DNA from: an uncultured Prevotellaceae bacterium
GTDB taxonomy: Bacteria > Bacteroidota > Bacteroidia > Bacteroidales > Muribaculaceae
Direction: 5' to 3'
Length of the DNA stretch: 64,000 nucleotides
Assembly: GCA_900320245.1 (NCBI GenBank)
Contig: ONRP01000025.1
Span: 45,210-109,209 of the forward strand
In this document: piece by piece, positions 1 to 64,000 of the stretch
How the letters are laid out: each line of letters opens with the position of its first letter
Numbering within the stretch: position 1 is the stretch's first letter
Made by a program: the position numbers and the translations under genes
The notes under the pieces: generated by a model
Told to the model about the DNA's origin: nothing
The model's database searches: none
What the model saw: the letters and a program-made list of their open reading frames with translations, nothing else

Positions 1-616
1 GCGTCACGGTGATGGGCACATTGGTCGCAGTGATGCTGTTGAAGTACTTCACGTCCTTGGCATGGACGATGCCCATGACCTTGACGATGGCACTGTTGCT
101 GGCCGGGGCGATGTCGAACTGGTACATGACGTTCTCCATCGTGTTGGACTTGGTGGTGTCGTCATAGGTGATGGTGTTCTCGGTCTTCAGGAAGAACACC
201 TCGGGGGTGGTCGAAATCACGCGGATGCCGCCCGTCGTGGTGTAACTGTAGCGCATCGAGCCCTCGTTGAAGTCCACGTAGCCGCTGAACGAGCCGTAAC
301 TTGCCGAGGTCAACACATAGAATCCCAGGCGTTTGGGCGTGGCGGTGAGGTCGTCGAGTTTGAGTTGCTTGTCGCCCTGACCGTCGTTGTAGTTGAGTTC
401 GAGCGACGCCTTGTGTTTGACGGTGTCGATCACGAGTTTGTTGTGTGTCGAGGAGATGCCGATGACGGCATCGCTGCCCGTCTGTACCATGTGGTTGACC
501 ATGGCGGTGTTGACGGTGAACACGCCGTCGCCGCGCTTGGGCTCGTCATCGTCGCTGCACGAGATAGCACCCATGAGCACACCGGTCATTGCTATCAGTA
601 AAAGGATCTTTTTCAT
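1..616 (-). CDS. surface lipoprotein, 3' end beyond window
   Basis: Reads leftward off the window edge, so only the first 205 codons are present. The N terminus MKKILLLIAMTGVLMGAISC is a lipoprotein signal with the lipobox Cys at residue 20. The Cys is followed by SDDDEP, an acidic stretch like the Bacteroidota lipoprotein export signal, so the protein is probably on the cell surface. The rest is Thr/Ser/Val-rich with alternating hydrophobic residues, suggesting beta structure. I recognise no named domain. The next gene upstream is another small lipoprotein with the same type of N terminus; late in this partial protein a segment around NVPITVT resembles DAPVTV in that neighbour, so they may be distant paralogues (inference). 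The start is the only ATG that gives the signal peptide; a -7 element lies about 32 bases upstream. Confidence 0.8.
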   Translation of the reverse strand, partial: MKKILLLIAMTGVLMGAISCSDDDEPKRGDGVFTVNTAMVNHMVQTGSDAVIGISSTHNKLVIDTVKHKASLELNYNDGQGDKQLKLDDLTATPKRLGFYVLTSASYGSFSGYVDFNEGSMRYSYTTTGGIRVISTTPEVFFLKTENTITYDDTTKSNTMENVMYQFDIAPASNSAIVKVMGIVHAKDVKYFNSITATNVPITVT

Positions 617-647
617 GTCGAAAAATAATGTATTGGTGATACAGGCC

Positions 648-656
648 GCAAATTTA
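648..656 (-). promoter_or_regulatory. candidate promoter -7 element for the 1..616 lipoprotein
   Basis: On the minus strand this reads TAAATTTGC, matching the Bacteroidota -7 consensus TAnnTTTG. No clear -33 TTTG is present at the usual spacing, because the region upstream is the T-run and stem of the preceding terminator. The predicted transcript start would give a leader of about 25 nt. Confidence 0.5.
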
Positions 657-667
657 CACCTAAAAAA

Positions 668-697
668 CAAATGGCGCATAGGTTCGTGCGCCATTTG
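668..697 (-). terminator. rho-independent terminator of the 736..1197 lipoprotein gene
   Basis: Perfect 11-bp inverted repeat CAAATGGCGCA / TGCGCCATTTG with an 8-nt loop. On the minus strand it is followed directly by a run of T. It lies 39 bases beyond the stop codon of the gene ending at 736 and abuts the next promoter element. On the plus strand it is followed by a less regular T-rich stretch, so it is mainly a minus-strand terminator. Confidence 0.8.
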
Positions 698-735
698 TAA
701 TGTTTTTTATATTAAATCTCGTTAAAAACCTGTTC

Positions 736-1197
736 TCACTTGAGTTTGCCGCTGTCGTCATAGTGTCCGCCGTGGCAGTCGAACGTGATGCTGTATTTCT
801 TGTCTTTGGTGTCAACTTTGCAGTTCAGGTCGGTCACGAGGTAGGCATCGCCGGGCATGGGCACGGGCGTGTTGCCGCGCAGCAAGTAGGGCATGATGTT
901 GGTGCCGCTGTAGGTGTATACCTTGCCGCTCTTGTCGACGGTCACGGGAGCGTCGATGCGGATGTTCATCGCGGGCGAGACGGCCTCACCGATGTGGAAC
1001 ACGATGTTATACAGGTAGATGCTGCTTGAATCCTTGTTCAAATCGATGTCAAACATGAAGTGGGTGTCGGTCGGTTCCAGATAGACACTCTCCAATTTCT
1101 GGGTGGGCACGGGAGGATCATCATCGTCGTCGCCGCACGCGGTAAACACCAGGCCAAACATGGTGGCCATAAATAAGATGCTGAATAATTTTTTCAT
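736..1197 (-). CDS. small surface lipoprotein (153 aa)
   Basis: Complete 153-residue protein. Residues 1-20 form a lipoprotein signal ending in FTAC; the Cys is followed by GDDDDDPP, an Asp-rich lipoprotein export signal typical of surface-exposed Bacteroidota lipoproteins. The mature part is short and beta-rich (for example SIYLYNIVFHIG and YSITFDCHGGHYDD). I do not recognise a family beyond small Bacteroidales lipoproteins of unknown function. It has its own promoter (1261-1294) and a strong terminator (668-697), so it is probably a single-gene transcript. The TonB-dependent receptor gene lies upstream on the same strand, separated by a 9-bp repeat array, and the lipoprotein may work with it at the surface; that is only suggested by proximity. 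Confidence 0.85.
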   Translation of the reverse strand: MKKLFSILFMATMFGLVFTACGDDDDDPPVPTQKLESVYLEPTDTHFMFDIDLNKDSSSIYLYNIVFHIGEAVSPAMNIRIDAPVTVDKSGKVYTYSGTNIMPYLLRGNTPVPMPGDAYLVTDLNCKVDTKDKKYSITFDCHGGHYDDSGKLK

Positions 1198-1260
1198 TGT
1201 TTTGTAGTGATAATTATGTAATATTCTATTTATCAGGTAGTTTTGTGCCGATTAGCGGGT

Positions 1261-1294
1261 GCAAAGGTATAATGATTTGTCCATAATGGCCAAA
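1261..1294 (-). promoter_or_regulatory. promoter for the 736..1197 lipoprotein
   Basis: On the minus strand: -33 TTTG (1291-1294), a 21-bp spacer, and -7 TACCTTTGC (1261-1269), matching the Bacteroidota TTTG / TAnnTTTG pattern. The leader would be about 55-60 nt and AT-rich. Confidence 0.6.
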
Positions 1295-1330
1295 TTTTTC
1301 AAGGGCTTTTTTATTGACTAGAGTGATTTT

Positions 1331-1375
1331 CTGGACAAACTGGAGGGGCCAGACTTGCTGGGCAAACTGGAGTAG
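1331..1375. repeat. 9-bp tandem array, five units
   Basis: Five 9-bp units read CTGGACAAA, CTGGAGGGG, CCAGACTTG, CTGGGCAAA, CTGGAGTAG. On the minus strand (the sense of the flanking genes) the units read as YTCCAG-type words, the same theme as the arrays at 50461 and 39840. The array begins 4 bases beyond the stop codon of the TonB-dependent receptor. Confidence 0.7.
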
Positions 1376-1379
1376 CCTG

Positions 1380-3614
1380 TCACAGGTTGAGACGCAGGGT
1401 GGCGCCGAGCGAGCGGCCATGGCCGCGCTGCAGAAAGTGGTGCTGAATCGACACGAAGTAGAAGGTCTTGTATTGGGTGTCGGTCAGGTTGCGGCCCCAC
1501 AACTGCAGGCTATAATGCTTCTGCTGCCAGGTGATTGAGGCGCCCAGCAGGGCATACATCGGCTGGCGCAGCGTGTTGGCCTCGTCCCAGTAGATGTCGC
1601 CCGTGGCGCGCACGTTGGCGGCCAGGGTGAGCCGGTTGTCATCACCGCCCACCTTAAAGGCGTGGCTGGCCTCGGCAAACACGGTGTGCATCGGCGCATA
1701 AGGCACCCGGTTGCCGCTATGGTCTACCTTGCCGTCGTTGTAATCCTTGAAGGTCGCGTGAGTGAAACCATAACTTAAATTCAGGCGGGTTAACTCGGTG
1801 GGAGAGACCGACATGGCGAACTCGGCTCCCCAACTGTGGGTCTTGCCTGCGTTGGTCATCATGCGGCCCGTGGTGGTACCGGGAGGGAAGACGGTGAGTT
1901 GGCGGTCTCGGCAGTCTATGAAGAAGATGTCCATGTCGCTCTGCACACGTCCCTGCCAGCACTCGAAGTGCCCGCCCAACTCGTAGTTCCAGGCTTTCTC
2001 GGGTTTGTAGCCCACCATCTTGTCCACGTCATACTGCAGGCCGATGCCCATCAGACCCATCAGACGCTGTTGCAGCACATCGCTGAACATCTGGGTGTTG
2101 AAGCCGCCGGCCTTGCTGCCGCGCGATGCGGCGAGATAGACGGTGTGGTTCTTGCCCGGCCACGGGTGCCAAGTGAGGCTCACGTTGGGCAGAATGGTGA
2201 AAAAGTCCTTGTCGAGCGTGCTGCTCTCGTCGATGTCGATGTCCTCGTGCGAGAACACGGCGCCCGTCGCCAGGACATAGGTCGTGTAGCCCGTGTGGGT
2301 CACGCTGCGGTAGTTGAGCCGTGCGTGCTCATAGTCGAGACGCAGGCCGGCCTGCAGCGTCCACTGTCCCCACTGGTAACTGCTCTCGTGGTACAGCGCC
2401 GCACCCCAACTGGGGCTGGTGAAATGGCTGCCCAGCACAAACGAGCGGGTGTCCCAGGCAATGGGATACTCGGGGATGGCGTCGTTGACGTGCTTCTCGA
2501 TGAACTGCTCGATGCCGTAGTCGTAGAACGTCACCGGGGCGTCCATGCGGTACCGGCGGAAGAAACCGCTGGCGCCGGCAAGCCAGTTGTAGCCCTCGCC
2601 CTTGTCGATGCTGCGGACGATGAAGTCCTGGGTCAGGGCGTGCTCGCGGCGTGCCTGGGTCAGCGTGAAGTAGTCGTGCTCGGTGAAGTCCTGGTCCAGC
2701 GTCATGTTGTCGTCGAGGTACTGGTAACTGGTGATGCTCGACATGACGAGGTTGTCCAGCGTCTTGCGCAGCGTCAGACCGTCCATGACCGCCGTGCGGC
2801 GGTAGAAACACGTGTCGTTATAGGCAATCTCACCGGTCTCGACCCACTCATAGGGGTAGCCGCCCTGGCGACCGACCGAAAGTGAAGCCACGTTGCTGAT
2901 GTACAGGCCGTTGTCGTCGCGCCACTCGACCTTGGCCCGCGCTCCCAACTGCCGCTCCCAGTCACAGCGGCGCCCGTTGTGAAGGTTGGTGAACTCGCCC
3001 CGCGTGGAATTGTACTGCACCGATAACGACAGGCCCAGATTGGGCTTCAGCAGGCGGTAATGGCTTGCGCCCACGCGCCAGGTGCCGTGGCTTGCCCCCT
3101 CGACCACGGCGCGGGTGCCCTGGTAGTTGAGCGGCGACAGGGTGTAGATATTCATCAGGCCGCCCAGGGTGTTGCGTCCGTACAGGGTATTCTGCGGTCC
3201 GCGCAGCATCTCCATGCGGGCGATGTCTAGCAGGTCAAAGTCATAGTTCTCCTTGGTCATCACCGGCACGTTGTCGATGGTCAACCCCACAGCGGGTTGG
3301 TCGATGCGCGTGCCGATGCCGCGCACATACACCGTCGACGTCATGCGGCTGCCGTAGTCGGGGATGAACAGGTTGGGCACCAGGTCGGCAGCCGTCTTGG
3401 CCGATACCACCTGGTTGCGCTGGGCTTCCTCGTTGCCGATGACCGTCAGGGCTGTCGCCTGCGTACGCAGGTCGGCGTTTTGCTTGATGGCGGTCACGGT
3501 CACCTCGCTCAGCGACACCGTATCACCCTGAGTGACAGGTACATCGCTGGTGACGGCAGCATGGCCCATCGTCCACAGCCACATCAGTCCTATGACGGTT
3601 ATCCATTTTTTCAC
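1380..3614 (-). CDS. TonB-dependent outer-membrane receptor
   Basis: 744-residue outer-membrane receptor. Signal peptide about residues 1-19 (MKKWITVIGLMWLWTMGHA), then a TonB-box-like segment DTVSLSEVTVTA (about 31-42). A plug domain follows (about 45-165, with YVRGIGTRIDQPAVGLTIDN and LRGPQNTLYGRNTLGGLMNI), then a 22-strand-type beta barrel ending LGATLRLNL. There is no N-terminal carboxypeptidase-regulatory-like domain and no adjacent SusD, so this is not a SusCD glycan system. A vitamin, siderophore or other small ligand is more likely, but the substrate cannot be read. The start codon is GTG; the first ATG lies ten codons later and would remove the Lys-Lys of the signal peptide. The -7 promoter element sits only about 4 bases upstream of this GTG. 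Confidence 0.92.
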   Translation of the reverse strand: MKKWITVIGLMWLWTMGHAAVTSDVPVTQGDTVSLSEVTVTAIKQNADLRTQATALTVIGNEEAQRNQVVSAKTAADLVPNLFIPDYGSRMTSTVYVRGIGTRIDQPAVGLTIDNVPVMTKENYDFDLLDIARMEMLRGPQNTLYGRNTLGGLMNIYTLSPLNYQGTRAVVEGASHGTWRVGASHYRLLKPNLGLSLSVQYNSTRGEFTNLHNGRRCDWERQLGARAKVEWRDDNGLYISNVASLSVGRQGGYPYEWVETGEIAYNDTCFYRRTAVMDGLTLRKTLDNLVMSSITSYQYLDDNMTLDQDFTEHDYFTLTQARREHALTQDFIVRSIDKGEGYNWLAGASGFFRRYRMDAPVTFYDYGIEQFIEKHVNDAIPEYPIAWDTRSFVLGSHFTSPSWGAALYHESSYQWGQWTLQAGLRLDYEHARLNYRSVTHTGYTTYVLATGAVFSHEDIDIDESSTLDKDFFTILPNVSLTWHPWPGKNHTVYLAASRGSKAGGFNTQMFSDVLQQRLMGLMGIGLQYDVDKMVGYKPEKAWNYELGGHFECWQGRVQSDMDIFFIDCRDRQLTVFPPGTTTGRMMTNAGKTHSWGAEFAMSVSPTELTRLNLSYGFTHATFKDYNDGKVDHSGNRVPYAPMHTVFAEASHAFKVGGDDNRLTLAANVRATGDIYWDEANTLRQPMYALLGASITWQQKHYSLQLWGRNLTDTQYKTFYFVSIQHHFLQRGHGRSLGATLRLNL

Positions 3615-3618
3615 GGCT

Positions 3619-3652
3619 GCAAAGATAGTGATTTTAAAAACATCTTCGCAAA
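3619..3652 (-). promoter_or_regulatory. promoter overlapping the translation start of the TonB receptor
   Basis: Minus strand: -33 TTTG (3649-3652), 21-bp spacer, -7 TATCTTTGC (3619-3627). The expected transcription start falls at or next to the GTG start codon at 3614, which would give a leaderless or nearly leaderless mRNA. Confidence 0.55.
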
Positions 3653-3861
3653 ATCAGTGAAATTAGCATCGAAAATAATTCGTGCGCGCCATTGCCAATA
3701 TGTTGATAAAAATATGAATATTATTTTGCCGTTTTACTATGTTATATTAAGAAAAATAACGATATTTGCACCCGAATTAAATTCTCACGACGTGGCGTAG
3801 CGATGCGTTACGTCATTTAAACCATTGGATATTAGTAACTTAATCAATTATTTTAACCAAG

Positions 3862-4869
3862 ATGACCAAATTTAACTTCTTGAAGACCGCTTGTGTCTTG
3901 TGCTTGATGGCGCTGTTCAGTTTGTCTATCAATGCCCAGAATCGGACGATGATCGGTGATGTTGACGGCAGTACCGCAGTGGACATCAACGATGTTACCG
4001 TTCTCATCAATTACGTGCTTACCGGTGATGAAACCGGAGTTGATCTGGCTGCAGCCGATATCGCCATTGACGGTTCTGTAGACATCAACGATGTAACAGC
4101 CCTGATCAACTACGTCTTGACGGGCGAGATGCCCTATACCCTTCCCGAACCCATTGAGTTCACCGTCAGCGGTATAACCTTCCAGATGCAACTCGTCGAG
4201 GGTGGTACATTCACCATGGGTGGCCAAGAAGGTTATCCACATTTAAGGCCTTGGGAACTCCCTGCCCATGAAGTGACTCTCTCGGACTACTACATTGGTG
4301 TAACCGAGGTGACCCAGGAACTGTACAAGGCAGTGGTGGGCAGCAACCCGAGTTGGTTCACTTCGACAAATGGTTACACCAACAACCTGAAGCGTCCTGT
4401 TGAGAACATCACCTTTGCCAACGCTCAGAATTTCATTACCAAGTTGAATCAGAAGACCGGCAAGACCTTCCGTCTGATCACCGAGGCCGAGTGGGAGTAT
4501 GCTGCTCGTGGCGGCAGACTCAGCAAGGGTTACATGTTTCCCGGTAGCGACAATGTTGACGAGGTCGCTTGGCACAGTGGCAATTCCCAAGACTTGACTT
4601 ACCCTGTTGGCCAAAAACTGCCTAACGAGTTGGGCCTCTATGACATGGGTGGAAACGTCGAGGAATGGTGCGCCGACTGGTATGGCGAATACAGCGCACG
4701 CCCCGCAACCGACCCCACGGGACCGACGACCGGAACTACCCGTGTTGTCCGTGGAGCAAGTTGGGATCAGGCTTGGTATACTTGCCGCCCCTCTTCTCGT
4801 CATGATGGTGGCATCCCGACCTACGCCCATGCCCGCCGTGGTCTGCGCATCGCCATGACTCCGCAATAA
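3862..4869 (+). CDS. exported dockerin-like / SUMF1-like protein
   Basis: 335 residues. A signal peptide (about 1-25, ending INAQ) is followed by a pair of dockerin-type repeats (about 30-92) with calcium-loop-like words GDVDGSTAVDINDVTVLIN and ADIAIDGSVDINDVTALIN. A formylglycine-generating-enzyme-like (SUMF1) domain then runs from about residue 105 to the end, with GGTFTMGG, PAHEVTLSDYYIGVTEVTQ, LITEAEWEYAARGG, LYDMGGNVEEWCADWYG and RGASWDQAWYTCR. True FGE needs two catalytic Cys near the RGGS motif; only one Cys is seen here, so sulfatase activation is unlikely and a binding or structural role is more plausible. The dockerin repeats are degenerate compared with clostridial ones, and no cohesin is visible. 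The gene stands alone, with a terminator behind it. The same dockerin-SUMF1 pair recurs in the broken gene at 26003-29321. Confidence 0.88.
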   Translation: MTKFNFLKTACVLCLMALFSLSINAQNRTMIGDVDGSTAVDINDVTVLINYVLTGDETGVDLAAADIAIDGSVDINDVTALINYVLTGEMPYTLPEPIEFTVSGITFQMQLVEGGTFTMGGQEGYPHLRPWELPAHEVTLSDYYIGVTEVTQELYKAVVGSNPSWFTSTNGYTNNLKRPVENITFANAQNFITKLNQKTGKTFRLITEAEWEYAARGGRLSKGYMFPGSDNVDEVAWHSGNSQDLTYPVGQKLPNELGLYDMGGNVEEWCADWYGEYSARPATDPTGPTTGTTRVVRGASWDQAWYTCRPSSRHDGGIPTYAHARRGLRIAMTPQ

Positions 4870-4909
4870 GTCACAAGTCGAAAAGAAGAAAAATTTTTGT
4901 TAGAATCCA

Positions 4910-4936
4910 GGAGCCGGAGGGGTCACCCCCGGCTCC
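4910..4936 (+). terminator. terminator after the SUMF1-like gene
   Basis: Inverted repeat GGAGCCGG / CCGGCTCC (8 bp), extended by GGG/CCC around a short loop and followed by a T-rich tail (TTATTTTAT). It lies 40 bases after the stop codon at 4869. Confidence 0.8.
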
Positions 4937-5247
4937 TTATTTTATCCCCTTTGGCCATCATCACTACGGGCCTTGAGCCCAAAAATATACTACGAATTGC
5001 ACGCATTTAACTGATCAGGCATCTGCGTTCCAACTGGCAGGAGCGCTGATGCCCATTCGGATAATTCGATTAATTCGCAGGCCGTTATTTGAATCGCTGA
5101 AGCCATAGTCTTGATTGTATTTCTTGTTTTCCCTTCGGCAGAGGTGCGGAAGTCTAACTTTTCTTGTCTTCAAGTGACAGGCGTGTTGCGTCGTGGCGGG
5201 AGAGTGGGGCGACTTGTTAACAAGTGCGAAAAATGGTGCCTTTTTGG
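4937..5247. other. gene-free stretch before the nuo/atp operon
   Basis: About 310 bases with no credible reading frame. Around 5050-5080 there is an AT-rich stretch, TTCGGATAATTCGATTAATT, whose theme (TTCGG-TAATTC) recurs near 22935-22950 in the other large gap. No RNA gene or known element is recognised. Confidence 0.5.
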
Positions 5248-5280
5248 TTTGGCTGTTTAATTAATATTGTGTATATTTGC
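5248..5280 (+). promoter_or_regulatory. promoter of the nuo-atp-nuo operon
   Basis: -33 TTTG (5248-5251), 20-bp spacer, -7 TATATTTGC (5272-5280): an excellent match to the Bacteroidota housekeeping promoter. Transcription would start near 5287 and give an untranslated leader of about 128 nt before nuoA. No comparable promoter is apparent in the short gaps inside the operon. Confidence 0.75.
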
Positions 5281-5299
5281 ACCGATTTTAGGGGCTCTT

Positions 5300-5342
5300 C
5301 TGCATCGATCACATACGCGCGTGTGCGTAATGTATTGTGCAG
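5300..5342 (+). other. stem-loop in the nuoA leader
   Basis: An imperfect long hairpin lies within the operon leader: CTGCA (5300-5304) pairs with TGCAG (5338-5342), and inside it CACATACGC pairs imperfectly with GCGTAATGT. It could protect the 5' end or control the operon, but no known riboswitch class is recognised. Confidence 0.35.
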
Positions 5343-5414
5343 TAGAGACTTTGAGACATTTGCATGTTTTAACCTGACAAAAATTAGAACAAAACAATAC
5401 AAAGATCTTCTTTT

Positions 5415-5801
5415 ATGGAATCATCAATTTTCGGAATTCAGGGCACGACCATGGCGATTACGGCGGCATTGACCGGTGTGTTGCTGGTTGTCGGCGCTCT
5501 GGTAATCGCGTGGTTAATTGGCCCGCGCAGTTACACCAAGAAGAAAGGCGAGCCCTTTGAGTGCGGTATTCCCACCCGAGGCGACTCGATGGCCCAGTAC
5601 CACGTGGGCTATTACCTGTTTGCCATCCTGTTCCTGATGTTTGACGTGGAAACGGTCTTCCTGTTCCCCTGGGCAAGCATCTGCAAGACGATCGCCACTA
5701 CGATTGGCGCTAAGGCCCTGCTCGCTGTGGGAACCTTCCTCGTAATTCTGGTTTTAGGTCTGGCTTATGCCTGGAAGAAAGGAGCGTTGAGATGGAAGTG
5801 A
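5415..5801 (+). CDS. nuoA: NADH-quinone oxidoreductase subunit A
   Basis: 128-residue inner-membrane subunit of complex I. Three hydrophobic helices are visible, about residues 12-35, 62-85 and 95-120. The conserved loop GEPFECGIPTRGD (about 46-58) carries the Cys-containing motif that links the membrane and peripheral arms, followed by FDVETVFLFPWA, a hallmark of NuoA. It is the first gene of the long operon, about 128 nt downstream of a strong promoter. The end overlaps the start of nuoB by 10 bases, indicating translational coupling. A second ATG at codon 13 is possible but would shorten the first helix region. Confidence 0.95.
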   Translation: MESSIFGIQGTTMAITAALTGVLLVVGALVIAWLIGPRSYTKKKGEPFECGIPTRGDSMAQYHVGYYLFAILFLMFDVETVFLFPWASICKTIATTIGAKALLAVGTFLVILVLGLAYAWKKGALRWK

Positions 5802-6406
5802 AAATCAAGTCGATGAAGCATGAGGACTTCAAGGACAACGAGTATATCGATAACCTGGTAGAGCAACTGCGCGCCGGCGGCACCAACATCATCGTTGGCA
5901 AGTTGGACCAGTTGATGAACTGGGGCGTGAGCAACTCGCTGTGGCCGCTGTGCTTCGGCACCAGTTGCTGCGCCATCGAGTTTATGTGCCTGGGTGCTGC
6001 CCGCTACGACATGGCCCGCTACGGCTTTGAGGTGGCGCGCAACAGCCCCCGCCAGGCCGACTACATCATGTGCCAGGGCACGATCAACTACCGCATGGCA
6101 CCGGCCCTCAAGCGCCTGTATGAGCAGATGGCCGAGCCCAAGTATGTCATCGCCTGCGGCTCGTGCACCGTCAGCGGCGGCCCGTTCAAGAACAGTTACT
6201 GCGTGGTTAAGGGCGTGGACGAGATCATCCCCGTGGATGTATATCTGCCCGGCTGCCCCCCGCGTCCCGAGGCCTTCTTCTATGCCCTGATGCAGTTGCA
6301 GCGCAAGATCAAGGTGCAGAAGTACTTTGGCGGCGTGAACCGCAAGGAGAAACTCAAGGACCTGAAATATGACGGCCAGGCCCTCCAGCAGGAAGAAGCC
6401 AAGTAA
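5792..6406 (+). CDS. nuoB: NADH-quinone oxidoreductase subunit B
   Basis: 204-residue peripheral-arm subunit that holds iron-sulfur cluster N2, the last electron carrier before quinone. The four expected ligands are present: adjacent Cys59 and Cys60 in GTSCCAIEFM, Cys125 in ACGSCTVSGG and Cys155 in LPGCPPRPE. The invariant quinone-site region RYDMARYGFEVARNSPRQAD is intact. The C-terminal tail after about residue 175 is Lys-rich and variable. The start overlaps nuoA; nuoCD follows after 26 bases. Confidence 0.97.
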   Translation: MEVKIKSMKHEDFKDNEYIDNLVEQLRAGGTNIIVGKLDQLMNWGVSNSLWPLCFGTSCCAIEFMCLGAARYDMARYGFEVARNSPRQADYIMCQGTINYRMAPALKRLYEQMAEPKYVIACGSCTVSGGPFKNSYCVVKGVDEIIPVDVYLPGCPPRPEAFFYALMQLQRKIKVQKYFGGVNRKEKLKDLKYDGQALQQEEAK

Positions 6407-6432
6407 TTAACCCGACAAAAAACCATCAAGAT

Positions 6433-8067
6433 ATGGCAGAGATACAAGACAAAATCACTCAGTTGTGCCCTCAGGCCCAGGTCGACACCACGGGCGAGTT
6501 CCCGCTGGTGACCGTGCCTGACGCACAGTGGCATGACCTGGCAAATGCCCTCAAGACCCAGTTGCACTACGACGTGCTCAGCGCCGTTGTGGGTATGGAC
6601 TGGACCGACGCCCTGGGCTGTGTTTACTATCTGACCAACACCACCACCCACGAACTGCTGCACGTCAAGGTGACCACGGCCGACCGTGAGAACCCCCGCT
6701 TGCACACCGTGTGCGACGTGTGGCCTGTAGCCAACTTCCAGGAGCGCGAGGTGTATGACTTCTACGGCATCGTGTTCATCGGCCATCCCGACATGCGCCG
6801 CATGTTCCTGCGCAACGATTGGGTAGGCTACCCCCTGCGCAAGGACTACAACCCCGACAGCAACCCCCTGCGTCTCGAGGACGAGACCAACGAGGATTAC
6901 ACCTGTCGCTGGGTCGAGGACGAGAACGGCAAGGTCAAGAAAATCGACGGCAAGGTGTTTGAGGACGACGAGTATGTCGTCAACGTGGGCCCGCAGCACC
7001 CCTCCACTCACGGTGTGATGCGCTACCGCGCCAGCATCGATGGCGAGACGGTGAAGAAGATTGACGTCGTCAGCGGTTACATCCACCGCGGCATCGAGAA
7101 GATGTGTGAGGACCTGACCTATCCCCAGATGCTCCTGTACACCGAGCGTATGGACTACATGGCCGCCCACATCAACCGCCACTGCATGTGCCTGTGCGTC
7201 GAGAAGGCCCTCGGCCTCGAGGTGCCCCGCCGTGCCGAACTCATCCGCCTGATGATGGACGAACTGATGCGTCTGTCGTCCCACCTGCTCAGTTACGGCT
7301 GCTTGACGATGGACCAGGGCGCTACCACGGCATTCTTCTACGGTTTCCGTGAGCGTGAGTTGATTTATGACATCTTTGACCGCACCTGCGGCGCCCGCAT
7401 GTCGATGAGTTACAGCACCATCGGTGGCGTGGTGGCCGACGTGCACGAGGACTTCGTCAAGGACGTGCGCAACGCCTGTGACGTCATCGAGAAGGCCCTC
7501 AAGGAATACCACAAACTGTTCACCGGCAACGTCATCGCCGTGAACCGCATGAAGGGCGTCGGCATCCTCAGCAAGGAAGACGCTGTCGCCTACGACATCA
7601 CCGGCCCCTCGGGCCGCGCCAGCGGGTGGCACTGCGACGTGCGCAAGACCAACCCCTACTCGCTGTACAATGAGTTCGACTTCGACGAGATTACCTACGA
7701 GAATGGTGACTCGATGGACCGCTACATGGTCCGCATGAAGGAGATGGAAGAGTGCATCAAGATTCTGCGCCAGGCCTGCGACAAACTCGAGGCCGAAGGT
7801 CTGCAGGGCGAGTACATCGCCCCCAAGGTGCCCAAGATGATGAAACTGCCCGCCGGCCACTGGTACCAGCAGGTCGAGGCCAGCCGTGGCGCCTTCGGTG
7901 TGTACATCGAGAGCGACGGCAACACCAAGCCCGTGCGCGTCCACTTCCAGTCGCCGTGCTTCAACCTCATCGGCGTGGTCGACCTGACATGTAAGGGTAA
8001 CCTGATTGCCGACCTGATTACCATCACGGCATCGCTCGACTTCGTGATCCCCGACATCGACCGCTAA
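6433..8067 (+). CDS. nuoCD: NADH-quinone oxidoreductase fused subunits C/D
   Basis: 544 residues, a natural fusion of the 30-kDa NuoC subunit and the 49-kDa NuoD subunit, as in several bacterial lineages. The NuoC part is about residues 1-170, with EREVYDFYGIVFIGHPD and LRNDWVGYPLRKDY. A charged linker (about 155-180) leads into NuoD, starting VVNVGPQHPSTHGVMR (about 184-199) and including GYIHRGIEKMCE, YTERMDYMAAHINRH and the C-terminal DLTCKGNLIADLI and FVIPDIDR. Together with NuoB it forms the quinone-binding cavity. NuoD usually contacts NuoG/E/F-linked modules, but those genes are absent here. Confidence 0.96.
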   Translation: MAEIQDKITQLCPQAQVDTTGEFPLVTVPDAQWHDLANALKTQLHYDVLSAVVGMDWTDALGCVYYLTNTTTHELLHVKVTTADRENPRLHTVCDVWPVANFQEREVYDFYGIVFIGHPDMRRMFLRNDWVGYPLRKDYNPDSNPLRLEDETNEDYTCRWVEDENGKVKKIDGKVFEDDEYVVNVGPQHPSTHGVMRYRASIDGETVKKIDVVSGYIHRGIEKMCEDLTYPQMLLYTERMDYMAAHINRHCMCLCVEKALGLEVPRRAELIRLMMDELMRLSSHLLSYGCLTMDQGATTAFFYGFRERELIYDIFDRTCGARMSMSYSTIGGVVADVHEDFVKDVRNACDVIEKALKEYHKLFTGNVIAVNRMKGVGILSKEDAVAYDITGPSGRASGWHCDVRKTNPYSLYNEFDFDEITYENGDSMDRYMVRMKEMEECIKILRQACDKLEAEGLQGEYIAPKVPKMMKLPAGHWYQQVEASRGAFGVYIESDGNTKPVRVHFQSPCFNLIGVVDLTCKGNLIADLITITASLDFVIPDIDR

Positions 8068-8115
8068 TCAACGAGTTAATTAAAACAGAACAAAACCACT
8101 AAAGAGATAATAGAT

Positions 8116-9198
8116 ATGTTTGACTTTGGAATAGTCACAAAATGGTTGGATGACCTGCTGAACAGCGTGATGCCCGGTTGGCTCACAACGACCATCGAGT
8201 GTGTGCTGGTAGCCGTTGGACTGCTGGTAGCCTACTCGCTCATCGCCATGTTCTACATCTTCTACGAGCGCAAGGTCTGCGGTTGGATCCAGTGCCGTCT
8301 GGGCCCGATGCGCGTGGGCAAGTGGGGCTTGCTCCAGGTGTTTGCCGACGTGATTAAGATTCTGCAGAAGGAGTTGATCACCCTGTGGAACACCGACAAG
8401 TTCCTGTTCAAGTTGGCTCCCTATCTGGTGTTGATCGCCTCGATGCTCACCTTCGCCTGTCTGCCCTGGGGTAAGGGCCTGCAGGTTATCGACATGAACA
8501 TCGGCGTGTTCTTCATCATCGCCGTGTCGTCGATCGGCGTGCTGGGTATCCTGCTCGCCGGCTGGTCGAGTAACAGCAAGTACACCCTCATCGGCGCTAT
8601 GCGAAGCGGTGCCCAGATGGTCAGTTACGAGTTGTCGTGCGGCATTTCCATCCTGACGATGGTCTGCCTGGCCGGCACGATGTCCATTACTGGCATCGTC
8701 GAGGCACAGCAGGACGGCTGGTTCATCTTCAAGGGACACCTGCCTGCCATCCTGGCCTTCATCATCTACATGATTGCCGCCAATGCCGAGAACAACCGTG
8801 GCCCGTTTGACCTCCCCGAGGCCGAACACGAGTTGACCGCCGGCTACCACACCGAGTACTCGGGTATCCACTTCGGCTTCTTCTATCTGGCCGAGTACCT
8901 GAACCTGTTCATCGTTTCGGGCATCGCCACGCTGCTCTTCCTGGGCGGCTGGATGCCGTTGCATATTCCCGGTTGGGAAGGCTTCAACCATGTGATGGAC
9001 TACATCCCCAGCGTGGTGTGGTTCCTGGGCAAGGCCTTCTTCATCACCCTGATATTCTTCTGGATCCGCTGGTCCTTCCCGCGCGTGCGCATCGACCAGA
9101 TGCTCGCCCTGGAGTGGCGCTACCTGATGCCCATCGGCCTGGTCAACCTGGTGGTGATGGCCATCGTGGTGACCCAGAAGTGGTACTTCGGTGCTTGA
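8116..9198 (+). CDS. nuoH: NADH-quinone oxidoreductase subunit H
   Basis: 360-residue membrane subunit with about eight predicted helices, forming the ceiling of the quinone tunnel and linking the arms. Conserved motifs are [19 protein letters not shown] (about 51-69), an acidic cluster [19 protein letters not shown], and [16 protein letters not shown]. The C-terminal helix carries [17 protein letters not shown]. Length is slightly above the typical 320-330. It is the last nuo gene before the ATP synthase block, and atpD starts 44 bases later with no terminator-like hairpin in the gap. Confidence 0.96.
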
Positions 9199-9218
9199 TA
9201 AATCGATATCAATACTAA

Positions 9219-10742
<1,524 letters not shown>

Positions 10743-10789
10743 GCCCTCGATTGTGCTGAATTTTAAGTTATACATTATATATTTATAAC

Positions 10790-11023
10790 ATGACACTCAA
10801 AATCATATCGGCCGAACAAATCGAGTTTGAAGGCACCATCGAGTCGGTGACGCTGCCAGGCGTCATGGGACAGTTCCAGGTGCTGAACAACCACGCCGCC
10901 CTCATCGCCGCCCTCAAGGCGGGACGCATGAGTTACGTGGCCGATGGCAACACCGTGGAGCGTGAAATCCACGGCGGTGTGGCCGATGTCAAGGATAATG
11001 TGGTGTCGGTGTGCTTGTATTGA
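10790..11023 (+). CDS. atpC: F1 ATP synthase subunit epsilon (short form)
   Basis: 77-residue protein covering only the N-terminal beta-sandwich of epsilon, with LPGVMGQFQVLNNHAALIAAL being the conserved core. The C-terminal helical hairpin, which in many bacteria inhibits ATP hydrolysis, is absent. Short epsilon subunits are known in Bacteroidota. The consequence, if the enzyme follows the model, is no epsilon-type self-inhibition. It ends 9 bases before atpB. Confidence 0.93.
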   Translation: MTLKIISAEQIEFEGTIESVTLPGVMGQFQVLNNHAALIAALKAGRMSYVADGNTVEREIHGGVADVKDNVVSVCLY

Positions 11024-11032
11024 CGTTAGACT

Positions 11033-12106
11033 ATGAAGAAAGCAATCACAGCAATCATCGCGGTAGTCATCATCGCTCTCATGGCGCTGGGCTATGCCGA
11101 CATGGCAAAGCACAGCCACGGCGGTGAAGGCGAGGCCGAGGTGAACCCCCAGGAGATCATCTTTGAGCACCTGGGCGATGCTTATGGCTGGGAAGTGCCG
11201 TTTAACCACAGCAAGCGCATCCCGTTGCCCATCATCGTGTGGGGCAAGGACGGACTGCACTGCTTCATGAGCAACCGCATCACCGACGGACAGACCTATG
11301 AGGGCTTCAAAATCGCCCAGGGCGGGGACTACAACAACAAGGTGGTCCAGGTCATGGACGACGGCACCGAGGTGCGTCCCTGGGACTTCTCCATCACCAA
11401 GAATGTGGCCTGCATCCTGATTGCCGCCCTGCTGGTGATCGCGATTGTCTTCAAGGTGCGCAACTGGTACAAGCGCAACGGCATGAAGGCACCGCGCCGC
11501 TTCACTGCTGCCCTTGAACTGGTGGTAGACTTTGTCTACACCGACACCATCCGCCCCATTATGGGCAAGGAGGCGCCCAAGTACGGGCCCTACCTGCTGA
11601 CGGTGTTCTTCTTCATCCTGACGATGAACCTGCTGGGACTGATTGTCATCTTCCCCGGCGGTGCCAACCTGACGGGTAACCTGGCCGTGACGGCAGTGCT
11701 CGCTGTCATCACCTTCCTGGTGACCAACCTGACGGGCACCAAGCACTACTGGAAAGAGATGTTCTGGCCCGATGTGCCCACAGCGCTCAAGTGCCCCGTG
11801 CCCCTGATGCAGGTCATTGAGATCTTCGGTATCTTCACCAAGCCCATCGCGTTGATGATCCGTCTCTTTGCCAACATGATGGGTGGCCACATGGTGGTCA
11901 TCGTGTTCATGCTGTTGATCTTCATCTTCGGCAACATGTTCGGCACGGGTGTCGGCGCCGCGATGACACCGCTGTCGGTAGCCCTGTCGCTGTTCATGCT
12001 GCTGCTCGACGTGCTGGTAAGTTTCATCCAGGCCTATGTGTTCACCATCCTGTCCACGATGTTCATCTCGATGGCCCATGTCCACGAGCACGAGCATGCC
12101 GAATAA
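11033..12106 (+). CDS. atpB: Fo ATP synthase subunit a
   Basis: 357 residues, longer than the classical 270 because of an N-terminal extension. It starts with a signal-like helix (about 1-23), then a periplasmic acidic/His-rich segment (HSHGGEGEAE) before the membrane core. The essential Arg of the proton channel is R277 in KPIALMIRLFANMMGGHMVV. At least five further helices follow, ending in a His/Glu-rich tail HVHEHEHAE. The extended N terminus is a usual feature of Bacteroidota subunit a. It is followed by an unusually long, AT-rich gap before atpE. Confidence 0.96.
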   Translation: MKKAITAIIAVVIIALMALGYADMAKHSHGGEGEAEVNPQEIIFEHLGDAYGWEVPFNHSKRIPLPIIVWGKDGLHCFMSNRITDGQTYEGFKIAQGGDYNNKVVQVMDDGTEVRPWDFSITKNVACILIAALLVIAIVFKVRNWYKRNGMKAPRRFTAALELVVDFVYTDTIRPIMGKEAPKYGPYLLTVFFFILTMNLLGLIVIFPGGANLTGNLAVTAVLAVITFLVTNLTGTKHYWKEMFWPDVPTALKCPVPLMQVIEIFGIFTKPIALMIRLFANMMGGHMVVIVFMLLIFIFGNMFGTGVGAAMTPLSVALSLFMLLLDVLVSFIQAYVFTILSTMFISMAHVHEHEHAE

Positions 12107-12184
12107 CGGCAATGACAAACAACTGAATATCAATCAATTGAAATATAAATAAATAACAATAACAAACTAAAAAACTTTACGATT
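12107..12184 (+). other. AT-rich translation leader of atpE
   Basis: A 78-base gap, longer than the other intra-operon gaps (about 0-50). It is almost wholly A/T from about 12118, including repeated AAATAAATAACAATAACAAA-type words. Bacteroidota often rely on A-rich unstructured leaders instead of Shine-Dalgarno sites; this one fits a need to translate subunit c at several copies per complex. Confidence 0.5.
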
Positions 12185-12427
12185 ATGTTAGACATGATTT
12201 TATTAGATGCTATGGCCAACCTTGGCGCAGCAATTGGAGCAGGTATCGCAGCAATCGCAGCAGGTATCGGTATCGGTCGCATCGGCGGCTCGGCTATGGA
12301 GGCTATTGCCCGTCAGCCCGAATCCACCGGTGACATCCGCAGTAACATGATTGTGATTGCCGCTCTGATCGAGGGTGTCGCATTCTTTGCGCTCATCGTT
12401 TGCATCCTTGCCATCTTCATCAAGTAA
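12185..12427 (+). CDS. atpE: Fo ATP synthase subunit c
   Basis: 80-residue hairpin of two membrane helices that forms the rotor ring. The polar loop is ARQPE (42-46). The ion-binding carboxylate is Glu63 in AALIEGVAFF. The first helix is Gly/Ala-rich (GAAIGAGIAAIAAGIGIG). Compared with sodium-binding c subunits, the Gln in helix 1 is replaced by Ile and the residue after the Glu is Gly rather than Ser, so proton coupling is the better inference. An initial Met-Leu-Asp segment may follow a later true start, but the length is normal. Confidence 0.96.
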   Translation: MLDMILLDAMANLGAAIGAGIAAIAAGIGIGRIGGSAMEAIARQPESTGDIRSNMIVIAALIEGVAFFALIVCILAIFIK

Positions 12428-12451
12428 TCCACCTCTTAACCGGTTTACCAG

Positions 12452-12949
12452 ATGGAACTTTTCAAGCCTGAATTTGGCCTGGCGTTCTGGATGTTCATCG
12501 CCTTCCTGTGCCTCTTTGGCATCCTTGCCAAGTGGGCATGGCCCTTCATCATCAAGTCGATGGAGGAGCGTGCCGACTTGATTGACAAGGGCGTGGCCTA
12601 TGCACAGGAGGCTAAGTCACACCTGGACAATGCCAAGGCCGAGGCGGACAAATTGATTGCCGAGGCCCACAACAAGCAGGCCGAAATCCTGCGCGAGGCC
12701 GCCAAGGCGCGCAACGAACTCATCGAGAAGGCGCGCAGCGAGGCAGCCGACGAGGCCAAGAAGGTGACCGAAGCCGCTCAAGTCTCGCTTGAGCAGGCGC
12801 GCAAGGAGGCCGAGAAGCAATTGCGCACCGAGGTGGGTGACCTGGCGTTGCAGATTGCCGAGAAGGTGATCCGCCGCAATATCGCCAGCGACGACGCCCA
12901 GCGTGCGCTTGTGGACCAATATCTGAGTGAGGTAGAGACTAAAAACTAA
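12452..12949 (+). CDS. atpF: Fo ATP synthase subunit b
   Basis: 165 residues: one N-terminal membrane helix (about 8-27, LAFWMFIAFLCLFGILAKWA) and then a long, highly charged Ala/Glu/Lys-rich helix that dimerises as the peripheral stalk. Length and layout are standard. It starts 24 bases after atpE and ends 6 bases before atpH. Confidence 0.96.
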   Translation: MELFKPEFGLAFWMFIAFLCLFGILAKWAWPFIIKSMEERADLIDKGVAYAQEAKSHLDNAKAEADKLIAEAHNKQAEILREAAKARNELIEKARSEAADEAKKVTEAAQVSLEQARKEAEKQLRTEVGDLALQIAEKVIRRNIASDDAQRALVDQYLSEVETKN

Positions 12950-12955
12950 CGCGAT

Positions 12956-13498
12956 ATGAGTGACGGACTGATTCCACGTCGATATGCCAAAGCGCTGTAC
13001 AAGTACGCTGTCGAGAACGGTGACTCTAAGGAGATCTATGAACTCCTGAAGTCGCTCAGTTTCCGCTATACCGCTATCGACGAACTCAAGCGCGCGGTGC
13101 TCAACCCCGAAATCTCTGACGAGGCCAAAGGAGCCTTCATGCTCAAACTCGTCGGCGGCAAGCCCGGCAGTTCACTGGACAAGTTCCTGCTGCTGTGCGT
13201 GCGCAACAACCGAGCCGAGTATCTGCAGAAGATTTCCTTAGCCTATGTCGACCTTTACCGCGAGGCCCACGAGATAGCCCACGTGGTCATCACCACCGCT
13301 GTCCCCATGCTTGAGCCCGAGGTCAATGCCATTATCGACATCGTGAAGAAACGCCTCGGGGCCATGGAACTCGAAATCGAGAAGAGAATCGACCCCGAAC
13401 TCATCGGCGGGTTCACTGTGGTCATCAACGGCCTGGTGCTCGATGCGTCGGTAAAGAGAGAGTTGAACGAATTGCGATTACAACTGCAAAAGAAATAA
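12956..13498 (+). CDS. atpH: F1 ATP synthase subunit delta
   Basis: 180-residue peripheral-stalk subunit joining subunit b to alpha. The N-terminal helical domain carries IPRRYAKALYKYAVENG and the C-terminal part the conserved DPELIGGFTVVINGLVLDAS. Length is as expected. It is tightly packed, 6 bases after atpF and 12 bases before atpA. Confidence 0.95.
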   Translation: MSDGLIPRRYAKALYKYAVENGDSKEIYELLKSLSFRYTAIDELKRAVLNPEISDEAKGAFMLKLVGGKPGSSLDKFLLLCVRNNRAEYLQKISLAYVDLYREAHEIAHVVITTAVPMLEPEVNAIIDIVKKRLGAMELEIEKRIDPELIGGFTVVINGLVLDASVKRELNELRLQLQKK

Positions 13499-13510
13499 CA
13501 GATTCCAACG

Positions 13511-15106
13511 ATGATTAATCCCAGTGAAATATCTGATATACTGAAACAGCAACTCGTCGAAGACATCGCCAAGAGGCAGGTCGCCTTTGAAGAAGAAGGC
13601 ACCGTCCTGGAGGTGGGTGACGGCGTGGCACATGCCTATGGCCTGCACAATGTCGAGGCCAACGAACTCGTGCAGTTCGAGAACGGCGTGACCGGCGTTG
13701 CCATGAACCTTGAGGAGAGCGATGTGGGTATCATCCTGCTCGACGAGGTCGACACTGTCACCGAGAACATGAAGGTGCGCCGCACCGGCGCCATCGCCTC
13801 TATCGAGGTCGGTGAGGGCTTGCTGGGCCGCGTGATCAACGTGCTGGCCAAGCCCATCGACGGCAAAGGACCCATCGAGGGCGACAAGTTGCGTCTGCCC
13901 CTGGAGCGCAAGGCTCCCGGTGTCATCTTCCGCCAGCCGGTGAACCAGCCGCTGCAGACGGGCCTCAAGGCCATCGACTCGATGATTCCCATCGGCCGTG
14001 GACAGCGAGAACTTATCATCGGTGACCGCCAGATCGGCAAGACAGCCATCGCCGTGGACACCATCATCAACCAGCGTGCAGGCTACGAGGCCGGCAAGCC
14101 GGTCTACTGCATCTATGTCGCCATCGGCCAGAAGGCTTCGACGGTGGCTGCCCTCGTCAACAAACTCGAGGAGAGCGGCGCCCTGCCTTACACCATCGTC
14201 GTTGCCGCTACGGCAGCCGACTCGGCGTCGATGCGCTACTACGCCCCGTTTGCCGGAGCCGCTATCGGTGAGTACTTCCGTGACACAGGCCGCGACGCCC
14301 TGGTCATCTACGACGACCTGTCCAAGCATGCTGTTGCCTACCGCGAGATTTCGCTGATCCTCAAGCGCCCCTCGGGCCGTGAGGCTTATCCCGGCGATAT
14401 CTTCTACCTGCACAGCCGTCTGCTCGAGCGTGCAGCCAAGATCAACGAGAACCAGGCTGTGGCCAGCGTGATGAACGACCTGCCCGCACCGCTCAAGCCC
14501 ATCGTCAAGGGCGGCGGCTCGCTGACGGCATTGCCCATCATCGAGACCCAGGCCGGCGACGTGAGCGCCTATATCCCCACCAACGTGATTTCGATTACCG
14601 ACGGTCAGATCTATCTGGAGTCGGCCCTGTTCAACTCGGGTATCCGCCCGGCCGTGAACGTGGGTATCTCAGTATCGCGTGTCGGCGGTAACGCCCAGAT
14701 CAAGTGTATGAAGAAGGTGGCCGGTACGCTCAAGATTGCCCAGGCACAGTATCGTGAACTGGAGGCCTTCACCAAGTTCGGTGGAGACATCGACCCCGTG
14801 ACCGCGCGCACCATCGACACCGGCCGCAAGAACGAGCGCCTGCTCGTGCAGCCCCAGTACTCGCCCATGGTGGTCGAGGAACAGGTGGCCATCATCTACT
14901 GTGGTGTGAACGGCCTGTTGCGCGACGTGCCTCTGGACAAGGTGGCCGAGTTTGAGAAACTGTTCATCAACTTCCTGCGCGGCAAGCACCAGCACGATGT
15001 GCTCGACGTGCTACGCTCGGGCAAGATCGACGACGACGTCATGGCCAAACTCAAGCAAGCAGCCGCCGATGTCGCCAGGAGATATACCGATGCCCCGGCC
15101 AGTTAA
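13511..15106 (+). CDS. atpA: F1 ATP synthase subunit alpha
   Basis: 531-residue non-catalytic nucleotide-binding subunit. The Walker A motif GDRQIGKT is at residues 171-178, with [18 protein letters not shown] following and the catalytic-site arginine region [16 protein letters not shown] later. The N-terminal beta-barrel (about 25-95) and C-terminal helical domain are complete. Start and spacing are consistent with coupling to atpH. Confidence 0.98.
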
Positions 15107-15130
15107 TCAAGCAAATTTTAAGTTCGCAAG

Positions 15131-16015
15131 ATGTCAACATTAAGAGAACTCAAGACGCGAATAGGTTCGGTAGCCTCGACCCAGAAGACGACGAGTGCCA
15201 TGAAGATGATCTCGTCGTCCAAGATGCGCAAGGCCACCGGCCAGTTGCAGCGTCTCTCGCCCTACCGCCACATGGTGCAGCACGTCATCAGCCACTTGCT
15301 GGTGACCGACCAGCAGTTCGACTCGCCGCTCATCGTCGAGCGCGAGGTGCAGCGTGTTGCCCTGGTGATATTCGGCAGTGACGACGGCCTGTGCGGCGGA
15401 TACAACGTCAACATCTTCAAGCAGTTGCTGGCGAGAATCCACCAGGTGCGCACCGACTATGGCTCCAAGGTGGGCATCACCGTTGTCCCCGTGGGCAAGA
15501 AGATGACCAAGGCGGTGGCCAAGATTGCCGGTGCCGACATCCAGGTCGAGCGTGTGGCGCTCAACACCCGCAGCGACAGCGAGCAACTGTATGACTTCAC
15601 CGACCTGATGAAGACGCGTTTCCTGGAGCATACCTACGACCGTGTGGAGGTGCTGTACATGCACTTCATCTCCACCGGCAAGCAGGTGTTTGCCAGCGAG
15701 CAGTTGCTGCCCGTGAGTTACCAGGGCCTGGCCGAGAATGTCGACCCGCGTGCCGCCAACAGCCCCTGCCTGTTTGAGCCTGACGCCAACACCATCTTCA
15801 ACACCGTGCTGCCCCTGCACATCAAGTCGATGCTCCAGGATGTGTTCATCCAGAGCACGGCCAGCGAGCAGAGCGCACGCGTGATGGCGATGCAGGCGGC
15901 CAGCGACAACGCCAAGGAACTGCTCGACAGCCTGCAACTGGAGTACAACAAACTGCGTCAACAGGGCATCACCACCGAACTGCTCGACATCCTGGGCGGA
16001 CAGGTGCAACGCTAA
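15131..16015 (+). CDS. atpG: F1 ATP synthase subunit gamma
   Basis: 294-residue central-stalk subunit. The N-terminal helix has TLRELKTRIGSVASTQKTTS and the C-terminal helix ARVMAMQAASDNAKELLDSL, the two ends that form the coiled coil inside the alpha-beta ring. The middle Rossmann-like domain has GLCGGYNVNIFK. It ends the ATP synthase block; nuoI begins 35 bases later without an intervening terminator. Confidence 0.96.
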   Translation: MSTLRELKTRIGSVASTQKTTSAMKMISSSKMRKATGQLQRLSPYRHMVQHVISHLLVTDQQFDSPLIVEREVQRVALVIFGSDDGLCGGYNVNIFKQLLARIHQVRTDYGSKVGITVVPVGKKMTKAVAKIAGADIQVERVALNTRSDSEQLYDFTDLMKTRFLEHTYDRVEVLYMHFISTGKQVFASEQLLPVSYQGLAENVDPRAANSPCLFEPDANTIFNTVLPLHIKSMLQDVFIQSTASEQSARVMAMQAASDNAKELLDSLQLEYNKLRQQGITTELLDILGGQVQR

Positions 16016-16050
16016 TGCGAAATGTCTAGACAACAAGAAAACATTATATT

Positions 16051-16611
16051 ATGAATATCAAGGAGTATTTCGTCTCAATCTTTAAAGGCTTCTACAGCCT
16101 GATCAAGGGCATGGAGGTTACCGGCAAGGAACTGGTGACCCGCAAGGTGACTGAGCAGTATCCCGAGAACCGCGCCGAACTCAAGATTCCGGAGCGTTTC
16201 CGTGCCACGCTCGAGTTCATCTACGACGATAACGGCTGCCACAAGTGCATCGCTTGCGGCAGTTGTGAGCGCAATTGCCCCAACCAGACCATCAGCATCA
16301 CCAAGCGTATGGTCGAACTGCCCGACGGCAAGAAGAAAATGAAACTCGACAAGTACACGTACGACTTGGGTAGTTGCACCTTCTGCGGACTGTGTGTACA
16401 GGTGTGTCCCACCAATGCCATCCGCTTCAGCAACGACTTTGAGCAGGCAGTGTTCACGCGCGAGAAACTCGTCAAGCAACTCAATTATCTGCCCGAGAAG
16501 GACGATGCTCCGGCACCTGTCGCCAAGCCCGCTGCTCCGGCCAAGCCCGCTCCCGAGCCCAAGCCCGCAGCCGACGAGACCAAAATAGAAACTAAAGAAA
16601 ATAAGGAATAA
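16051..16611 (+). CDS. nuoI: NADH-quinone oxidoreductase subunit I
   Basis: 186-residue ferredoxin-like subunit with two 4Fe-4S clusters (N6a and N6b). Ligand motifs are CIACGSCERNCP (starting near residue 66) and CTFCGLCVQVCP (about 110-121). An N-terminal amphipathic segment anchors it to the membrane arm. The C-terminal tail (about 150-186) is a Pro/Ala/Lys-rich low-complexity extension not needed for cluster binding. The complex I genes resume here after the ATP synthase block. The stop codon shares a base with the ATG of nuoJ. Confidence 0.96.
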   Translation: MNIKEYFVSIFKGFYSLIKGMEVTGKELVTRKVTEQYPENRAELKIPERFRATLEFIYDDNGCHKCIACGSCERNCPNQTISITKRMVELPDGKKKMKLDKYTYDLGSCTFCGLCVQVCPTNAIRFSNDFEQAVFTREKLVKQLNYLPEKDDAPAPVAKPAAPAKPAPEPKPAADETKIETKENKE

Positions 16612-17150
16612 TGGAATCAGTAGGTAACATCATTTTGTTTTTCGTCGTTGCCATCGCCATCATCGTCTTCTCGGTGCTGACGGTAACAACGCGTAAGATT
16701 CTGCGCTCGGCAACCTATCTGCTGTTTGTGCTTTTTGCAACAGCCATCATCTACTTCCAGATGGACTATCAGTTCCTGGGAGCAGTGCAGATTGCCGTCT
16801 ACGCCGGAGGTATCCTGGTGCTCTTTGTCTTTGCCATCATGCTCACGCAGCGGCCCGGCAAGGATGCCGAGGGTCTCTCGTCCCATCGTCGCTGGCTGGG
16901 CCTGACGGCTGCTTTGGCGGGTGTCGCCGTGTGTGGCTACGCGCTGTTCAGTTATGTCGGCTTCACTGGAGGCAAGACGATTGCCTCGGTCATTGACGGC
17001 AAGGACATCGGCGAGATTGTCAATATGGAGACAATCGGCAATTTCTTGCTGAGCACCGACAAGTTCGGCTACCTGTTGCCCTTCGAGGCCATCAGTGTGT
17101 TGTTATTGGCATGTATCATCGGAGGTGTGGTTATCGCCCGTCGCCGCTAA
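16611..17150 (+). CDS. nuoJ: NADH-quinone oxidoreductase subunit J
   Basis: 179-residue membrane subunit with five predicted helices. The conserved core is AVQIAVYAGGILVLFVFAIM, which in complex I contains the pi-bulge helix that gates proton transfer. Start TAATG overlaps the nuoI stop, implying coupling. nuoK follows after 23 bases. Confidence 0.95.
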   Translation: MESVGNIILFFVVAIAIIVFSVLTVTTRKILRSATYLLFVLFATAIIYFQMDYQFLGAVQIAVYAGGILVLFVFAIMLTQRPGKDAEGLSSHRRWLGLTAALAGVAVCGYALFSYVGFTGGKTIASVIDGKDIGEIVNMETIGNFLLSTDKFGYLLPFEAISVLLLACIIGGVVIARRR

Positions 17151-17173
17151 ACACGAGAAAGGAGAGAAATATT

Positions 17174-17485
17174 ATGGAATTGAAACTGTTAATGTATCTC
17201 ATTCCCAGCCTGATCATGTTTGGCTGTGGCGTTTATGGTTTTATCACCCGCAAGAACATGATTGCGATCATGATTTCGCTCGAGTTGATGCTCAACTCGG
17301 TGGATATCAACTTTGTGGTGTTTAACCGTTTCCTGTTCCCCGGTCAGATGGAAGGCATGTTCTTCACGCTGTTCGCGATTGCCATCGCGGCTGCCGAGAC
17401 GGCGCTTGCCATTGCCATCATCATCAATGTGTTCCGCATTGCCAAGAACGTGGACATCAAACAAATCACTAAACTGAAATTCTAA
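17174..17485 (+). CDS. nuoK: NADH-quinone oxidoreductase subunit K
   Basis: 103-residue three-helix membrane subunit. The conserved acidic residue of helix 2 is in SLELMLNSVDINFV and that of helix 3 in AIAAAETALAIAI. An open frame extends upstream into nuoJ, but the ATG at 17174 is chosen because it gives the family-length protein and is preceded by AAAGGAG (17158-17164) at 9-base spacing, an unusually clear ribosome-binding site for this phylum. Confidence 0.95.
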   Translation: MELKLLMYLIPSLIMFGCGVYGFITRKNMIAIMISLELMLNSVDINFVVFNRFLFPGQMEGMFFTLFAIAIAAAETALAIAIIINVFRIAKNVDIKQITKLKF

Positions 17486-17490
17486 CGATT

Positions 17491-19491
17491 ATGCCATTAA
17501 GTTTAGCAATAGTAGTTGTAGCATTACCCCTGCTGATGTTCCTGTTCCTGGGACTTGTCGGGGTGAAAATGGGTAGAAAAGTCACTGGTGTGATTGGCGT
17601 GCTGGCCATGCTGGTCGATACCGTCCTTGCCTATGGCGTGGCGCTGACCTACTTCTTCGGCAGCGGCCAGGGCCAGATGACTGCCGACGGTGTGCGCCAG
17701 GCTGTTGTCGTGGCCAATCCCGCCTGGCTGTCGTTTACCGACACGCTGGTGGTGCGCATGGGTGTCCTCGTTGACCCCATCGCCGCGATGATGCTTGTGG
17801 TCATCACCACCGTCTCGCTGATGGTGCACCTGTACAGCCTCGGTTACATGAGCGACCATGAGGGCAACGCCGAGAAGGGTTTCCAGCGTTACTACGCCTT
17901 CCTGGCCCTGTTCACGTTCTCGATGCTGGGTCTGGTGGTTGCCACCAACATTTTCCAGATTTTCATCTTCTTTGAGATGGTGGGTCTCTCGTCCTACCTG
18001 CTCATCGGTTTCTATTATTCGTCGCCCGATGCCAACCATGCCAACAAGAAGGCCTTCATCGTCACCCGCTTGGCCGACCTGTTCTTCCTGTTGGGTATCA
18101 TGATACTGAGTTTCTACACCGGCACGTTCGACTTCGACCAGTTGGTCTTCGGTCCTACCGAGGCCGGTGCTGTCTCGCCTGCGGCACAAGCGGCCGTCAG
18201 CAAGGTGGGCGGCACCTTTATGGGCTGCTCGGTGATCGCCTGGGCTTTGACCTTCATCTTTATCGGCGGTGCCGGTAAGAGTGCGATGTACCCCTTGCAC
18301 ATCTGGCTGCCCGATGCTATGGAGGGCCCGACGCCCGTGTCGGCACTGATCCACGCCGCTACGATGGTTGTCGCCGGTGTGTTCCTGGTGGCAAGGTTGT
18401 TCCCGCTGTATGTCCTCGTCGAGGGTGCGATGAACGTCATCCTCGTCGTCGGTGCCTTCACGGCCTTCTATGCAGCGGCCATCGCCTGCACCCAGAGCGA
18501 CATCAAGCGCGCGCTGGCCTTCTCGACCATCTCGCAGATTGCCTTCATGATGACCTCGCTCGCCGTGAGCGCGATGGATAACAAACTCATCGAGATTCAC
18601 GGTGGCTACGGTCTGGGCTACATGGCATCGATGTTCCACCTGTTCACCCACGCCATGTTCAAGGCGTTGCTCTTCCTGTGTGCCGGTGCCATCATCCATG
18701 CCGTCCACAGCAACGAGAACAGCAAGATGCACGGCCTGCACAAGTTCATGCCCATCACCAGCATCTGCTTCCTCATCGGCTGTCTGGCCATCGCGGGCAT
18801 TCCCCCGTTTGCCGGCTTCTTCAGCAAGGACGAGATCCTCGTGGCTGCCTATCACCGCGGCCTGGGTTGGGGATTGTGGATGTCGATGGTGGCTTGCATG
18901 ACCGCCTTCTACATGTTCCGCATCTACTACCTCATCTTCTTCTGGAAAAAACATGAGGTTCACGACGAGCATCACGCACCCAAGGACCAGCCCTGGACGA
19001 TGACGTTGCCGCTGATTATCCTCGCCGCCATCTCGTGCGTTGCCGGCTTCGTGCCCTTCCACGACCTGGTGACCTGGGACGGCAAGGCGCTGCACACCTC
19101 CATCGACTGGACGGTGGCCGGCTCGAGCATCGCTGTTGCCCTGGTGGGCATCGGCCTGGCCACGGTGATGTACCGCAAGGAGAACCCGCTGCCCGAGCGC
19201 ATGGCCAATGCGATGCGAGGCCTGTGGACCGCTTCCTACAAGCGTTTCTACATGGACGAACTCTACCAGTTCATCACCCACAAGGTGATCTTCCAGGGCA
19301 TCTGTGTGCCCATCGCCTGGTTCGACCGCCACATCATCGACGGCTTCATGAACCTGCTGGCCGACGCCACCAGTTCGCTGTCCTACGGCATCCGCCGCTT
19401 CCAGTCGGGCAGCGTGCAGGGTTATGTGTACGTTTACCTGTTGGGAGCACTGTTGCTCGCTGCAGTCACCATGATATGTGTATTGTTTTAA
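17491..19491 (+). CDS. nuoL: NADH-quinone oxidoreductase subunit L
   Basis: 666-residue antiporter-like proton-pumping subunit at the far end of the membrane arm, with about 16 helices including a C-terminal lateral helix. Characteristic segments are FFEMVGLSSYLLIGFYY, GKSAMYPLHIWLPDAMEGP and TPVSALIHAATMVVAGVFL; the Lys of GKSAM and the later FSKDEI are part of the proton path. There is a hydrophilic insert (residues about 488-505, HEVHDEHHAPKDQ) before the last helices. Starts 5 bases after nuoK. Confidence 0.97.
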   Translation: MPLSLAIVVVALPLLMFLFLGLVGVKMGRKVTGVIGVLAMLVDTVLAYGVALTYFFGSGQGQMTADGVRQAVVVANPAWLSFTDTLVVRMGVLVDPIAAMMLVVITTVSLMVHLYSLGYMSDHEGNAEKGFQRYYAFLALFTFSMLGLVVATNIFQIFIFFEMVGLSSYLLIGFYYSSPDANHANKKAFIVTRLADLFFLLGIMILSFYTGTFDFDQLVFGPTEAGAVSPAAQAAVSKVGGTFMGCSVIAWALTFIFIGGAGKSAMYPLHIWLPDAMEGPTPVSALIHAATMVVAGVFLVARLFPLYVLVEGAMNVILVVGAFTAFYAAAIACTQSDIKRALAFSTISQIAFMMTSLAVSAMDNKLIEIHGGYGLGYMASMFHLFTHAMFKALLFLCAGAIIHAVHSNENSKMHGLHKFMPITSICFLIGCLAIAGIPPFAGFFSKDEILVAAYHRGLGWGLWMSMVACMTAFYMFRIYYLIFFWKKHEVHDEHHAPKDQPWTMTLPLIILAAISCVAGFVPFHDLVTWDGKALHTSIDWTVAGSSIAVALVGIGLATVMYRKENPLPERMANAMRGLWTASYKRFYMDELYQFITHKVIFQGICVPIAWFDRHIIDGFMNLLADATSSLSYGIRRFQSGSVQGYVYVYLLGALLLAAVTMICVLF

Positions 19492-19527
19492 ATCAACGGT
19501 CTTGACAAAATAGAAAGGATATATCAA

Positions 19528-21081
19528 ATGGAAATTTTCAATAATATACTGATTTACTTTGTGATCGTGCCTCTGCTGACGCTTGGAGGACTCGCCCTGT
19601 GCCGCAACCGCGGTATCAAGGCCATCAGGACCGTTGCCGTGATCGGCGCCAGTGCCCTCATGGTGCTCGCCGCCATTCTCGTGAAGATGTTCCTTGCCGC
19701 CCGCGGCGCCGGTGACACCAGCGAGATGATCCTGCGCACCGACGTGATGTGGTATGCCCCGTTCAATGTCCAGTTGGCCCTGGGTGTCGACGGCGTGAGC
19801 GTGGTGATGATTCTGCTGTCGGCGTTCATCGTGTTCGCCGGTGTGTTCGCCTCGTGGAAGATGAATCCGCTGCCCAAGCAGTACTTCATGTGGTTCTTCC
19901 TGCTGTCCACGGGTGTGTTCGGCTTCTTTATCTCGATCGACCTGTTCACGATGTTCATGTTCTATGAGGTCGCTCTGATTCCCATGTACCTGCTGATTGG
20001 CGTGTGGGGTAGCGGCAACAAGAACTACAGCGCGATGAAACTGACCCTGATGCTGATGGGAGGCTCGGCCTTCCTGATGCTCGGCCTGATTGGTATCTAC
20101 TTCCACTCGGCCCCCGAGGGTCAGCCCCTGACGATGAACATCCTGGACATCGCCCATAACGACGCTATTCCCCACAGTTGGCAGTATGCCTTGTTCCCCT
20201 TGACGTTTGTCGGTTTCGGCGTGCTGGGTGCCATGTTCCCGTTCCACACATGGTCGCCCGATGGTCATGCCTCGGCGCCCACCGCGGTGTCGATGCTCCA
20301 CGCCGGTGTGCTGATGAAACTGGGAGGTTACGGCTGCTTCCGCATCGCCATCTACCTGATGCCCTATGCCGCCAACGAGTTGGCTTGGATTTTCCTCTCG
20401 CTCACGGGCCTGAGCATCGTCTACGGTGCGCTGAGCGCCTGTGTGCAGACCGACCTCAAGTACATCAACGCTTACTCCAGCGTGAGCCACTGCGGTATGG
20501 TGTTGTTTGCCGTTCTGATGTTCAACACCACGGCGATGACCGGTGCCGTGCTGCAGATGCTCTCACACGGTCTGATGACGGCCTTGTTCTTTGCCCTGAT
20601 CGGTATGATCTACGGCCGCACCCACACGCGTGACATCCGCGACATGGGCGGTATGATGCACATCATGCCTTACCTGGGCGTGGGTTATGTGATAGCGGGT
20701 CTGGCGTCGCTGGGTCTGCCGGGCCTGAGCGGTTTCGCGGCCGAGATGACCATCTTCTTCGGCTCGTTCGAGAACGCCGACACCTTCCGTCGCGTGCTCA
20801 CCATCATGGCCACCACGTCGATTGTCGTGACGGCGGTCTACATCCTGCGCGTTGTTGCCAAACTGTTGTTCGGCGAGGTACAGGATGAGCACCACCTCAC
20901 CTTGACCGACGCTACCTGGGAGGAGCGCCTGTCGACGGCCACGCTGATTCTTGCCGTGGCAGCCATCGGTTGCTTCCCCAACTTCTTTGTTGACATCATC
21001 AAGAGCAGTTTCACCCCCGTTGTCAATGCGCTGATGGCAGCAGCCCCTGGCACTGCCGCCGGCACGTTGCCCATGTTCTAA
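19528..21081 (+). CDS. nuoM: NADH-quinone oxidoreductase subunit M
   Basis: 517-residue antiporter-like proton-pumping subunit with about 14 helices. Diagnostic segments: FMFYEVALIPMYLLIGVWG (the conserved Glu), PFHTWSPDGHASAPTAVSML and LKYINAYSSVSHCGMVLF. Length is typical. Lies between nuoL and nuoN with gaps of about 36-40 bases. Confidence 0.97.
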   Translation: MEIFNNILIYFVIVPLLTLGGLALCRNRGIKAIRTVAVIGASALMVLAAILVKMFLAARGAGDTSEMILRTDVMWYAPFNVQLALGVDGVSVVMILLSAFIVFAGVFASWKMNPLPKQYFMWFFLLSTGVFGFFISIDLFTMFMFYEVALIPMYLLIGVWGSGNKNYSAMKLTLMLMGGSAFLMLGLIGIYFHSAPEGQPLTMNILDIAHNDAIPHSWQYALFPLTFVGFGVLGAMFPFHTWSPDGHASAPTAVSMLHAGVLMKLGGYGCFRIAIYLMPYAANELAWIFLSLTGLSIVYGALSACVQTDLKYINAYSSVSHCGMVLFAVLMFNTTAMTGAVLQMLSHGLMTALFFALIGMIYGRTHTRDIRDMGGMMHIMPYLGVGYVIAGLASLGLPGLSGFAAEMTIFFGSFENADTFRRVLTIMATTSIVVTAVYILRVVAKLLFGEVQDEHHLTLTDATWEERLSTATLILAVAAIGCFPNFFVDIIKSSFTPVVNALMAAAPGTAAGTLPMF

Positions 21082-21121
21082 ATGAGAGTGTTTAACCTGA
21101 TAAAAATCGCATAATATAGAT

Positions 21122-22600
21122 ATGATGGATTATTCACAATTCTTATCGATGCCGCAGGAGATAGGCCTGTTGCTGGTTTTCCTGCTTGTTTTCATCTACG
21201 ACACTTTCATGCCTGAGCGCACCCAACGTCACCTGCCCGTGTTCACGGTCATCATGATGGCGCTCTACACGATATACTGCTTCTGTGTGCCCGCTGTCAA
21301 GGAGGGAACTCAAGTGTTCTTTGGCGGCATGTTCGAGGCCAATGCGGCTACCTGGGTGATGAAGAACATCCTCAACGTGGGTACCGTGCTGGTGCTCCTG
21401 CAGGCCGTTAAGTGGACCAACAGCGACTTTGTCAGCGTTCGCCGCGGCGAGTTCTACGAGTTGACGCTGTTGACCTTGTTCGGCATGTTCCTCATGATTT
21501 CGGCACGTCACTTCCTGCTGTTTGTCATCGGCCTGGAGACCGCCTCGCTGCCCATTGCAGCGCTGGCCGCCTTCGAGAAACGTCACTACGAGTCGCACGA
21601 GGCCGCTGCCAAGTACATCTTCACGGCTATCTTCTCGTCGGCGATTTTCCTGTTGGGCATCTCCTTCGTCTATGGTATGAGCGGTACACTCTACTTCAGG
21701 GACATTGCCTCGCGCATCGCCGGTGAGCACTCGGCCCTGCTGATTGCCGCTCTGGCCTTTGTTATTGCCGGTGTAGGCTTCAAACTCTCGCTCGTGCCGT
21801 TCCACCAGTGGACAGCCGACGTTTACCAGGGCGCTCCCACTGCCGTGACCAGTTACCTGTCGGTCATCAGCAAGGGTGCCGCCGCATTCTCGTTCCTGGT
21901 GATTCTGGTGCAGGTCTTCGGCGCTGCCTATTCCCAGGTGTGGGAGTGGATGCTCTATGCCGTGATTATCCTGACCATCACGCTTGGTAACCTGTTTGCC
22001 ATGCGTCAGCGCAACCTGAAGCGCTTCCTGGCCTTCTCGTCGATCTCGCAGGCCGGTTACATCATGCTCGGCGTCATCGCCGTCAACGTGATGGGTATGT
22101 CCTCGATGATTTACTACGTGCTGGTCTACATCTTCAGCAACCTCGCCGCCTTCGGCGTGATTGCCGCTATCGAGCGCCAGACCGGCCGCGTCACCATGGA
22201 CGACTACAACGGCTTGTTCAAGACCAACCCGTGGCTGGCCTTCACGATGATGTTGGCGATGTTCTCGCTCGGCGGTATTCCCCCGTTTGCAGGCTTCTTC
22301 AGCAAGTTCTTCATCTTCGTCGGCGCCTGCCATCAGGGCTCGGTGGCCATCTACGTGCTCGTGCTCATCGCGTTGATCAACACCATCATCTCGCTCTACT
22401 ACTACCTGCTGGTGGTCAAGGCCATGTTCCTGCGTCAGGACGACTGCGTCATTCCCACCATCAAGAGCCACTGGAGCGAGCGTGCCGGCCTCATCTTGTG
22501 TGTGCTGGGCATCGTCTTCATCGGACTGGTAAGTTGCATCTACGTCTACATCAACGGCTCGTTGGATGCCATGGGCTCGATGTTCAAATTGATCCAGTGA
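21122..22600 (+). CDS. nuoN: NADH-quinone oxidoreductase subunit N
   Basis: 492-residue antiporter-like proton-pumping subunit, with about 14 helices. Motifs: GLETASLPIAALAAFEK, GFKLSLVPFHQWTADVYQG and LKRFLAFSSISQAGYIMLG. Final gene of the operon; a long hairpin terminator lies about 160 bases downstream. Two adjacent ATG codons start the frame; the first is taken. Confidence 0.97.
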   Translation: MMDYSQFLSMPQEIGLLLVFLLVFIYDTFMPERTQRHLPVFTVIMMALYTIYCFCVPAVKEGTQVFFGGMFEANAATWVMKNILNVGTVLVLLQAVKWTNSDFVSVRRGEFYELTLLTLFGMFLMISARHFLLFVIGLETASLPIAALAAFEKRHYESHEAAAKYIFTAIFSSAIFLLGISFVYGMSGTLYFRDIASRIAGEHSALLIAALAFVIAGVGFKLSLVPFHQWTADVYQGAPTAVTSYLSVISKGAAAFSFLVILVQVFGAAYSQVWEWMLYAVIILTITLGNLFAMRQRNLKRFLAFSSISQAGYIMLGVIAVNVMGMSSMIYYVLVYIFSNLAAFGVIAAIERQTGRVTMDDYNGLFKTNPWLAFTMMLAMFSLGGIPPFAGFFSKFFIFVGACHQGSVAIYVLVLIALINTIISLYYYLLVVKAMFLRQDDCVIPTIKSHWSERAGLILCVLGIVFIGLVSCIYVYINGSLDAMGSMFKLIQ

Positions 22601-22759
22601 GCCCCGCTCGCTGGAGTTCAAAGTGGAGTAGGGGATTGTGCGGCACATGCCGCCCCCTGAACTCAAAACTTTAAGTTTGAGTAGTAAACTTAAATAAATA
22701 CTACTTCTGATATCATTTAGCATAACCAAGCAGAAGATTTGTTTCAAGTTATTAACCGA
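22601..22759. other. short palindromes after nuoN
   Basis: The stretch holds three small inverted repeats: GCGGCA/TGCCGC (22640-22653), the near-perfect palindrome ACTCAAAACTTTAAGTTTGA plus two bases (22661-22682), and AGTAGTA/TACTACT just after it. None has a clean T-run, so they may be processing or stability structures at the 3' end of the operon mRNA. No gene is seen. Confidence 0.4.
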
Positions 22760-22800
22760 GGGAGGCTCAGTGGAGGACCACAGGGCCTCCCGTCTTTTTT
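22760..22800 (+). terminator. terminator of the nuo-atp-nuo operon
   Basis: Stem GGGAGGC / GCCTCCC with an inner GTGG/CCAC helix, followed by GTCTTTTTT. A strong rho-independent terminator 160 bases after nuoN. Confidence 0.8.
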
Positions 22801-23023
22801 GTGCAGGCGAAAGAGGTGGGCATTGATTCGATGTTTCAGAAGACAGGATAGACAAGAAGGACAAATAGAATTGTTCGACAGAATAGCACTCAGTTATCTT
22901 TCTTGTCTTTCTTTTGCTGGGATTGCCGATGCCAATTCGGTTAATTCACATCGAAAAACAGGTTTGACACGTCATTCTTTTTTGGGAAAAAAAGCAAAAA
23001 TGTGATTGTTTTTTGGAAAAAGA
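22801..23023. other. gene-free stretch upstream of the LRR protein
   Basis: No credible gene. Contains CCAATTCGGTTAATTCACAT (about 22932-22951), which shares the TTCGG-TAATTC theme with the gap before nuoA. Becomes strongly A/T-rich from 22975 on, where the promoter of the next gene lies. Confidence 0.4.
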
Positions 23024-23056
23024 TTTGTTTTTTTAATTTATTGTGGCTAAATTTGC
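23024..23056 (+). promoter_or_regulatory. promoter of the LRR-dockerin protein
   Basis: -33 TTTG (23024-23027), 20-bp spacer, -7 TAAATTTGC (23048-23056). Near-consensus Bacteroidota promoter giving a leader of about 43 nt. Confidence 0.7.
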
Positions 23057-23105
23057 GTATTAACTTGAAAAGAATTAAGTCTAACCACATAAAATCAAAG
23101 GAATT

Positions 23106-25808
23106 ATGAAAAGATCATTACTTATCACCATGCTGGTGTTGCTGGCCTCACTTGCCGCCCGTGCCGATGTGAGCATCAACACGACCAACTTCCCTGACGC
23201 TAAATTCCGTGCCTTCCTGATTGCCGAGTATCCAAGTGGTGTCATCACCACTGCGCAACTCAATGCACGCACATCATTGGAATTGCAGGAGTTGGGTATT
23301 TCTAACTTGAAGGGTATTGAGTTCTTCCCAAACCTGACTTTGCTCCGTTGTCAAAACAATAATCTATCCAGTGTTGATTTGAGCCACAACACCAAGTTGG
23401 TTCTTCTCAACCTTGCATACAATAAACTTGTATCTGTTAGCCTCACGAACAATACTGAACTGGAGCAACTCTATATCCAAAGTAACCCATCGCTTACGTC
23501 CTTGAATGTCACGGATCATAGTAAACTCAAGTTACTCTATACCCCATATTGTACTTCGCTTCAGACCCTTTTCTGCTATCGATGTGCGTTGACCGATTTG
23601 ACTGTGACGGGTTGCCCGGCACTCAAGCAACTCAAATGTTACGAGAACCCCAATCTAACCGAAATCGAAGGTCTGGGTGACTGCACTAACCTTACCTGGC
23701 TGGACTGTGAGGATTGCAAAGTATCGGACTTGAGCGCTACCTCGAATATGAGCAAACTTGAAAGACTCTTGTGCCGCAACAACAAACTTACCTCGTTAAG
23801 CATAAACAACAAGAACTATTTGAATTATTTAAGGGTGTCAGGCAATAGCCAGTTGACCGAACTCGAGTGCTATAGCAATGCCTTGATTTCACTTGATGTG
23901 AGCAATTGCACCGCAATGACGGACCTGCGCTGCTATTATAACGCCAACCTGACTGAAATCACTGGTCTGGCGAGTTGTAAGGCTATCACCTATCTGGACT
24001 GTGACGGCTGCTCCATCACTGACCTGAGCGCTGTGGAGGGCATGGCGAATCTGGAAAGACTGATTTGCCGTAACAATAAGTTCACGTCGCTTTCGGTCAC
24101 AAACAAGAGCAAACTCGTGTATCTGATGGTCAAGGGCAACACGTTGATGACATCATTGTATTGCAATGACAACGCGTTGACCAGCCTGGATGTAGCACAA
24201 TGCACCGCACTGAAGACACTGTATTGTTACAGCAACTCCAACCTTGCTACCATCACTGGCCTTGCCGATTGCACCAATCTGGAAACCCTGCGCTGCCACT
24301 ATTGCGCGTTGACCGACTTGAGCGCCGTCAGTGGTATGACCAAGTTGACCGACCTGCGTTGCGGCTGGAACAAACTGACCACGCTCAATGTGAGCAACAA
24401 GACTAAACTGGTTTACCTCTTGTGCCAGAATAACCTCTTGACCTCGCTCAACATATCAGGCTGCTCCGTGCTGAAGGAACTCTACTGCGGCGGCAACAAG
24501 CTCACCGGCTATAGTGTGACCAACTTTGCCAAGCTGGAGACCGTCGATGTCTCGAACAGCACATCGTTAACGACTCTCAAGGCTTACAACAATCCCCTGA
24601 TGAACAAGCTCAATGTGGGCGGATGTACCTCGCTGACCGAGCTCGACTGTGCACCCAGCGCCGCCCTGGCCAAAATCACTGGCTTGGGCGACTGCACTGC
24701 GCTGAAGACGCTTTATTGCTACGGCTGCATCCTCAACACGCTGGAGGGCATCAACAATCTGACTAAACTGGAGAAGCTGTATTGCCATAGTAACAAATTG
24801 ACAAGCCTCGAGGTCACTAACAAGAGCAATCTCACCTATCTCGATTGCCAGAACAATACCTCGTTGACCACTCTCAGGTGTTCGAGAAACAACCTGTCCA
24901 CGCTCGTTGTCACAGGTAACACCTCGCTGAAGGATCTGCGGTGCTACGAAAATGCTAACCTCGCCACCATCACCGGTTTGGCCGATTGCACGGCCATCAC
25001 CTATTTGGATTGTGAGGACGACCAGATTACCGACTTGAGCGCTGTGCAGAACATGACCAACCTGGAGAAGTTTTATGCCCGCAACAACAAGCTCAGCGGC
25101 ACTTTTACGCTCAAAGATAAGAGCAAGCTGGAATATGTGCGCCTCTCGGGTAACAAATCGTTAACGAGGGTGGATTGCTACGGCAATGCGGTTTTGGATA
25201 AAATTGATGTCTCGAATTGCTCCGCCATGACAACCCTTAATGTTTACAATAATAAACTGACCTCCGTCGATGTGTCAGGATGTAGCGTCTTATATGATTT
25301 CTCGTGTCGCCAGAATCAACTGACCAGCTTGAATCTGTCAGGATGTCCCAAGCTGGGGAAACTCTACTGCTATGAAAACAAGTTGACCTCGCTCAACCTG
25401 AGTTCTTGCCCTGAATTGCTTCTGCTCTATTGCTACAAGAACAATATCAAGGGGGCTAATATGGAAACGATGATCAACAGCCTGCCCACGCGTATGGCCA
25501 GCAGCCCGGGCGCCTTCAGGGTGATTTACAACAGCGGCGAGGGTAACACTATCAGTGCTCCCCAGGTGATCAAGGCAAGGCAGAAATACTGGATTCCCAT
25601 GCGCTATGACGGCTCCAGCTGGGTTGAAATCGAAGCACAGCTGCAGGGCGATGTGAACGGTGACGGTGAGGTGAACATCGGTGATGTCAATGCCTTGATT
25701 GACCTGATCCTGAAGAATAAGTCTTCGGCCAATGCCGACGTGAACGGTGACGGTGAGGTGAACATCGCCGATGTCAACGCCCTCATCGATATCATTCTCG
25801 GACAGTAA
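23106..25808 (+). CDS. exported leucine-rich repeat protein with C-terminal dockerin-like repeats
   Basis: 900 residues. Signal peptide about 1-20 (ending LAARA), then INTTNFPDAKFRAFLIAEYP, a common opening of this repeat family. From about residue 55 to 800 there are some 30 leucine-rich units of roughly 21-23 residues on the theme LxxLxCxxNxLTSLDVSxC; Cys residues recur at a fixed place in many units. The last 55 residues are two dockerin-type repeats with calcium-loop words DVNGDGEVNIGDVNALID and DVNGDGEVNIADVNALID. The repeats look intact for calcium binding. Such proteins are surface or secreted binders; the ligand is unknown. GC content is lower than in the nuo/atp genes, and the gene has its own promoter and terminator, so it is a stand-alone accessory gene. 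Confidence 0.9.
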   Translation: MKRSLLITMLVLLASLAARADVSINTTNFPDAKFRAFLIAEYPSGVITTAQLNARTSLELQELGISNLKGIEFFPNLTLLRCQNNNLSSVDLSHNTKLVLLNLAYNKLVSVSLTNNTELEQLYIQSNPSLTSLNVTDHSKLKLLYTPYCTSLQTLFCYRCALTDLTVTGCPALKQLKCYENPNLTEIEGLGDCTNLTWLDCEDCKVSDLSATSNMSKLERLLCRNNKLTSLSINNKNYLNYLRVSGNSQLTELECYSNALISLDVSNCTAMTDLRCYYNANLTEITGLASCKAITYLDCDGCSITDLSAVEGMANLERLICRNNKFTSLSVTNKSKLVYLMVKGNTLMTSLYCNDNALTSLDVAQCTALKTLYCYSNSNLATITGLADCTNLETLRCHYCALTDLSAVSGMTKLTDLRCGWNKLTTLNVSNKTKLVYLLCQNNLLTSLNISGCSVLKELYCGGNKLTGYSVTNFAKLETVDVSNSTSLTTLKAYNNPLMNKLNVGGCTSLTELDCAPSAALAKITGLGDCTALKTLYCYGCILNTLEGINNLTKLEKLYCHSNKLTSLEVTNKSNLTYLDCQNNTSLTTLRCSRNNLSTLVVTGNTSLKDLRCYENANLATITGLADCTAITYLDCEDDQITDLSAVQNMTNLEKFYARNNKLSGTFTLKDKSKLEYVRLSGNKSLTRVDCYGNAVLDKIDVSNCSAMTTLNVYNNKLTSVDVSGCSVLYDFSCRQNQLTSLNLSGCPKLGKLYCYENKLTSLNLSSCPELLLLYCYKNNIKGANMETMINSLPTRMASSPGAFRVIYNSGEGNTISAPQVIKARQKYWIPMRYDGSSWVEIEAQLQGDVNGDGEVNIGDVNALIDLILKNKSSANADVNGDGEVNIADVNALIDIILGQ

Positions 25809-25859
25809 GCATTGCAGGAGAGACGGCCCTGGCGGCCAGGTCCTGACACACTTTTAACC

Positions 25860-25889
25860 AATGGCGCCGGCACACGAGTCGGCGCCATT
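25860..25889 (+). terminator. terminator after the LRR-dockerin gene
   Basis: Perfect 10-bp inverted repeat AATGGCGCCG / CGGCGCCATT with a 10-nt loop, followed by GTGTTTAAAAT. Lies 52 bases after the stop codon. Confidence 0.75.
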
Positions 25890-25954
25890 GTGTTTAAAAT
25901 GGTCAAGGGAGGATTGTTTTTGGCAACGATTGATGAAATGTGACAATATTTGAT

Positions 25955-25963
25955 TATCTTTGC
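25955..25963 (+). promoter_or_regulatory. candidate promoter -7 element of the BspA-like gene
   Basis: TATCTTTGC matches TAnnTTTG; the nearest TTG upstream is at 22-bp spacing. Leader about 35 nt. Confidence 0.5.
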
Positions 25964-26002
25964 AACAAATAGAATGATATTAACCCAATAAATGAATAGA
26001 TT

Positions 26003-29000
26003 ATGAGAAAACGACTACTTTTCATGATGTGTGCGCTTGCCGTATGCATGGCCTGCGCCATGGGTGCCGGAGCCAATGACTTCACGTCGGGTGGCATCGA
26101 TGACGACATTACGGGCAGCAATACCGTAAGCCCCACTCTCGGGGACTTGAACTCGGGTGCTGATGACCAAAACTCAAGCACCATCAGGGACACGCCCGAC
26201 TATGATTTCGACTATAGTAACCTCTTGTTTGTCATTACAAGTTCCAACACCGTTAAGGTTGTTGGACCGATGATTTCCAACCCGTCAGGAAGTTGGAGCA
26301 TCCCCGCCACGGCCCAAGGCTATAAGGTGACCGAAATCGCCGCCAACGCCTTCCATGGTTATGAGAACATCACGACCATGAGTGTGGGTAGTAATGTTGA
26401 GATAATCGGGACTAAAGCGTTCTACGGGTGCCGTGGATTGGCTAACGTGTACTTGGGTAACAAAGTCATCAGAATCGGGAACGCTGCATTCGGTGACTGT
26501 TCAGCATTAACGTCAATCTCGCTACCCACCACGCTTACTACTATCGATGACCTCGCGTTTGATTGCGCCGGGCTGACCTCAATCACCATCCCGGCATCGG
26601 TACAGTCGATAGGCATTAACCCGTTCCATGGCTGCCAGTCAATGACCGCCATTAACGTGGATCTGGGCAATGCGAACTATCTGTCGCTGAATGGTGTCTT
26701 GTTCGACAAATCATTCACTGAACTGATTGCTTATCCCATCGGCAAAAGCAGCACGTACTATGATGTTTCTGAGGGTCTGAGCATAATTGGGCCGTGGGCT
26801 TTCCGCGGCAGTCATCTTCAGCGTGTGTCTTTGCCTTCCACACTGACCGAGATGGCATCTCTTGCATTTGCCGAAAACACCTCGCTAACCAGTATCACCT
26901 GTATAGCCCGCACTCCGCCGGAGATTAATGACTACACTTTCTATTCCACGATTAACAACAGCGGACTCACGCTGACGGTGCCGAGAGGCTGTGCTAGCGC
27001 CTACCAGTCGGCTGCCCATTGGCAAGCCTTCTCTAACATCCAGGAGCAGTATTATGACTTTATGGTGGATGGCATCTATTACAATGTCATTGATGCCGAT
27101 CAGGGTTACCTCGAGGTGACTTGCAAAGATGATAACTATAATAGTTATAGCGGCTCGGTGACCATTCCCGAGAGGGTATACTACCATACCAGGAATTTCA
27201 ATGTCACGGCCATCGGCATGCATGCTTTTGATGATTGCGCGAACTTGACAGCGGTCACTATGCCTTCCACGGTCACTGAAATCAAAAGGAGTGCATTCTA
27301 TAAGTGCTACAGCCTGAGCGAAATCACCTTGCCCGAGAACCTGACGTCCATCGGTGTCTATGCGTTTTATGATTGCTTTAGCCTGGGCAACGTGGTGATT
27401 CCTGACGGGGTAATGTATCTGGAGACCTATGCCTTCGCCCATTGTTCCAGCAGCAACTTCACCGAGGTGACGATCCCGTCCAGCGTCCTTTCATTAGGTT
27501 ATGGCGTATTCTACGGCTGTGAACATCTGGAGAAGGTGACCATCGGCAAGGGTGTCAGTTTCATTGGTGACATGGTGTTCCATGATTGCTCGGCACTGAA
27601 CAAGGTAATCTGCCATGCCTTCACGCCGCCTGAAATCTCTAGCGGCACCTTTGACGAGAGCCACTATACCAGCGTTCTGCTTAGGGTGCCCCAGGGGAGC
27701 CGGTCGCTCTACCAGACGGCGATGTACTGGAAGAACTTCACCAATATGGCAGTGATGTCCTACAGTTTTGAGGTGGACGGCATCTACTATAACATCACAA
27801 GCACCGGTCAGGTCGAGGTGACCTATGCCACCGCCGACTACAACACCTACAGCGGCGTGGTGAACATCCCCGAACAGGTGACTTACAACGGCATGACCTA
27901 TACGGTCACCGCTATCGGCAACAGCGCGTTCAAGAATTGCAGGTCGTTGACCCAAGTGACAATCCCCAATACAGTGACCAGGATCAAGGATTATGCATTC
28001 CATTACTGCACGGCGCTGACACATGTTGATATCCCCAATTCGGTGACGACCATCGGCAACAATGCTTTCTGGCTCTGCATGGGTCTGGAGGAAGTGGTGA
28101 TTCCCAATTCGGTGACGACCGTCGGTTCGATGGCGTTCCGCAACTGCTCGGCATTGACTTCTGTAGTGATTGGCGAGAACGTGACGTCGATAGGCAGCAC
28201 CTGCTTCTATTACTGTCCTGATATAGCCAAGGTGACCTGCCTGGGAGCAACACCGCCGTCGCTCACTGAATCGGACATGACTACCTTCCAGACCGAAGTG
28301 TATCACAACGCAGTGCTGCGTGTGCCCTACGGCTCACATGAGACCTACCTCAATACGGATTATTGGTGGAGGTTTGACTTTGTCGTCAGTGAGGAGATTG
28401 AGGCACCCGCGATTGCGGGCGACGTGACCGGAGACCACGCTTTCAATATTGTTGACGTCACCACCGTGATTGAATATGTGCTGAAAGGCTCTGCCGAAGG
28501 TATGGATGTCCAGGCTGCTAACGTGGACGGCGTCGGTGGCGTTGACATCAACGACGTCACCACCCTGATCAGTATGCTGCTCACCGGCGAAGGCACCGGC
28601 GAAACCGGCACAACGCGGTTCAACTTCAAATTCAACCGTGTGCCTTTCTCGATGGTCGTGGTCGATGGTGGCACCTTCATGATGGGTGACGAGAGCGATA
28701 ACTTGTGCAGGCCAGTTCACGAAGCCAGTTCACGAAGTGACCCTGTCGAGTTACGGCATCGGCGAGACCGAGGTGACCCAGGCGCTGTGGTATGAAGTGA
28801 TGGTCGATTATCCGAGTTACCACCAGGGTGACGAGAACCTCCCTGTCGAGAACATAGACTGGAACCAGTGCCAGACATTTGTTACCAAGTTGTCAAGACT
28901 GATGGACCGTAATTTCCGTCTGCCCACCGAGGCTGAATGGGAATTCGCTGCCCGTGGCGGCAATAAGAGCCAGGGATACATCTATGCCGGCAGCAACACC

Positions 29001-29321
29001 CTCGGCCTCGTGGCATGGTATGCACTCAATTCGGACGACACGACGCACCCCGTGGCTACCAAGTTGCCCAATGAGTTGGGCCTGTATGACATGAGCGGCA
29101 ACGTGTTTGAGTGGTGTCAGGATTGGTATGGCGCCTACAGCAGTGGAGCCCAGTACAATCCTCAGGGCCCGAGCAGCGGCTCGTACCGTGTCTGCCGCAG
29201 TTCGTCCTACTGCCGCCAGAACAACAATAGTTGGTTCAAGTGCTTCGGCCGCACCTATGATGACCCCACGAGCAAGGCTCTGGATTCGGGTATGCGATTG
29301 GCCTGTGACGTGAATCAATAA
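26003..29321 (+). pseudogene. BspA-like LRR / dockerin-like / SUMF1-like protein, frameshifted by a 13-bp duplication
   Basis: Signal peptide about 1-21 (ACAMGA region). BspA-type leucine-rich repeats (LRR_5) follow to about residue 790, on the theme LTSVTIPxSVTSIGxxAFxxC. There are two large internal copies, each opening with a VDGIYYN segment. Next come dockerin-like repeats (about 805-865, with DVTTVIEYVLKG and VDINDVTTLISMLLTG), then the start of a SUMF1-like domain (VVDGGTFMMGDESDN). The frame then breaks and ends at 28795 after a nonsense tail. The rest of the SUMF1 domain (PVHEVTLSSYGIGETEVTQ to SGMRLACDVNQ) continues in another frame to 29321. At 28711-28737 a 13-bp word is repeated in tandem; removing one copy restores RPVHEVTLSSYG in one frame and a 1101-residue protein. 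Either a recent inactivating slippage, a reversible switch, or an assembly error. Confidence 0.85.
28711..28737 (+). repeat. 13-bp tandem duplication causing the frameshift
   Basis: GCCAGTTCACGAA occurs twice in immediate succession (28711-28723 and 28724-28736), followed by one more G. Thirteen is not a multiple of three, so the second copy shifts the frame. With one copy the reading is R-P-V-H-E-V-T-L, matching the equivalent P-A-H-E-V-T-L of the paralogue at 3862-4869. Confidence 0.92.
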
Positions 29322-29336
29322 TGTCTTCAAACCCCG

Positions 29337-31277
29337 ATGAAGATGAGGAAATACATATTGGTGTTGACGGCCATGTGCCTGTGGGCACTGGCCGCCGGCG
29401 CTGCGGGGGTGAAACCCGGCAGCGAGCGCACGCTCGTGGACAGTTGCGGCTTTTTCCCGCAGTTGAGCCCCGACGGGCAGTGGCTGCTCTATTCCCCGAC
29501 CGAGGCCACCAGCCTGATGCTGAAGAACCTGTCGACGGGTGCCGTGACCACGGTGTCGAGCAAGGGCTATCCCGGTTTTGACGCTATCTTCGGCGACGAC
29601 GGCAAGGTGTACTATGTCACCCAGGAGCGCAAGAAGAACGGCATGGTCTACCGTGCGGGCCACTGCTATGACCCTGCCACGGGCAAGGACCAGGTGGTGC
29701 TCAAGCCGCAGCACGGCCGTGTGCAGGCCTTGCGTGCCGCTAGTGGCGTCGTCATCAACGGCGAGCGACGGGTCTACCGTAACCACGAGCGCGTGGGACA
29801 GTATGCCTACACGCGCGGCGACATGCTCTACCTAGTCGACGAAGGTGGCACGACGCGTGCCCTGCAGCCCGTGAAGGACAGCAACGGCTACCTGTGGGCT
29901 TCGCTCTCGCCCGACGGCACCCGCGTGATGTTCGAGGCATCGTCCCGGGGCCTGTTTGTGTGTGACCTCAACGGGGAGGTGCAGGCCGAGTTGGGCGAGT
30001 TCCTCATGCCCTGCTGGTACAACAACGACTATATCGTGGCGATGAGCAACGCGGGCAACGTGAGAGTGAGCGGCTCGCGCATCTGGCTCATCGGTGTCGA
30101 CGGCGAGACCTTCAAGCCCATCAGCGATAAGAACGACCGCGCTGTGCAGCCCATGGTTGCCGGCGACAAGGTGGTCTACAGCGTCATCTATGACGGTCAG
30201 GTCAAGCAGGTTGCCCTGGACATCGCCCCGGCCTCGGCCCAGACCGTCGGCAAGGGTAAGGGCAAGAGCCAGAAGGTGAAGAACCCCATCAGCCGCAAGG
30301 ACGTGCCGCGCGTGTTCATCAATCCGGGACACGGCGGCCACGACAGCGACGACCGTCACGTGCCCACGTGGGTCATCGGTGTGCAGGACACGGTGCATTA
30401 CTACGAGTCCAACTCCAACCTGACCAAGGGCCTCGCCCTGCAGGAAATCCTCCAGAACAAGGGCTATGAGACGGCCCTGTCGCGCAAGACCAACACCACC
30501 GAGGACGACTTGGACCTGTTCGAAATTGTTTCGCTTGCGGCCAACAGCGGTGCCGACATCTTTTTCTCGATCCACAGCAACGCCACGGGCATCGAGAAGC
30601 GCATCAATTTCCCGTTGGGCCTGTTCCGGGGATGGGACGGAGAACCCGCTGTCGACGGCAGCCTCAAACTGAGCGAGGCCGTGATGCGGAACCTCTACAA
30701 GAACGAGACCACGGTCTGGACGAGCCAGCAGGCCAACCGTGGCGACTGGTCGTTCTATGACTGGGGGTACAAGGTGGGTCTGGGCGTGTTGCGCTTCAAC
30801 AAGTTGCCCGGCTTCCTGAGCGAGGGCTCCTTCCACGACTACCTGCCCGAGCGCGAGCGCCTGTTGAGCGACAACTACTGCTGGCTCGAGGCTTGGAACC
30901 AGTCGTTGGGCATCGACGAGTACTTCGGGCGCAAGCACAAGACCCGCAACGGCGTGCTGGCAGGTACCGTGCGCTGGGACGACATCGAGCGCTATGACGA
31001 GGACCGCCGGCTGTTCGGCGAGGACCAACTGCTGCCCATCAACGGCGCCGTGCTGCGCCTGTATGGCAGCGACGGAGCATTGGTGCGCGTATTCACCGTC
31101 GACAGCAAGGACAACGGCGTGTTTGTGTTCACCAACCTCGCCCCCGACAAGTACCGCCTGGAACTCTATTACGGCACCGACGACCTGTACGGCACTGCCA
31201 AGGTCAAGGTGAAAAAGAACCAGACGTCCTACAAGAACTTGAAAATCAAGAAGAACCAGAAGCCTAAGAAGAAATGA
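29337..31277 (+). CDS. exported beta-propeller + N-acetylmuramoyl-L-alanine amidase
   Basis: 646 residues. Signal peptide about 1-22, then a PD40/TolB-like beta-propeller (about 25-300; PQLSPDGQWLLYS, YLWASLSPDGTRVMFEASS, MPCWYNNDYIVA). An amidase_3 zinc hydrolase domain follows (about 320-530): INPGHGGHDSDD with His near 332, a Glu in YYESNSN, SIHSNATG, and the catalytic Glu of LSEGSFHDY. All expected zinc and catalytic residues are visible, so it should cleave peptide stems from peptidoglycan. A carboxypeptidase-regulatory-like beta domain and a Lys-rich tail (KIKKNQKPKKK) end it. It is the fused counterpart of the next two genes, which carry the propeller and the amidase separately. Start at 29337 or the ATG two codons later. 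Confidence 0.9.
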   Translation: MKMRKYILVLTAMCLWALAAGAAGVKPGSERTLVDSCGFFPQLSPDGQWLLYSPTEATSLMLKNLSTGAVTTVSSKGYPGFDAIFGDDGKVYYVTQERKKNGMVYRAGHCYDPATGKDQVVLKPQHGRVQALRAASGVVINGERRVYRNHERVGQYAYTRGDMLYLVDEGGTTRALQPVKDSNGYLWASLSPDGTRVMFEASSRGLFVCDLNGEVQAELGEFLMPCWYNNDYIVAMSNAGNVRVSGSRIWLIGVDGETFKPISDKNDRAVQPMVAGDKVVYSVIYDGQVKQVALDIAPASAQTVGKGKGKSQKVKNPISRKDVPRVFINPGHGGHDSDDRHVPTWVIGVQDTVHYYESNSNLTKGLALQEILQNKGYETALSRKTNTTEDDLDLFEIVSLAANSGADIFFSIHSNATGIEKRINFPLGLFRGWDGEPAVDGSLKLSEAVMRNLYKNETTVWTSQQANRGDWSFYDWGYKVGLGVLRFNKLPGFLSEGSFHDYLPERERLLSDNYCWLEAWNQSLGIDEYFGRKHKTRNGVLAGTVRWDDIERYDEDRRLFGEDQLLPINGAVLRLYGSDGALVRVFTVDSKDNGVFVFTNLAPDKYRLELYYGTDDLYGTAKVKVKKNQTSYKNLKIKKNQKPKKK

Positions 31278-31312
31278 TATTGGCTGTTAGTTAATAGCAG
31301 AAAACTGAAATT

Positions 31313-32203
31313 ATGAAAAAAATGATGTTTTTGTTGCTGGCGGCGGCGGTGTTGTTGCCGGCGATGGGCCAGGAGGTGGAAGTGACCTCGCAGCGGCGCC
31401 TGCTCGAGGGCGTCGAGGGCCCTGCCTATCACCCCGTGCTGAACACGGCGGGCGACCGCCTGCTGTTCCTGACCGAGGCGGGCGCTTTGAAGATGTATGA
31501 CCTGACCGACAACGTCACCACGACGGTGGCCGACGGCTATGTCGCCGGCAACGATGCCTGCTGGGGCGGTGACGGCAAGGTCTACTTTGTCACTCAGCGG
31601 GTGGGGGAGGACCGGCTGGTCTACCGCACAGGCCGCTGTTATGATCCTGCCTCGCGCCAAGTTGCCGTGATGTCCAGCGAACGCCATGGAGCCGTGCATG
31701 CCGTTCCCGCCACGCGGGGCGCAGCGATGCGTGCTCCAGGCCTGGATGCCCGTTCGGGCGGTGACATCGGCAGTGCCGCCTGGACCGAGGAGAACCGTGT
31801 GCATGTGATAGTGGGTGGCGAGGAGCGCGTCTTCAGTCCCGTGGACTCGTGGGCAGGCTACCTGTGGGCCTCGCTGTCGCCCGACGGCAAGCGCGTGGCC
31901 TTCTTTGCCGCCGGCAAGGGCATCGTGGTCATCGACCTGCGCGGCCAGATGCTTGCCATGCTGGGCAACTATGAGATGCCGTGCTGGTACAACAACGACT
32001 ATCTGGTGGCCCAGAATGCCAAGGACGACGGCCACCAGTTCACCTCGTCACAACTGCTGCTGCTCAAGGCCGACGGCACCTGGCAGACCGAGTTGACGCG
32101 GCCCGCCTCGATGACGATGCAACCCACCTGTGGCGGCGGACGCATCGTCTACACCACCATCGACGGCCTGCTGCATGAAATGAAAATCAACATTTACGAC
32201 TAA
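31313..32203 (+). CDS. exported PD40/TolB-like beta-propeller protein
   Basis: 296 residues with a signal peptide (about 1-19, ending AMGQ). The rest aligns by eye with the propeller half of the preceding protein: both have DGKVYFVTQ or DGKVYYVTQ, RxGxCYDPA, YLWASLSPDG and MPCWYNNDY. No amidase domain is present. It ends 15 bases before the next gene, which is an amidase without propeller, so the two together reproduce the layout of the 646-residue protein. Probably a periplasmic or surface partner that presents substrate to the amidase (inference). Confidence 0.85.
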   Translation: MKKMMFLLLAAAVLLPAMGQEVEVTSQRRLLEGVEGPAYHPVLNTAGDRLLFLTEAGALKMYDLTDNVTTTVADGYVAGNDACWGGDGKVYFVTQRVGEDRLVYRTGRCYDPASRQVAVMSSERHGAVHAVPATRGAAMRAPGLDARSGGDIGSAAWTEENRVHVIVGGEERVFSPVDSWAGYLWASLSPDGKRVAFFAAGKGIVVIDLRGQMLAMLGNYEMPCWYNNDYLVAQNAKDDGHQFTSSQLLLLKADGTWQTELTRPASMTMQPTCGGGRIVYTTIDGLLHEMKINIYD

Positions 32204-32218
32204 ACAACCGCAATCGTC

Positions 32219-34615
32219 ATGAAAAAGTTATTTTTCCAATCACTGATGACGGCCCTGCTGGCGGTTTTGGCCGTGAATGTCGCCATCGCTCAGCAGCCCC
32301 ACGTGTACATCAACCCGGGCCACGGCGGCTATGACAGTGACGACCGCAACATGGTCATCTACCCCTTCGCCCAGGGCGACAGCGCCGGCTCGTGGGAGTC
32401 GAAGTCCAACCTGCGCAAGGGTCTCGCCCTGCGCGACATTCTGCAGAAGAAGGGCTACAAGACCAGCATCTCGCGTGTGACCAACACCACCGCCGACGAC
32501 CTGGCGCTCTCGACCATCGTCGCCCTGTGCAACCAGAGCGGCGCCGACGTGTTCTACTCGGTGCACAGCAATGCCACGGGCACCAGTGCCCGCAGCAATT
32601 TCCCGATGGTGTTCTACCGCGGCTACACGGGTTCTCCCCAGATTGCCAACGCCGATGTGCTGGCTGCCGACCTGGAACCCTATCTGTATGCCAGCCAGAA
32701 CACGGTGTGGACCAATAATTACCAGATTTGGGGCGATTGGTCGTTCCGTCCCGAGTGGGGCACCCAGGGCTATGGCGTGCTGCGCGGCAACTATGCGGTG
32801 GCCAACCTGAGCGAAGGCTCGTTCCACGACTACATCCCCGAGGCCTACCGCCTGCTCAGTTTCTACTACTGCTGGATGGAGGGTTGGAACATCTCGCTGG
32901 GCGCCGACAAATATTTCAACCGTCTGGACAGTTACGGCTTGGGCGTGGTCACGGGCAACGTGCGTGACGACCGCCTCAAGCGCCTGCAGGAGTGTGCACA
33001 GCCGTTCCTCGTCTATGGCGACGATAACCTGATGCCTGTCCACAATGCCACGGCACGCCTGCTCGATGGCGACGGCAACGAGGTGCAGCGCTGTGTGACC
33101 GACACCCTGCGCAACGGCATCTACGTGTTCAAGTATGTGACACCGGGCACCTACACCGTCGAGGTGAGCAGCCCGCTGCATTTCACCCAGACCAAGACGG
33201 TCACTGTGGCCGCCAACGAGCCCACCTATCAGAACTTCTTCCTCAAGCGCGTGCGCGACACGCCCCCCGTGGTGGTCGACTACAGCCCCGTGTGGCACGA
33301 GGATGACCCCGCCGTCAAGTGCAGCGTGCCCATCGTCCTGTCGTTCAACTGGGATATGGACAGCGTGACTACTTGCGGCGCCTTCCGTCTTGACCCGCCC
33401 CTCGAGGGTAACTTCTGCTGGGAGGATTCCTACTACCGCCTCGTGTTCACTCCCGTCGATGCCTTCGACGTGAACACCCTCTACACGCTCACCCTCGACA
33501 AGAGTGCCGAGCATGGCGGCGGCACCCCGATGGAGGAGGACTTCACGCTGCAGTTCTACACCCAGCCGCGCAACCATCTGAGCGAACTGGCCGTCTTCCC
33601 CTATGAGGACGCACCCGTCCACTACAAGACGCCTACCGTGGAACTGCGTGTCGACTCGATGCTTGACACCTATAACCTGTTCCAACGCCTGCGCGTGCTC
33701 GACAGCGAGGGCACCGAACTGTTATGGAACAAGCGCAGCATCAAGTACAACAAGAAAGGCGACGACTACGGCTACATCCGTGTCCCGTTGGTTAAGGACA
33801 TCGAGCCGGGCAAGGACTATCACCTCATCCTCGATGTAGACATCGCCGACACTGCTGGCATCCACCTGCCTGCCGCCCGCGACATCGTCTTCCATGGCGT
33901 TGATGCCGGTGCCGACAAACCCGGCATGCAGGTCGTCGAGGAGTTTGAAAGTGCTGACAACTACTTCGCTAGCACAGGCTATGGCATTGGCACGGGACAC
34001 ACCTACCCGTTGACAACCTCGACCGACAGGCTGTTTGGCAGCCATTCCATGCAGATGGTCTACGATTTCTATGATAGAACGAGGATACTGATTGAGCCCA
34101 TTAATGAGTTGGATGCCACTTTCCACGTTGGCGACACGGTGGGTGTACACGTGTGGGGCGATATGAGTTACAACGAACTCAGCGTGTGCTTCTCTGCTGG
34201 TGACTACACTCACGCGCTGCCCTTAGGAAACATCGATTTCCATGGTTGGCGATACATGACTGTGCCGATTAAGGATTTGAGCAACAAGGACTATAAGTTC
34301 GTCGGATTCAGACTCTCTCGCGGCGATGAATCGATGAGCACGACGGGCACGATCCGCTTCGACAACGTGCTCAAGAGGGCCTCCAGCGGCATCAACGAGG
34401 CGCGCTTGGCCAATATGGAGGTACGCGTGGCCGGCGACTACATCGTCGTGAGTGCCGACACCTGGGTGCAGGGCGTGGAACTGATTGACACTGGCGGCCG
34501 CACCGTCAAGGCCGTTGGTGGCAACTGCCTCAACATCAGCGACGTGGCCAGGGGCATCTACCTCGTGCGTGTCTACATCAACGGCAGTACCGCCACCCAG
34601 AAGGTGAAACTATAG
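32219..34615 (+). CDS. T9SS-secreted N-acetylmuramoyl-L-alanine amidase
   Basis: 798 residues. Signal peptide about 1-24 (ending AIAQ); the amidase_3 domain starts at once, YINPGHGGYDSDD with the zinc His at residue 35, then ESKSN, SVHSNATG and LSEGSFHDY, so the catalytic set is complete. Domains after it are a carnitine-regulated-type beta sandwich (about 255-345), a Big_5 Ig-like domain (about 350-450) and a jelly-roll-like segment (about 560-715). The end (about 715-798) is a type IX secretion sorting domain with the typical finish GIYLVRVYINGSTATQKVKL. It is therefore likely exported and cell-attached, suited to digesting foreign peptidoglycan. The stop codon TAG is the first word of a 9-bp array. 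Confidence 0.9.
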   Translation: MKKLFFQSLMTALLAVLAVNVAIAQQPHVYINPGHGGYDSDDRNMVIYPFAQGDSAGSWESKSNLRKGLALRDILQKKGYKTSISRVTNTTADDLALSTIVALCNQSGADVFYSVHSNATGTSARSNFPMVFYRGYTGSPQIANADVLAADLEPYLYASQNTVWTNNYQIWGDWSFRPEWGTQGYGVLRGNYAVANLSEGSFHDYIPEAYRLLSFYYCWMEGWNISLGADKYFNRLDSYGLGVVTGNVRDDRLKRLQECAQPFLVYGDDNLMPVHNATARLLDGDGNEVQRCVTDTLRNGIYVFKYVTPGTYTVEVSSPLHFTQTKTVTVAANEPTYQNFFLKRVRDTPPVVVDYSPVWHEDDPAVKCSVPIVLSFNWDMDSVTTCGAFRLDPPLEGNFCWEDSYYRLVFTPVDAFDVNTLYTLTLDKSAEHGGGTPMEEDFTLQFYTQPRNHLSELAVFPYEDAPVHYKTPTVELRVDSMLDTYNLFQRLRVLDSEGTELLWNKRSIKYNKKGDDYGYIRVPLVKDIEPGKDYHLILDVDIADTAGIHLPAARDIVFHGVDAGADKPGMQVVEEFESADNYFASTGYGIGTGHTYPLTTSTDRLFGSHSMQMVYDFYDRTRILIEPINELDATFHVGDTVGVHVWGDMSYNELSVCFSAGDYTHALPLGNIDFHGWRYMTVPIKDLSNKDYKFVGFRLSRGDESMSTTGTIRFDNVLKRASSGINEARLANMEVRVAGDYIVVSADTWVQGVELIDTGGRTVKAVGGNCLNISDVARGIYLVRVYINGSTATQKVKL

Positions 34616-34666
34616 AATATCTAGAAAATCTAGAGCATCTAGGCTCTATAGAGCCTCGAGTCCATC
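34613..34666. repeat. 9-bp tandem array overlapping a stop codon
   Basis: Units TAGAATATC, TAGAAAATC, TAGAGCATC, TAGGCTCTA, TAGAGCCTC, GAGTCCATC; six units with the first TAG being the stop codon of the amidase. The palindrome GGCTCTATAGAGCC (34642-34655) lies within. Confidence 0.75.
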
Positions 34667-34700
34667 CAGCACAACCCGTCCGCTACTGCGGCTCGGCATC

Positions 34701-34733
34701 GATAGGGTCCCATTGGGGGATCCTATCATTTTT
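34701..34733 (+). terminator. terminator of the amidase gene set
   Basis: GATAGG / CCTATC stem with a 15-base loop, followed by ATTTTTG. Lies 85 bases after the stop codon at 34615. Confidence 0.55.
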
Positions 34734-34742
34734 GTTAGGAAA

Positions 34743-34796
34743 CTGACATTTTGTCAGTTTTTGGTTTAAAATAGTTTAAAAACCTGACACGCTGTC
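34743..34796 (+). promoter_or_regulatory. two enhancer-like palindromes upstream of hsp20
   Basis: CTGACA-TTT-TGTCAG (34743-34757) and CTGACA-CGC-TGTC (34784-34796) are copies of the same CTGACA-N3-TGTC motif, 41 bases apart, close to four helical turns. Their centres lie about 107 and 67 bases before the predicted sigma-54 start site, where activator (enhancer-binding protein) sites are expected. The first, followed by TTTTT, could also act as a terminator for upstream transcription. Confidence 0.5.
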
Positions 34797-34830
34797 TTTG
34801 ATTTTTAACAGTAGTTAGCCGTTCGGCCCT

Positions 34831-34846
34831 TGGCATCGGTTTTGCC
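34831..34846 (+). promoter_or_regulatory. sigma-54 (-24/-12) promoter of hsp20
   Basis: TGGCATCGGTTTTGCC matches the sigma-54 consensus TGGCAC-N5-TTGC with the exact 12-base distance between the GG and GC doublets. Predicted transcript start is near 34857, giving a leader of about 85-90 nt. Confidence 0.6.
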
Positions 34847-34944
34847 TTATCTGTTGGTGCAAGCGGGTCGCAAGGTCCGCGGGCAACTGAAAAAGAACAA
34901 ACATTTAAAGACTCATAAAATTTTAGAATTAGGAGGTAATGACT

Positions 34945-35394
34945 ATGTATTTTCCCGTAATCCGTAACAACCGCAACAATTGGTTAGACACAGCATTCAA
35001 CGACTTGTTTGACATGGAATGGGCTCCGCGCCACGTGACCACGGCCCCCGCCGTTAACGTCAAGGAAAGCGACGACGCCTTCACGATGGAAATCGCCGCT
35101 CCGGGCCTCAAGAAGGAGTTCTGCAGCGTGAACATCAACAACGAGGGTAACCTCGTCGTCAAGATCGAGAACAAAGCCCAGCACGAGGAGAAATCCGATG
35201 AGGGTGAGAAGAAGCACCACTACCTGCGCCGCGAGTTCTCCTACGCAAGTTATGAGCAGGCCTACTGCCTGCCCGAGGAGGTGGACACCGAGCACATCAG
35301 TGCCAAGGTCGAGGACGGTATCCTGACCATCGAACTGCCCAAACTCGCTCCCGAGCCCGAGAAGAAGATGGATCGCGTGATCGATATCGCATAA
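34945..35394 (+). CDS. hsp20: small heat-shock protein, Hsp20/alpha-crystallin family
   Basis: 149-residue ATP-independent chaperone that holds unfolding proteins. N-terminal arm about 1-35 (NNWLDTAFNDLFDMEW), alpha-crystallin domain about 36-135 (VNVKESDDAFTMEIAAPGLKK, then the second strand set with EDGILTIELPK, matching the conserved GVLTI-type motif), short C-terminal tail ending VIDIA. The start at 34945 is preferred over the ATG two codons earlier, because AGGAGGT at 34931-34937 is 7-8 bases from it and only 1 base from the earlier ATG. The gene is single, framed by terminators, with a sigma-54 promoter and paired upstream palindromes, so stress control through an enhancer-binding protein is likely (inference). 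Confidence 0.95.
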   Translation: MYFPVIRNNRNNWLDTAFNDLFDMEWAPRHVTTAPAVNVKESDDAFTMEIAAPGLKKEFCSVNINNEGNLVVKIENKAQHEEKSDEGEKKHHYLRREFSYASYEQAYCLPEEVDTEHISAKVEDGILTIELPKLAPEPEKKMDRVIDIA

Positions 35395-35416
35395 TCCGAC
35401 GGTTAATGCATCAATG

Positions 35417-35450
35417 AGCGCCCGTTGCACCTGCTGCAGCGGGCGCTTGT
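35417..35450 (+). terminator. hsp20 terminator
   Basis: AGCGCCCG / CGGGCGCT stem (8 bp) with an inner TGCA pairing region, followed by TGTTGTG. The T-run is weak but the stem is strong and lies 22 bases after the stop. Confidence 0.65.
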
Positions 35451-35589
35451 TGTGTGGTCATGCGGGACTCGATGCCTCGGCGCTTACAAGTTACGGTTTT
35501 TATAGTTAACAAATGTAATTGTATGTTAAATTTGTGTTTATTTCAGGAAGATTCTATGGATGCGCGCTTTTTCTGATAGGAATTATGCG

Positions 35590-35597
35590 TATCTTTG
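35590..35597 (+). promoter_or_regulatory. candidate promoter -7 element of the kinase-like gene
   Basis: TATCTTTG matches TAnnTTTG; no clear -33 TTTG at the normal distance. Leader about 70 nt. Confidence 0.45.
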
Positions 35598-35672
35598 TGG
35601 CTCTGAAAGCCAGCGCGATGCCGGTTTTAAAGAAATGTTAACAAAAAGGTACATTCGTTAACCAAACTTGGA

Positions 35673-36533
35673 ATGATTAAAGGACAAAGTATTACCCTGA
35701 TTGCAGAGAGCAGCACGACCCGCACCGAGTGGTCGCTGGTCGAGGATGGCCAGCAAGTGGAGCATGCCTACACGGCGGGTTTGAACCCGTTTTTCATGTC
35801 GCGTCGCGAGATCAGCCACAGCATCCGCCTGGAGTTGCCGCCTGAATTCTTCAAGCGTCGCTGGGGCCACGTCTATTTCTATGGCGCGGGCTGTTCCGGT
35901 CCCGAGAAGAACAAGATTATCGAGTCGTCGCTGGTGGCGCAGTTCAAGACGCCGGTGACGGTGATGAGCGACCTGTTGGGCGCTGCCCGCGGCCTGTTGG
36001 TGCGCGAACCGGGATTGGCCTGCATCCTGGGCACGGGTAGCAACTCTTGCCTGTATGACGGCAAGGATATTGTCAAGAATGTGCCGGCGTTGGGATTCAT
36101 TTTGGGTGACGAGGGCAGTGGTGCCGCGTTGGGACGCGTGTTCCTGGGTGACGCACTCAAGGGGCTTGCTCCGCAAGAACTGACCGAGGCTTTTTTCGAC
36201 AAGTACAAGGTAACGCGTGCCGAGGTGCTTGACGCCGTGCTCAACAACCCGGCTGCGACGCGCAACCTGCGTGCCTACTCGTTCTTCCTGAGCGAGCATC
36301 TCGACAGCCCCTATGTTCATGATCTGATTGCCGGGGAGTTCAAGCGCTTCTTCGAGCGCAACGTGGCGCAGTATGACTACAAGAGTTATCCCGTCAATTT
36401 CGTGGGCTCCATCGCCACGACCTACAGCGAGATTCTGCTCGAGGTGGCACACGGCTTTGGCGCCACGGTAAGGAAAATCCTGCTGAGCAGTATGCCCGGC
36501 CTCGTCGCCTATCACAGCGACCAGACCGCGTGA
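35673..36533 (+). CDS. BadF/BadG-type sugar kinase paralogue (GlcNAc kinase-like)
   Basis: 286 residues of the ASKHA-fold kinase family that includes N-acetylglucosamine and N-acetylmuramic acid kinases. The phosphate-2 motif ILGTGSNSCLYDG, the acidic MSDLLGAAR and LGDEGSGAALGR are present. The first phosphate loop is altered: where the paralogue at 48656 has IADCGSTKINW, this protein has IAESSTTRTEW, losing the Gly and changing Asp to Glu. It may bind the sugar with weaker or no kinase activity, or simply be diverged. It has its own promoter and a strong terminator, so it is not in one transcript with the recycling genes downstream, though the function fits. Confidence 0.85.
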   Translation: MIKGQSITLIAESSTTRTEWSLVEDGQQVEHAYTAGLNPFFMSRREISHSIRLELPPEFFKRRWGHVYFYGAGCSGPEKNKIIESSLVAQFKTPVTVMSDLLGAARGLLVREPGLACILGTGSNSCLYDGKDIVKNVPALGFILGDEGSGAALGRVFLGDALKGLAPQELTEAFFDKYKVTRAEVLDAVLNNPAATRNLRAYSFFLSEHLDSPYVHDLIAGEFKRFFERNVAQYDYKSYPVNFVGSIATTYSEILLEVAHGFGATVRKILLSSMPGLVAYHSDQTA

Positions 36534-36574
36534 AGTCCTCCCGCAGGCTTCGATCTAATAGGCACATAATAACG

Positions 36575-36611
36575 GCACCGGATGCTTGACCAGTCGTCAA
36601 GCGTCCGGTGC
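36575..36611 (+). terminator. terminator of the kinase-like gene
   Basis: Long hairpin GCACCGGATGCTTGAC / GTCAAGCGTCCGGTGC (16 bp, one mismatch) with a 5-nt loop, followed by TTGTGTTGT. Confidence 0.75.
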
Positions 36612-36715
36612 TTGTGTTGTGGGTGGTCATGGGCCCGAAATGTTACCGTTTTTACTTAAAATATATAGTTAATTCATAAAAAATGTTGTAAAGTGGGGTG
36701 TTTTGGGGGTTGCGT

Positions 36716-36746
36716 TTTGGTTTTTCGTTTGGTTTGAGTAATTTTG
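36716..36746 (+). promoter_or_regulatory. promoter of the large amidase-like gene
   Basis: -33 TTTG (36716-36719), 19-bp spacer, -7 TAATTTTG (36739-36746). Probably drives 36787 and possibly the downstream muropeptide genes. Confidence 0.6.
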
Positions 36747-36786
36747 TTGCATAAGTAAATGGCGAAAAATCATTAACCAAAACGAT

Positions 36787-39700
36787 ATGAAAAAGACAAG
36801 TCAAGTATTGTTGTGCCTTGCTGCCGCCCTGGCGGTGATGGTGCCGATGCATGCCCAGGAGGCTTTGCCTGACGGGCAGCAGTTCAGCCAGGAACAACTG
36901 GACGGTGTGCAGCGCGTGATAGCCAGCAAGTTGCCCGAGCACATGGGTGTGGGCGACCTGAAGGTACGCTCGGTGACCGTTGAGAACGACACCATCAAGG
37001 TGGACGTGAGCGAGAACTTCGGCGACGTGCCTTTCACCCAGGCCGGTGTTGAGCAGATGCGCGGCGAGATTCGGGACGCACTGGGTGCCGGATTCCGTGA
37101 CCGCCCCGTGCTCATCACCATCGTGGGCAACGACATCGAGAAATATTTTGCCGACTATGAGCCGGCCTACAAGCGCTCCCACAAGGCCTTCATCAGCGAG
37201 ATGGACGCCAACCGCCACTACAAGCACGGCTTGGATGGCAACATCGTGGCCATGTGGCCCAGCCACGGCTGGTACTTCGAGCCAAAGTTGAACCGCTGGG
37301 AGTGGCAGCGCGCCCGCCTGATGCAGACCGTCGAGGACATGTACACCCACAGTTATGTGCTGCCGTTCTTGATCCCGATGCTGGAGAACGCCGGTGCCTA
37401 TGTGTGGAATGCCCGTGAGCGCGACACCCACAACTTCGGCGTTGTGGTCGACAACGACGGCGGCGAAGCCCAGCAGGGCTACAGCGAGCACAACGGCAAG
37501 CAACGGTGGGAAGTCGGCAAGGAAAGCGGCTTTGCCTACCTGCGTCCGCAATACAAGGACTTTGAGAATCCCTTCACCGAGGGCACCTACCGCGTGGTGA
37601 ATGCCGAGAATGACAAGAAGAAAGTCTCGACAGCCTCGTGGGACGTGGATATGCCCGAGGCCGGCGAGTTTGCCGTATACATCTCCTACAAGACGCTGCC
37701 TGGCAGTGCCAGTGATGTGACCTATACCGTCAACAGCCTGGCTGGCGAGCGCCACTTCCGCGTCGACCAGACGATGGCAGGCGGTGTCTGGGTCTATCTG
37801 GGCACCTTCCCCCTGGCCAAGGGTCTGAACAAGGCGGTGGTCGAGGTGTCTAACCTGAGCAACGACAAGAACGCGGTCATCACCGCCGATGCCATCAAGG
37901 TGGGCGGCGGCAAGGGCAATATCGCCCGTCGAGTGGCTTTGCCCACCGAGGAGAACCGCCGCATCGCCGCCGAGCAGGAGAATGAGAACTACCTGGGCAA
38001 GGAAGGCGTGGAATACAGTTATGTGGGCAGCGGCGACCATCCCTGGTTCCACCTGGGCTCGCGCTACTTCCTGCAGTGGGCCGGTTTCCCCGACAGCGTC
38101 TATTCCACCTCCCACGGCATCAATGACTATACCGACGACTACCGTAGCCGTGGCGAGTGGGTCAACTACCTGGCCGGCGGCAGCGACGTGCTGCCCGGCC
38201 GTGGCGGCCTGAAGGTGCCTGTGGATATCTCCTTCTGCCTGCACACCGATGCCGGTGAGACGCCCGACGACGGAATCATAGGCACTCTGCTGATCTACTG
38301 CACCCGTGCTGACGGCAAGCAGTTCGGCAAGTATGCCAACGGCACGCCGCGAGAACTGTCGCGCCGCTACTGCAACCTGCTGTCGACCGAGATTGTCAAG
38401 GACATCCGCGCCAAGTGGGAACCCAACTGGACACGCCGCGGCATGTGGGACAAGAGTTACTATGAGGCCCGCGTGCCCGAGGTGCCCGCCGTGCTGATGG
38501 AGTTGCTCTCGCACCAGAATTTTGCCGACATGAAGTACGGCCTCGACCCGATGTTCCGCTTCGACGTGAGCCGCGCCATTTATAAAGGTATGTTGAAGTT
38601 CATCGCGCAGCGCGACCACCGCTCCTGTGTGGTGCAGCCGTTGCCCGTCAACACTTTTGCCATCACCAAGACCGGCAAGGGCCATTACCTGCTCACGTGG
38701 AATCCCACCCACGACGAGTTGAGCGACAATGCCGATGCCACGGGCTATATCGTGTGTGAGCGCGTGGGTCTGGACGGTGCTTTCCAGGAGATTGCTACCA
38801 CCCGCGGCCCACAGTACAGCGTGCGCATCACCGACAACAAGATACATTCCTACCGCATCATCGCCATGAATGACGGTGGCCGCAGTTTCCCCAGCGAGAC
38901 GTTGAGCCTGGGAGAGGCAGCCGGCAGCCAGGGTGATGTGCTCGTGGTCAACGGCTTCACCCGCGTGAGCGCCCCCGACTGGTTTGACGGTCCCGACCGT
39001 GCCGGCTTTGACGACGACAAGGACCACGGTGTACCCTATATCCAGCAGATCAACTACCTGGGTTCGCAGTATGAGTTCCGTCGTGACATCAAGTGGACTG
39101 ACGATGACGCGCCCGGCTTCGGCAGCAGCCGCAGCGACCACGAGACGATGAATGTGGCGGGCAATACATTTGATTTCCCCGCCGTGCACGGTGAGGCGCT
39201 GATGAATGCCGGCTACTCCTTCGTCTCCTGCAGCCAGCAGGCGCTGGAGAGCAACTATGACGTCAGCGATTACCGCTTGATGGACCTCATCTTGGGCAAG
39301 CAGAAGGAAATCAAGACCGGTAGCGGCCTGATGCCCACGCGCTTCAAAATCTACACCACGGGCTTGCAGGACGTCCTGCGCCGCTTCACCGATGGCGGCG
39401 GCAGCGTGCTGCTGAGCGGTGCTTATGTGGGCAGCGACCTGTGGGACAATGCCGCCGGCAACAACGACGTGGCAGGTCAGGCCTTTGTCAAGGACGTTCT
39501 TGGCTATGAGCATCTGCACGGGCGTGCATCGCTCGACGGCACCGTCACCAGCGTCGACAGCCCCGACATCCGTCTGTCGTCGCCTGGCGCCTGGACCTTC
39601 GTCAGCAAGTTGAACGACAGGCAGTATGCCGTTGAGTCGCCCGACGCCGTTCGCGCCAGCGACGACCGCGGCTTCACGTGGATGCGCTACGGCGAGAACG

Positions 39701-39831
39701 GCCTGCCCGCCGCCATTGCCAGCGACCGTGGAGGCTACCGCACCGTGGTCATGGGCTTCCCTCTCGAGGCAGTGACCACCGTCCAGGAGCGCACCAGCCT
39801 GATGTCCCGCATCATGGACTACCTGAAATAA
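36787..39831 (+). CDS. large exported amidase-like protein with golvesin/xanthan-lyase-type insert and FN3 domain
   Basis: 1014 residues. Signal peptide about 1-23 (ending MHAQ). Related Bacteroidales proteins are often labelled xanthan lyase or amidase. An N-terminal domain (about 30-120) precedes an amidase_3-like fold split by an insert: first His in MWPSHGWYFEP (about 158), a beta-sandwich insert of golvesin type (about 255-380: FAVYISYKTLP, GGVWVYLGTFPLAKGLNKAVVE), then the second His in DISFCLHTDAG and the Glu of VLMELLSHQNF. A fibronectin type III domain (about 620-715) follows. A C-terminal alpha/beta domain like a glutamine amidotransferase fold (about 720-1014) ends it. No T9SS tail is seen. 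Likely acts on peptidoglycan or a related polymer; substrate unproven. Confidence 0.82.
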   Translation: MKKTSQVLLCLAAALAVMVPMHAQEALPDGQQFSQEQLDGVQRVIASKLPEHMGVGDLKVRSVTVENDTIKVDVSENFGDVPFTQAGVEQMRGEIRDALGAGFRDRPVLITIVGNDIEKYFADYEPAYKRSHKAFISEMDANRHYKHGLDGNIVAMWPSHGWYFEPKLNRWEWQRARLMQTVEDMYTHSYVLPFLIPMLENAGAYVWNARERDTHNFGVVVDNDGGEAQQGYSEHNGKQRWEVGKESGFAYLRPQYKDFENPFTEGTYRVVNAENDKKKVSTASWDVDMPEAGEFAVYISYKTLPGSASDVTYTVNSLAGERHFRVDQTMAGGVWVYLGTFPLAKGLNKAVVEVSNLSNDKNAVITADAIKVGGGKGNIARRVALPTEENRRIAAEQENENYLGKEGVEYSYVGSGDHPWFHLGSRYFLQWAGFPDSVYSTSHGINDYTDDYRSRGEWVNYLAGGSDVLPGRGGLKVPVDISFCLHTDAGETPDDGIIGTLLIYCTRADGKQFGKYANGTPRELSRRYCNLLSTEIVKDIRAKWEPNWTRRGMWDKSYYEARVPEVPAVLMELLSHQNFADMKYGLDPMFRFDVSRAIYKGMLKFIAQRDHRSCVVQPLPVNTFAITKTGKGHYLLTWNPTHDELSDNADATGYIVCERVGLDGAFQEIATTRGPQYSVRITDNKIHSYRIIAMNDGGRSFPSETLSLGEAAGSQGDVLVVNGFTRVSAPDWFDGPDRAGFDDDKDHGVPYIQQINYLGSQYEFRRDIKWTDDDAPGFGSSRSDHETMNVAGNTFDFPAVHGEALMNAGYSFVSCSQQALESNYDVSDYRLMDLILGKQKEIKTGSGLMPTRFKIYTTGLQDVLRRFTDGGGSVLLSGAYVGSDLWDNAAGNNDVAGQAFVKDVLGYEHLHGRASLDGTVTSVDSPDIRLSSPGAWTFVSKLNDRQYAVESPDAVRASDDRGFTWMRYGENGLPAAIASDRGGYRTVVMGFPLEAVTTVQERTSLMSRIMDYLK

Positions 39832-39839
39832 CCCCCGCC

Positions 39840-39882
39840 TAGAATATCTAGACCATCTAGAATATCTAGAGCATCTAGAATG
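39840..39882. repeat. 9-bp tandem array upstream of the glycosyltransferase gene
   Basis: TAGAATATC, TAGACCATC, TAGAATATC, TAGAGCATC and TAGAATG; the last unit supplies an in-frame ATG at 39880. Starts 9 bases after the stop codon at 39831. Confidence 0.8.
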
Positions 39883-39927
39883 AAACCGAACAATAAAATT
39901 ATCAATCATCATAAAACAAAGACAATC

Positions 39928-41412
39928 ATGGGAAGAATTAATTGCTTTATCCCGTTTGCCAATGCCGAGCAGGCCGCGCAAACCATCCAGAACCTCAAGG
40001 AGCAGGAACTGGTGAACAAAATCTACCTCCTGACTACCGAGGACGGCGCCACCGCCGTCGAGGGCTGTGAACTGCTGCCCATCAAGGGTCTCACTTCCAG
40101 TGCCACGATGCGTGCCATCGCTGCGCATGCCGATGCCGACTATGTGCTGCTCTACACCAAGTATGACACCCTGAAGATGGGTCCGTTCTCGATGGAGCGT
40201 TTCGTCAAGTTGGGCGACGACACCTGCTCGGGTATGCTCTATGCCGACCACTACAACGTGACCGAGCAGGGCGCCGACAAGGCCCCCGTCATCGATTACC
40301 AGATGGGCAGCCTCAGGGACGACTTTGATTTCGGCTCGGTGCTGTTCTTCTGCGGCCAGTGCTTCAAGAAGGCCGCCGGTGCGATGAAAGCCGACTACGA
40401 GTTCGCCGGCCTGTATGACCTGCGCCTGAAGTTGTCGCAGTTTGCCGCCATCACCCACATCAACGAGTTCCTCTACAGCGATGTGGAACTGGATACCCGC
40501 AAGAGCGGCGAGAAAATCTTTGACTACGTCGACCCGCGCAACCGCGGCCGCCAGATCGAGATGGAGCAGGCCTGCACCGAGCATCTCAAGGAGTTGGGGG
40601 GCTACCTGGCTCCCACGCGCATCGAGGACGGCAAGGAGGTGCCCAATTTCCGTCACATCGAGTTCAATCAGGGCGAGTTTGAGGTCGAGGCCACGGTGAT
40701 GATTCCCGTGCGCAACCGTATCCGCACCATCCGCGATGCCATCGACTCGGTGCTCAAGCAGGAGTGTGACTTCAAGTTCAACCTGATGGTAGTGGACAAC
40801 TTCTCGACCGACGGCACCCGCGAGGCCATCGCCGAGTATAACGACCCGCGCCTGATACATATCATCGCCGACTTCTATGACATGGGCATCGGCGGTTACT
40901 GGAATCTGGCAGCCCATCGCAAAAATGTCGGTAAGTTCATCGTGCAACTCGACAGCGACGACATGTACAAGGACGAGCACACGCTGCAGACGATGGTCAA
41001 CGCCTTCTACGAGCAGAATGTGGCCATGGTGGTCGGCACCTATCAGATGACCGACATCCACCTCAATCCCATTCCTCCCGGCATCATCGACCACAAGGAG
41101 TGGACCCCCGAGAACGGCCGCAACAACGCCCTGCGCATCAACGGTTTGGGCGCACCGCGTGCGTTCTATACCCCCGTGCTGCGCGACGTGAAGATTCCCA
41201 ACACCAGTTATGGCGAGGACTATGCCCTGGGCCTGAACATCTCGCGCAACTACCAGATTGGCCGCGTGTACGAACCCGTCTACCTGTGCCGCCGCTGGGA
41301 CGACAACAGCGATGCTTCGCTCGACGTCGAGAAGATGAACCGCAACAACCTGTACAAGGACCGCATCCGCACCTGGGAACTCCAGGCACGCATCGCTATG
41401 AACAAAAAGTGA
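39928..41412 (+). CDS. family 2 glycosyltransferase with two GT-A-like halves
   Basis: About 494 residues. The start at 39928 ([15 protein letters not shown]) is preferred: an upstream ATG at 39880 lies inside a 9-bp repeat array and would add a basic, low-complexity tail. The C-terminal half has a clear GT2 fold: [32 protein letters not shown], and the metal-binding DSDDMYKDE. The N-terminal half resembles a second, shorter nucleotide-sugar-binding domain without an obvious DxD. No membrane helix is present, so it is cytosolic. It is followed by DUF4922 and SpoIID-like genes, the same order seen in my recollection of other Bacteroidales genomes. The acceptor is unknown. Confidence 0.85.
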
Positions 41413-41423
41413 GTTAGATGTGA

Positions 41424-41452
41424 GTTTTAAGTTTTAAGTTTTAAGTTTTAAG
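41424..41452. repeat. 7-bp tandem array (GTTTTAA x4)
   Basis: Four exact copies of GTTTTAA plus G, beginning 12 bases after the stop codon of the glycosyltransferase gene. Confidence 0.85.
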
Positions 41453-41499
41453 TACAGTTACCTGATGTCGCTGCAAGAGGGCGAAAGTAATCATACTTA

Positions 41500-41540
41500 A
41501 CAACTTACAACTTACAACTTACAACTTACAACTTAAAACT
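41500..41540. repeat. 7-bp tandem array (ACAACTT x5) just before the DUF4922 gene
   Basis: Five exact copies of ACAACTT (41500-41534) followed by AAAACT. Its reverse complement, AAGTTGT, differs by one base from the AAGTTTT phase of the array at 41424, so the two arrays could pair imperfectly across a 47-base spacer. Confidence 0.85.
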
Positions 41541-41551
41541 AAAATAAAACC

Positions 41552-42511
41552 ATGGACTATAGCAGAGTGATAGATAGGCTGATTGCCCGGCAACTGCGTG
41601 ACTGGGACTTGGCGGGCGCCAATTATGAGGCGCTGGCCGGTGTCGCCACGCGCTCGCTGTCGCTGGGCGAGGCTACCGTCACACTGCAGTTCAACCCCGA
41701 ACGGCGCCGTTCGTCGGCTGCCGTCATCGACCGCCGTTCGCTGGCTCGTCGCAAGTGTTTCCTGTGCACCGAGTACCAACCCGCTAAGCAAAAGGCCGTG
41801 CTGTGGGGTGAGCGCTACAAGATTCAAGTCAACCCGTATCCCATCTTCAAGCGTCACCTCACGATAGCCGACCTGCACCACGTGCCGCAGCGCCTGGCGG
41901 ACAGGATAAGCGACATGCTGATGCTGGCTCAGTCTTTGCCCGACTTTGTGGTCTTCTACAACGGGCCGCGCTGCGGCGCATCGGCACCCGACCACATGCA
42001 CTTCCAGGCCGGTGCCAAGGGTGAGATGCCGCTGTGTGACGAGATGGCCCATGCCACGACCCACCTGCTGGCCGACAGCGACGAGGGCTTCATCGGCTAC
42101 GTCGATCAGTTGGGACGCAACCTGTTCACTATCGAGACCTCGTCGCAGCGGGCCGCCGAGCGCTATGCCCTGCGGCTGCTGGACCTGCTGCCCGTGGCCC
42201 AGGGTGACGAGGAGCCTATGGTCAACGTGCTGTGCTGGTGGAACACGACCGACCGCCTGTGGCACCTGGTCGTCTTCCCCAGGCGCAAACACCGCCCCGC
42301 GTGCTATGGCGAGGGAGAGGGCAAACTGCTGCTCAGCCCCGCCTCGGTCGATATGGGCGGACTGTGGGCCGTGCCCGAGCGCAAGGATTTTGATGCCCTC
42401 ACGCCCAGGATGGTGCAGGCCCTCTACGACGAGTTGTGCATGAGCCGCAAGGAACTCACCCCCGTCTTCAACGGCTTTGCCCATTATTGGGAAAACCACC
42501 AGCCCATATAG
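41552..42511 (+). CDS. DUF4922 protein, GalT/HIT-like nucleotidyltransferase or phosphorylase
   Basis: 319 residues, cytosolic. The fold is suggested by two landmarks shared with galactose-1-phosphate uridylyltransferase and plant GDP-L-galactose phosphorylase: a CxxC pair (Cys69, Cys72 in RRKCFLCTEYQ) that could bind zinc, and an HxH motif (His148, His150 in SAPDHMHFQAG), where the second His would be the nucleotidylated nucleophile. NPYPIFKRHLTI is the usual substrate-side strand. The reaction is not known. In this locus it may convert a nucleotide sugar or sugar phosphate made from recovered amino sugars (inference). It sits between the glycosyltransferase and the SpoIID-like gene. Confidence 0.78.
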   Translation: MDYSRVIDRLIARQLRDWDLAGANYEALAGVATRSLSLGEATVTLQFNPERRRSSAAVIDRRSLARRKCFLCTEYQPAKQKAVLWGERYKIQVNPYPIFKRHLTIADLHHVPQRLADRISDMLMLAQSLPDFVVFYNGPRCGASAPDHMHFQAGAKGEMPLCDEMAHATTHLLADSDEGFIGYVDQLGRNLFTIETSSQRAAERYALRLLDLLPVAQGDEEPMVNVLCWWNTTDRLWHLVVFPRRKHRPACYGEGEGKLLLSPASVDMGGLWAVPERKDFDALTPRMVQALYDELCMSRKELTPVFNGFAHYWENHQPI

Positions 42512-42519
42512 GGCGAAAA

Positions 42520-42540
42520 GGGGACGGTTCCTTTGATGAC
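42520..42540. repeat. REP-like half element (GGGACGGTTCC)
   Basis: GGGGACGGTTCCTTTGATGA plus one base, located 9 bases after the DUF4922 stop codon. Its reverse complement shares the core GAACCGTCCC with the full palindromic element at 47402-47430. Confidence 0.5.
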
Positions 42541-42600
42541 AATAACGAATAACACCCAGGTACTTGAAACCAAGGACTAAGGATTATAAACTAAGATAAT

Positions 42601-43932
42601 ATGGACGAGAAACAGATACCGCAAGTGAGGGTGGGCATCATGAATGAGCCCGAGATCGAGTTTGTGCTCAATGGTGACTACCGCGTGAATGGTACCGCTT
42701 GCAGCGGTGGCCAGACGGCCCGCTGTGTCGATGGACAGGTGGAGTGGGGCGGCAACCGCTATGGCGACCTGCTCTTTGAACCCGTCGATGCCGAGAAGGC
42801 TTCGTTCACGCTCAAGGGCGTGACCATCGGCGTTAGTTTCCACTGGAAACGCCAGGAAGACCAGACCTTCAAGGGCGCGCTGCACCTCATCGTCGAGGAC
42901 GGCAAGTTGACCCCCGTCAACGTGTTGAGTGTCGAGGACTACCTGCTGAGCGTCATCTCCAGCGAGATGAGCGCCCATGCCTCGCTCGAACTGCTCAAGG
43001 CCCATGCCGTCATCTCGCGCAGTTGGCTGCTGGCCCAGATTCACAAGGACATCGTCGACACGAGCGACTGCAATCCTGATATGGCCGGCAAGATGATGGA
43101 CACCCCCGAGGAACTGGTGAAGTGGTGGGACCGTGACGACCACATGAACTTTGACGTGTGTGCCGACGACCACTGCCAGCGCTACCAGGGAATCACACGC
43201 GCCACGACCGAGAAGGTGGAACAGGCCATCCGCGCCACGTGGGGCCAGGTGCTGATGCACGGCGGCACGCTGTGCGACGCCCGCTTCAGCAAGTCGTGCG
43301 GCGGCGTGATGGAGGAATTCGAGAACTGTTGGGAGCCGCACCACCATGACTATCTGGAGGCGCGCCGCGACGGTGAGAACGAGGAGGACTTCCCCGACCT
43401 CACCCGCGAGGACAACGCTGCCGAGTGGATTCTGTCCTCGCCCAGCGCCTTCTGCAACACCACCGACCCCGAGATCCTGTCCCAGGTGCTCAACGACTAT
43501 GACCAGGAGACCAAGGACTTCTACCGCTGGAAGGTGGAGTATACCCAGGACGAGATCGCTGCGCTGATCAAGGAACGCACGGGTACCGACTACGGCCGCA
43601 TCCGTGACCTGCAGCCCGTGGCACGCGGCACCAGCGGCAGGCTGTACCGCCTGCGCATCGTCGGCGAGAAACGTGAGCGCATCATCGGCAAGGAACTGAC
43701 CATCCGCTACGCCCTGTCGCCCTCGTGCCTGTACAGTTCGGCCTTTGTCGTCGAGAAGCACGACGTGGGCGACGACGGCTACCCCGCCAAGTTCGTGTTG
43801 CGCGGGGCAGGGTGGGGCCATGGCGCCGGCCTGTGCCAGATCGGTGCCGCCGTGATGGGCGCCAAGGGCTACGACTACAAGCAGATCCTGCTGCACTACT
43901 TCGTGGGCGCCAGCATCGAGAAACGCTATTAA
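42601..43932 (+). CDS. SpoIID/LytB-domain protein
   Basis: 443 residues. The SpoIID/LytB domain is recognisable by VEDYLLSVISSEMSAHASLELLKAHAVISRSWLL (quoted in part: VEDYLLSVISSEM, about 110-122) and by the C-terminal GAGWGHGAGLCQIGA. Family members are peptidoglycan lytic transglycosylases acting on denuded glycan or enhancers of amidases. That fits the three amidase genes nearby, which would make denuded strands. No signal peptide is visible at the chosen start (MDEKQIPQVRVGIMNEPEIE), so export is unclear; a longer start is not available upstream. It ends 6 bases before the AmpG-like gene. Confidence 0.88.
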   Translation: MDEKQIPQVRVGIMNEPEIEFVLNGDYRVNGTACSGGQTARCVDGQVEWGGNRYGDLLFEPVDAEKASFTLKGVTIGVSFHWKRQEDQTFKGALHLIVEDGKLTPVNVLSVEDYLLSVISSEMSAHASLELLKAHAVISRSWLLAQIHKDIVDTSDCNPDMAGKMMDTPEELVKWWDRDDHMNFDVCADDHCQRYQGITRATTEKVEQAIRATWGQVLMHGGTLCDARFSKSCGGVMEEFENCWEPHHHDYLEARRDGENEEDFPDLTREDNAAEWILSSPSAFCNTTDPEILSQVLNDYDQETKDFYRWKVEYTQDEIAALIKERTGTDYGRIRDLQPVARGTSGRLYRLRIVGEKRERIIGKELTIRYALSPSCLYSSAFVVEKHDVGDDGYPAKFVLRGAGWGHGAGLCQIGAAVMGAKGYDYKQILLHYFVGASIEKRY

Positions 43933-43938
43933 CCTAAA

Positions 43939-45999
43939 ATGAAGATAAAGATGAAAGACAGTCAAGAACAAAAAACGAAGAAGCGCTCGCCATGGGCGTG
44001 GATACCGACGCTTTATTTCGCCCAGGGCCTGCCCTATGTGGCGGTGATGACAATTTCAGTGATCATGTACAAGCGTCTGGGAATGTCCAACACTGATATT
44101 GCCCTTTACACGGGATGGTTGGGACTGCCTTGGGTGATTAAGCCTTTCTGGAGCCCGTTTGTGGACATTATCAAGTCCAAGCGCTGGTGGGTCATCATCA
44201 TGCAGTGGATTGTCGCTATTGCGTTGGCGGGCATTGCATTCACTATCCCGACGTCGTGGTGGGTGCAACTCACGTTTGCGGTGTTCATGCTGATGGGCTT
44301 TGCCAGTGCAACGCACGACATTGCTGCCGACGGCTTCTATATGCTGGCGCTGACCGAGCATGAGCAGTCACTGTTTGTGGGCATTCGTTCCACGTTCTAC
44401 CGCATTGCTACTGTTGTGGGGCAGGGCTTGCTTGTCATCTTGGCAGGTGTCATCGAAATGAATTCGGGCCTTGAACCTGTCCGCATCAACATTGATGCCG
44501 GTGTGAACAGCGCGCCGGTTTCGGCCGTCCTCCCCAGCGATGTCCCGGTTGGTGACCAGGTGGGCAAGGAAATCTGCTTCGTCACCAGTGCTGCCGACAT
44601 CAAGACATCGGTGAAGGCGCCCGCCGATATTCAGTCGGGCGACTCGGTGATGAACTTTGCAGACTATTCCAAGGCCATCGCCGACTCGGTCGAGAAAATG
44701 AACATCGCCAACGGCTTCTACATCCCCGATCCTGCCTTTACTGAGAAAGATGACCTTGAATACAAAGGAAAGAAATTCGTGCTGGTCAACGCTGTCTGGG
44801 AGAATGGCCGCTATGTATACTACGGTGATACCTCCGACGCTAAACTCATAGCCGCGACAGCCGAGGAACTCGCCAAGAAGGCCGAGGAGCAGAACCTCTT
44901 TGAAAACTGGATTGCCACTACATTCCCCGACAAGTTCAAGCAGGTGAAGTCCAACAATCAGAGCAACAACTTTGCTGTTGTGGCTGTGCGCCTCAACAAG
45001 AAACCTGATGCAGGCAAGGAATATGTCTTGAACCTCGCTAACGACAAGGGCAGCACCGACATCAAGGCCTCGCAGTCGCGCATCGTCTTCAACGAGAACA
45101 ACTGGAACAAACTGGCCTATATCTACTTCACGGTGGACAACAAAGTGAAGAAAGATGTCTCGTCTTCGTTCCTGGGCACATCGGGTAACATTCCGATGGC
45201 TTGGGCCATTGTGTTCGTTGTGTTGTCGGTCTTCTTCCTGATAGTTGTAATTTACCACACTTGGGCGCTGCCCAGACCTGCTGTCGATTCCAATCAGGAG
45301 AAGAAGACTTCAAGCGAAATAGTCAGGGGCTTCCTGGACACATTCAGGACATTCTTCACCAAGTTCCCTGTGTGGCAGACTGTTGCAGCCATCCTGTTCA
45401 TGCTCTTCTACCGCTTCCCCGAGGCCCAGTTGACCAAGATCATCATGCCGTTCCTCGTGGACCCGCTGGATAAGGGCGGCTTGGCATTGTCTACCAGCGA
45501 GGTGGGCATCGTATACGGCACCGTCGGCATCATCGGCTTGACCATCGGTGGCATCATCGGCGGTATCGTGGCGGCAAAGGGCGGCCTCAAGCACTGGCTG
45601 CAGCCCATGGCGTGGAGCATGTCGCTGACCTGCTTGACGTTCATCTACCTGGCGTTTACCCAGGACCAGAACCTGCTGACCATCAACATCTGCGTGTTTA
45701 TTGAGCAGTTTGGTTATGGCTTCGGTTTCACAGCCTATATGCTTTACCTCATCTATTACAGTGAGGGCCCGTACAAGACTGCCCACTACGCCATCTGCAC
45801 CGGTTTCATGGCATTGTCGATGATGATGGGTATGATGGCCGGCTGGCTAGAGGACCTCGTGGGCTATCAGAACTTCTTCATCTGGACGATGATTTGCTGC
45901 GCATGCACCATTATCGTGGCGATGATTGTAAAGGTAGATCCCAAGTTCGGCCTGAAGGAGAAGGACGAGACTCCCAAAACCAACGAAGAATCTAAATGA
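43939..45999 (+). CDS. ampG: AmpG-like muropeptide permease with large inserted domain
   Basis: 686 residues, versus about 420-490 for ordinary AmpG. The N-terminal six-helix half (about 18-173) is AmpG-like: WIPTLYFAQGLPYVAVMTIS, WLGLPWVIKPFWSPFVDI and ASATHDIAADGFYMLAL. A hydrophilic segment of about 240 residues (about 175-415) follows, after which the remaining helices run to about 675 (WQTVAAILFMLFYRFPEAQ). The insert ends in a Calx-beta-like stretch (VAVRLNKKPDAGKEYVLNL, then RIVFNENNWNKLAYIYFTVD). It should lie on the periplasmic side if the N terminus is cytosolic. It would import anhydromuropeptides or MurNAc-containing fragments. Gene neighbours (SpoIID-like, NamZ-like) support this. 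Confidence 0.85.
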   Translation: MKIKMKDSQEQKTKKRSPWAWIPTLYFAQGLPYVAVMTISVIMYKRLGMSNTDIALYTGWLGLPWVIKPFWSPFVDIIKSKRWWVIIMQWIVAIALAGIAFTIPTSWWVQLTFAVFMLMGFASATHDIAADGFYMLALTEHEQSLFVGIRSTFYRIATVVGQGLLVILAGVIEMNSGLEPVRINIDAGVNSAPVSAVLPSDVPVGDQVGKEICFVTSAADIKTSVKAPADIQSGDSVMNFADYSKAIADSVEKMNIANGFYIPDPAFTEKDDLEYKGKKFVLVNAVWENGRYVYYGDTSDAKLIAATAEELAKKAEEQNLFENWIATTFPDKFKQVKSNNQSNNFAVVAVRLNKKPDAGKEYVLNLANDKGSTDIKASQSRIVFNENNWNKLAYIYFTVDNKVKKDVSSSFLGTSGNIPMAWAIVFVVLSVFFLIVVIYHTWALPRPAVDSNQEKKTSSEIVRGFLDTFRTFFTKFPVWQTVAAILFMLFYRFPEAQLTKIIMPFLVDPLDKGGLALSTSEVGIVYGTVGIIGLTIGGIIGGIVAAKGGLKHWLQPMAWSMSLTCLTFIYLAFTQDQNLLTINICVFIEQFGYGFGFTAYMLYLIYYSEGPYKTAHYAICTGFMALSMMMGMMAGWLEDLVGYQNFFIWTMICCACTIIVAMIVKVDPKFGLKEKDETPKTNEESK

Positions 46000-46057
46000 C
46001 CGAATAGTCTTATCTATCAGTTGTTTATTAATATAAAATTTTAAGAATATTAGTGAT

Positions 46058-47383
46058 ATGAAGAAGATAATTTTTGCAGTGTGTATGGTGATGGCGGCAT
46101 TGACGGCCAGTGCGGTCGTCAAGCCGGGCATCGAGGTGCTTCGCGACGGCGGCTTTGCCCAGTTGCAGGGCAAGCGCGTGGGACTGGTGACCAACCCCAG
46201 CGGCATCGACAATAACCTCAAGAGCACCGTCGACATCCTCAACGAGGCGCCGGGTGTGGAACTCGTGGCACTGTTCGGCCCCGAGCACGGCGTGCGCGGT
46301 AATGCCCATGCGGGCGATGCCGTGGGCGACGCCGTGGACCCGCTGACGGGCATCAAGATGTACTCGCTGTTCGGCAAGACCCATGAGCCGACGGCCGAAA
46401 TGCTGAAAGACATCGACGTGCTGGTGTATGACATCCAGGACGTGGGGTGCCGCAGTTACACCTTCTATGCCACGATGGGCGTGTGCATGGAGGCCTGTGC
46501 CAAGCACGGCACCGAGTTCATGGTGCTGGACCGTCCCAACCCGCTGGGCGGCAACAAGGTGGAGGGCAACCTCGTCGAGGACGGCTACTACTCATTCGTG
46601 AGCAAGTATCCCATACCCTACATCTACGGACTCACTCCCGGTGAGTTGGCCCTGTTCCTCAACGGGGAGGGCATCATCGCCGAGCGCTCCAAGACGGGCC
46701 ACGGCTGCAAACTCACCGTTATCCCTATGGAGGGTTGGAAGCGCGAGATGAAGTTCCGCGACACGGGTATGCCCTGGGTGCTGCCTTCGCCGCAGATTCC
46801 CACGCCCGAGAGCGCGTTCTTCTATCCCGTGTCGGGCATCCTAGGCGAGTTGTACATCTTCAACACCGGCATCGGCTACACGCTGCCCTTCCAGACGTTT
46901 GCGGCCTCGTGGATTAACGCCGACTCGTTGGCGATGCGCATGAATGCCTTGAACCTGCCGGGCATGCACTTCAGGCCCATCAACTACAAGCCCTTCTTTG
47001 CCTTGAGCGTGGCTGTGGACCAGTCGCTGCAGGAGGTGCACGGCGTGCAGACCTACATCACCGACCCCGATGCCGCCAACCTGTGCCTGACGCAGTTCTA
47101 CTTCCTGCAGGTCATCCATGAGATGTATCCCCAGGTGGAACTGTTCGAGCAGAACCCCAAGCGCTATGCCATGTTCGACAAGGTGTGCGGCAGCAAGGAA
47201 ATCCGTGAGCGCTTCATCAAGCGCTACAAGGTGGCGGACATGGCCGACTACTGGAACAAGGATGCCGAGGCCTTCCAGAAGCGCAGTGCAAGTTACTACC
47301 TGTACAATCCTGTTCCTAAGAGTACATCCCGCATCCAGGGTATGCCTGCCGCCGGCAAGACAATCAAGGAAACCAAGAAATAA
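46058..47383 (+). CDS. namZ: exo-beta-N-acetylmuramidase, NamZ family (DUF1343)
   Basis: 441 residues with a signal peptide (about 1-19, ending LTASA). The DUF1343 signature runs throughout: GKRVGLVTNPSGIDN, LFGPEHGVRG, DVLVYDIQDVGCRSYTFYATM, VLDRPNPLGGNKVEG and YIYGLTPGELALFLNGEG. NamZ enzymes remove MurNAc from the non-reducing end of peptidoglycan fragments, first shown in Bacillus and known also in Bacteroidota. Located 58 bases after the AmpG-like permease and ahead of the sugar kinase and MurQ etherase, it would supply MurNAc for uptake. Catalytic residues are not assigned here. Confidence 0.9.
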   Translation: MKKIIFAVCMVMAALTASAVVKPGIEVLRDGGFAQLQGKRVGLVTNPSGIDNNLKSTVDILNEAPGVELVALFGPEHGVRGNAHAGDAVGDAVDPLTGIKMYSLFGKTHEPTAEMLKDIDVLVYDIQDVGCRSYTFYATMGVCMEACAKHGTEFMVLDRPNPLGGNKVEGNLVEDGYYSFVSKYPIPYIYGLTPGELALFLNGEGIIAERSKTGHGCKLTVIPMEGWKREMKFRDTGMPWVLPSPQIPTPESAFFYPVSGILGELYIFNTGIGYTLPFQTFAASWINADSLAMRMNALNLPGMHFRPINYKPFFALSVAVDQSLQEVHGVQTYITDPDAANLCLTQFYFLQVIHEMYPQVELFEQNPKRYAMFDKVCGSKEIRERFIKRYKVADMADYWNKDAEAFQKRSASYYLYNPVPKSTSRIQGMPAAGKTIKETKK

Positions 47384-47401
47384 TAAACCTCAGGACAAAA
47401 A

Positions 47402-47430
47402 TGGGACAAAAGAACCGTCCCTCTGTCCCA
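47402..47430. repeat. REP-like palindrome TGGGACA...TGTCCCA
   Basis: TGGGACAAAAGAACCGTCCC, then TCTGTCCCA: outer arms TGGGACA/TGTCCCA with the inner GAACCGTCCC core. Situated between the NamZ-like and NagX-like genes. A similar imperfect palindrome theme is common in intergenic regions of unrelated gut bacteria; no REP-associated transposase is seen in the window. Confidence 0.6.
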
Positions 47431-47443
47431 AAATGCAAAGATT

Positions 47444-48604
47444 ATGGGTAAAGACAATAAACGGTTGCTGTCGCTCGACATCCTGCGCGGTATCACCATC
47501 GCGGGGATGCTGCTGGTGAACAACCCCGGCTCGTGGAGTCACCTCTATCGGCCGCTGGAGCACGCCGATTGGATCGGGCTCACGCCCACCGACCTGGTGT
47601 TCCCGTTCTTCATCTTCTGCATGGGTGTGTCGATGGCATTCTCGCTCAAGAAGTTCAATTACAAGATGTCGGGCCCGCTGATGTGGAAGGTCGTGCGCCG
47701 CACGGTCGTCCTGTTCCTCATCGGCTGGGCTGTGGGCTGGTTCAGCCACCTCGTGCGCGGCCTGTGCAAGGGCGACCCCTTCAGCGAGGCAGTGAACAAT
47801 CTGGACACGCTGCGCATCCTGGGCGTGTTCCAGCGTCTGGCGCTGGTCTACTTCTTCGGGTCGCTGTGTGTGGTGCTGTTCAAGCGCAAGTTCATCCCGT
47901 GGCTCATCGGCCTCATCCTGGTGGCCTATGCCATTATTCTGGGACTGGGACACGGCTATGACTTCTCGCTCGAGAACATCATCGCCCAAATCGACAACAG
48001 CGTGCTGGGCACCGACCACATGTACCACGAGACGGCCTATGGCGAGAGCATTTCGCTCGATCCCGAGGGCATCCTGAGCACCCTGCCGTGCATTGCCCAC
48101 GTGCTCATCGGCTATCTGGTGGGACGCATGATCCTGAGTGTCCACAACAACACCGAACGCGTGACCACGATGCTGCTGTGGGGCAGCATGATGGTGCTGG
48201 GCGGCTGGCTGCTGCAATACGGCATCCCCTGCGGCAAGAAGATGTGGTCCTCGACGTTCGTGCTCATCACCTGCGGCATGGCGATGTGCATCCAGGCGAT
48301 GCTCATCTACTTTGTCGACATCAAGGAGAAGAAGGGCGGTCTGAGCCGTTTCTTTGAGTCGTTTGGCGTGAACCCGCTGGCCCTGTACCTCATCGGCACG
48401 ATTCTGGCCATTCTGTTCGGCGCCATCCCCATCGGCCACGATGCCGAGGGCGGCAACATCACCATCCACGGTGCGGTGTACGACTTCTTTGCATCGTTCT
48501 GCAACGAGTGCACGGCCTCGGCGCTGTATGCCGTCTGCTTTGTGCTGCTGAACTGGGCCATCGGCCACGTGCTGTACAAGAAGAAGATTTATATCAAGAT
48601 CTAG
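47444..48604 (+). CDS. NagX-like membrane protein (DUF5009, HGSNAT-type acyltransferase family)
   Basis: 386-residue integral membrane protein with about ten helices. Opens with RLLSLDILRGITIAGMLLVN and DLVFPFFIFCMGVSMAFSL, the hallmark of the family that includes lysosomal heparan-alpha-glucosaminide N-acetyltransferase and bacterial NagX. A conserved His in the following helices (WSHL, FSHLV) would carry the acetyl group in the eukaryotic enzyme. In recycling loci such proteins are thought to move or modify amino sugars; the direction is not proven. The stop codon TAG opens a short 9-bp repeat. Confidence 0.85.
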   Translation: MGKDNKRLLSLDILRGITIAGMLLVNNPGSWSHLYRPLEHADWIGLTPTDLVFPFFIFCMGVSMAFSLKKFNYKMSGPLMWKVVRRTVVLFLIGWAVGWFSHLVRGLCKGDPFSEAVNNLDTLRILGVFQRLALVYFFGSLCVVLFKRKFIPWLIGLILVAYAIILGLGHGYDFSLENIIAQIDNSVLGTDHMYHETAYGESISLDPEGILSTLPCIAHVLIGYLVGRMILSVHNNTERVTTMLLWGSMMVLGGWLLQYGIPCGKKMWSSTFVLITCGMAMCIQAMLIYFVDIKEKKGGLSRFFESFGVNPLALYLIGTILAILFGAIPIGHDAEGGNITIHGAVYDFFASFCNECTASALYAVCFVLLNWAIGHVLYKKKIYIKI

Positions 48605-48619
48605 AATATCTAGAACTCA
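48602..48619. repeat. short 9-bp array overlapping a stop codon
   Basis: TAGAATATC then TAGAACTCA; the first TAG is the stop codon of the NagX-like gene. Same TAGAATATC word as the arrays at 34613 and 39840. Confidence 0.6.
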
Positions 48620-48655
48620 ACAAGTAACTAACAAAAACCAAATAGAACTACAATT

Positions 48656-49507
48656 ATGATGATTCTTATTGCTGACTGCGGCTCCACCAAGATCAACTGG
48701 ACGCTGCTGAACGGAAAAGAGAAGGTGGCCCAAATCTTCACCACCGGAATGAACGCCCTCCTGCTCACCGAGGAGGAGATGAAGGAACAGATCAAGAGCG
48801 AACTGATGCCTCACCTGACCAACTACAAAGTGGATGAAATCCACTACTACGGGGCCGGCATCGTCTCGGACGAGATCAGGCAGCAGGTGGTCAACGCCCT
48901 GCGCGCCAATCTGCCCAGTGCTGGCAAGGTGGAGGTGGCAACCGACCTGCTGGCTGCGGCTCGTGCCGTGTGTGGCCGTGAGCCGGGCATCGCATGCATC
49001 ATGGGCACGGGCAGCAACTCGTGCTACTATGATGGCGAGAAGGTTGTTCAGAACGTGTCACCCCTGGGTTACATCCTGGGCGACGAGGGTAGCGGTGCCG
49101 TGATGGGCAAACTGCTCGTGGGCGACGTGTTGAAGAAGCAGTTGCCTCAGCACCTGTGCGACAAGTTCATGAAGGAGTATGACCTGGACTACACGACCAT
49201 CATCACCTCGGTCTACCGCAAGCCCGCCGCCAACCGCTTCCTGGCGCAGTTTGCCCCGTTCCTGGAACATAACATCGATGAGCCGTCGATCCATGCCATC
49301 GTGCTGCGCTCGTTCACCGACTTCTTCACCCGCAACGTGGCCAGTTACCCGGGCTACAAGGAGTTGCCCTGCAACTTTGTGGGCTCAATCGCCTATTGCC
49401 AGAAGAAGGTGCTGCAAGAGGCCGCCGACGCCCTGGGCATCACCATCGGCACCGTCATCAAGGACCCGATGGAGGGGCTGGTGAAGTACCATTCCACCGA
49501 GGCCTGA
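48656..49507 (+). CDS. N-acetylglucosamine/N-acetylmuramic acid kinase-like protein (BadF/BadG family)
   Basis: 283 residues with the full ASKHA kinase set: phosphate-1 ADCGSTKINW (about 6-15), the acidic ATDLLAAARAV, phosphate-2 CIMGTGSNSCYYDGEK and LGDEGSGAVMGK. Acts in the cytosol on an amino sugar with ATP. Its position directly before murQ points to MurNAc (giving MurNAc-6-phosphate, the substrate of MurQ), but GlcNAc is also possible. The earlier paralogue at 35673 lacks part of the first motif. Two ATGs open the frame; the first is used. Confidence 0.9.
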   Translation: MMILIADCGSTKINWTLLNGKEKVAQIFTTGMNALLLTEEEMKEQIKSELMPHLTNYKVDEIHYYGAGIVSDEIRQQVVNALRANLPSAGKVEVATDLLAAARAVCGREPGIACIMGTGSNSCYYDGEKVVQNVSPLGYILGDEGSGAVMGKLLVGDVLKKQLPQHLCDKFMKEYDLDYTTIITSVYRKPAANRFLAQFAPFLEHNIDEPSIHAIVLRSFTDFFTRNVASYPGYKELPCNFVGSIAYCQKKVLQEAADALGITIGTVIKDPMEGLVKYHSTEA

Positions 49508-49607
49508 AAGGCCGTGACAGGGCTTGCCTGACTAGCATGACGTGAAGTATCGGGCTCCGCGGAACCGGATACGGATTACACTGTAGTAGAATAAAAATTG
49601 ATTGATT

Positions 49608-50423
49608 ATGGATTTTGTAAAAATCAGCGAGCAACCATCGCTATATGATAACCTGGAGAAGAAATCGGTGCACGAGATTCTCACCGAGATCAATCAGGAG
49701 GACCACAAGGTGGCCGATGCAGTGCAGCAGGCGATTCCCGAGATCGAGCGCCTGGTCACCGGCATCGTCGAGCGCATGAAGAAGGGTGGACGCATCTTCT
49801 ATATGGGTGCGGGCACCAGCGGGCGTCTGGGCGTGCTTGACGCCAGCGAGATACCGCCCACGTTCGGCATGTCGCCCGGGTGGATTATCGGCATCATCGC
49901 CGGCGGTGACATCGCCCTGCGCAATGCCGTCGAGAATGCCGAGGACGATACCGAGCAGGGCTGGAAAGACCTGCAGGAGTATAAGGTCACCCCGCTCGAC
50001 ACGGTCATTGGCATCGCCGCGTCAGGAACGACGCCCTATGTCATCGGCGCCCTGAGCGACGCACGGGCCTACGGTTGCCTGACGGCTGCCATCACGAGCA
50101 ATCCCGGTGCCCCCATTTGTGAGGCTGCCGAGATTCCCATCGTGATGGTTGTCGGACCCGAGTATGTCACCGGCAGTTCGCGCATGAAGAGCGGTACGGG
50201 CCAGAAACTCATCTGCAATATGATTTCGACCAGCGTGATGATACAGATGGGCCGTGTCAAGGGCAACAAGATGGTGAACATGCAACTCACCAACCAGAAA
50301 CTAGTGGACCGCGGCACCCGCTGGCTCGTCGAGGAACTGAAACTCCCCTATGACGAGGCCAAGCGACTGCTGCTGCTCCACGGCTCGGTGAAAAAGGCCA
50401 CCGATGCCTACCGCGGGCAATAA
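49608..50423 (+). CDS. murQ: N-acetylmuramic acid 6-phosphate etherase
   Basis: 271-residue SIS-domain enzyme that cleaves the lactyl ether of MurNAc-6-phosphate to give GlcNAc-6-phosphate and lactate. The signature is complete: GRIFYMGAGTSGRLGVLDASE, PPTFGMSPGWIIGIIAGG, NAEDD, GIAASGTTPYVIGAL, ITSNPGAP and GPEYVTGSSRMKSGTGQK. Both acidic catalytic positions of the family lie in these blocks. ATG at 49608 is chosen; an earlier TTG is two codons upstream. It follows the kinase by 100 bases and completes the MurNAc route into the amino-sugar pool. Confidence 0.96.
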   Translation: MDFVKISEQPSLYDNLEKKSVHEILTEINQEDHKVADAVQQAIPEIERLVTGIVERMKKGGRIFYMGAGTSGRLGVLDASEIPPTFGMSPGWIIGIIAGGDIALRNAVENAEDDTEQGWKDLQEYKVTPLDTVIGIAASGTTPYVIGALSDARAYGCLTAAITSNPGAPICEAAEIPIVMVVGPEYVTGSSRMKSGTGQKLICNMISTSVMIQMGRVKGNKMVNMQLTNQKLVDRGTRWLVEELKLPYDEAKRLLLLHGSVKKATDAYRGQ

Positions 50424-50460
50424 CACGATAGCATCAACACCCCCGGGGTGCATCGGGGCT

Positions 50461-50550
50461 GTCCAGATTGTCCAAAATATCCAGTCTGTCCAGCCTCTCC
50501 ATGATATCCGGCTCCTCCAGATTGTCCAGGATATCCAGCACCTCGAGTTA
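50461..50550. repeat. 9-bp tandem array, ten units
   Basis: GTCCAGATT, GTCCAAAAT, ATCCAGTCT, GTCCAGCCT, CTCCATGAT, ATCCGGCTC, CTCCAGATT, GTCCAGGAT, ATCCAGCAC, CTCGAGTTA. The fixed part is TCCAG at 9-base steps. Lies between murQ and the SGNH hydrolase and makes up nearly all of the gap. The array is the longest of this class in the window. Confidence 0.85.
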
Positions 50551-50561
50551 AAATAAAGAAA

Positions 50562-51215
50562 ATGAGAAAATTAGCAACACTGGCCGTGGTGGCACTCATC
50601 TGCCTCACGGCCGCGGCCCAGGCCAACCAAGACCCGTATTATGCAAGGCGGGCCACGCTGTTCGAGCAGTTGCCCATCGGCAAGAAGGACATCGTGATGC
50701 TGGGCAACAGCCTCACCGACGGCTGCGAGTTCAACGAACTGCTGGGCAACCGGCACATCAAGAATCGCGGCATCGTGGGCGACATCGTGCAGGGCTTGAT
50801 TGACCGCATCGACCCCATCATCAAGGGGCAACCCAAGAAACTGTTCATCATGAGCGGTGTGAACGACATCAGCCATGGCGTGGATGCCGACAGCATCGCG
50901 CGCGTGACCGAGCGTCTCATCGTCATGGTCAAGCAAGGCTCACCGCGCACCAAGATCTACCTGCAGAGCCTGTTGCCCTTCAACAACGACGTGCGCGAGT
51001 GGAAACTGCTCGTGGGACGTGAGCATGTGGTCGTCGAGGCCAACGCGCTGCTCGAGCAGGTGGCACGCCGCCAGGGTGTGACGTGGATCAACCTGTATCC
51101 GCTGTTTGTCGACGATCAGGGACGCCTGAGGGCCGACCTGACCAACGACGGGCTGCACTTGATGGGCGAGGGGTACCTCATCTGGCGTGATGCTATCCGC
51201 CCCTATATCAAGTAG
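50562..51215 (+). CDS. exported SGNH/GDSL hydrolase
   Basis: 217 residues with a signal peptide (about 1-20, ending AAAQA). The SGNH blocks are clear: block I VMLGNSLTDG with the nucleophile Ser, the Gly block RGIVGD, block III SGVNDISHG with its Asn, and block V NDGLHLMGEGY with the Asp and His. It should be an esterase in the periplasm or outside. Because it ends the muropeptide salvage cluster, removal of O-acetyl groups from peptidoglycan or its fragments is a reasonable guess, but other esters are possible. Confidence 0.87.
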   Translation: MRKLATLAVVALICLTAAAQANQDPYYARRATLFEQLPIGKKDIVMLGNSLTDGCEFNELLGNRHIKNRGIVGDIVQGLIDRIDPIIKGQPKKLFIMSGVNDISHGVDADSIARVTERLIVMVKQGSPRTKIYLQSLLPFNNDVREWKLLVGREHVVVEANALLEQVARRQGVTWINLYPLFVDDQGRLRADLTNDGLHLMGEGYLIWRDAIRPYIK

Positions 51216-51410
51216 GGTGGAACGGCCTGAATAATCGCATTTGATTATTATTAGCAGGATTTGAAAATCAAAATAACTGATAATCAAATGTTTGTGGATT
51301 TATGTGGTCAAAAAAACACAAATTTCGGGTCAAAAAAACACAAATAATCCTAATCAATTTCGGTGATTTTCCTAATATCGGTAGGGGTTGCTGGAGTAAT
51401 TTTGTCATGC
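51216..51410. other. gene-free stretch with paired A-tract direct repeats
   Basis: No gene. Contains two exact 18-bp copies of GGTCAAAAAAACACAAAT at 51306-51323 and 51328-51345, start to start 22 bases, about two helical turns, so their A-tracts are in phase. A -7-like TAATTTTG lies at 51397-51404. Confidence 0.6.
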
Positions 51411-51536
51411 ATTTCAAGCAGACCCGAACCGAATCATAATTACAGGTCAATACTTGAAATACTTACCCTCTTTTAGAATCCTATGAAGTTAAAAGGAAGA
51501 AGCCGGAGACGAGCGACCCCCGCCTCCGGCTTCTTT
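51411..51536 (+). ncRNA. candidate structured small RNA
   Basis: A -7-like TAATTTTG (51397-51404, no good -33) would start transcription near 51410. The RNA would open with ATTTCAAG (51411-51418), which pairs with CTTGAAAT (51453-51460); inside, GACC pairs with GGTC. It ends in a perfect 11-bp terminator AGAAGCCGGAG / CTCCGGCTTCT (51498-51534). Length about 125 nt. A small reading frame overlapping the terminator is not credible. No known RNA family is recognised. Confidence 0.4.
51498..51534 (+). terminator. strong hairpin terminator
   Basis: Perfect 11-bp stem AGAAGCCGGAG / CTCCGGCTTCT with a 15-nt loop, then TTGTGC. It is nearly 300 bases after the SGNH hydrolase stop, so it more likely ends an independent small transcript than that gene. 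Confidence 0.7.
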
Positions 51537-51551
51537 GTGCTCCGGTGTTGT

Positions 51552-51777
51552 GTATGGGGGGTAACTATTCAGCCCAAACACCCGCCATCAAATATCACGC
51601 TAAGTCGCAAAGACGCTAAGTTTTGATTTTCAGACAATTATCGTAGTCAAAACGGGAAACTTTTGATGGATTGAAGCATTTCATTTCGTCTGACATATCA
51701 TAAACGAATTACGTAATTAAACTCATAGCGACTTAGTGCCTTGGCGTGTGGGAAATGGCTGAATAGTTAGTATGGGG
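51552..51777. mobile_element. MITE-like element with 13-bp terminal inverted repeats
   Basis: TAACTATTCAGCC (51562-51574) and its exact reverse complement GGCTGAATAGTTA (51757-51769) bound a 208-bp non-coding unit. The flanks carry the same 8-bp word GTATGGGG (51552-51559 and 51770-51777), with two extra G on the left, like a target-site duplication. Inside each end are related words (CGCTAAGTCGCAAAGACGCT near 51598 and, inverted, AGCGACTTAGTGCCTTGGCG near 51727). No transposase gene is present. Confidence 0.6.
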
Positions 51778-51900
51778 TGGGATTGTGTGAAAAAATGTTG
51801 ATTCGGTGTGTTTTTTCAACGGCTGATGGGTCGCAGTTGCCACAATTGTAGTAATTTAGCGGTTTAAAAGCATAGCCTAATAGAATGTTATAAAACGAAT

Positions 51901-52794
51901 ATGAAACATATCTTATTGATATTCACTGCATTGTTGCTTTTTGCCCCGAGGCTGTCGTCCCAGGAACTGCTGGCCGAGCAGCAGCCGGGCACGCTGTTTG
52001 CCTATCCGCTGGCGCCTGACACGTGTTCCACGCTCGAAGAGCGCTGCAACTATATCATCACCCACTTCTGGGACAATTTCGACATCAGCAAGCCGATTAC
52101 CGACGATGCTGCGCTGGAGGTGACGTTCCGCGACTATGTGGACTTCTTCCGTTACGCTCACCGCAACGTCGTGTTGTCGTCGGTGCGTGACCTGGTCAAC
52201 AAGGCGCAGTCCAACACCGCTAACCTGCAGAAGTTGGGCGAGATGGCCGAACTCTGTCTCTACGGCACCGATGCCGAATACTGGAGCGACGAGGTGTATG
52301 TGGCCTTTATCAAGCCGCTGGCCGGTTCCAAGCAGTTGCCCAAGCAGTTGCGTGAGCACTATGCCCAGCAGTTGGCACGCATCAACTCGGTGCAGGTGGG
52401 CATGCCGATTGATTTTGACTACACCGGCATCGACGGGCAGCGCCATCGCCTGAGCGAGACCGAGGCCCCGGCCTACATTCTGCTGTTTGTCGACGACAGT
52501 GCCGACAGTTCCATCGGCCGTGTTCGCATGAGCACCGATGTGGCGTTGAATGCGCTGGTTGATTCGGGTGAGGTGGCGCTGGTGTGCATGTGCCTGAACA
52601 AGTACAGCGAGGACTGGGCGAGGACGGGACAAGGCTTTGGCCAGAAATGGATTGTCGGCTGTAATGATGACCTGGCCGATAAACTTGACTTGCGCGTTGT
52701 GCCGTGCTGCTACATCCTGGGCGAGGATCGCAAGGTGTTGAACAAGGCACAGTCGGTCGAGGGTATCCTGTCGGCCGTCAATCCCGCTTATTAA
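51901..52794 (+). CDS. exported DUF5106-type protein with thioredoxin-like C-terminal domain
   Basis: 297 residues. Signal peptide about 1-20 (ending RLSSQ). The middle (about 40-160) is a helical DUF5106-like domain (NYIITHFWDNFDISKP, FRDYVDFFRYAHRN). The C-terminal part (about 165-297) is a thioredoxin-like fold without a CxxC active pair: PIDFDYTGIDGQRHRLSET, YILLFVDDSADSS, then RVVPCCYILGEDRKVLNKAQ at the cis-Pro position. Redox catalysis is therefore doubtful. It is followed by DoxX after 30 bases, likely in the same transcript. Confidence 0.78.
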   Translation: MKHILLIFTALLLFAPRLSSQELLAEQQPGTLFAYPLAPDTCSTLEERCNYIITHFWDNFDISKPITDDAALEVTFRDYVDFFRYAHRNVVLSSVRDLVNKAQSNTANLQKLGEMAELCLYGTDAEYWSDEVYVAFIKPLAGSKQLPKQLREHYAQQLARINSVQVGMPIDFDYTGIDGQRHRLSETEAPAYILLFVDDSADSSIGRVRMSTDVALNALVDSGEVALVCMCLNKYSEDWARTGQGFGQKWIVGCNDDLADKLDLRVVPCCYILGEDRKVLNKAQSVEGILSAVNPAY

Positions 52795-52824
52795 CAGAAC
52801 AATAACGCAATAACCCTAAAGGAT

Positions 52825-53310
52825 ATGTCCAATTTTTTCAAGAACCTGTTTCTGTATAGCGCCGGGCACACCTACAGCAACCTGTCACGGTTGTTCCTGC
52901 GGCTGTTCACGGGCATCATGTTCCTGCAGTTGTGCATCCGTCAGATGCTGAATTTCGACAAGATCTTGCCCACCTTCGACGGATTCCTGGGCATGAGCCC
53001 CGAGGCGTCGATGACTGTGCTCGTCGTGGTGGAACTGCTGTGTGCCGTGTGCATCATGCTGGGCCTGCTCACGCGACTGGCGGTGCTGTTCCCCTTGGGA
53101 CTGATGCTGGTGGCCGAGAACATCTTCATGTCGACAAACGCTGTGGTGCCCAACCAGTTGTTCAATTTCGAGCCTGGCTACCCCGTGATGTTTATCGGAA
53201 TCTTTGTGTTCCTGCTGCTGGCGGGCCCCGGCAAGATTTCGCTGGACTATATCATCGCGGCCCATTTCACGGCGACTGTCGATGACGAGCAGGTGATTGA
53301 CAATGCCTAA
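52825..53310 (+). CDS. DoxX-family membrane protein
   Basis: 161 residues with four membrane helices (about 20-42, 62-82, 86-106, 118-138). Conserved pieces are RLFLRLFTGIMFLQL, VVELLCAVCIMLGLLTRLA and GPGKISLDYII. DoxX-like proteins are small inner-membrane proteins linked to quinone or thiol redox. Its pairing with a thioredoxin-like exported protein fits a periplasmic redox role, but this is inference. Confidence 0.85.
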   Translation: MSNFFKNLFLYSAGHTYSNLSRLFLRLFTGIMFLQLCIRQMLNFDKILPTFDGFLGMSPEASMTVLVVVELLCAVCIMLGLLTRLAVLFPLGLMLVAENIFMSTNAVVPNQLFNFEPGYPVMFIGIFVFLLLAGPGKISLDYIIAAHFTATVDDEQVIDNA

Positions 53311-53371
53311 ACGGCTTCTGCAGGTTGTTGCTATAAATTAACTGATAATCAAGATAAAAAATCATAAAGCC

Positions 53372-54436
53372 TTGACAACGGCGGTACTCATATCGGGAGG
53401 CGTGGACAGCGCTGTGGTGGTTCACCTGCTCAAGGAGCGGGGCGAGGACCTGCACCTGTTTTACATCCGCATCGGCATGGACAATGACGAGGGCGACTGC
53501 AGCGCCGAGGAGGACATCGAGATGTGCACCCTGATTGCGCATCGCTACGGCTTGCCGCTCGATGTGGTCTCGCTGCACGAGGAGTACTGGGACCACGTCA
53601 TGGATTATGCCCTGCGCACCGTCAAGGCCGGTCTCACGCCCAACCCCGACATGATGTGCAACCGCATGATCAAGTTCGGCTTCTTTGAGCAGCGCTGGGG
53701 CAAGGACTTTGACCAGACGGCGACGGGCCATTATGCCACGACCGAGGTCATCGACGGCGTGAAATATCTGGCCACGGCAGTCGACCCTGTCAAGGACCAG
53801 ACCGACTTCCTGGCACAGATCACCTATGAGCAACTGCAGCATGTCATCTTCCCCATCGGCTCGATGCCCAAGGAAGAGGTGAGGCGCATCGCCGAGCAGG
53901 CCCACCTGCCCAACGCCCACCGTCGTGACAGCCAGGGCATCTGCTTCCTGGGGCAGATTGACTACAACGATTTCATCCGCCGCCACCTGGGCGAGCGTCC
54001 CGGTCCCATCATCGAGTTGGAGACGGGCCGCAAACTGGGCGAGCACCGCGGCTACTGGTTCCACACCATCGGTCAGCGCAAGGGCTTGGGCCTGAGCGGC
54101 GGACCGTGGTATGTCGTGCGCAAGAATGTGGACGACAACGTCATCTATGTGTCCAACGGCTACGGCACTGCCAAGCAGTATGGCCGCACGTTGAACCTCG
54201 ACGAGATGCACTTCATCTCGGGCAACCCATGGGAAGGCGTGGAGGGTCCTGTGGACATTATGTTCAAGAACCGCCACACGCCCCACATCATGCGGGGTAA
54301 GTTCTGCCGCACCGGCGAGCGCCAGTGGGTCATCGAGAGCGAGGAGGACGTGCAGGGCATCGCCCCGGGCCAGTTCGCCGTCATCTACGACCCGCAGGGC
54401 CATCTGTGCTACGGCAGCGGCATTATTACTGGTTAA
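53372..54436 (+). CDS. mnmA: tRNA-specific 2-thiouridylase MnmA
   Basis: 354 residues. Transfers sulfur to U34 of tRNA(Lys, Glu, Gln) using ATP. The PP-loop SGGVDSAVVVHLL (about 8-20) is intact, the first catalytic Cys is in PNPDMMCNRMIKFG, the second in SQGICFLGQIDY, and the tRNA-contact HTIGQRKGLGLSGGPWYVV is present. The start is taken as TTG at 53372; upstream in-frame codons back to the stop at 53339 offer only ATA, ATC or CTG, so no ATG start exists. The stop codon TAA lies within a 7-bp repeat array. Confidence 0.93.
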   Translation: MTTAVLISGGVDSAVVVHLLKERGEDLHLFYIRIGMDNDEGDCSAEEDIEMCTLIAHRYGLPLDVVSLHEEYWDHVMDYALRTVKAGLTPNPDMMCNRMIKFGFFEQRWGKDFDQTATGHYATTEVIDGVKYLATAVDPVKDQTDFLAQITYEQLQHVIFPIGSMPKEEVRRIAEQAHLPNAHRRDSQGICFLGQIDYNDFIRRHLGERPGPIIELETGRKLGEHRGYWFHTIGQRKGLGLSGGPWYVVRKNVDDNVIYVSNGYGTAKQYGRTLNLDEMHFISGNPWEGVEGPVDIMFKNRHTPHIMRGKFCRTGERQWVIESEEDVQGIAPGQFAVIYDPQGHLCYGSGIITG

Positions 54437-54458
54437 AGGTTACAGGTTAAAGTTTAGA
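54431..54458. repeat. 7-bp array overlapping the mnmA stop codon
   Basis: GGTTAAA, GGTTACA, GGTTAAA, then GTTTAGAG. The first TAA is the mnmA stop codon (54434-54436). The array fills the gap to the next gene. Confidence 0.7.
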
Positions 54459-54467
54459 GATTTCGAT

Positions 54468-55067
54468 ATGGAGGAATACGAGAAGTTGATAGCATTGAAG
54501 GTGCTGGGCATCACGCGCAGCGAGGTGCAGCCCGGGGCTTATGCCCTGTTGCTGGAGAACGCCGACAGCACCCCCGACGAGGCACGCCGCATCCCCATCG
54601 TGGTGGGGGCCGCCGAAGCGCAGTCCATCGCCGTGCACATGGAGCAGGTGGTGCCTTCGCGTCCGTTGACCCACGATTTGTTCGTCTCGTTGTTCCATGC
54701 CTACGGCATCGAGTTGAAGCAGGTGGTCATCTACAGTTTCAAGGACGGTGTGTTTGCCGCCAAACTGTTTGTCACCAATGGTCCGTTAGAGGTCCAGATT
54801 GACTCGCGCACCAGCGATGCCATCGCCATCGCCCTGCGCACCGGGGCGCCCGTCTTCACCACCCCCGAGGTGATGGAACTCACCAGTTACGAGTGGCGGC
54901 GCGACGGCGAGTACAAGCCGCAGCGTCCCGTGCGTCTCGAGGACCTGCCCGTCGACAAGTTGGAGCGCCGCATGCAGCACTATGTCGACCTGGAGCAGTA
55001 TGAGAAGGCCGCGCGCATCCAAAAAATCATCGCCCAGAAGACTAATCCCTCGCAAGGGGATGAGTAA
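54468..55067 (+). CDS. bifunctional nuclease (BFN/DUF151) with C-terminal UVR motif
   Basis: 199 residues. BFN domain about 5-140: RRIPIVVGAAEAQSIAVHME, RPLTHDLFVSLFHAYGIEL, and SRTSDAIAIALRTGAPVF. The C-terminal segment LERRMQHYVDLEQYEKAARI (about 165-184) is a UvrB/UvrC-type motif, a helical hairpin for protein contacts. BFN proteins have reported RNase/DNase activity in plants and bacteria; the combination with UVR is usual in Bacteroidota and actinobacteria. The role is probably in nucleic acid quality control. Confidence 0.88.
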   Translation: MEEYEKLIALKVLGITRSEVQPGAYALLLENADSTPDEARRIPIVVGAAEAQSIAVHMEQVVPSRPLTHDLFVSLFHAYGIELKQVVIYSFKDGVFAAKLFVTNGPLEVQIDSRTSDAIAIALRTGAPVFTTPEVMELTSYEWRRDGEYKPQRPVRLEDLPVDKLERRMQHYVDLEQYEKAARIQKIIAQKTNPSQGDE

Positions 55068-55083
55068 TTCGGTGCTTTTTTAC

Positions 55084-55091
55084 TAACTTTG
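55084..55091 (+). promoter_or_regulatory. candidate promoter -7 element of the nucleoside permease
   Basis: TAACTTTG fits TAnnTTTG; no clear -33. Leader about 30-35 nt, A/T-rich. Confidence 0.45.
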
Positions 55092-55128
55092 TAGGTTGAA
55101 AATATCAATTTTTAAAATATAGGTTCTT

Positions 55129-56454
55129 ATGAAAAATCTGAAGTTAAGACTCATCGTAATGAATTTCCTGGAGTTCGCCGTGTGGGGCGCTTACCTCACC
55201 TGCATGGGCAACTATCTGGGAAAAGCCGGTATGGGTAACGAGATCGCGTGGTTCTATGCCATCCAGGGTATCGTGTCCATCTTCATGCCCACCCTCATGG
55301 GTATCGTGGCCGACAAGTACATCCAGCCCCAGCGTCTGCTGGGCATCTGCCATGCCATCGCAGGTATGGCGATGATCGGGCTGGCCTACATGGGTATGGC
55401 CAATCCAATGCCTAACAAAGTCGCGTTCATTACCCTCTACACGCTGAGTGTGGCCTTCTACATGCCCACGCTGGCGCTGTCCAACACGGTGGCATTCACC
55501 ATCCTCAAGGAGAACGGCATGGACACCGAGAAGGACTTCCCGCCCATCCGTGTGTTCGGTACCATTGGCTTTATCGCCACGATGTGGTTTGTCAACTGCG
55601 CGTTTATTGACAACGGCAGTTTCGGCTTCACGATTGGTGAGAATGCCAACAAGTTCCAGTACACCTACATGCAGTTCATGGTATCAGGCCTGTTGAGCCT
55701 CGTGCTGTTTGTATACTGCCTGACCTTGCCTGCCTGCCGTCTGGTGAAGAAAGAAGCCAAGTCGCTTGTTGAATCGCTTGGCTTGAATGCGTTCAAGTTG
55801 TTCAAGACCAAAAAGATGGCGATGTTCTTCATCTTCTCGGCTATGCTGGGCATGTCGCTGCAGGTGACCAACGGCTTTGCTACGCCCTACCTGACGCACT
55901 TCAAGAGCGATCCCGCGATGGCCGACTCCTTCGGCGCCAACAACGCCACGATGCTCGTGTCGCTCTCGCAGATTGCCGAGGCACTGTGCATCTTGCTGAT
56001 TCCGTTCTTCCTGAAGCGCTACGGTATCAAGGTGGTGATGCTGATTGCCATGTTCGCTTGGGTATTGAGGTTCTTCTTCTTCGGTGCCGGCAACCCGGCC
56101 TTCCCCGGTGTCATCCTCATCGTGCTGTCGTGCCTGGTCTATGGTGTTGCATTTGACTTCTTCAACGTCTCGGGCGGCATCTTTGTGGACAAGGAGTGTG
56201 ATCCCGACATCAAGGCATCGGCCCAGGGTCTGTTCATGCTGATGACCAATGGCTTGGGTGCCACCATCGGTACGCTGGCCGCCGGTGCCATCGTCAACAG
56301 CCTGTGCCACTGGACCGAAGACGGCTTCCTCGTAGGCAACACCGCTACCAGTTGGAGCACCGCATGGTACATCTTCGCCGGCTTTGCCCTGGTAGTAGCC
56401 GTGTCGTTCATGTTCCTGTTCAAGTACAAACACGTCCGCGAAGAGAAGAAGTGA
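55129..56454 (+). CDS. nucleoside:H+ symporter family permease (NupG-like)
   Basis: 441-residue major-facilitator protein with 12 helices. The opening RLIVMNFLEFAVWGAYLTCM and the segments FYAIQGIVSIFMPTLMGIVAD and RVFGTIGFIATMWFVNC are typical of the nucleoside:proton symporter branch. The C-terminal half contains DFFNVSGGIFVDKECDPDIK and SAQGLFMLMTNGLGATIG. It should import nucleosides, using the proton gradient that the complex I block could build. Confidence 0.88.
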   Translation: MKNLKLRLIVMNFLEFAVWGAYLTCMGNYLGKAGMGNEIAWFYAIQGIVSIFMPTLMGIVADKYIQPQRLLGICHAIAGMAMIGLAYMGMANPMPNKVAFITLYTLSVAFYMPTLALSNTVAFTILKENGMDTEKDFPPIRVFGTIGFIATMWFVNCAFIDNGSFGFTIGENANKFQYTYMQFMVSGLLSLVLFVYCLTLPACRLVKKEAKSLVESLGLNAFKLFKTKKMAMFFIFSAMLGMSLQVTNGFATPYLTHFKSDPAMADSFGANNATMLVSLSQIAEALCILLIPFFLKRYGIKVVMLIAMFAWVLRFFFFGAGNPAFPGVILIVLSCLVYGVAFDFFNVSGGIFVDKECDPDIKASAQGLFMLMTNGLGATIGTLAAGAIVNSLCHWTEDGFLVGNTATSWSTAWYIFAGFALVVAVSFMFLFKYKHVREEKK

Positions 56455-56503
56455 CCCTGTGGCCGCGGCATAGCCACGGCACAGGAGAACCAACAGATAG
56501 ACA

Positions 56504-57226
56504 ATGCACCGTTTCTATTGTCCTGACATAGCCGACACGTTGACGCTGGGCGAGGAGGATTCCAAGCACTGCGTCAAGGTGCTGCGCATGGGCGAGGGCG
56601 ACACCATCGAGGTGGTGGACGGAAACGGGACCCTATACACCTGTCGCATCACGATGGCGCATCCCAAGCGGTGCGCCGTCGAGGTGACAGAGCGCATGCA
56701 GCAGCCCCCGCACTGGGGGCACCGCATTGTGCTGGGCGTGGCGCCCACCAAGAACCTGGACCGCATCGAGTGGCTCGTCGAGAAGTGCGTCGAGATGGGT
56801 GTGGACCGCATCATCCCGCTGCGCTGCCACAACAGCGAGCGCACGGTGTTGAAAACCGAGCGCCTCAAGAAAATCATGGTCTCGGCCATGAAACAGTCGC
56901 TCAAGGCGACCCTGCCGCTGCTCGATGAGATGACGCCCGTGGCCCAGGTGCTGGCCGAGCCCTTTGAGGGCACGCGCTGCATCGCCTACTGTGACGAGCA
57001 ACTGCCGCGCGGGCAACGCCTCACGCTGACGGGCGTCTACCGACCCGGCCAGGACGTGATGGTGCTTATCGGACCCGAGGGCGACTTCAGCCCCGAGGAG
57101 GTGCAGGCTGCCCGCGACGCGGGTTTCATGCCCGTGACGCTGGGTGAGAGCCGCCTGCGCACCGAGACCGCCGGCATGATGGCAGTGGCTGCTATTCACA
57201 CTTTGGATTCAAAGCGTGAAGTTTAG
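56504..57226 (+). CDS. rsmE: 16S rRNA (uracil1498-N3)-methyltransferase
   Basis: 240 residues of the SPOUT methyltransferase family. N-terminal PUA-like domain about 1-70 (MHRFYCPDIADTLTLGEED). The knotted SAM-binding domain has APTKNLDRIEWLVEKCVEMG, SERTVLKTERLKKIM, and the knot motif LIGPEGDFSPEEV followed by LGESRLRTETAGMMAV. Complete and of normal length. The TAG stop codon is inside the first TTTAGAG repeat of the following array. Confidence 0.95.
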   Translation: MHRFYCPDIADTLTLGEEDSKHCVKVLRMGEGDTIEVVDGNGTLYTCRITMAHPKRCAVEVTERMQQPPHWGHRIVLGVAPTKNLDRIEWLVEKCVEMGVDRIIPLRCHNSERTVLKTERLKKIMVSAMKQSLKATLPLLDEMTPVAQVLAEPFEGTRCIAYCDEQLPRGQRLTLTGVYRPGQDVMVLIGPEGDFSPEEVQAARDAGFMPVTLGESRLRTETAGMMAVAAIHTLDSKREV

Positions 57227-57314
57227 AGTTTAGGGTTTAGGGTTTAGAGAGGATCCAACCGGTGCAACTGGTTTAGAGTTTAGAGAGGACTCGACCGGGC
57301 AACTGATTTTAGAG
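57222..57314. repeat. TTTAGRG 7-bp array with a ~29-bp higher-order unit
   Basis: TTTAGAG, TTTAGGG, TTTAGGG, TTTAGAG (57222-57249), then TTTAGAG twice (57272-57285) and once more (57308-57314). Between them are related spacers with ACCGG and CAACTG words, making two imperfect copies of a longer unit. The first TAG is the rsmE stop codon. Confidence 0.75.
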
Positions 57315-57337
57315 AGAATTAATTGAGAACAAAGAAT

Positions 57338-58150
57338 ATGTTGAAAGAATTGCTGTCGTCGCCGAACTTCTTCCTGCTCGCCGGTCCGTGTGTGATCGAG
57401 GGCGAGGAGATGGCGATGGATATTGCCGAGAAGGCGCTGAAGATAACCCAGTCGCTGGGTATTCCATACGTTTTCAAGGGCAGTTACCGCAAGGCCAACC
57501 GCTCCCGTATGGACTCGTTCACCGGCATCGGTGACGAGAAGGCGCTGCGCATCCTGCGCAAGGTGGGCGAGACCTTCAAGATTCCTGTGGTGACCGATAT
57601 CCACGAGCCTGTCGAGGCCGATATTGCCGCCGAGTATGTCGACGTGCTGCAGATTCCCGCCTTCCTGTGCCGCCAGACCGAACTGCTGGTTGCCGCCGCC
57701 CACACGGGACGCGTGGTGAACATCAAGAAGGGGCAGTTCCTGGCTCCCGAATCGATGCGCTTTGCCGTGCAGAAGGTGGTTGACGCCGGCAACGACCAGG
57801 TGACTATTACCGAGCGCGGCACCACCTTCGGCTATCAGGACCTGGTGGTGGACTTCCGCGGTGTGCCGGTGATGCAGGCCTTTGCGCCCGTCATTGTCGA
57901 CATCACCCACGGCCTGCAGCAGCCCAACCAGGGTGGGGGAGTGACGGGCGGCCGTCCCGAACTCATCGAGACCCTGGCGCGTGCCGCCATCGCCAGCGGT
58001 GCCGACGGCCTGTTTCTCGAGACCCATCAGGACCCCTCGGTGGCCAAGAGCGACGGCGCCAACATGCTCCGCCTCGACCTGCTTGAAGGCCTGCTGACGC
58101 GTCTGTCACGCCTCAAGGCCGCCATCAACGAGATAGACAACAAGTATTAA
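57338..58150 (+). CDS. kdsA: 3-deoxy-8-phosphooctulonate synthase
   Basis: 270 residues. Condenses arabinose 5-phosphate with phosphoenolpyruvate to KDO 8-phosphate for lipopolysaccharide. Motifs LAGPCVIEGEE (residues about 15-25), FKGSYRKANRSRMDSF, PVVTDIHE, ITERGTTFGYQDLVVD and FLETHQDP are intact. The Cys of AGPC, where E. coli has Asn, marks the metal-dependent class. ATG at 57338 is preferred to an upstream TTG. Followed by a TPR protein and tamL, both envelope-related. Confidence 0.96.
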   Translation: MLKELLSSPNFFLLAGPCVIEGEEMAMDIAEKALKITQSLGIPYVFKGSYRKANRSRMDSFTGIGDEKALRILRKVGETFKIPVVTDIHEPVEADIAAEYVDVLQIPAFLCRQTELLVAAAHTGRVVNIKKGQFLAPESMRFAVQKVVDAGNDQVTITERGTTFGYQDLVVDFRGVPVMQAFAPVIVDITHGLQQPNQGGGVTGGRPELIETLARAAIASGADGLFLETHQDPSVAKSDGANMLRLDLLEGLLTRLSRLKAAINEIDNKY

Positions 58151-58183
58151 TCGCGAAAACCGTTTTTACTACACGATAACACT

Positions 58184-59764
58184 ATGAAGACAAGAAAGTT
58201 TGTCCTTGCTTTGGTCCTTGCCGTGAGTGGCATGACCCTCATGGCCCAGAGCAGCGATGCCGTGGTCCGCGACAAGTTGACCTCGGCGGTGATGAAGGTC
58301 TATGACGACCATCTCGCCCAGAATCCCAACGACTACAACACGTTGTTTGCCCGTGCCCACCAGCACTACTATAACGGCAACTACACCGCAGCCCTGGCCG
58401 ACGTCAACCAGGCGATGCTGCTCACGCCCAAGACCGACAAGGAATTGCGCTTTGACGAGTACATCCTGCGTGCCCGCATCAGCGATGCCCGCCACGACTA
58501 TGGCACTGAACTGGCCGACCTGCGTCTGGCCCAGGAACTGGAGCCCAAGTCGCTGGCTTGCACCGACATGATTGCCAAGGCCAACCTGAAGACCGGCAAC
58601 CTCGACGCTGCCGAGAAGGCCTTCAAGACCATCCTGCGCGCCGAGTCGATGAACTATGACGCGATGTACGGCATGGCCCAGGTGGAACTGGCCCGAGGCA
58701 ACGGCAAGGCTGCCATCGAGCAGGCGTCCAAGGCTGTCGACCTGTTCCGTGCCGAGCCGCAGGTCTATGTCAACCGTGCCGACATCTATGCCCGCCAGGG
58801 TGATGTCAACTCGGCAGTGTTTGACCTGTTGCAGGGTATGGCTGTGGGCGACGGCGGTATTGCCGCACAGCGCCTGTTCGACCTGAGCGACACCAACTAC
58901 GACGGCGTGATGGGCGCCCTCGCCTCACTGGCCGAGCAGAGCACCGACGGCGGCGGCATTTACCGCTTCCTGCGTGCCAACATCGCGATGGACCACTTGC
59001 GCTTTAACGAGGCCCTGACCGACCTGCAGGCCATCAAGAGCCGCCACCTGTATGAGAGCCCCACGGTGGACTACAACATCGGCAAGTGCTGCCTGGAGTT
59101 GGGCCGCTTTGACGAGGCTGTCACCCATGTGGACAATGCCATGACACAAGACCCGTCCCAACCCGAATATTTCGTGACCAAGGCCAAAGCCGAGTTCTAT
59201 GCCGGCGATGGCGGCAACTATGATGCCGCGATGCAGACGCTCAAGCGCTGCTCGTCGTTCGCCCCGCAGTATGTACCCATGCTGCTGGCCAAGGCCTCGC
59301 TGCTCAGCCACCAGGGTAAGGATATGGAAGCCCTGGGCTACCTGAATGCCGCCGTGGCCAACGACCCGACCGACGCCGAGGCCCTGCTGGCCCGCGCCCT
59401 GCTGTTCAAGCGCATCGACAACATGAATCTCGCTGTTAAGGACATGAACACGATGACGCTGCTCAGCGACGACGTGTATGACCTGAAAGGCTTTGCCTAC
59501 AGTGACCTGGGCCGTGACAGCGATATGTACCGCTGGCTGCAGCAGATAACCGCTACCGATGTGAAGGGCGGTGAGAACTTCTACTATGCTGCCCTGCTCA
59601 TGGCCAGCCGCGGCGACAACTTCAAGGCCATGGAATATCTGCGCAAGGCGATTGACAACGGTTATGGCAGTGCATTCGGCCTGCTCTATGACGACCTGTC
59701 ACCCATCAACCTCAAGTCGTTGCGCAGCGAACCTGCTTTCCAGCAGTTGCAAGTGAAGCCCTAA
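58184..59764 (+). CDS. exported tetratricopeptide-repeat protein
   Basis: 526 residues with a signal peptide (about 1-22, ending LMAQ). About ten TPR-type helical hairpins span the protein: TLFARAHQHYYNGNYTAALA, DAMYGMAQVELARGNGKAAI, VDYNIGKCCLELGRFDEAVT and ALLARALLFKRIDNMNLAVK. Ends with a Sel1-like NFKAMEYLRKAIDNGYGSAF. Likely a periplasmic scaffold. Starts 33 bases after kdsA and precedes tamL by 25 bases, so it may help outer-membrane assembly (inference). Confidence 0.88.
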   Translation: MKTRKFVLALVLAVSGMTLMAQSSDAVVRDKLTSAVMKVYDDHLAQNPNDYNTLFARAHQHYYNGNYTAALADVNQAMLLTPKTDKELRFDEYILRARISDARHDYGTELADLRLAQELEPKSLACTDMIAKANLKTGNLDAAEKAFKTILRAESMNYDAMYGMAQVELARGNGKAAIEQASKAVDLFRAEPQVYVNRADIYARQGDVNSAVFDLLQGMAVGDGGIAAQRLFDLSDTNYDGVMGALASLAEQSTDGGGIYRFLRANIAMDHLRFNEALTDLQAIKSRHLYESPTVDYNIGKCCLELGRFDEAVTHVDNAMTQDPSQPEYFVTKAKAEFYAGDGGNYDAAMQTLKRCSSFAPQYVPMLLAKASLLSHQGKDMEALGYLNAAVANDPTDAEALLARALLFKRIDNMNLAVKDMNTMTLLSDDVYDLKGFAYSDLGRDSDMYRWLQQITATDVKGGENFYYAALLMASRGDNFKAMEYLRKAIDNGYGSAFGLLYDDLSPINLKSLRSEPAFQQLQVKP

Positions 59765-59789
59765 CGGCATTGAGTCCCGGGTCTTGGCA

Positions 59790-62129
59790 ATGAGGGCATT
59801 ACCGTCGAGGATATTGGCATTGTGCGCTGTGGCCATGGTGGCTGCAGCGCTGGTGTCGTCATGCTCGTCGACCAAACATGTGCCCCAGGGCCAACTGTTG
59901 CTCGACAAGGTGAAAATCCACATCAATGACCCGCATAGCGCCGTCGAGACCTCACAACTGTACAACTACCTGCGCCAGAACGCCAACCATCGTGTGCTCG
60001 GCGGCATCAAACTGCAGTTGGCCATCTACAATATGTCGGGCCGTGACAGTTCCAACTGGTTCAACCGCTGGATTCAGCGTGTGGGCACGCCGCCGGTCAT
60101 CTATGACAGCACGCTCACCAGTGCCAGCGTCGAGCAGTTGCACATGGCCTTGAGCAACCGCGGCTTCATGAACAACACGGTGACTAGCAACGTCGAGACC
60201 GACAGCGCCAAGCGCAAGGCCCGCGTGAACTATGACGTCACGCTGGGCGAGCCCTACTACATCCGCTCTATTGCCTACGACATCTCGGACGAGGACATCC
60301 GCGACATCGTCCTGGCCGACACGACGCGCTATGCCGTGCGTAGCGGCGACCTGCTCAACTATACCCGCCTGGACGAGTGGCGCGACGAGATTACCGAGAT
60401 ATTGCGCAACCACGGCTACTATGCCTTCAATAAGGAGTATATCACCTTCATGGCCGACACGGCTGCCGACAGCCGTGCCGTGGACCTCACGCTCAACACG
60501 CGTGAGCCCTACCTGAACGAGCACATGCCCTATTACACCGAGCACGAGCCCTTCTACGTGCGCGACGTGGTCTATGTCACCAACTACGACCCCGTGTCGA
60601 TGCACGACGGGTTGTGGGGCGCCGACACCGTCGAAATCTCGGGCGGCGTCAAGGTGATTGAGGATGCCGAACGTTACCTGCGTCCCAGCGTGCTGGATGA
60701 GTGCAACCACATCGAGCCTGGAACCCTGTACAATGCCGAGGCCATCAGCCGCACCTACCGCGCGCTGAGCCGTCTGGGCGTCATCAAGCAGATCAACATC
60801 GACGTGCGTCCCGTCGGCGAGATCGACGGCGTGCTCATGGTCGATGCCTTCGTGCTGCTGCAGCCCGATAGCGAGCAGTCGGTCTCGGTGTCGCTCGAGG
60901 GCACCAACAGCGAGGGTGACCTGGGATTTGGCGTGGGGCTGGACTACGAGCACCGCAACATCTTCAAGGGGTCGGAGACGCTCAGCGGCAAGTTCAAGGT
61001 GTCCTATGAGAGCATCTCGGGTAACCTGGGCGGACTGATCAACAACAACTACAGCGAGTACTCTACCGAGTGGGGCATCACCTTCCCCAAATTCATGGCA
61101 CCGCTGCTGCAACGCTCGTTCAAGCGCAAGATACAGGCTTCTACTGCCTTCACCCTCAATTTCGACTACCAGGCGCGGCCCGAGTACACCCGCGTCATTG
61201 CCGGTGGAGCGTGGCGCTACCAGTGGACCGAACGCCACCGCCGCCTGGCCCACACGCTCACGCTGGCCGACCTGAGCGTCATCAGTGTGCCCAAGTACAA
61301 CAAAGATCTGAGAGAGCGCATCAATCCCTTGCTGTGGTACTACAGTTACGAGGACCACTTGATCCTGCGCATGGGCTACAACTTCTACCGTACCAACAAG
61401 GCCGAGATGAACGTGCTGCAGATGGATCGCTTCCAGCGCAACGTGTTCACCATTCGCGCCAATATCGAGACGGCCGGCAACCTGCTCTACGGCCTGTCTA
61501 AACTCTCGCACCAGGAACCTGACTCTACCGGCAGTTACAGGGCCCTGGGCATCCGCTACTCGCAGTATGTCAAGGCCAATGCCGACTACTCCTTCACCCA
61601 TTACCTGGACCGCCGTCAGAGCATCGCGTTCCATGTCGGGGCAGGCATCGCCGTCCCCTACGGCAACAGCGACGTGCTGCCCTTCGAGAAACGCTTCTAT
61701 AGCGGCGGCGCCAACAGTGTGCGCGGTTGGGGTGTACGCACGTTGGGTCCCGGCAGTTACAATGGCAAAAACCACCTCGAAGACTTCATTATCCAGTGCG
61801 GTGATATCCGCTTTGACCTCAACCTGGAGTACAGGGCCAAACTCTTCTGGGTGGTCGAGTTGGGACTCTTTGTGGACGCGGGCAATATCTGGACCATCAA
61901 GAACTATGTTGACCAGCCCGGCGGCGTGTTCAAGTTCAACAAGTTCTATGAGCAGATAGCCTTTGCCTATGGCGCTGGTATCCGTCTGGATTTCAAGTAC
62001 TTCCTCGTGCGTGTGGATATGGGTATGAAGGCCTATAACCCTGCCAGCGGTCAGGAGCACTGGCCACTGTTCCATCCCAAATTCAAGGACGACAGCGAGT
62101 TCCACTTCTCGGTGGGCTACCCCTTCTGA
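59790..62129 (+). CDS. tamL: TamL-like outer-membrane BamA/TamA-family lipoprotein
   Basis: 779 residues. Starts with a lipoprotein signal, ALVSSCSSTKHVP, lipobox Cys near residue 25. POTRA-like domains (about 30-330) come next, the first clearly around HHxQLYNYLRQNAN-type helix and EPYYIRSIAYDISD. An Omp85 barrel (about 380-779) follows, with the characteristic lid motif SGGANSVRGWGVRTLGPGSY (about 645-664) and a final strand FHFSVGYPF ending in Phe. Lipidated TamA relatives of this kind (TamL) are specific to Bacteroidota and usually work with TamB; no tamB is in the window. ATG at 59790 gives the better signal sequence than the TTG two codons before. Confidence 0.9.
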   Translation: MRALPSRILALCAVAMVAAALVSSCSSTKHVPQGQLLLDKVKIHINDPHSAVETSQLYNYLRQNANHRVLGGIKLQLAIYNMSGRDSSNWFNRWIQRVGTPPVIYDSTLTSASVEQLHMALSNRGFMNNTVTSNVETDSAKRKARVNYDVTLGEPYYIRSIAYDISDEDIRDIVLADTTRYAVRSGDLLNYTRLDEWRDEITEILRNHGYYAFNKEYITFMADTAADSRAVDLTLNTREPYLNEHMPYYTEHEPFYVRDVVYVTNYDPVSMHDGLWGADTVEISGGVKVIEDAERYLRPSVLDECNHIEPGTLYNAEAISRTYRALSRLGVIKQINIDVRPVGEIDGVLMVDAFVLLQPDSEQSVSVSLEGTNSEGDLGFGVGLDYEHRNIFKGSETLSGKFKVSYESISGNLGGLINNNYSEYSTEWGITFPKFMAPLLQRSFKRKIQASTAFTLNFDYQARPEYTRVIAGGAWRYQWTERHRRLAHTLTLADLSVISVPKYNKDLRERINPLLWYYSYEDHLILRMGYNFYRTNKAEMNVLQMDRFQRNVFTIRANIETAGNLLYGLSKLSHQEPDSTGSYRALGIRYSQYVKANADYSFTHYLDRRQSIAFHVGAGIAVPYGNSDVLPFEKRFYSGGANSVRGWGVRTLGPGSYNGKNHLEDFIIQCGDIRFDLNLEYRAKLFWVVELGLFVDAGNIWTIKNYVDQPGGVFKFNKFYEQIAFAYGAGIRLDFKYFLVRVDMGMKAYNPASGQEHWPLFHPKFKDDSEFHFSVGYPF

Positions 62130-62379
62130 TTGAACATTAAACGGGATGCGCTCACAGTAATCAGACTAATCAGTTGCTGGACATTAAACAGGAACCTTGT
62201 ATTTGTCCCGTTCCGGCACCGGGTCTTACCTCCCGCGTGCTGAATGGCTGCATTGCTGTCGACTGCAAAAAAATTGACTAACCTTGGCTGTATCAAGCAT
62301 AAACTTCGTTTTTGTTGGTCTATAGTGAATTTTTTTGCTTTATTTCTTGTTGTACTCTCATTAATAATTTATAATTTTG
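62130..62379. other. gene-free stretch upstream of the adhesin gene
   Basis: About 250 bases without a credible gene. Two copies of CATTAAAC-type words occur (62137 and 62182 regions), and the sequence becomes strongly A/T-rich after 62265. No clean terminator or promoter is identified. Confidence 0.4.
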
Positions 62380-62435
62380 AAGCCTGAAGTAAGATGTTTA
62401 AATTCTTTTTGTTTAACTTTAAATTTTTCAGGCTT
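62380..62435 (+). promoter_or_regulatory. leader stem-loop ending at the adhesin start codon
   Basis: AAGCCTGAA (62380-62388) and TTCAGGCTT (62427-62435) are an exact 9-bp inverted repeat around 38 A/T-rich bases, and the second arm touches the ATG at 62436. If transcription starts upstream, the fold would hide the translation start region. Confidence 0.5.
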
Positions 62436-64000
62436 ATGAAGAAATTTTTATTCGTTCTTTTGGCTGGTGCATTGGCACTGCCGATGATGGCTCAAAGTAA
62501 GGCTGACGAGGCTGCTGCTATGGCTAACTGCCGTCATGGTATCACCACCTCGAATACCGTGCTGACCAAGCATGCCAAAGTTGCTGCAATTCGCGAAGAC
62601 ATTCCTGCTGGCTATTGCGCAATTACCCTCGCAACTGATGATGTTTGGGGTGATGGCACTGGCTATCAGATGCTGCTTGATGCCGATGCTACCGCTTACG
62701 GCACTGAGTTTGAACCTGTTGGTGGTAGCGGTGTGTTCTCTGGCAATTATGACAATTTTGAGTACAAGATTCCCGAGAATGCCGATTCCGACCTGAACAC
62801 CTCTAACATTGTATTGGATGATGCTGTAACCATCTTGATTCCCGCTGGTGTCTATGACTACGCAATCACCAACCCGAGTCCTGCCGATGCTTGGATTTGG
62901 ATTGCTTCCAGCAATGGTACTGCTGGCGGTCGCGGCAATGACATCGAGTTCCTTGCTGGCGCTCAATATACTTTCCATGTATACAAGAATGGTGCCAACG
63001 ACGCAACCGACGTGGATATCTATGATCCCAATGCTCCCGTTATGCCCATGAACGTTACTGCCGATGAGCACGCTAACGTGGCTTGGGATAACGACCACGA
63101 TCCCCTCTTCAACCTGCGCTACAGGCCCTACGATCCCAACGTGACTCAGACTTTTTTCTGGGACTTCGATACCGATGAGTCACTTGAGGGCTGGGCAGTC
63201 TATGACGCTGATGCCGACGGATATACCTGGCGTCTTACCACTGATGGCGTAGACGGAACTTATTGCCTCACCTCCGACAGTTACTATAGTGGTGCACGCA
63301 CCCCCGATAACTGGGCATTCTCGCCTGAGATTACCCTGGGTGGCACGCTCACATTCTCGGCTAAGAACTACAGTGCCTCTTATCTTGACAAGTTTGTGGT
63401 TGCTGTATGCGTAGGTGATTATGAAGATGGTGAAACTGTCTATCTTGACAAATTCGTCGAGATAACCGATTTCATCCAGCCCGCTAACGCTTGGGAGGAA
63501 TTCACCGTCGAAATTCCTGAGAACCTCCGTGGCGAGAAGGGTCACTTCGCATTCCATCACTATGACTGCACCGACCAGTGGCGTGTACACATTGATAATG
63601 TAGCCTATACTATTCCCGGCAACGAGCCTGCAGAGTGGATCGTAGTCGAGGGCATCGAGGGCAACGAGTACACCATCGAGGGCCTCGAGGATGGCGTAAC
63701 CTATGAGGTACAGGTACAGGCTGTCAACGAGGCTGGCCAGGTTACCGACTGGACCGAGAGCACTCTGTTCACCTATGAGGCTGGTGACGTTCCCCAGCCC
63801 ACCGAGAAGACCGGTGCTCCCGTATTCAACGGCTACACCACCGACGGCATCCACGCTTACTTCATCGAGATCCAGGAGAGCGAGCCCAGCACCATCTACT
63901 ACCGCGTACAGTACGGTCAGGACGGTGAGTTCACCGAGTGGGCTGAGTATGAGGACATCCTGAGTTTCACCGAGGACGGCTGGTACCGCATCGAGGCTTA
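62436..64000 (+). CDS. gingipain-adhesin-like surface protein, 3' end beyond window
   Basis: Reads off the right edge with 521 complete codons. Signal peptide about 1-20 (MKKFLFVLLAGALALPMMAQ). Residues about 120-190 form a DUF2436-like domain (ILIPAGVYDYAITNPSPADA, WIWIASSNG, EFLAGAQYTFHVYK), as in haemagglutinin/gingipain adhesins of Porphyromonas. A cleaved-adhesin jelly-roll (about 230-390: FWDFDTDESLEGW, TPDNWAFSPEITLGG, HFAFHHYDCTDQWRVHIDN) and fibronectin type III-like segments (about 395-435, VTYEVQVQAVNEAG) follow. Secretion by T9SS is likely but the sorting domain would be beyond the window. No protease domain is present in the visible part. Confidence 0.85.
   Translation, partial: MKKFLFVLLAGALALPMMAQSKADEAAAMANCRHGITTSNTVLTKHAKVAAIREDIPAGYCAITLATDDVWGDGTGYQMLLDADATAYGTEFEPVGGSGVFSGNYDNFEYKIPENADSDLNTSNIVLDDAVTILIPAGVYDYAITNPSPADAWIWIASSNGTAGGRGNDIEFLAGAQYTFHVYKNGANDATDVDIYDPNAPVMPMNVTADEHANVAWDNDHDPLFNLRYRPYDPNVTQTFFWDFDTDESLEGWAVYDADADGYTWRLTTDGVDGTYCLTSDSYYSGARTPDNWAFSPEITLGGTLTFSAKNYSASYLDKFVVAVCVGDYEDGETVYLDKFVEITDFIQPANAWEEFTVEIPENLRGEKGHFAFHHYDCTDQWRVHIDNVAYTIPGNEPAEWIVVEGIEGNEYTIEGLEDGVTYEVQVQAVNEAGQVTDWTESTLFTYEAGDVPQPTEKTGAPVFNGYTTDGIHAYFIEIQESEPSTIYYRVQYGQDGEFTEWAEYEDILSFTEDGWYRIEA

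Follow-up and report, generated by a model that had tools for sequence, protein, structure and literature searches.

The ATP synthase genes of a Muribaculaceae genome lie nested within its complex I locus, an old arrangement shared with other Bacteroidales families that probably forms one operon

The closest described system is the integrated locus of S24-7/'Ca. Homeothermaceae' (Muribaculaceae), for which an F-type ATP synthase inside the complex I locus was reported in 26 genomes, together with a complex I that lacks NuoEFG (Ormerod et al., 2016, PMC4936053; this and the other papers cited are represented here by excerpts). The nested arrangement is thus already known for Muribaculaceae since 2016, while the insertion point, the promoter, the phylogeny and other families are not given in the excerpts of that report. 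In Bacteroides fragilis, as excerpted, the nuo operon also comprises ten genes without nuoEFG, but these occupy ten consecutive locus tags (BF638R_0850-0841) and, unlike the locus described here, are uninterrupted by atp genes (PMC7002350), in agreement with the expectation of the original prediction that the two sets are separate in Bacteroides. The atp unit of Bacteroides and Prevotella, beta-epsilon-a-c-b-delta-alpha-gamma, has the same internal order as atpD-C-B-E-F-H-A-G here, and nuo genes go unmentioned in the excerpted parts of that source (PMC5709465). Among open-licence papers we found the arrangement reported in PMC4936053 only, and no report on its insertion point, its promoter or its occurrence in other families; what this work adds is its breadth (six further families), its probably single origin, and evidence on its promoter and leader.

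The locus analysed here, in which the ATP synthase likewise lies within the complex I locus, is part of a window of 64,000 nucleotides, by which we mean the whole stretch of DNA that was analysed. Between 5415 and 22600, 18 open frames follow one another on the plus strand as nuoA-B-CD-H, atpD-C-B-E-F-H-A-G and nuoI-J-K-L-M-N, with every gene and coordinate as the original prediction had given them. The best NCBIfam match of all 18 frames is the expected subunit, and several short subunits score under the curated cut-off of single NCBIfam models. In the following list, genes are defined by open frame and NCBIfam match except where indicated.

4917-4938, plus strand: terminator-like hairpin after the preceding gene, 8 pairs and a T-rich tail, of a kind no commoner than in shuffles
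5248-5279, plus strand: Bacteroides-type promoter motif TTTG-N20-TATATTTG (consensus from PMC7366714)
5280-5414, plus strand: 5' leader with a covarying hairpin at about 5288-5354 and conserved AACCTGACAAAAATT at 5371-5385
5415-5801, plus strand: nuoA
5792-6406, plus strand: nuoB
6433-8067, plus strand: nuoCD fusion
8116-9198, plus strand: nuoH
9199-9242, plus strand: junction 1 (nuoH-atpD), 44 bp, Bacteroides-type promoter motif or terminator not found
9243-10742, plus strand: atpD (beta)
10790-11023, plus strand: atpC (epsilon, 77 aa, short form)
11033-12106, plus strand: atpB (a)
12185-12427, plus strand: atpE (c), also aligned to 1yce
12452-12949, plus strand: atpF (b)
12956-13498, plus strand: atpH (delta)
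13511-15106, plus strand: atpA (alpha)
15131-16015, plus strand: atpG (gamma)
16016-16050, plus strand: junction 2 (atpG-nuoI), 35 bp, Bacteroides-type promoter motif or terminator not found
16051-16611, plus strand: nuoI
16611-17150, plus strand: nuoJ
17174-17485, plus strand: nuoK, by NCBIfam, start set inside the longer frame 17111-17485
17491-19491, plus strand: nuoL
19528-21081, plus strand: nuoM
21122-22600, plus strand: nuoN
22760-22800, plus strand: intrinsic terminator with a 7-bp G+C stem and a T-run, read directly

The two junctions do not stand out in size, as had been predicted: 44 bp and 35 bp compare with -10 to 78 bp for the remaining gaps, and across loci the median junction gaps are 51 bp (nuoH-atpD) and 39 bp (atpG-nuoI), with medians of -10 to 78 bp elsewhere. 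Nor is the atp block set apart by its composition, its G+C being 0.58 against 0.58 and 0.56 in the flanking nuo parts.

Based on the sequence evidence assembled in this work, we propose that the 18 genes form one operon, that the levels of proton pump and ATP synthase are thereby linked, and that a single nesting event was inherited with the nuo genes, a combined reading to which we assign a probability of roughly 0.75. With regard to origin, the atp operon would have entered the space between nuoH and nuoI a single time, in a common ancestor that Muribaculaceae share with no fewer than six other families of Bacteroidales. In an order-wide sample of 149 genomes, NuoH matched with more than 370 bits in 57, of which 50 also had atpG; nested spacing occurred in 11 genomes, three from the same family and eight from six others (f22, f28, f60, f68, f88, f109). 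A search for atp genes inside nuo loci of other Bacteroidales, proposed with the original prediction, thus recovered the nested order in six further families, and reading the genes in order confirmed nuoA-B-CD-H, atpD-G and nuoI-N in all eight genomes, while in eleven other genomes read in the same way nuoH adjoins nuoI. Phylum-wide, among the matches listed, both genes lie on one contig in 31 of 89 genomes, with one pair less than 40 kb apart, in which atpG precedes nuoH and nuoH adjoins nuoI. Two un-nested layouts may be recorded in their own right: in one of the eleven genomes with nuoH beside nuoI, from a lineage near the nested clade (G401; loci L153, L154 and L216), a single contig carries both operons uninterrupted and convergent, with about 11.4 kb between them, and in a distant phylum member (G475; L214 and L215) nuoH adjoins nuoI while atpG stands some 8.4 kb upstream, on the same strand as nuoH.

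The atp genes and the nuo genes, whose phylogenies the original prediction had proposed to compare, were each placed in a tree. The nuo tree (NuoB, CD, H and I; 39 taxa, 1224 columns) and the atp tree (AtpD, B, A and G; 41 taxa, 1631 columns) both split the nested taxa from all others, with bipartition supports of 100 and 92, respectively, and the six families group alike in both: G404 goes with f22 (89 and 78), f28 goes with G363 and then G355, and G383 stands apart. Within Muribaculaceae a few branches conflict between the two trees. Because the nested taxa form one clade with the same family grouping in both trees, the nesting probably arose once and was then inherited vertically with the nuo genes; repeated transfer of the atp block would not give this pattern, and the idea that single lineages acquired the block horizontally finds no support, as the trees group the families alike and the G+C is similar. 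A single origin is also what one would expect if the nesting were a frozen accident that brought no benefit and was kept since any breakage would strand genes without a promoter, and the outgroups do manage without nesting; on the other side, no family genome with readable junctions shows a break. That account concerns why the nesting persists and is compatible with co-transcription, and we give it somewhat less than even odds. The arrangement is true, old and stable. This old joining in gut and rumen Bacteroidales would offer a natural test of whether cells gain by locking proton production to proton use, with the un-nested outgroups allowing a comparison for the rearrangement.

One further layout places the two operons side by side. 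In Bacteroidales bacterium SIG115 (L125, L192) the nuo and atp operons stand in tandem, atpD coming about 300 bases downstream of nuoN. This layout resembles the nested locus in having both operons on one strand but differs from it in that the nuo operon is uninterrupted. This tandem was rejected as a direct ancestor, as it is not adjacent to the nested clade in either tree; it may be independent of the nesting, and its position shows that adjacency can arise rather than which path was taken.

With regard to expression, the transcript of the proposed single operon would start at the promoter (5248-5279), end at the terminator (22760-22800) and measure about 17.5 kb. The primary sigma factor consensus of B. 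fragilis consists of TTTG around -33 and TAnnTTTG at -7, and its -33 part was not found in Flavobacterium (PMC7366714, as excerpted). In the window, TTTG stands at 5248 and TATATTTG at 5272-5279, and scanning 4000-23500 on both strands for TTG-N17-23-TAnnTTTG returned two sites only, 5249-5279 and 23025, so that the promoter predicted at 5248-5280, before nuoA, is the only Bacteroides-type motif between 4000 and 23000. The second motif (23025-23055) lies downstream of the operon, before a repeat-rich 900-aa gene at 23106. In the family loci, the window included, the motif was found within 300 bases before the gene match in 46 of 56 cases for nuoA, 0 of 60 for atpD and 0 of 47 for nuoI, and five other internal genes, pooled, had it in 1 of 269 gene-by-locus stretches; ten further loci (eight from other families and two from single-contig genomes) have it before nuoA in five, before atpD in one (L148) and before nuoI in none. 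The motif scan overlooks promoters, because 10 of 56 family loci and 5 of 10 further loci are without the motif even before nuoA.

The first strong terminator had been predicted at 22760, and a GGGAGGC/GCCTCCC inverted repeat followed by a T-run indeed occupies 22760-22800 after nuoN; it is absent from both terminator scans, its loop being longer than the scans allow. The consensus terminator scan was uninformative, with 16 sites versus 16.6 in shuffles. Across loci, terminator-like sites occur in 0 of 70 nuoH-atpD junctions, in 2 of 57 atpG-nuoI junctions (L146, L150) and in 6 of 11 cases after nuoN, and at neither junction of the window was a Bacteroides-type promoter motif or terminator found, the kind of signal that, according to the original prediction, would have isolated the atp block. 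Since the promoter-motif pattern, the terminator positions and the short junction gaps taken together favour one transcript, most likely a single 17-kb RNA makes the proton pump and the ATP synthase together. From motifs and gene order, then, we infer co-transcription and linked amounts: a single transcript would encode the ten-gene complex I and a full F-type ATP synthase, and the proton pump and the proton-driven synthase would be made at linked levels. The model gives a clear RNA sequencing prediction for cultured Muribaculaceae.

ATP synthase is usually required in larger amount than complex I, which speaks for a nested but partly uncoupled operon, in which an internal promoter of a type other than TAnnTTTG, RNA processing or differential decay would set the ATP synthase apart. 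In rich medium B. fragilis expresses its nuo operon poorly (PMC7002350, as excerpted), which raises the question of how the ATP synthase stays up under one shared promoter. In other families, two loci carry a small hairpin and a T-run between atpG and nuoI (L146 and L150, from two families) and one locus carries a promoter-like motif before atpD (L148), so that partial uncoupling is possible in those loci, and in the window itself an E. coli-type 9-of-12 match at 9195-9222 lies across junction 1. However, such E. coli-type matches are no commoner than in shuffles (14 versus 10.8, sd 3.3), the window junctions are without a detected Bacteroides-type promoter motif or terminator, and no family locus has the motif at a junction (0 of 60 and 0 of 47). 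Partial uncoupling, which can hold alongside a full-length transcript, is in our view less likely than not.

The leader measures about 135 nt from the -7 box to the nuoA start. In close relatives (alignment A1 of L065-L108) it has CACCG followed by a hairpin of about 70 nt and then by a nearly invariant AACCTGCCAAAAATT, after which come A-rich sequence and the ATG. The stem was assessed with 15 pairs, 34 sequences and 500 shuffles on a structure derived from the fold of the window itself, a choice that works in its favour: 83.8% of cells pair versus 79.4% (sd 0.9) in shuffles, 29 cells are changed on both sides versus 15.2 (sd 3.0), and the covariation is 0.318 versus 0.257, values that 0 of 500 shuffles reached in each case. 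Pairs with a double change number 8 versus 5.8 (34 of 500 shuffles as high) and further pair types 28 versus 23.6 (8 of 500); versions of the stem slid along the alignment pair in 33.5-62.4% of cells, although in further pair types the +1 slide, with 30, exceeds the actual structure. The measures most robust to relatedness favour the hairpin only moderately. For the same alignment RNAalifold gives a weak consensus of -3.89 kcal/mol with 13 pairs, of which seven are shared with the named stem, and seven single leader folds have z-scores of -0.75 to -2.60.

The leader is found only in close relatives. It has no match in Rfam at the gathering score, and a loosened threshold returned three hits only, all against the opposite strand, with eukaryotic RNA families and E values exceeding 2. 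Over 52 sources, a model of the leader scores high in the window and L083, both in the alignment, and in L077, which was not used in building it, and at most 24.3 bits elsewhere; in 149 family genomes (22 candidates scored per genome) the only good match is in the own genome, four others reaching E 0.014-0.055, and nine same-genus genomes listed gave no match. We consider it unlikely that the structured leader, belonging to no Rfam family, is a cis-regulatory RNA that governs the whole pump and synthase operon at once.

As to what the two complexes do, the complex I set comprises nuoA, B, C, D, H, I, J, K, L, M and N, with C and D fused and thus in ten genes, and no nuoE, nuoF or nuoG lies within the operon, so that by its operon it would be of the 11-subunit type, presumably fed by an electron donor other than NADH. 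In B. fragilis, a nuo deletion brought no significant change in NADH oxidation (PMC7002350, as excerpted). The F-type ATP synthase is complete, with eight of eight subunits. When its c subunit was aligned to the sodium-specific 1yce, the position of the Gln was found to be Ile and the residue following the carboxylate Gly. A sodium-type c subunit carries the signature Gln/Glu-Ser. Because the c subunit is without sodium-type residues at the aligned positions, it is probably of the proton type, and hence both machines would use H+ as coupling ion; the simplest function of the arrangement would be to tie the synthesis of a proton pump to that of a proton-driven synthase.

In N-ATPases, atpQ and atpR lie between epsilon and a, and atpH is lacking. 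An N-ATPase identity was ruled out, as atpH is present and just 9 bp separate atpC and atpB; the N-ATPase gene order including R is described in PMC4154653 (as excerpted). The epsilon subunit at 10790-11023, of 77 aa, is without its C-terminal half. This short form, already known for the phylum (PMC4154653, as excerpted), was rejected as a trait of the nesting, as it measures 74-83 aa from match start to stop in nested and un-nested loci alike.

The position of the split is a different matter. The original prediction had placed it between nuoH and nuoI at a module boundary, and here it was mistaken, for NuoI belongs structurally with NuoB and NuoCD in the Q-module, and the atp block therefore parts NuoI from its structural partners. 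We regard it as very improbable that the nesting aids assembly during translation or a supercomplex of complex I and ATP synthase: only the conserved neighbourhood speaks for this, and the parting of nuoI from nuoB and nuoCD speaks against it.

Most of the named relatives found by NuoH are metagenome-assembled genomes; the closest come from the rumen and other gut samples, and the records bear the labels Muribaculaceae, Prevotellaceae, Porphyromonadaceae or Bacteroidales. Of 80 named loci, nuoH is followed by atpD in 60, the other 20 being 18 with nuoH directly followed by nuoI and two ending at nuoH; among the named nested loci with atpG, nuoI follows in 46 of 48 and two end there. Searching 297 family genomes for nuoH and atpG gave 72, the own genome included, with both among the matches listed: in 58 of these the two lie on one contig and one strand, 6.7-7.8 kb from start to start, and in 14 on different contigs. 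In all 14 the contigs stop within the block or at its edge; in 13 the nuoH contig runs into atpD and then ends, and in the last (G093) the other contig shows atpG-nuoI. Fifteen further family genomes have one of the two genes, with nuoH-atpD in 7 of 10 and an end in or just after nuoH in 3 of 10, and atpG-nuoI in 5 of 5, while 5 of 297 have neither gene. No family genome with readable junctions has a broken block. Misassembly at the junctions, which the original prediction had named as a concern, is excluded by two single-contig genomes, G173 from the same genus and G092 from the same family, in which the full order is identical. That the nesting is an assembly or binning artefact of a metagenome-assembled genome, as the spread of the own genome over 73 contigs might suggest, can be dismissed with near certainty, given the full order in those two genomes, the nuoH-atpD junction in most named loci and the prior publication of the arrangement (PMC4936053).

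The own genome (3.02 Mb, 73 contigs, 90% complete) has a single nuoH and a single atpG. It also holds a third match to the ATP-synthase alpha/beta family, at C60:31732-32283, which resembles rho and is divided between two frames, of 458 aa and 234 aa; this division could be a consensus error of the assembly.
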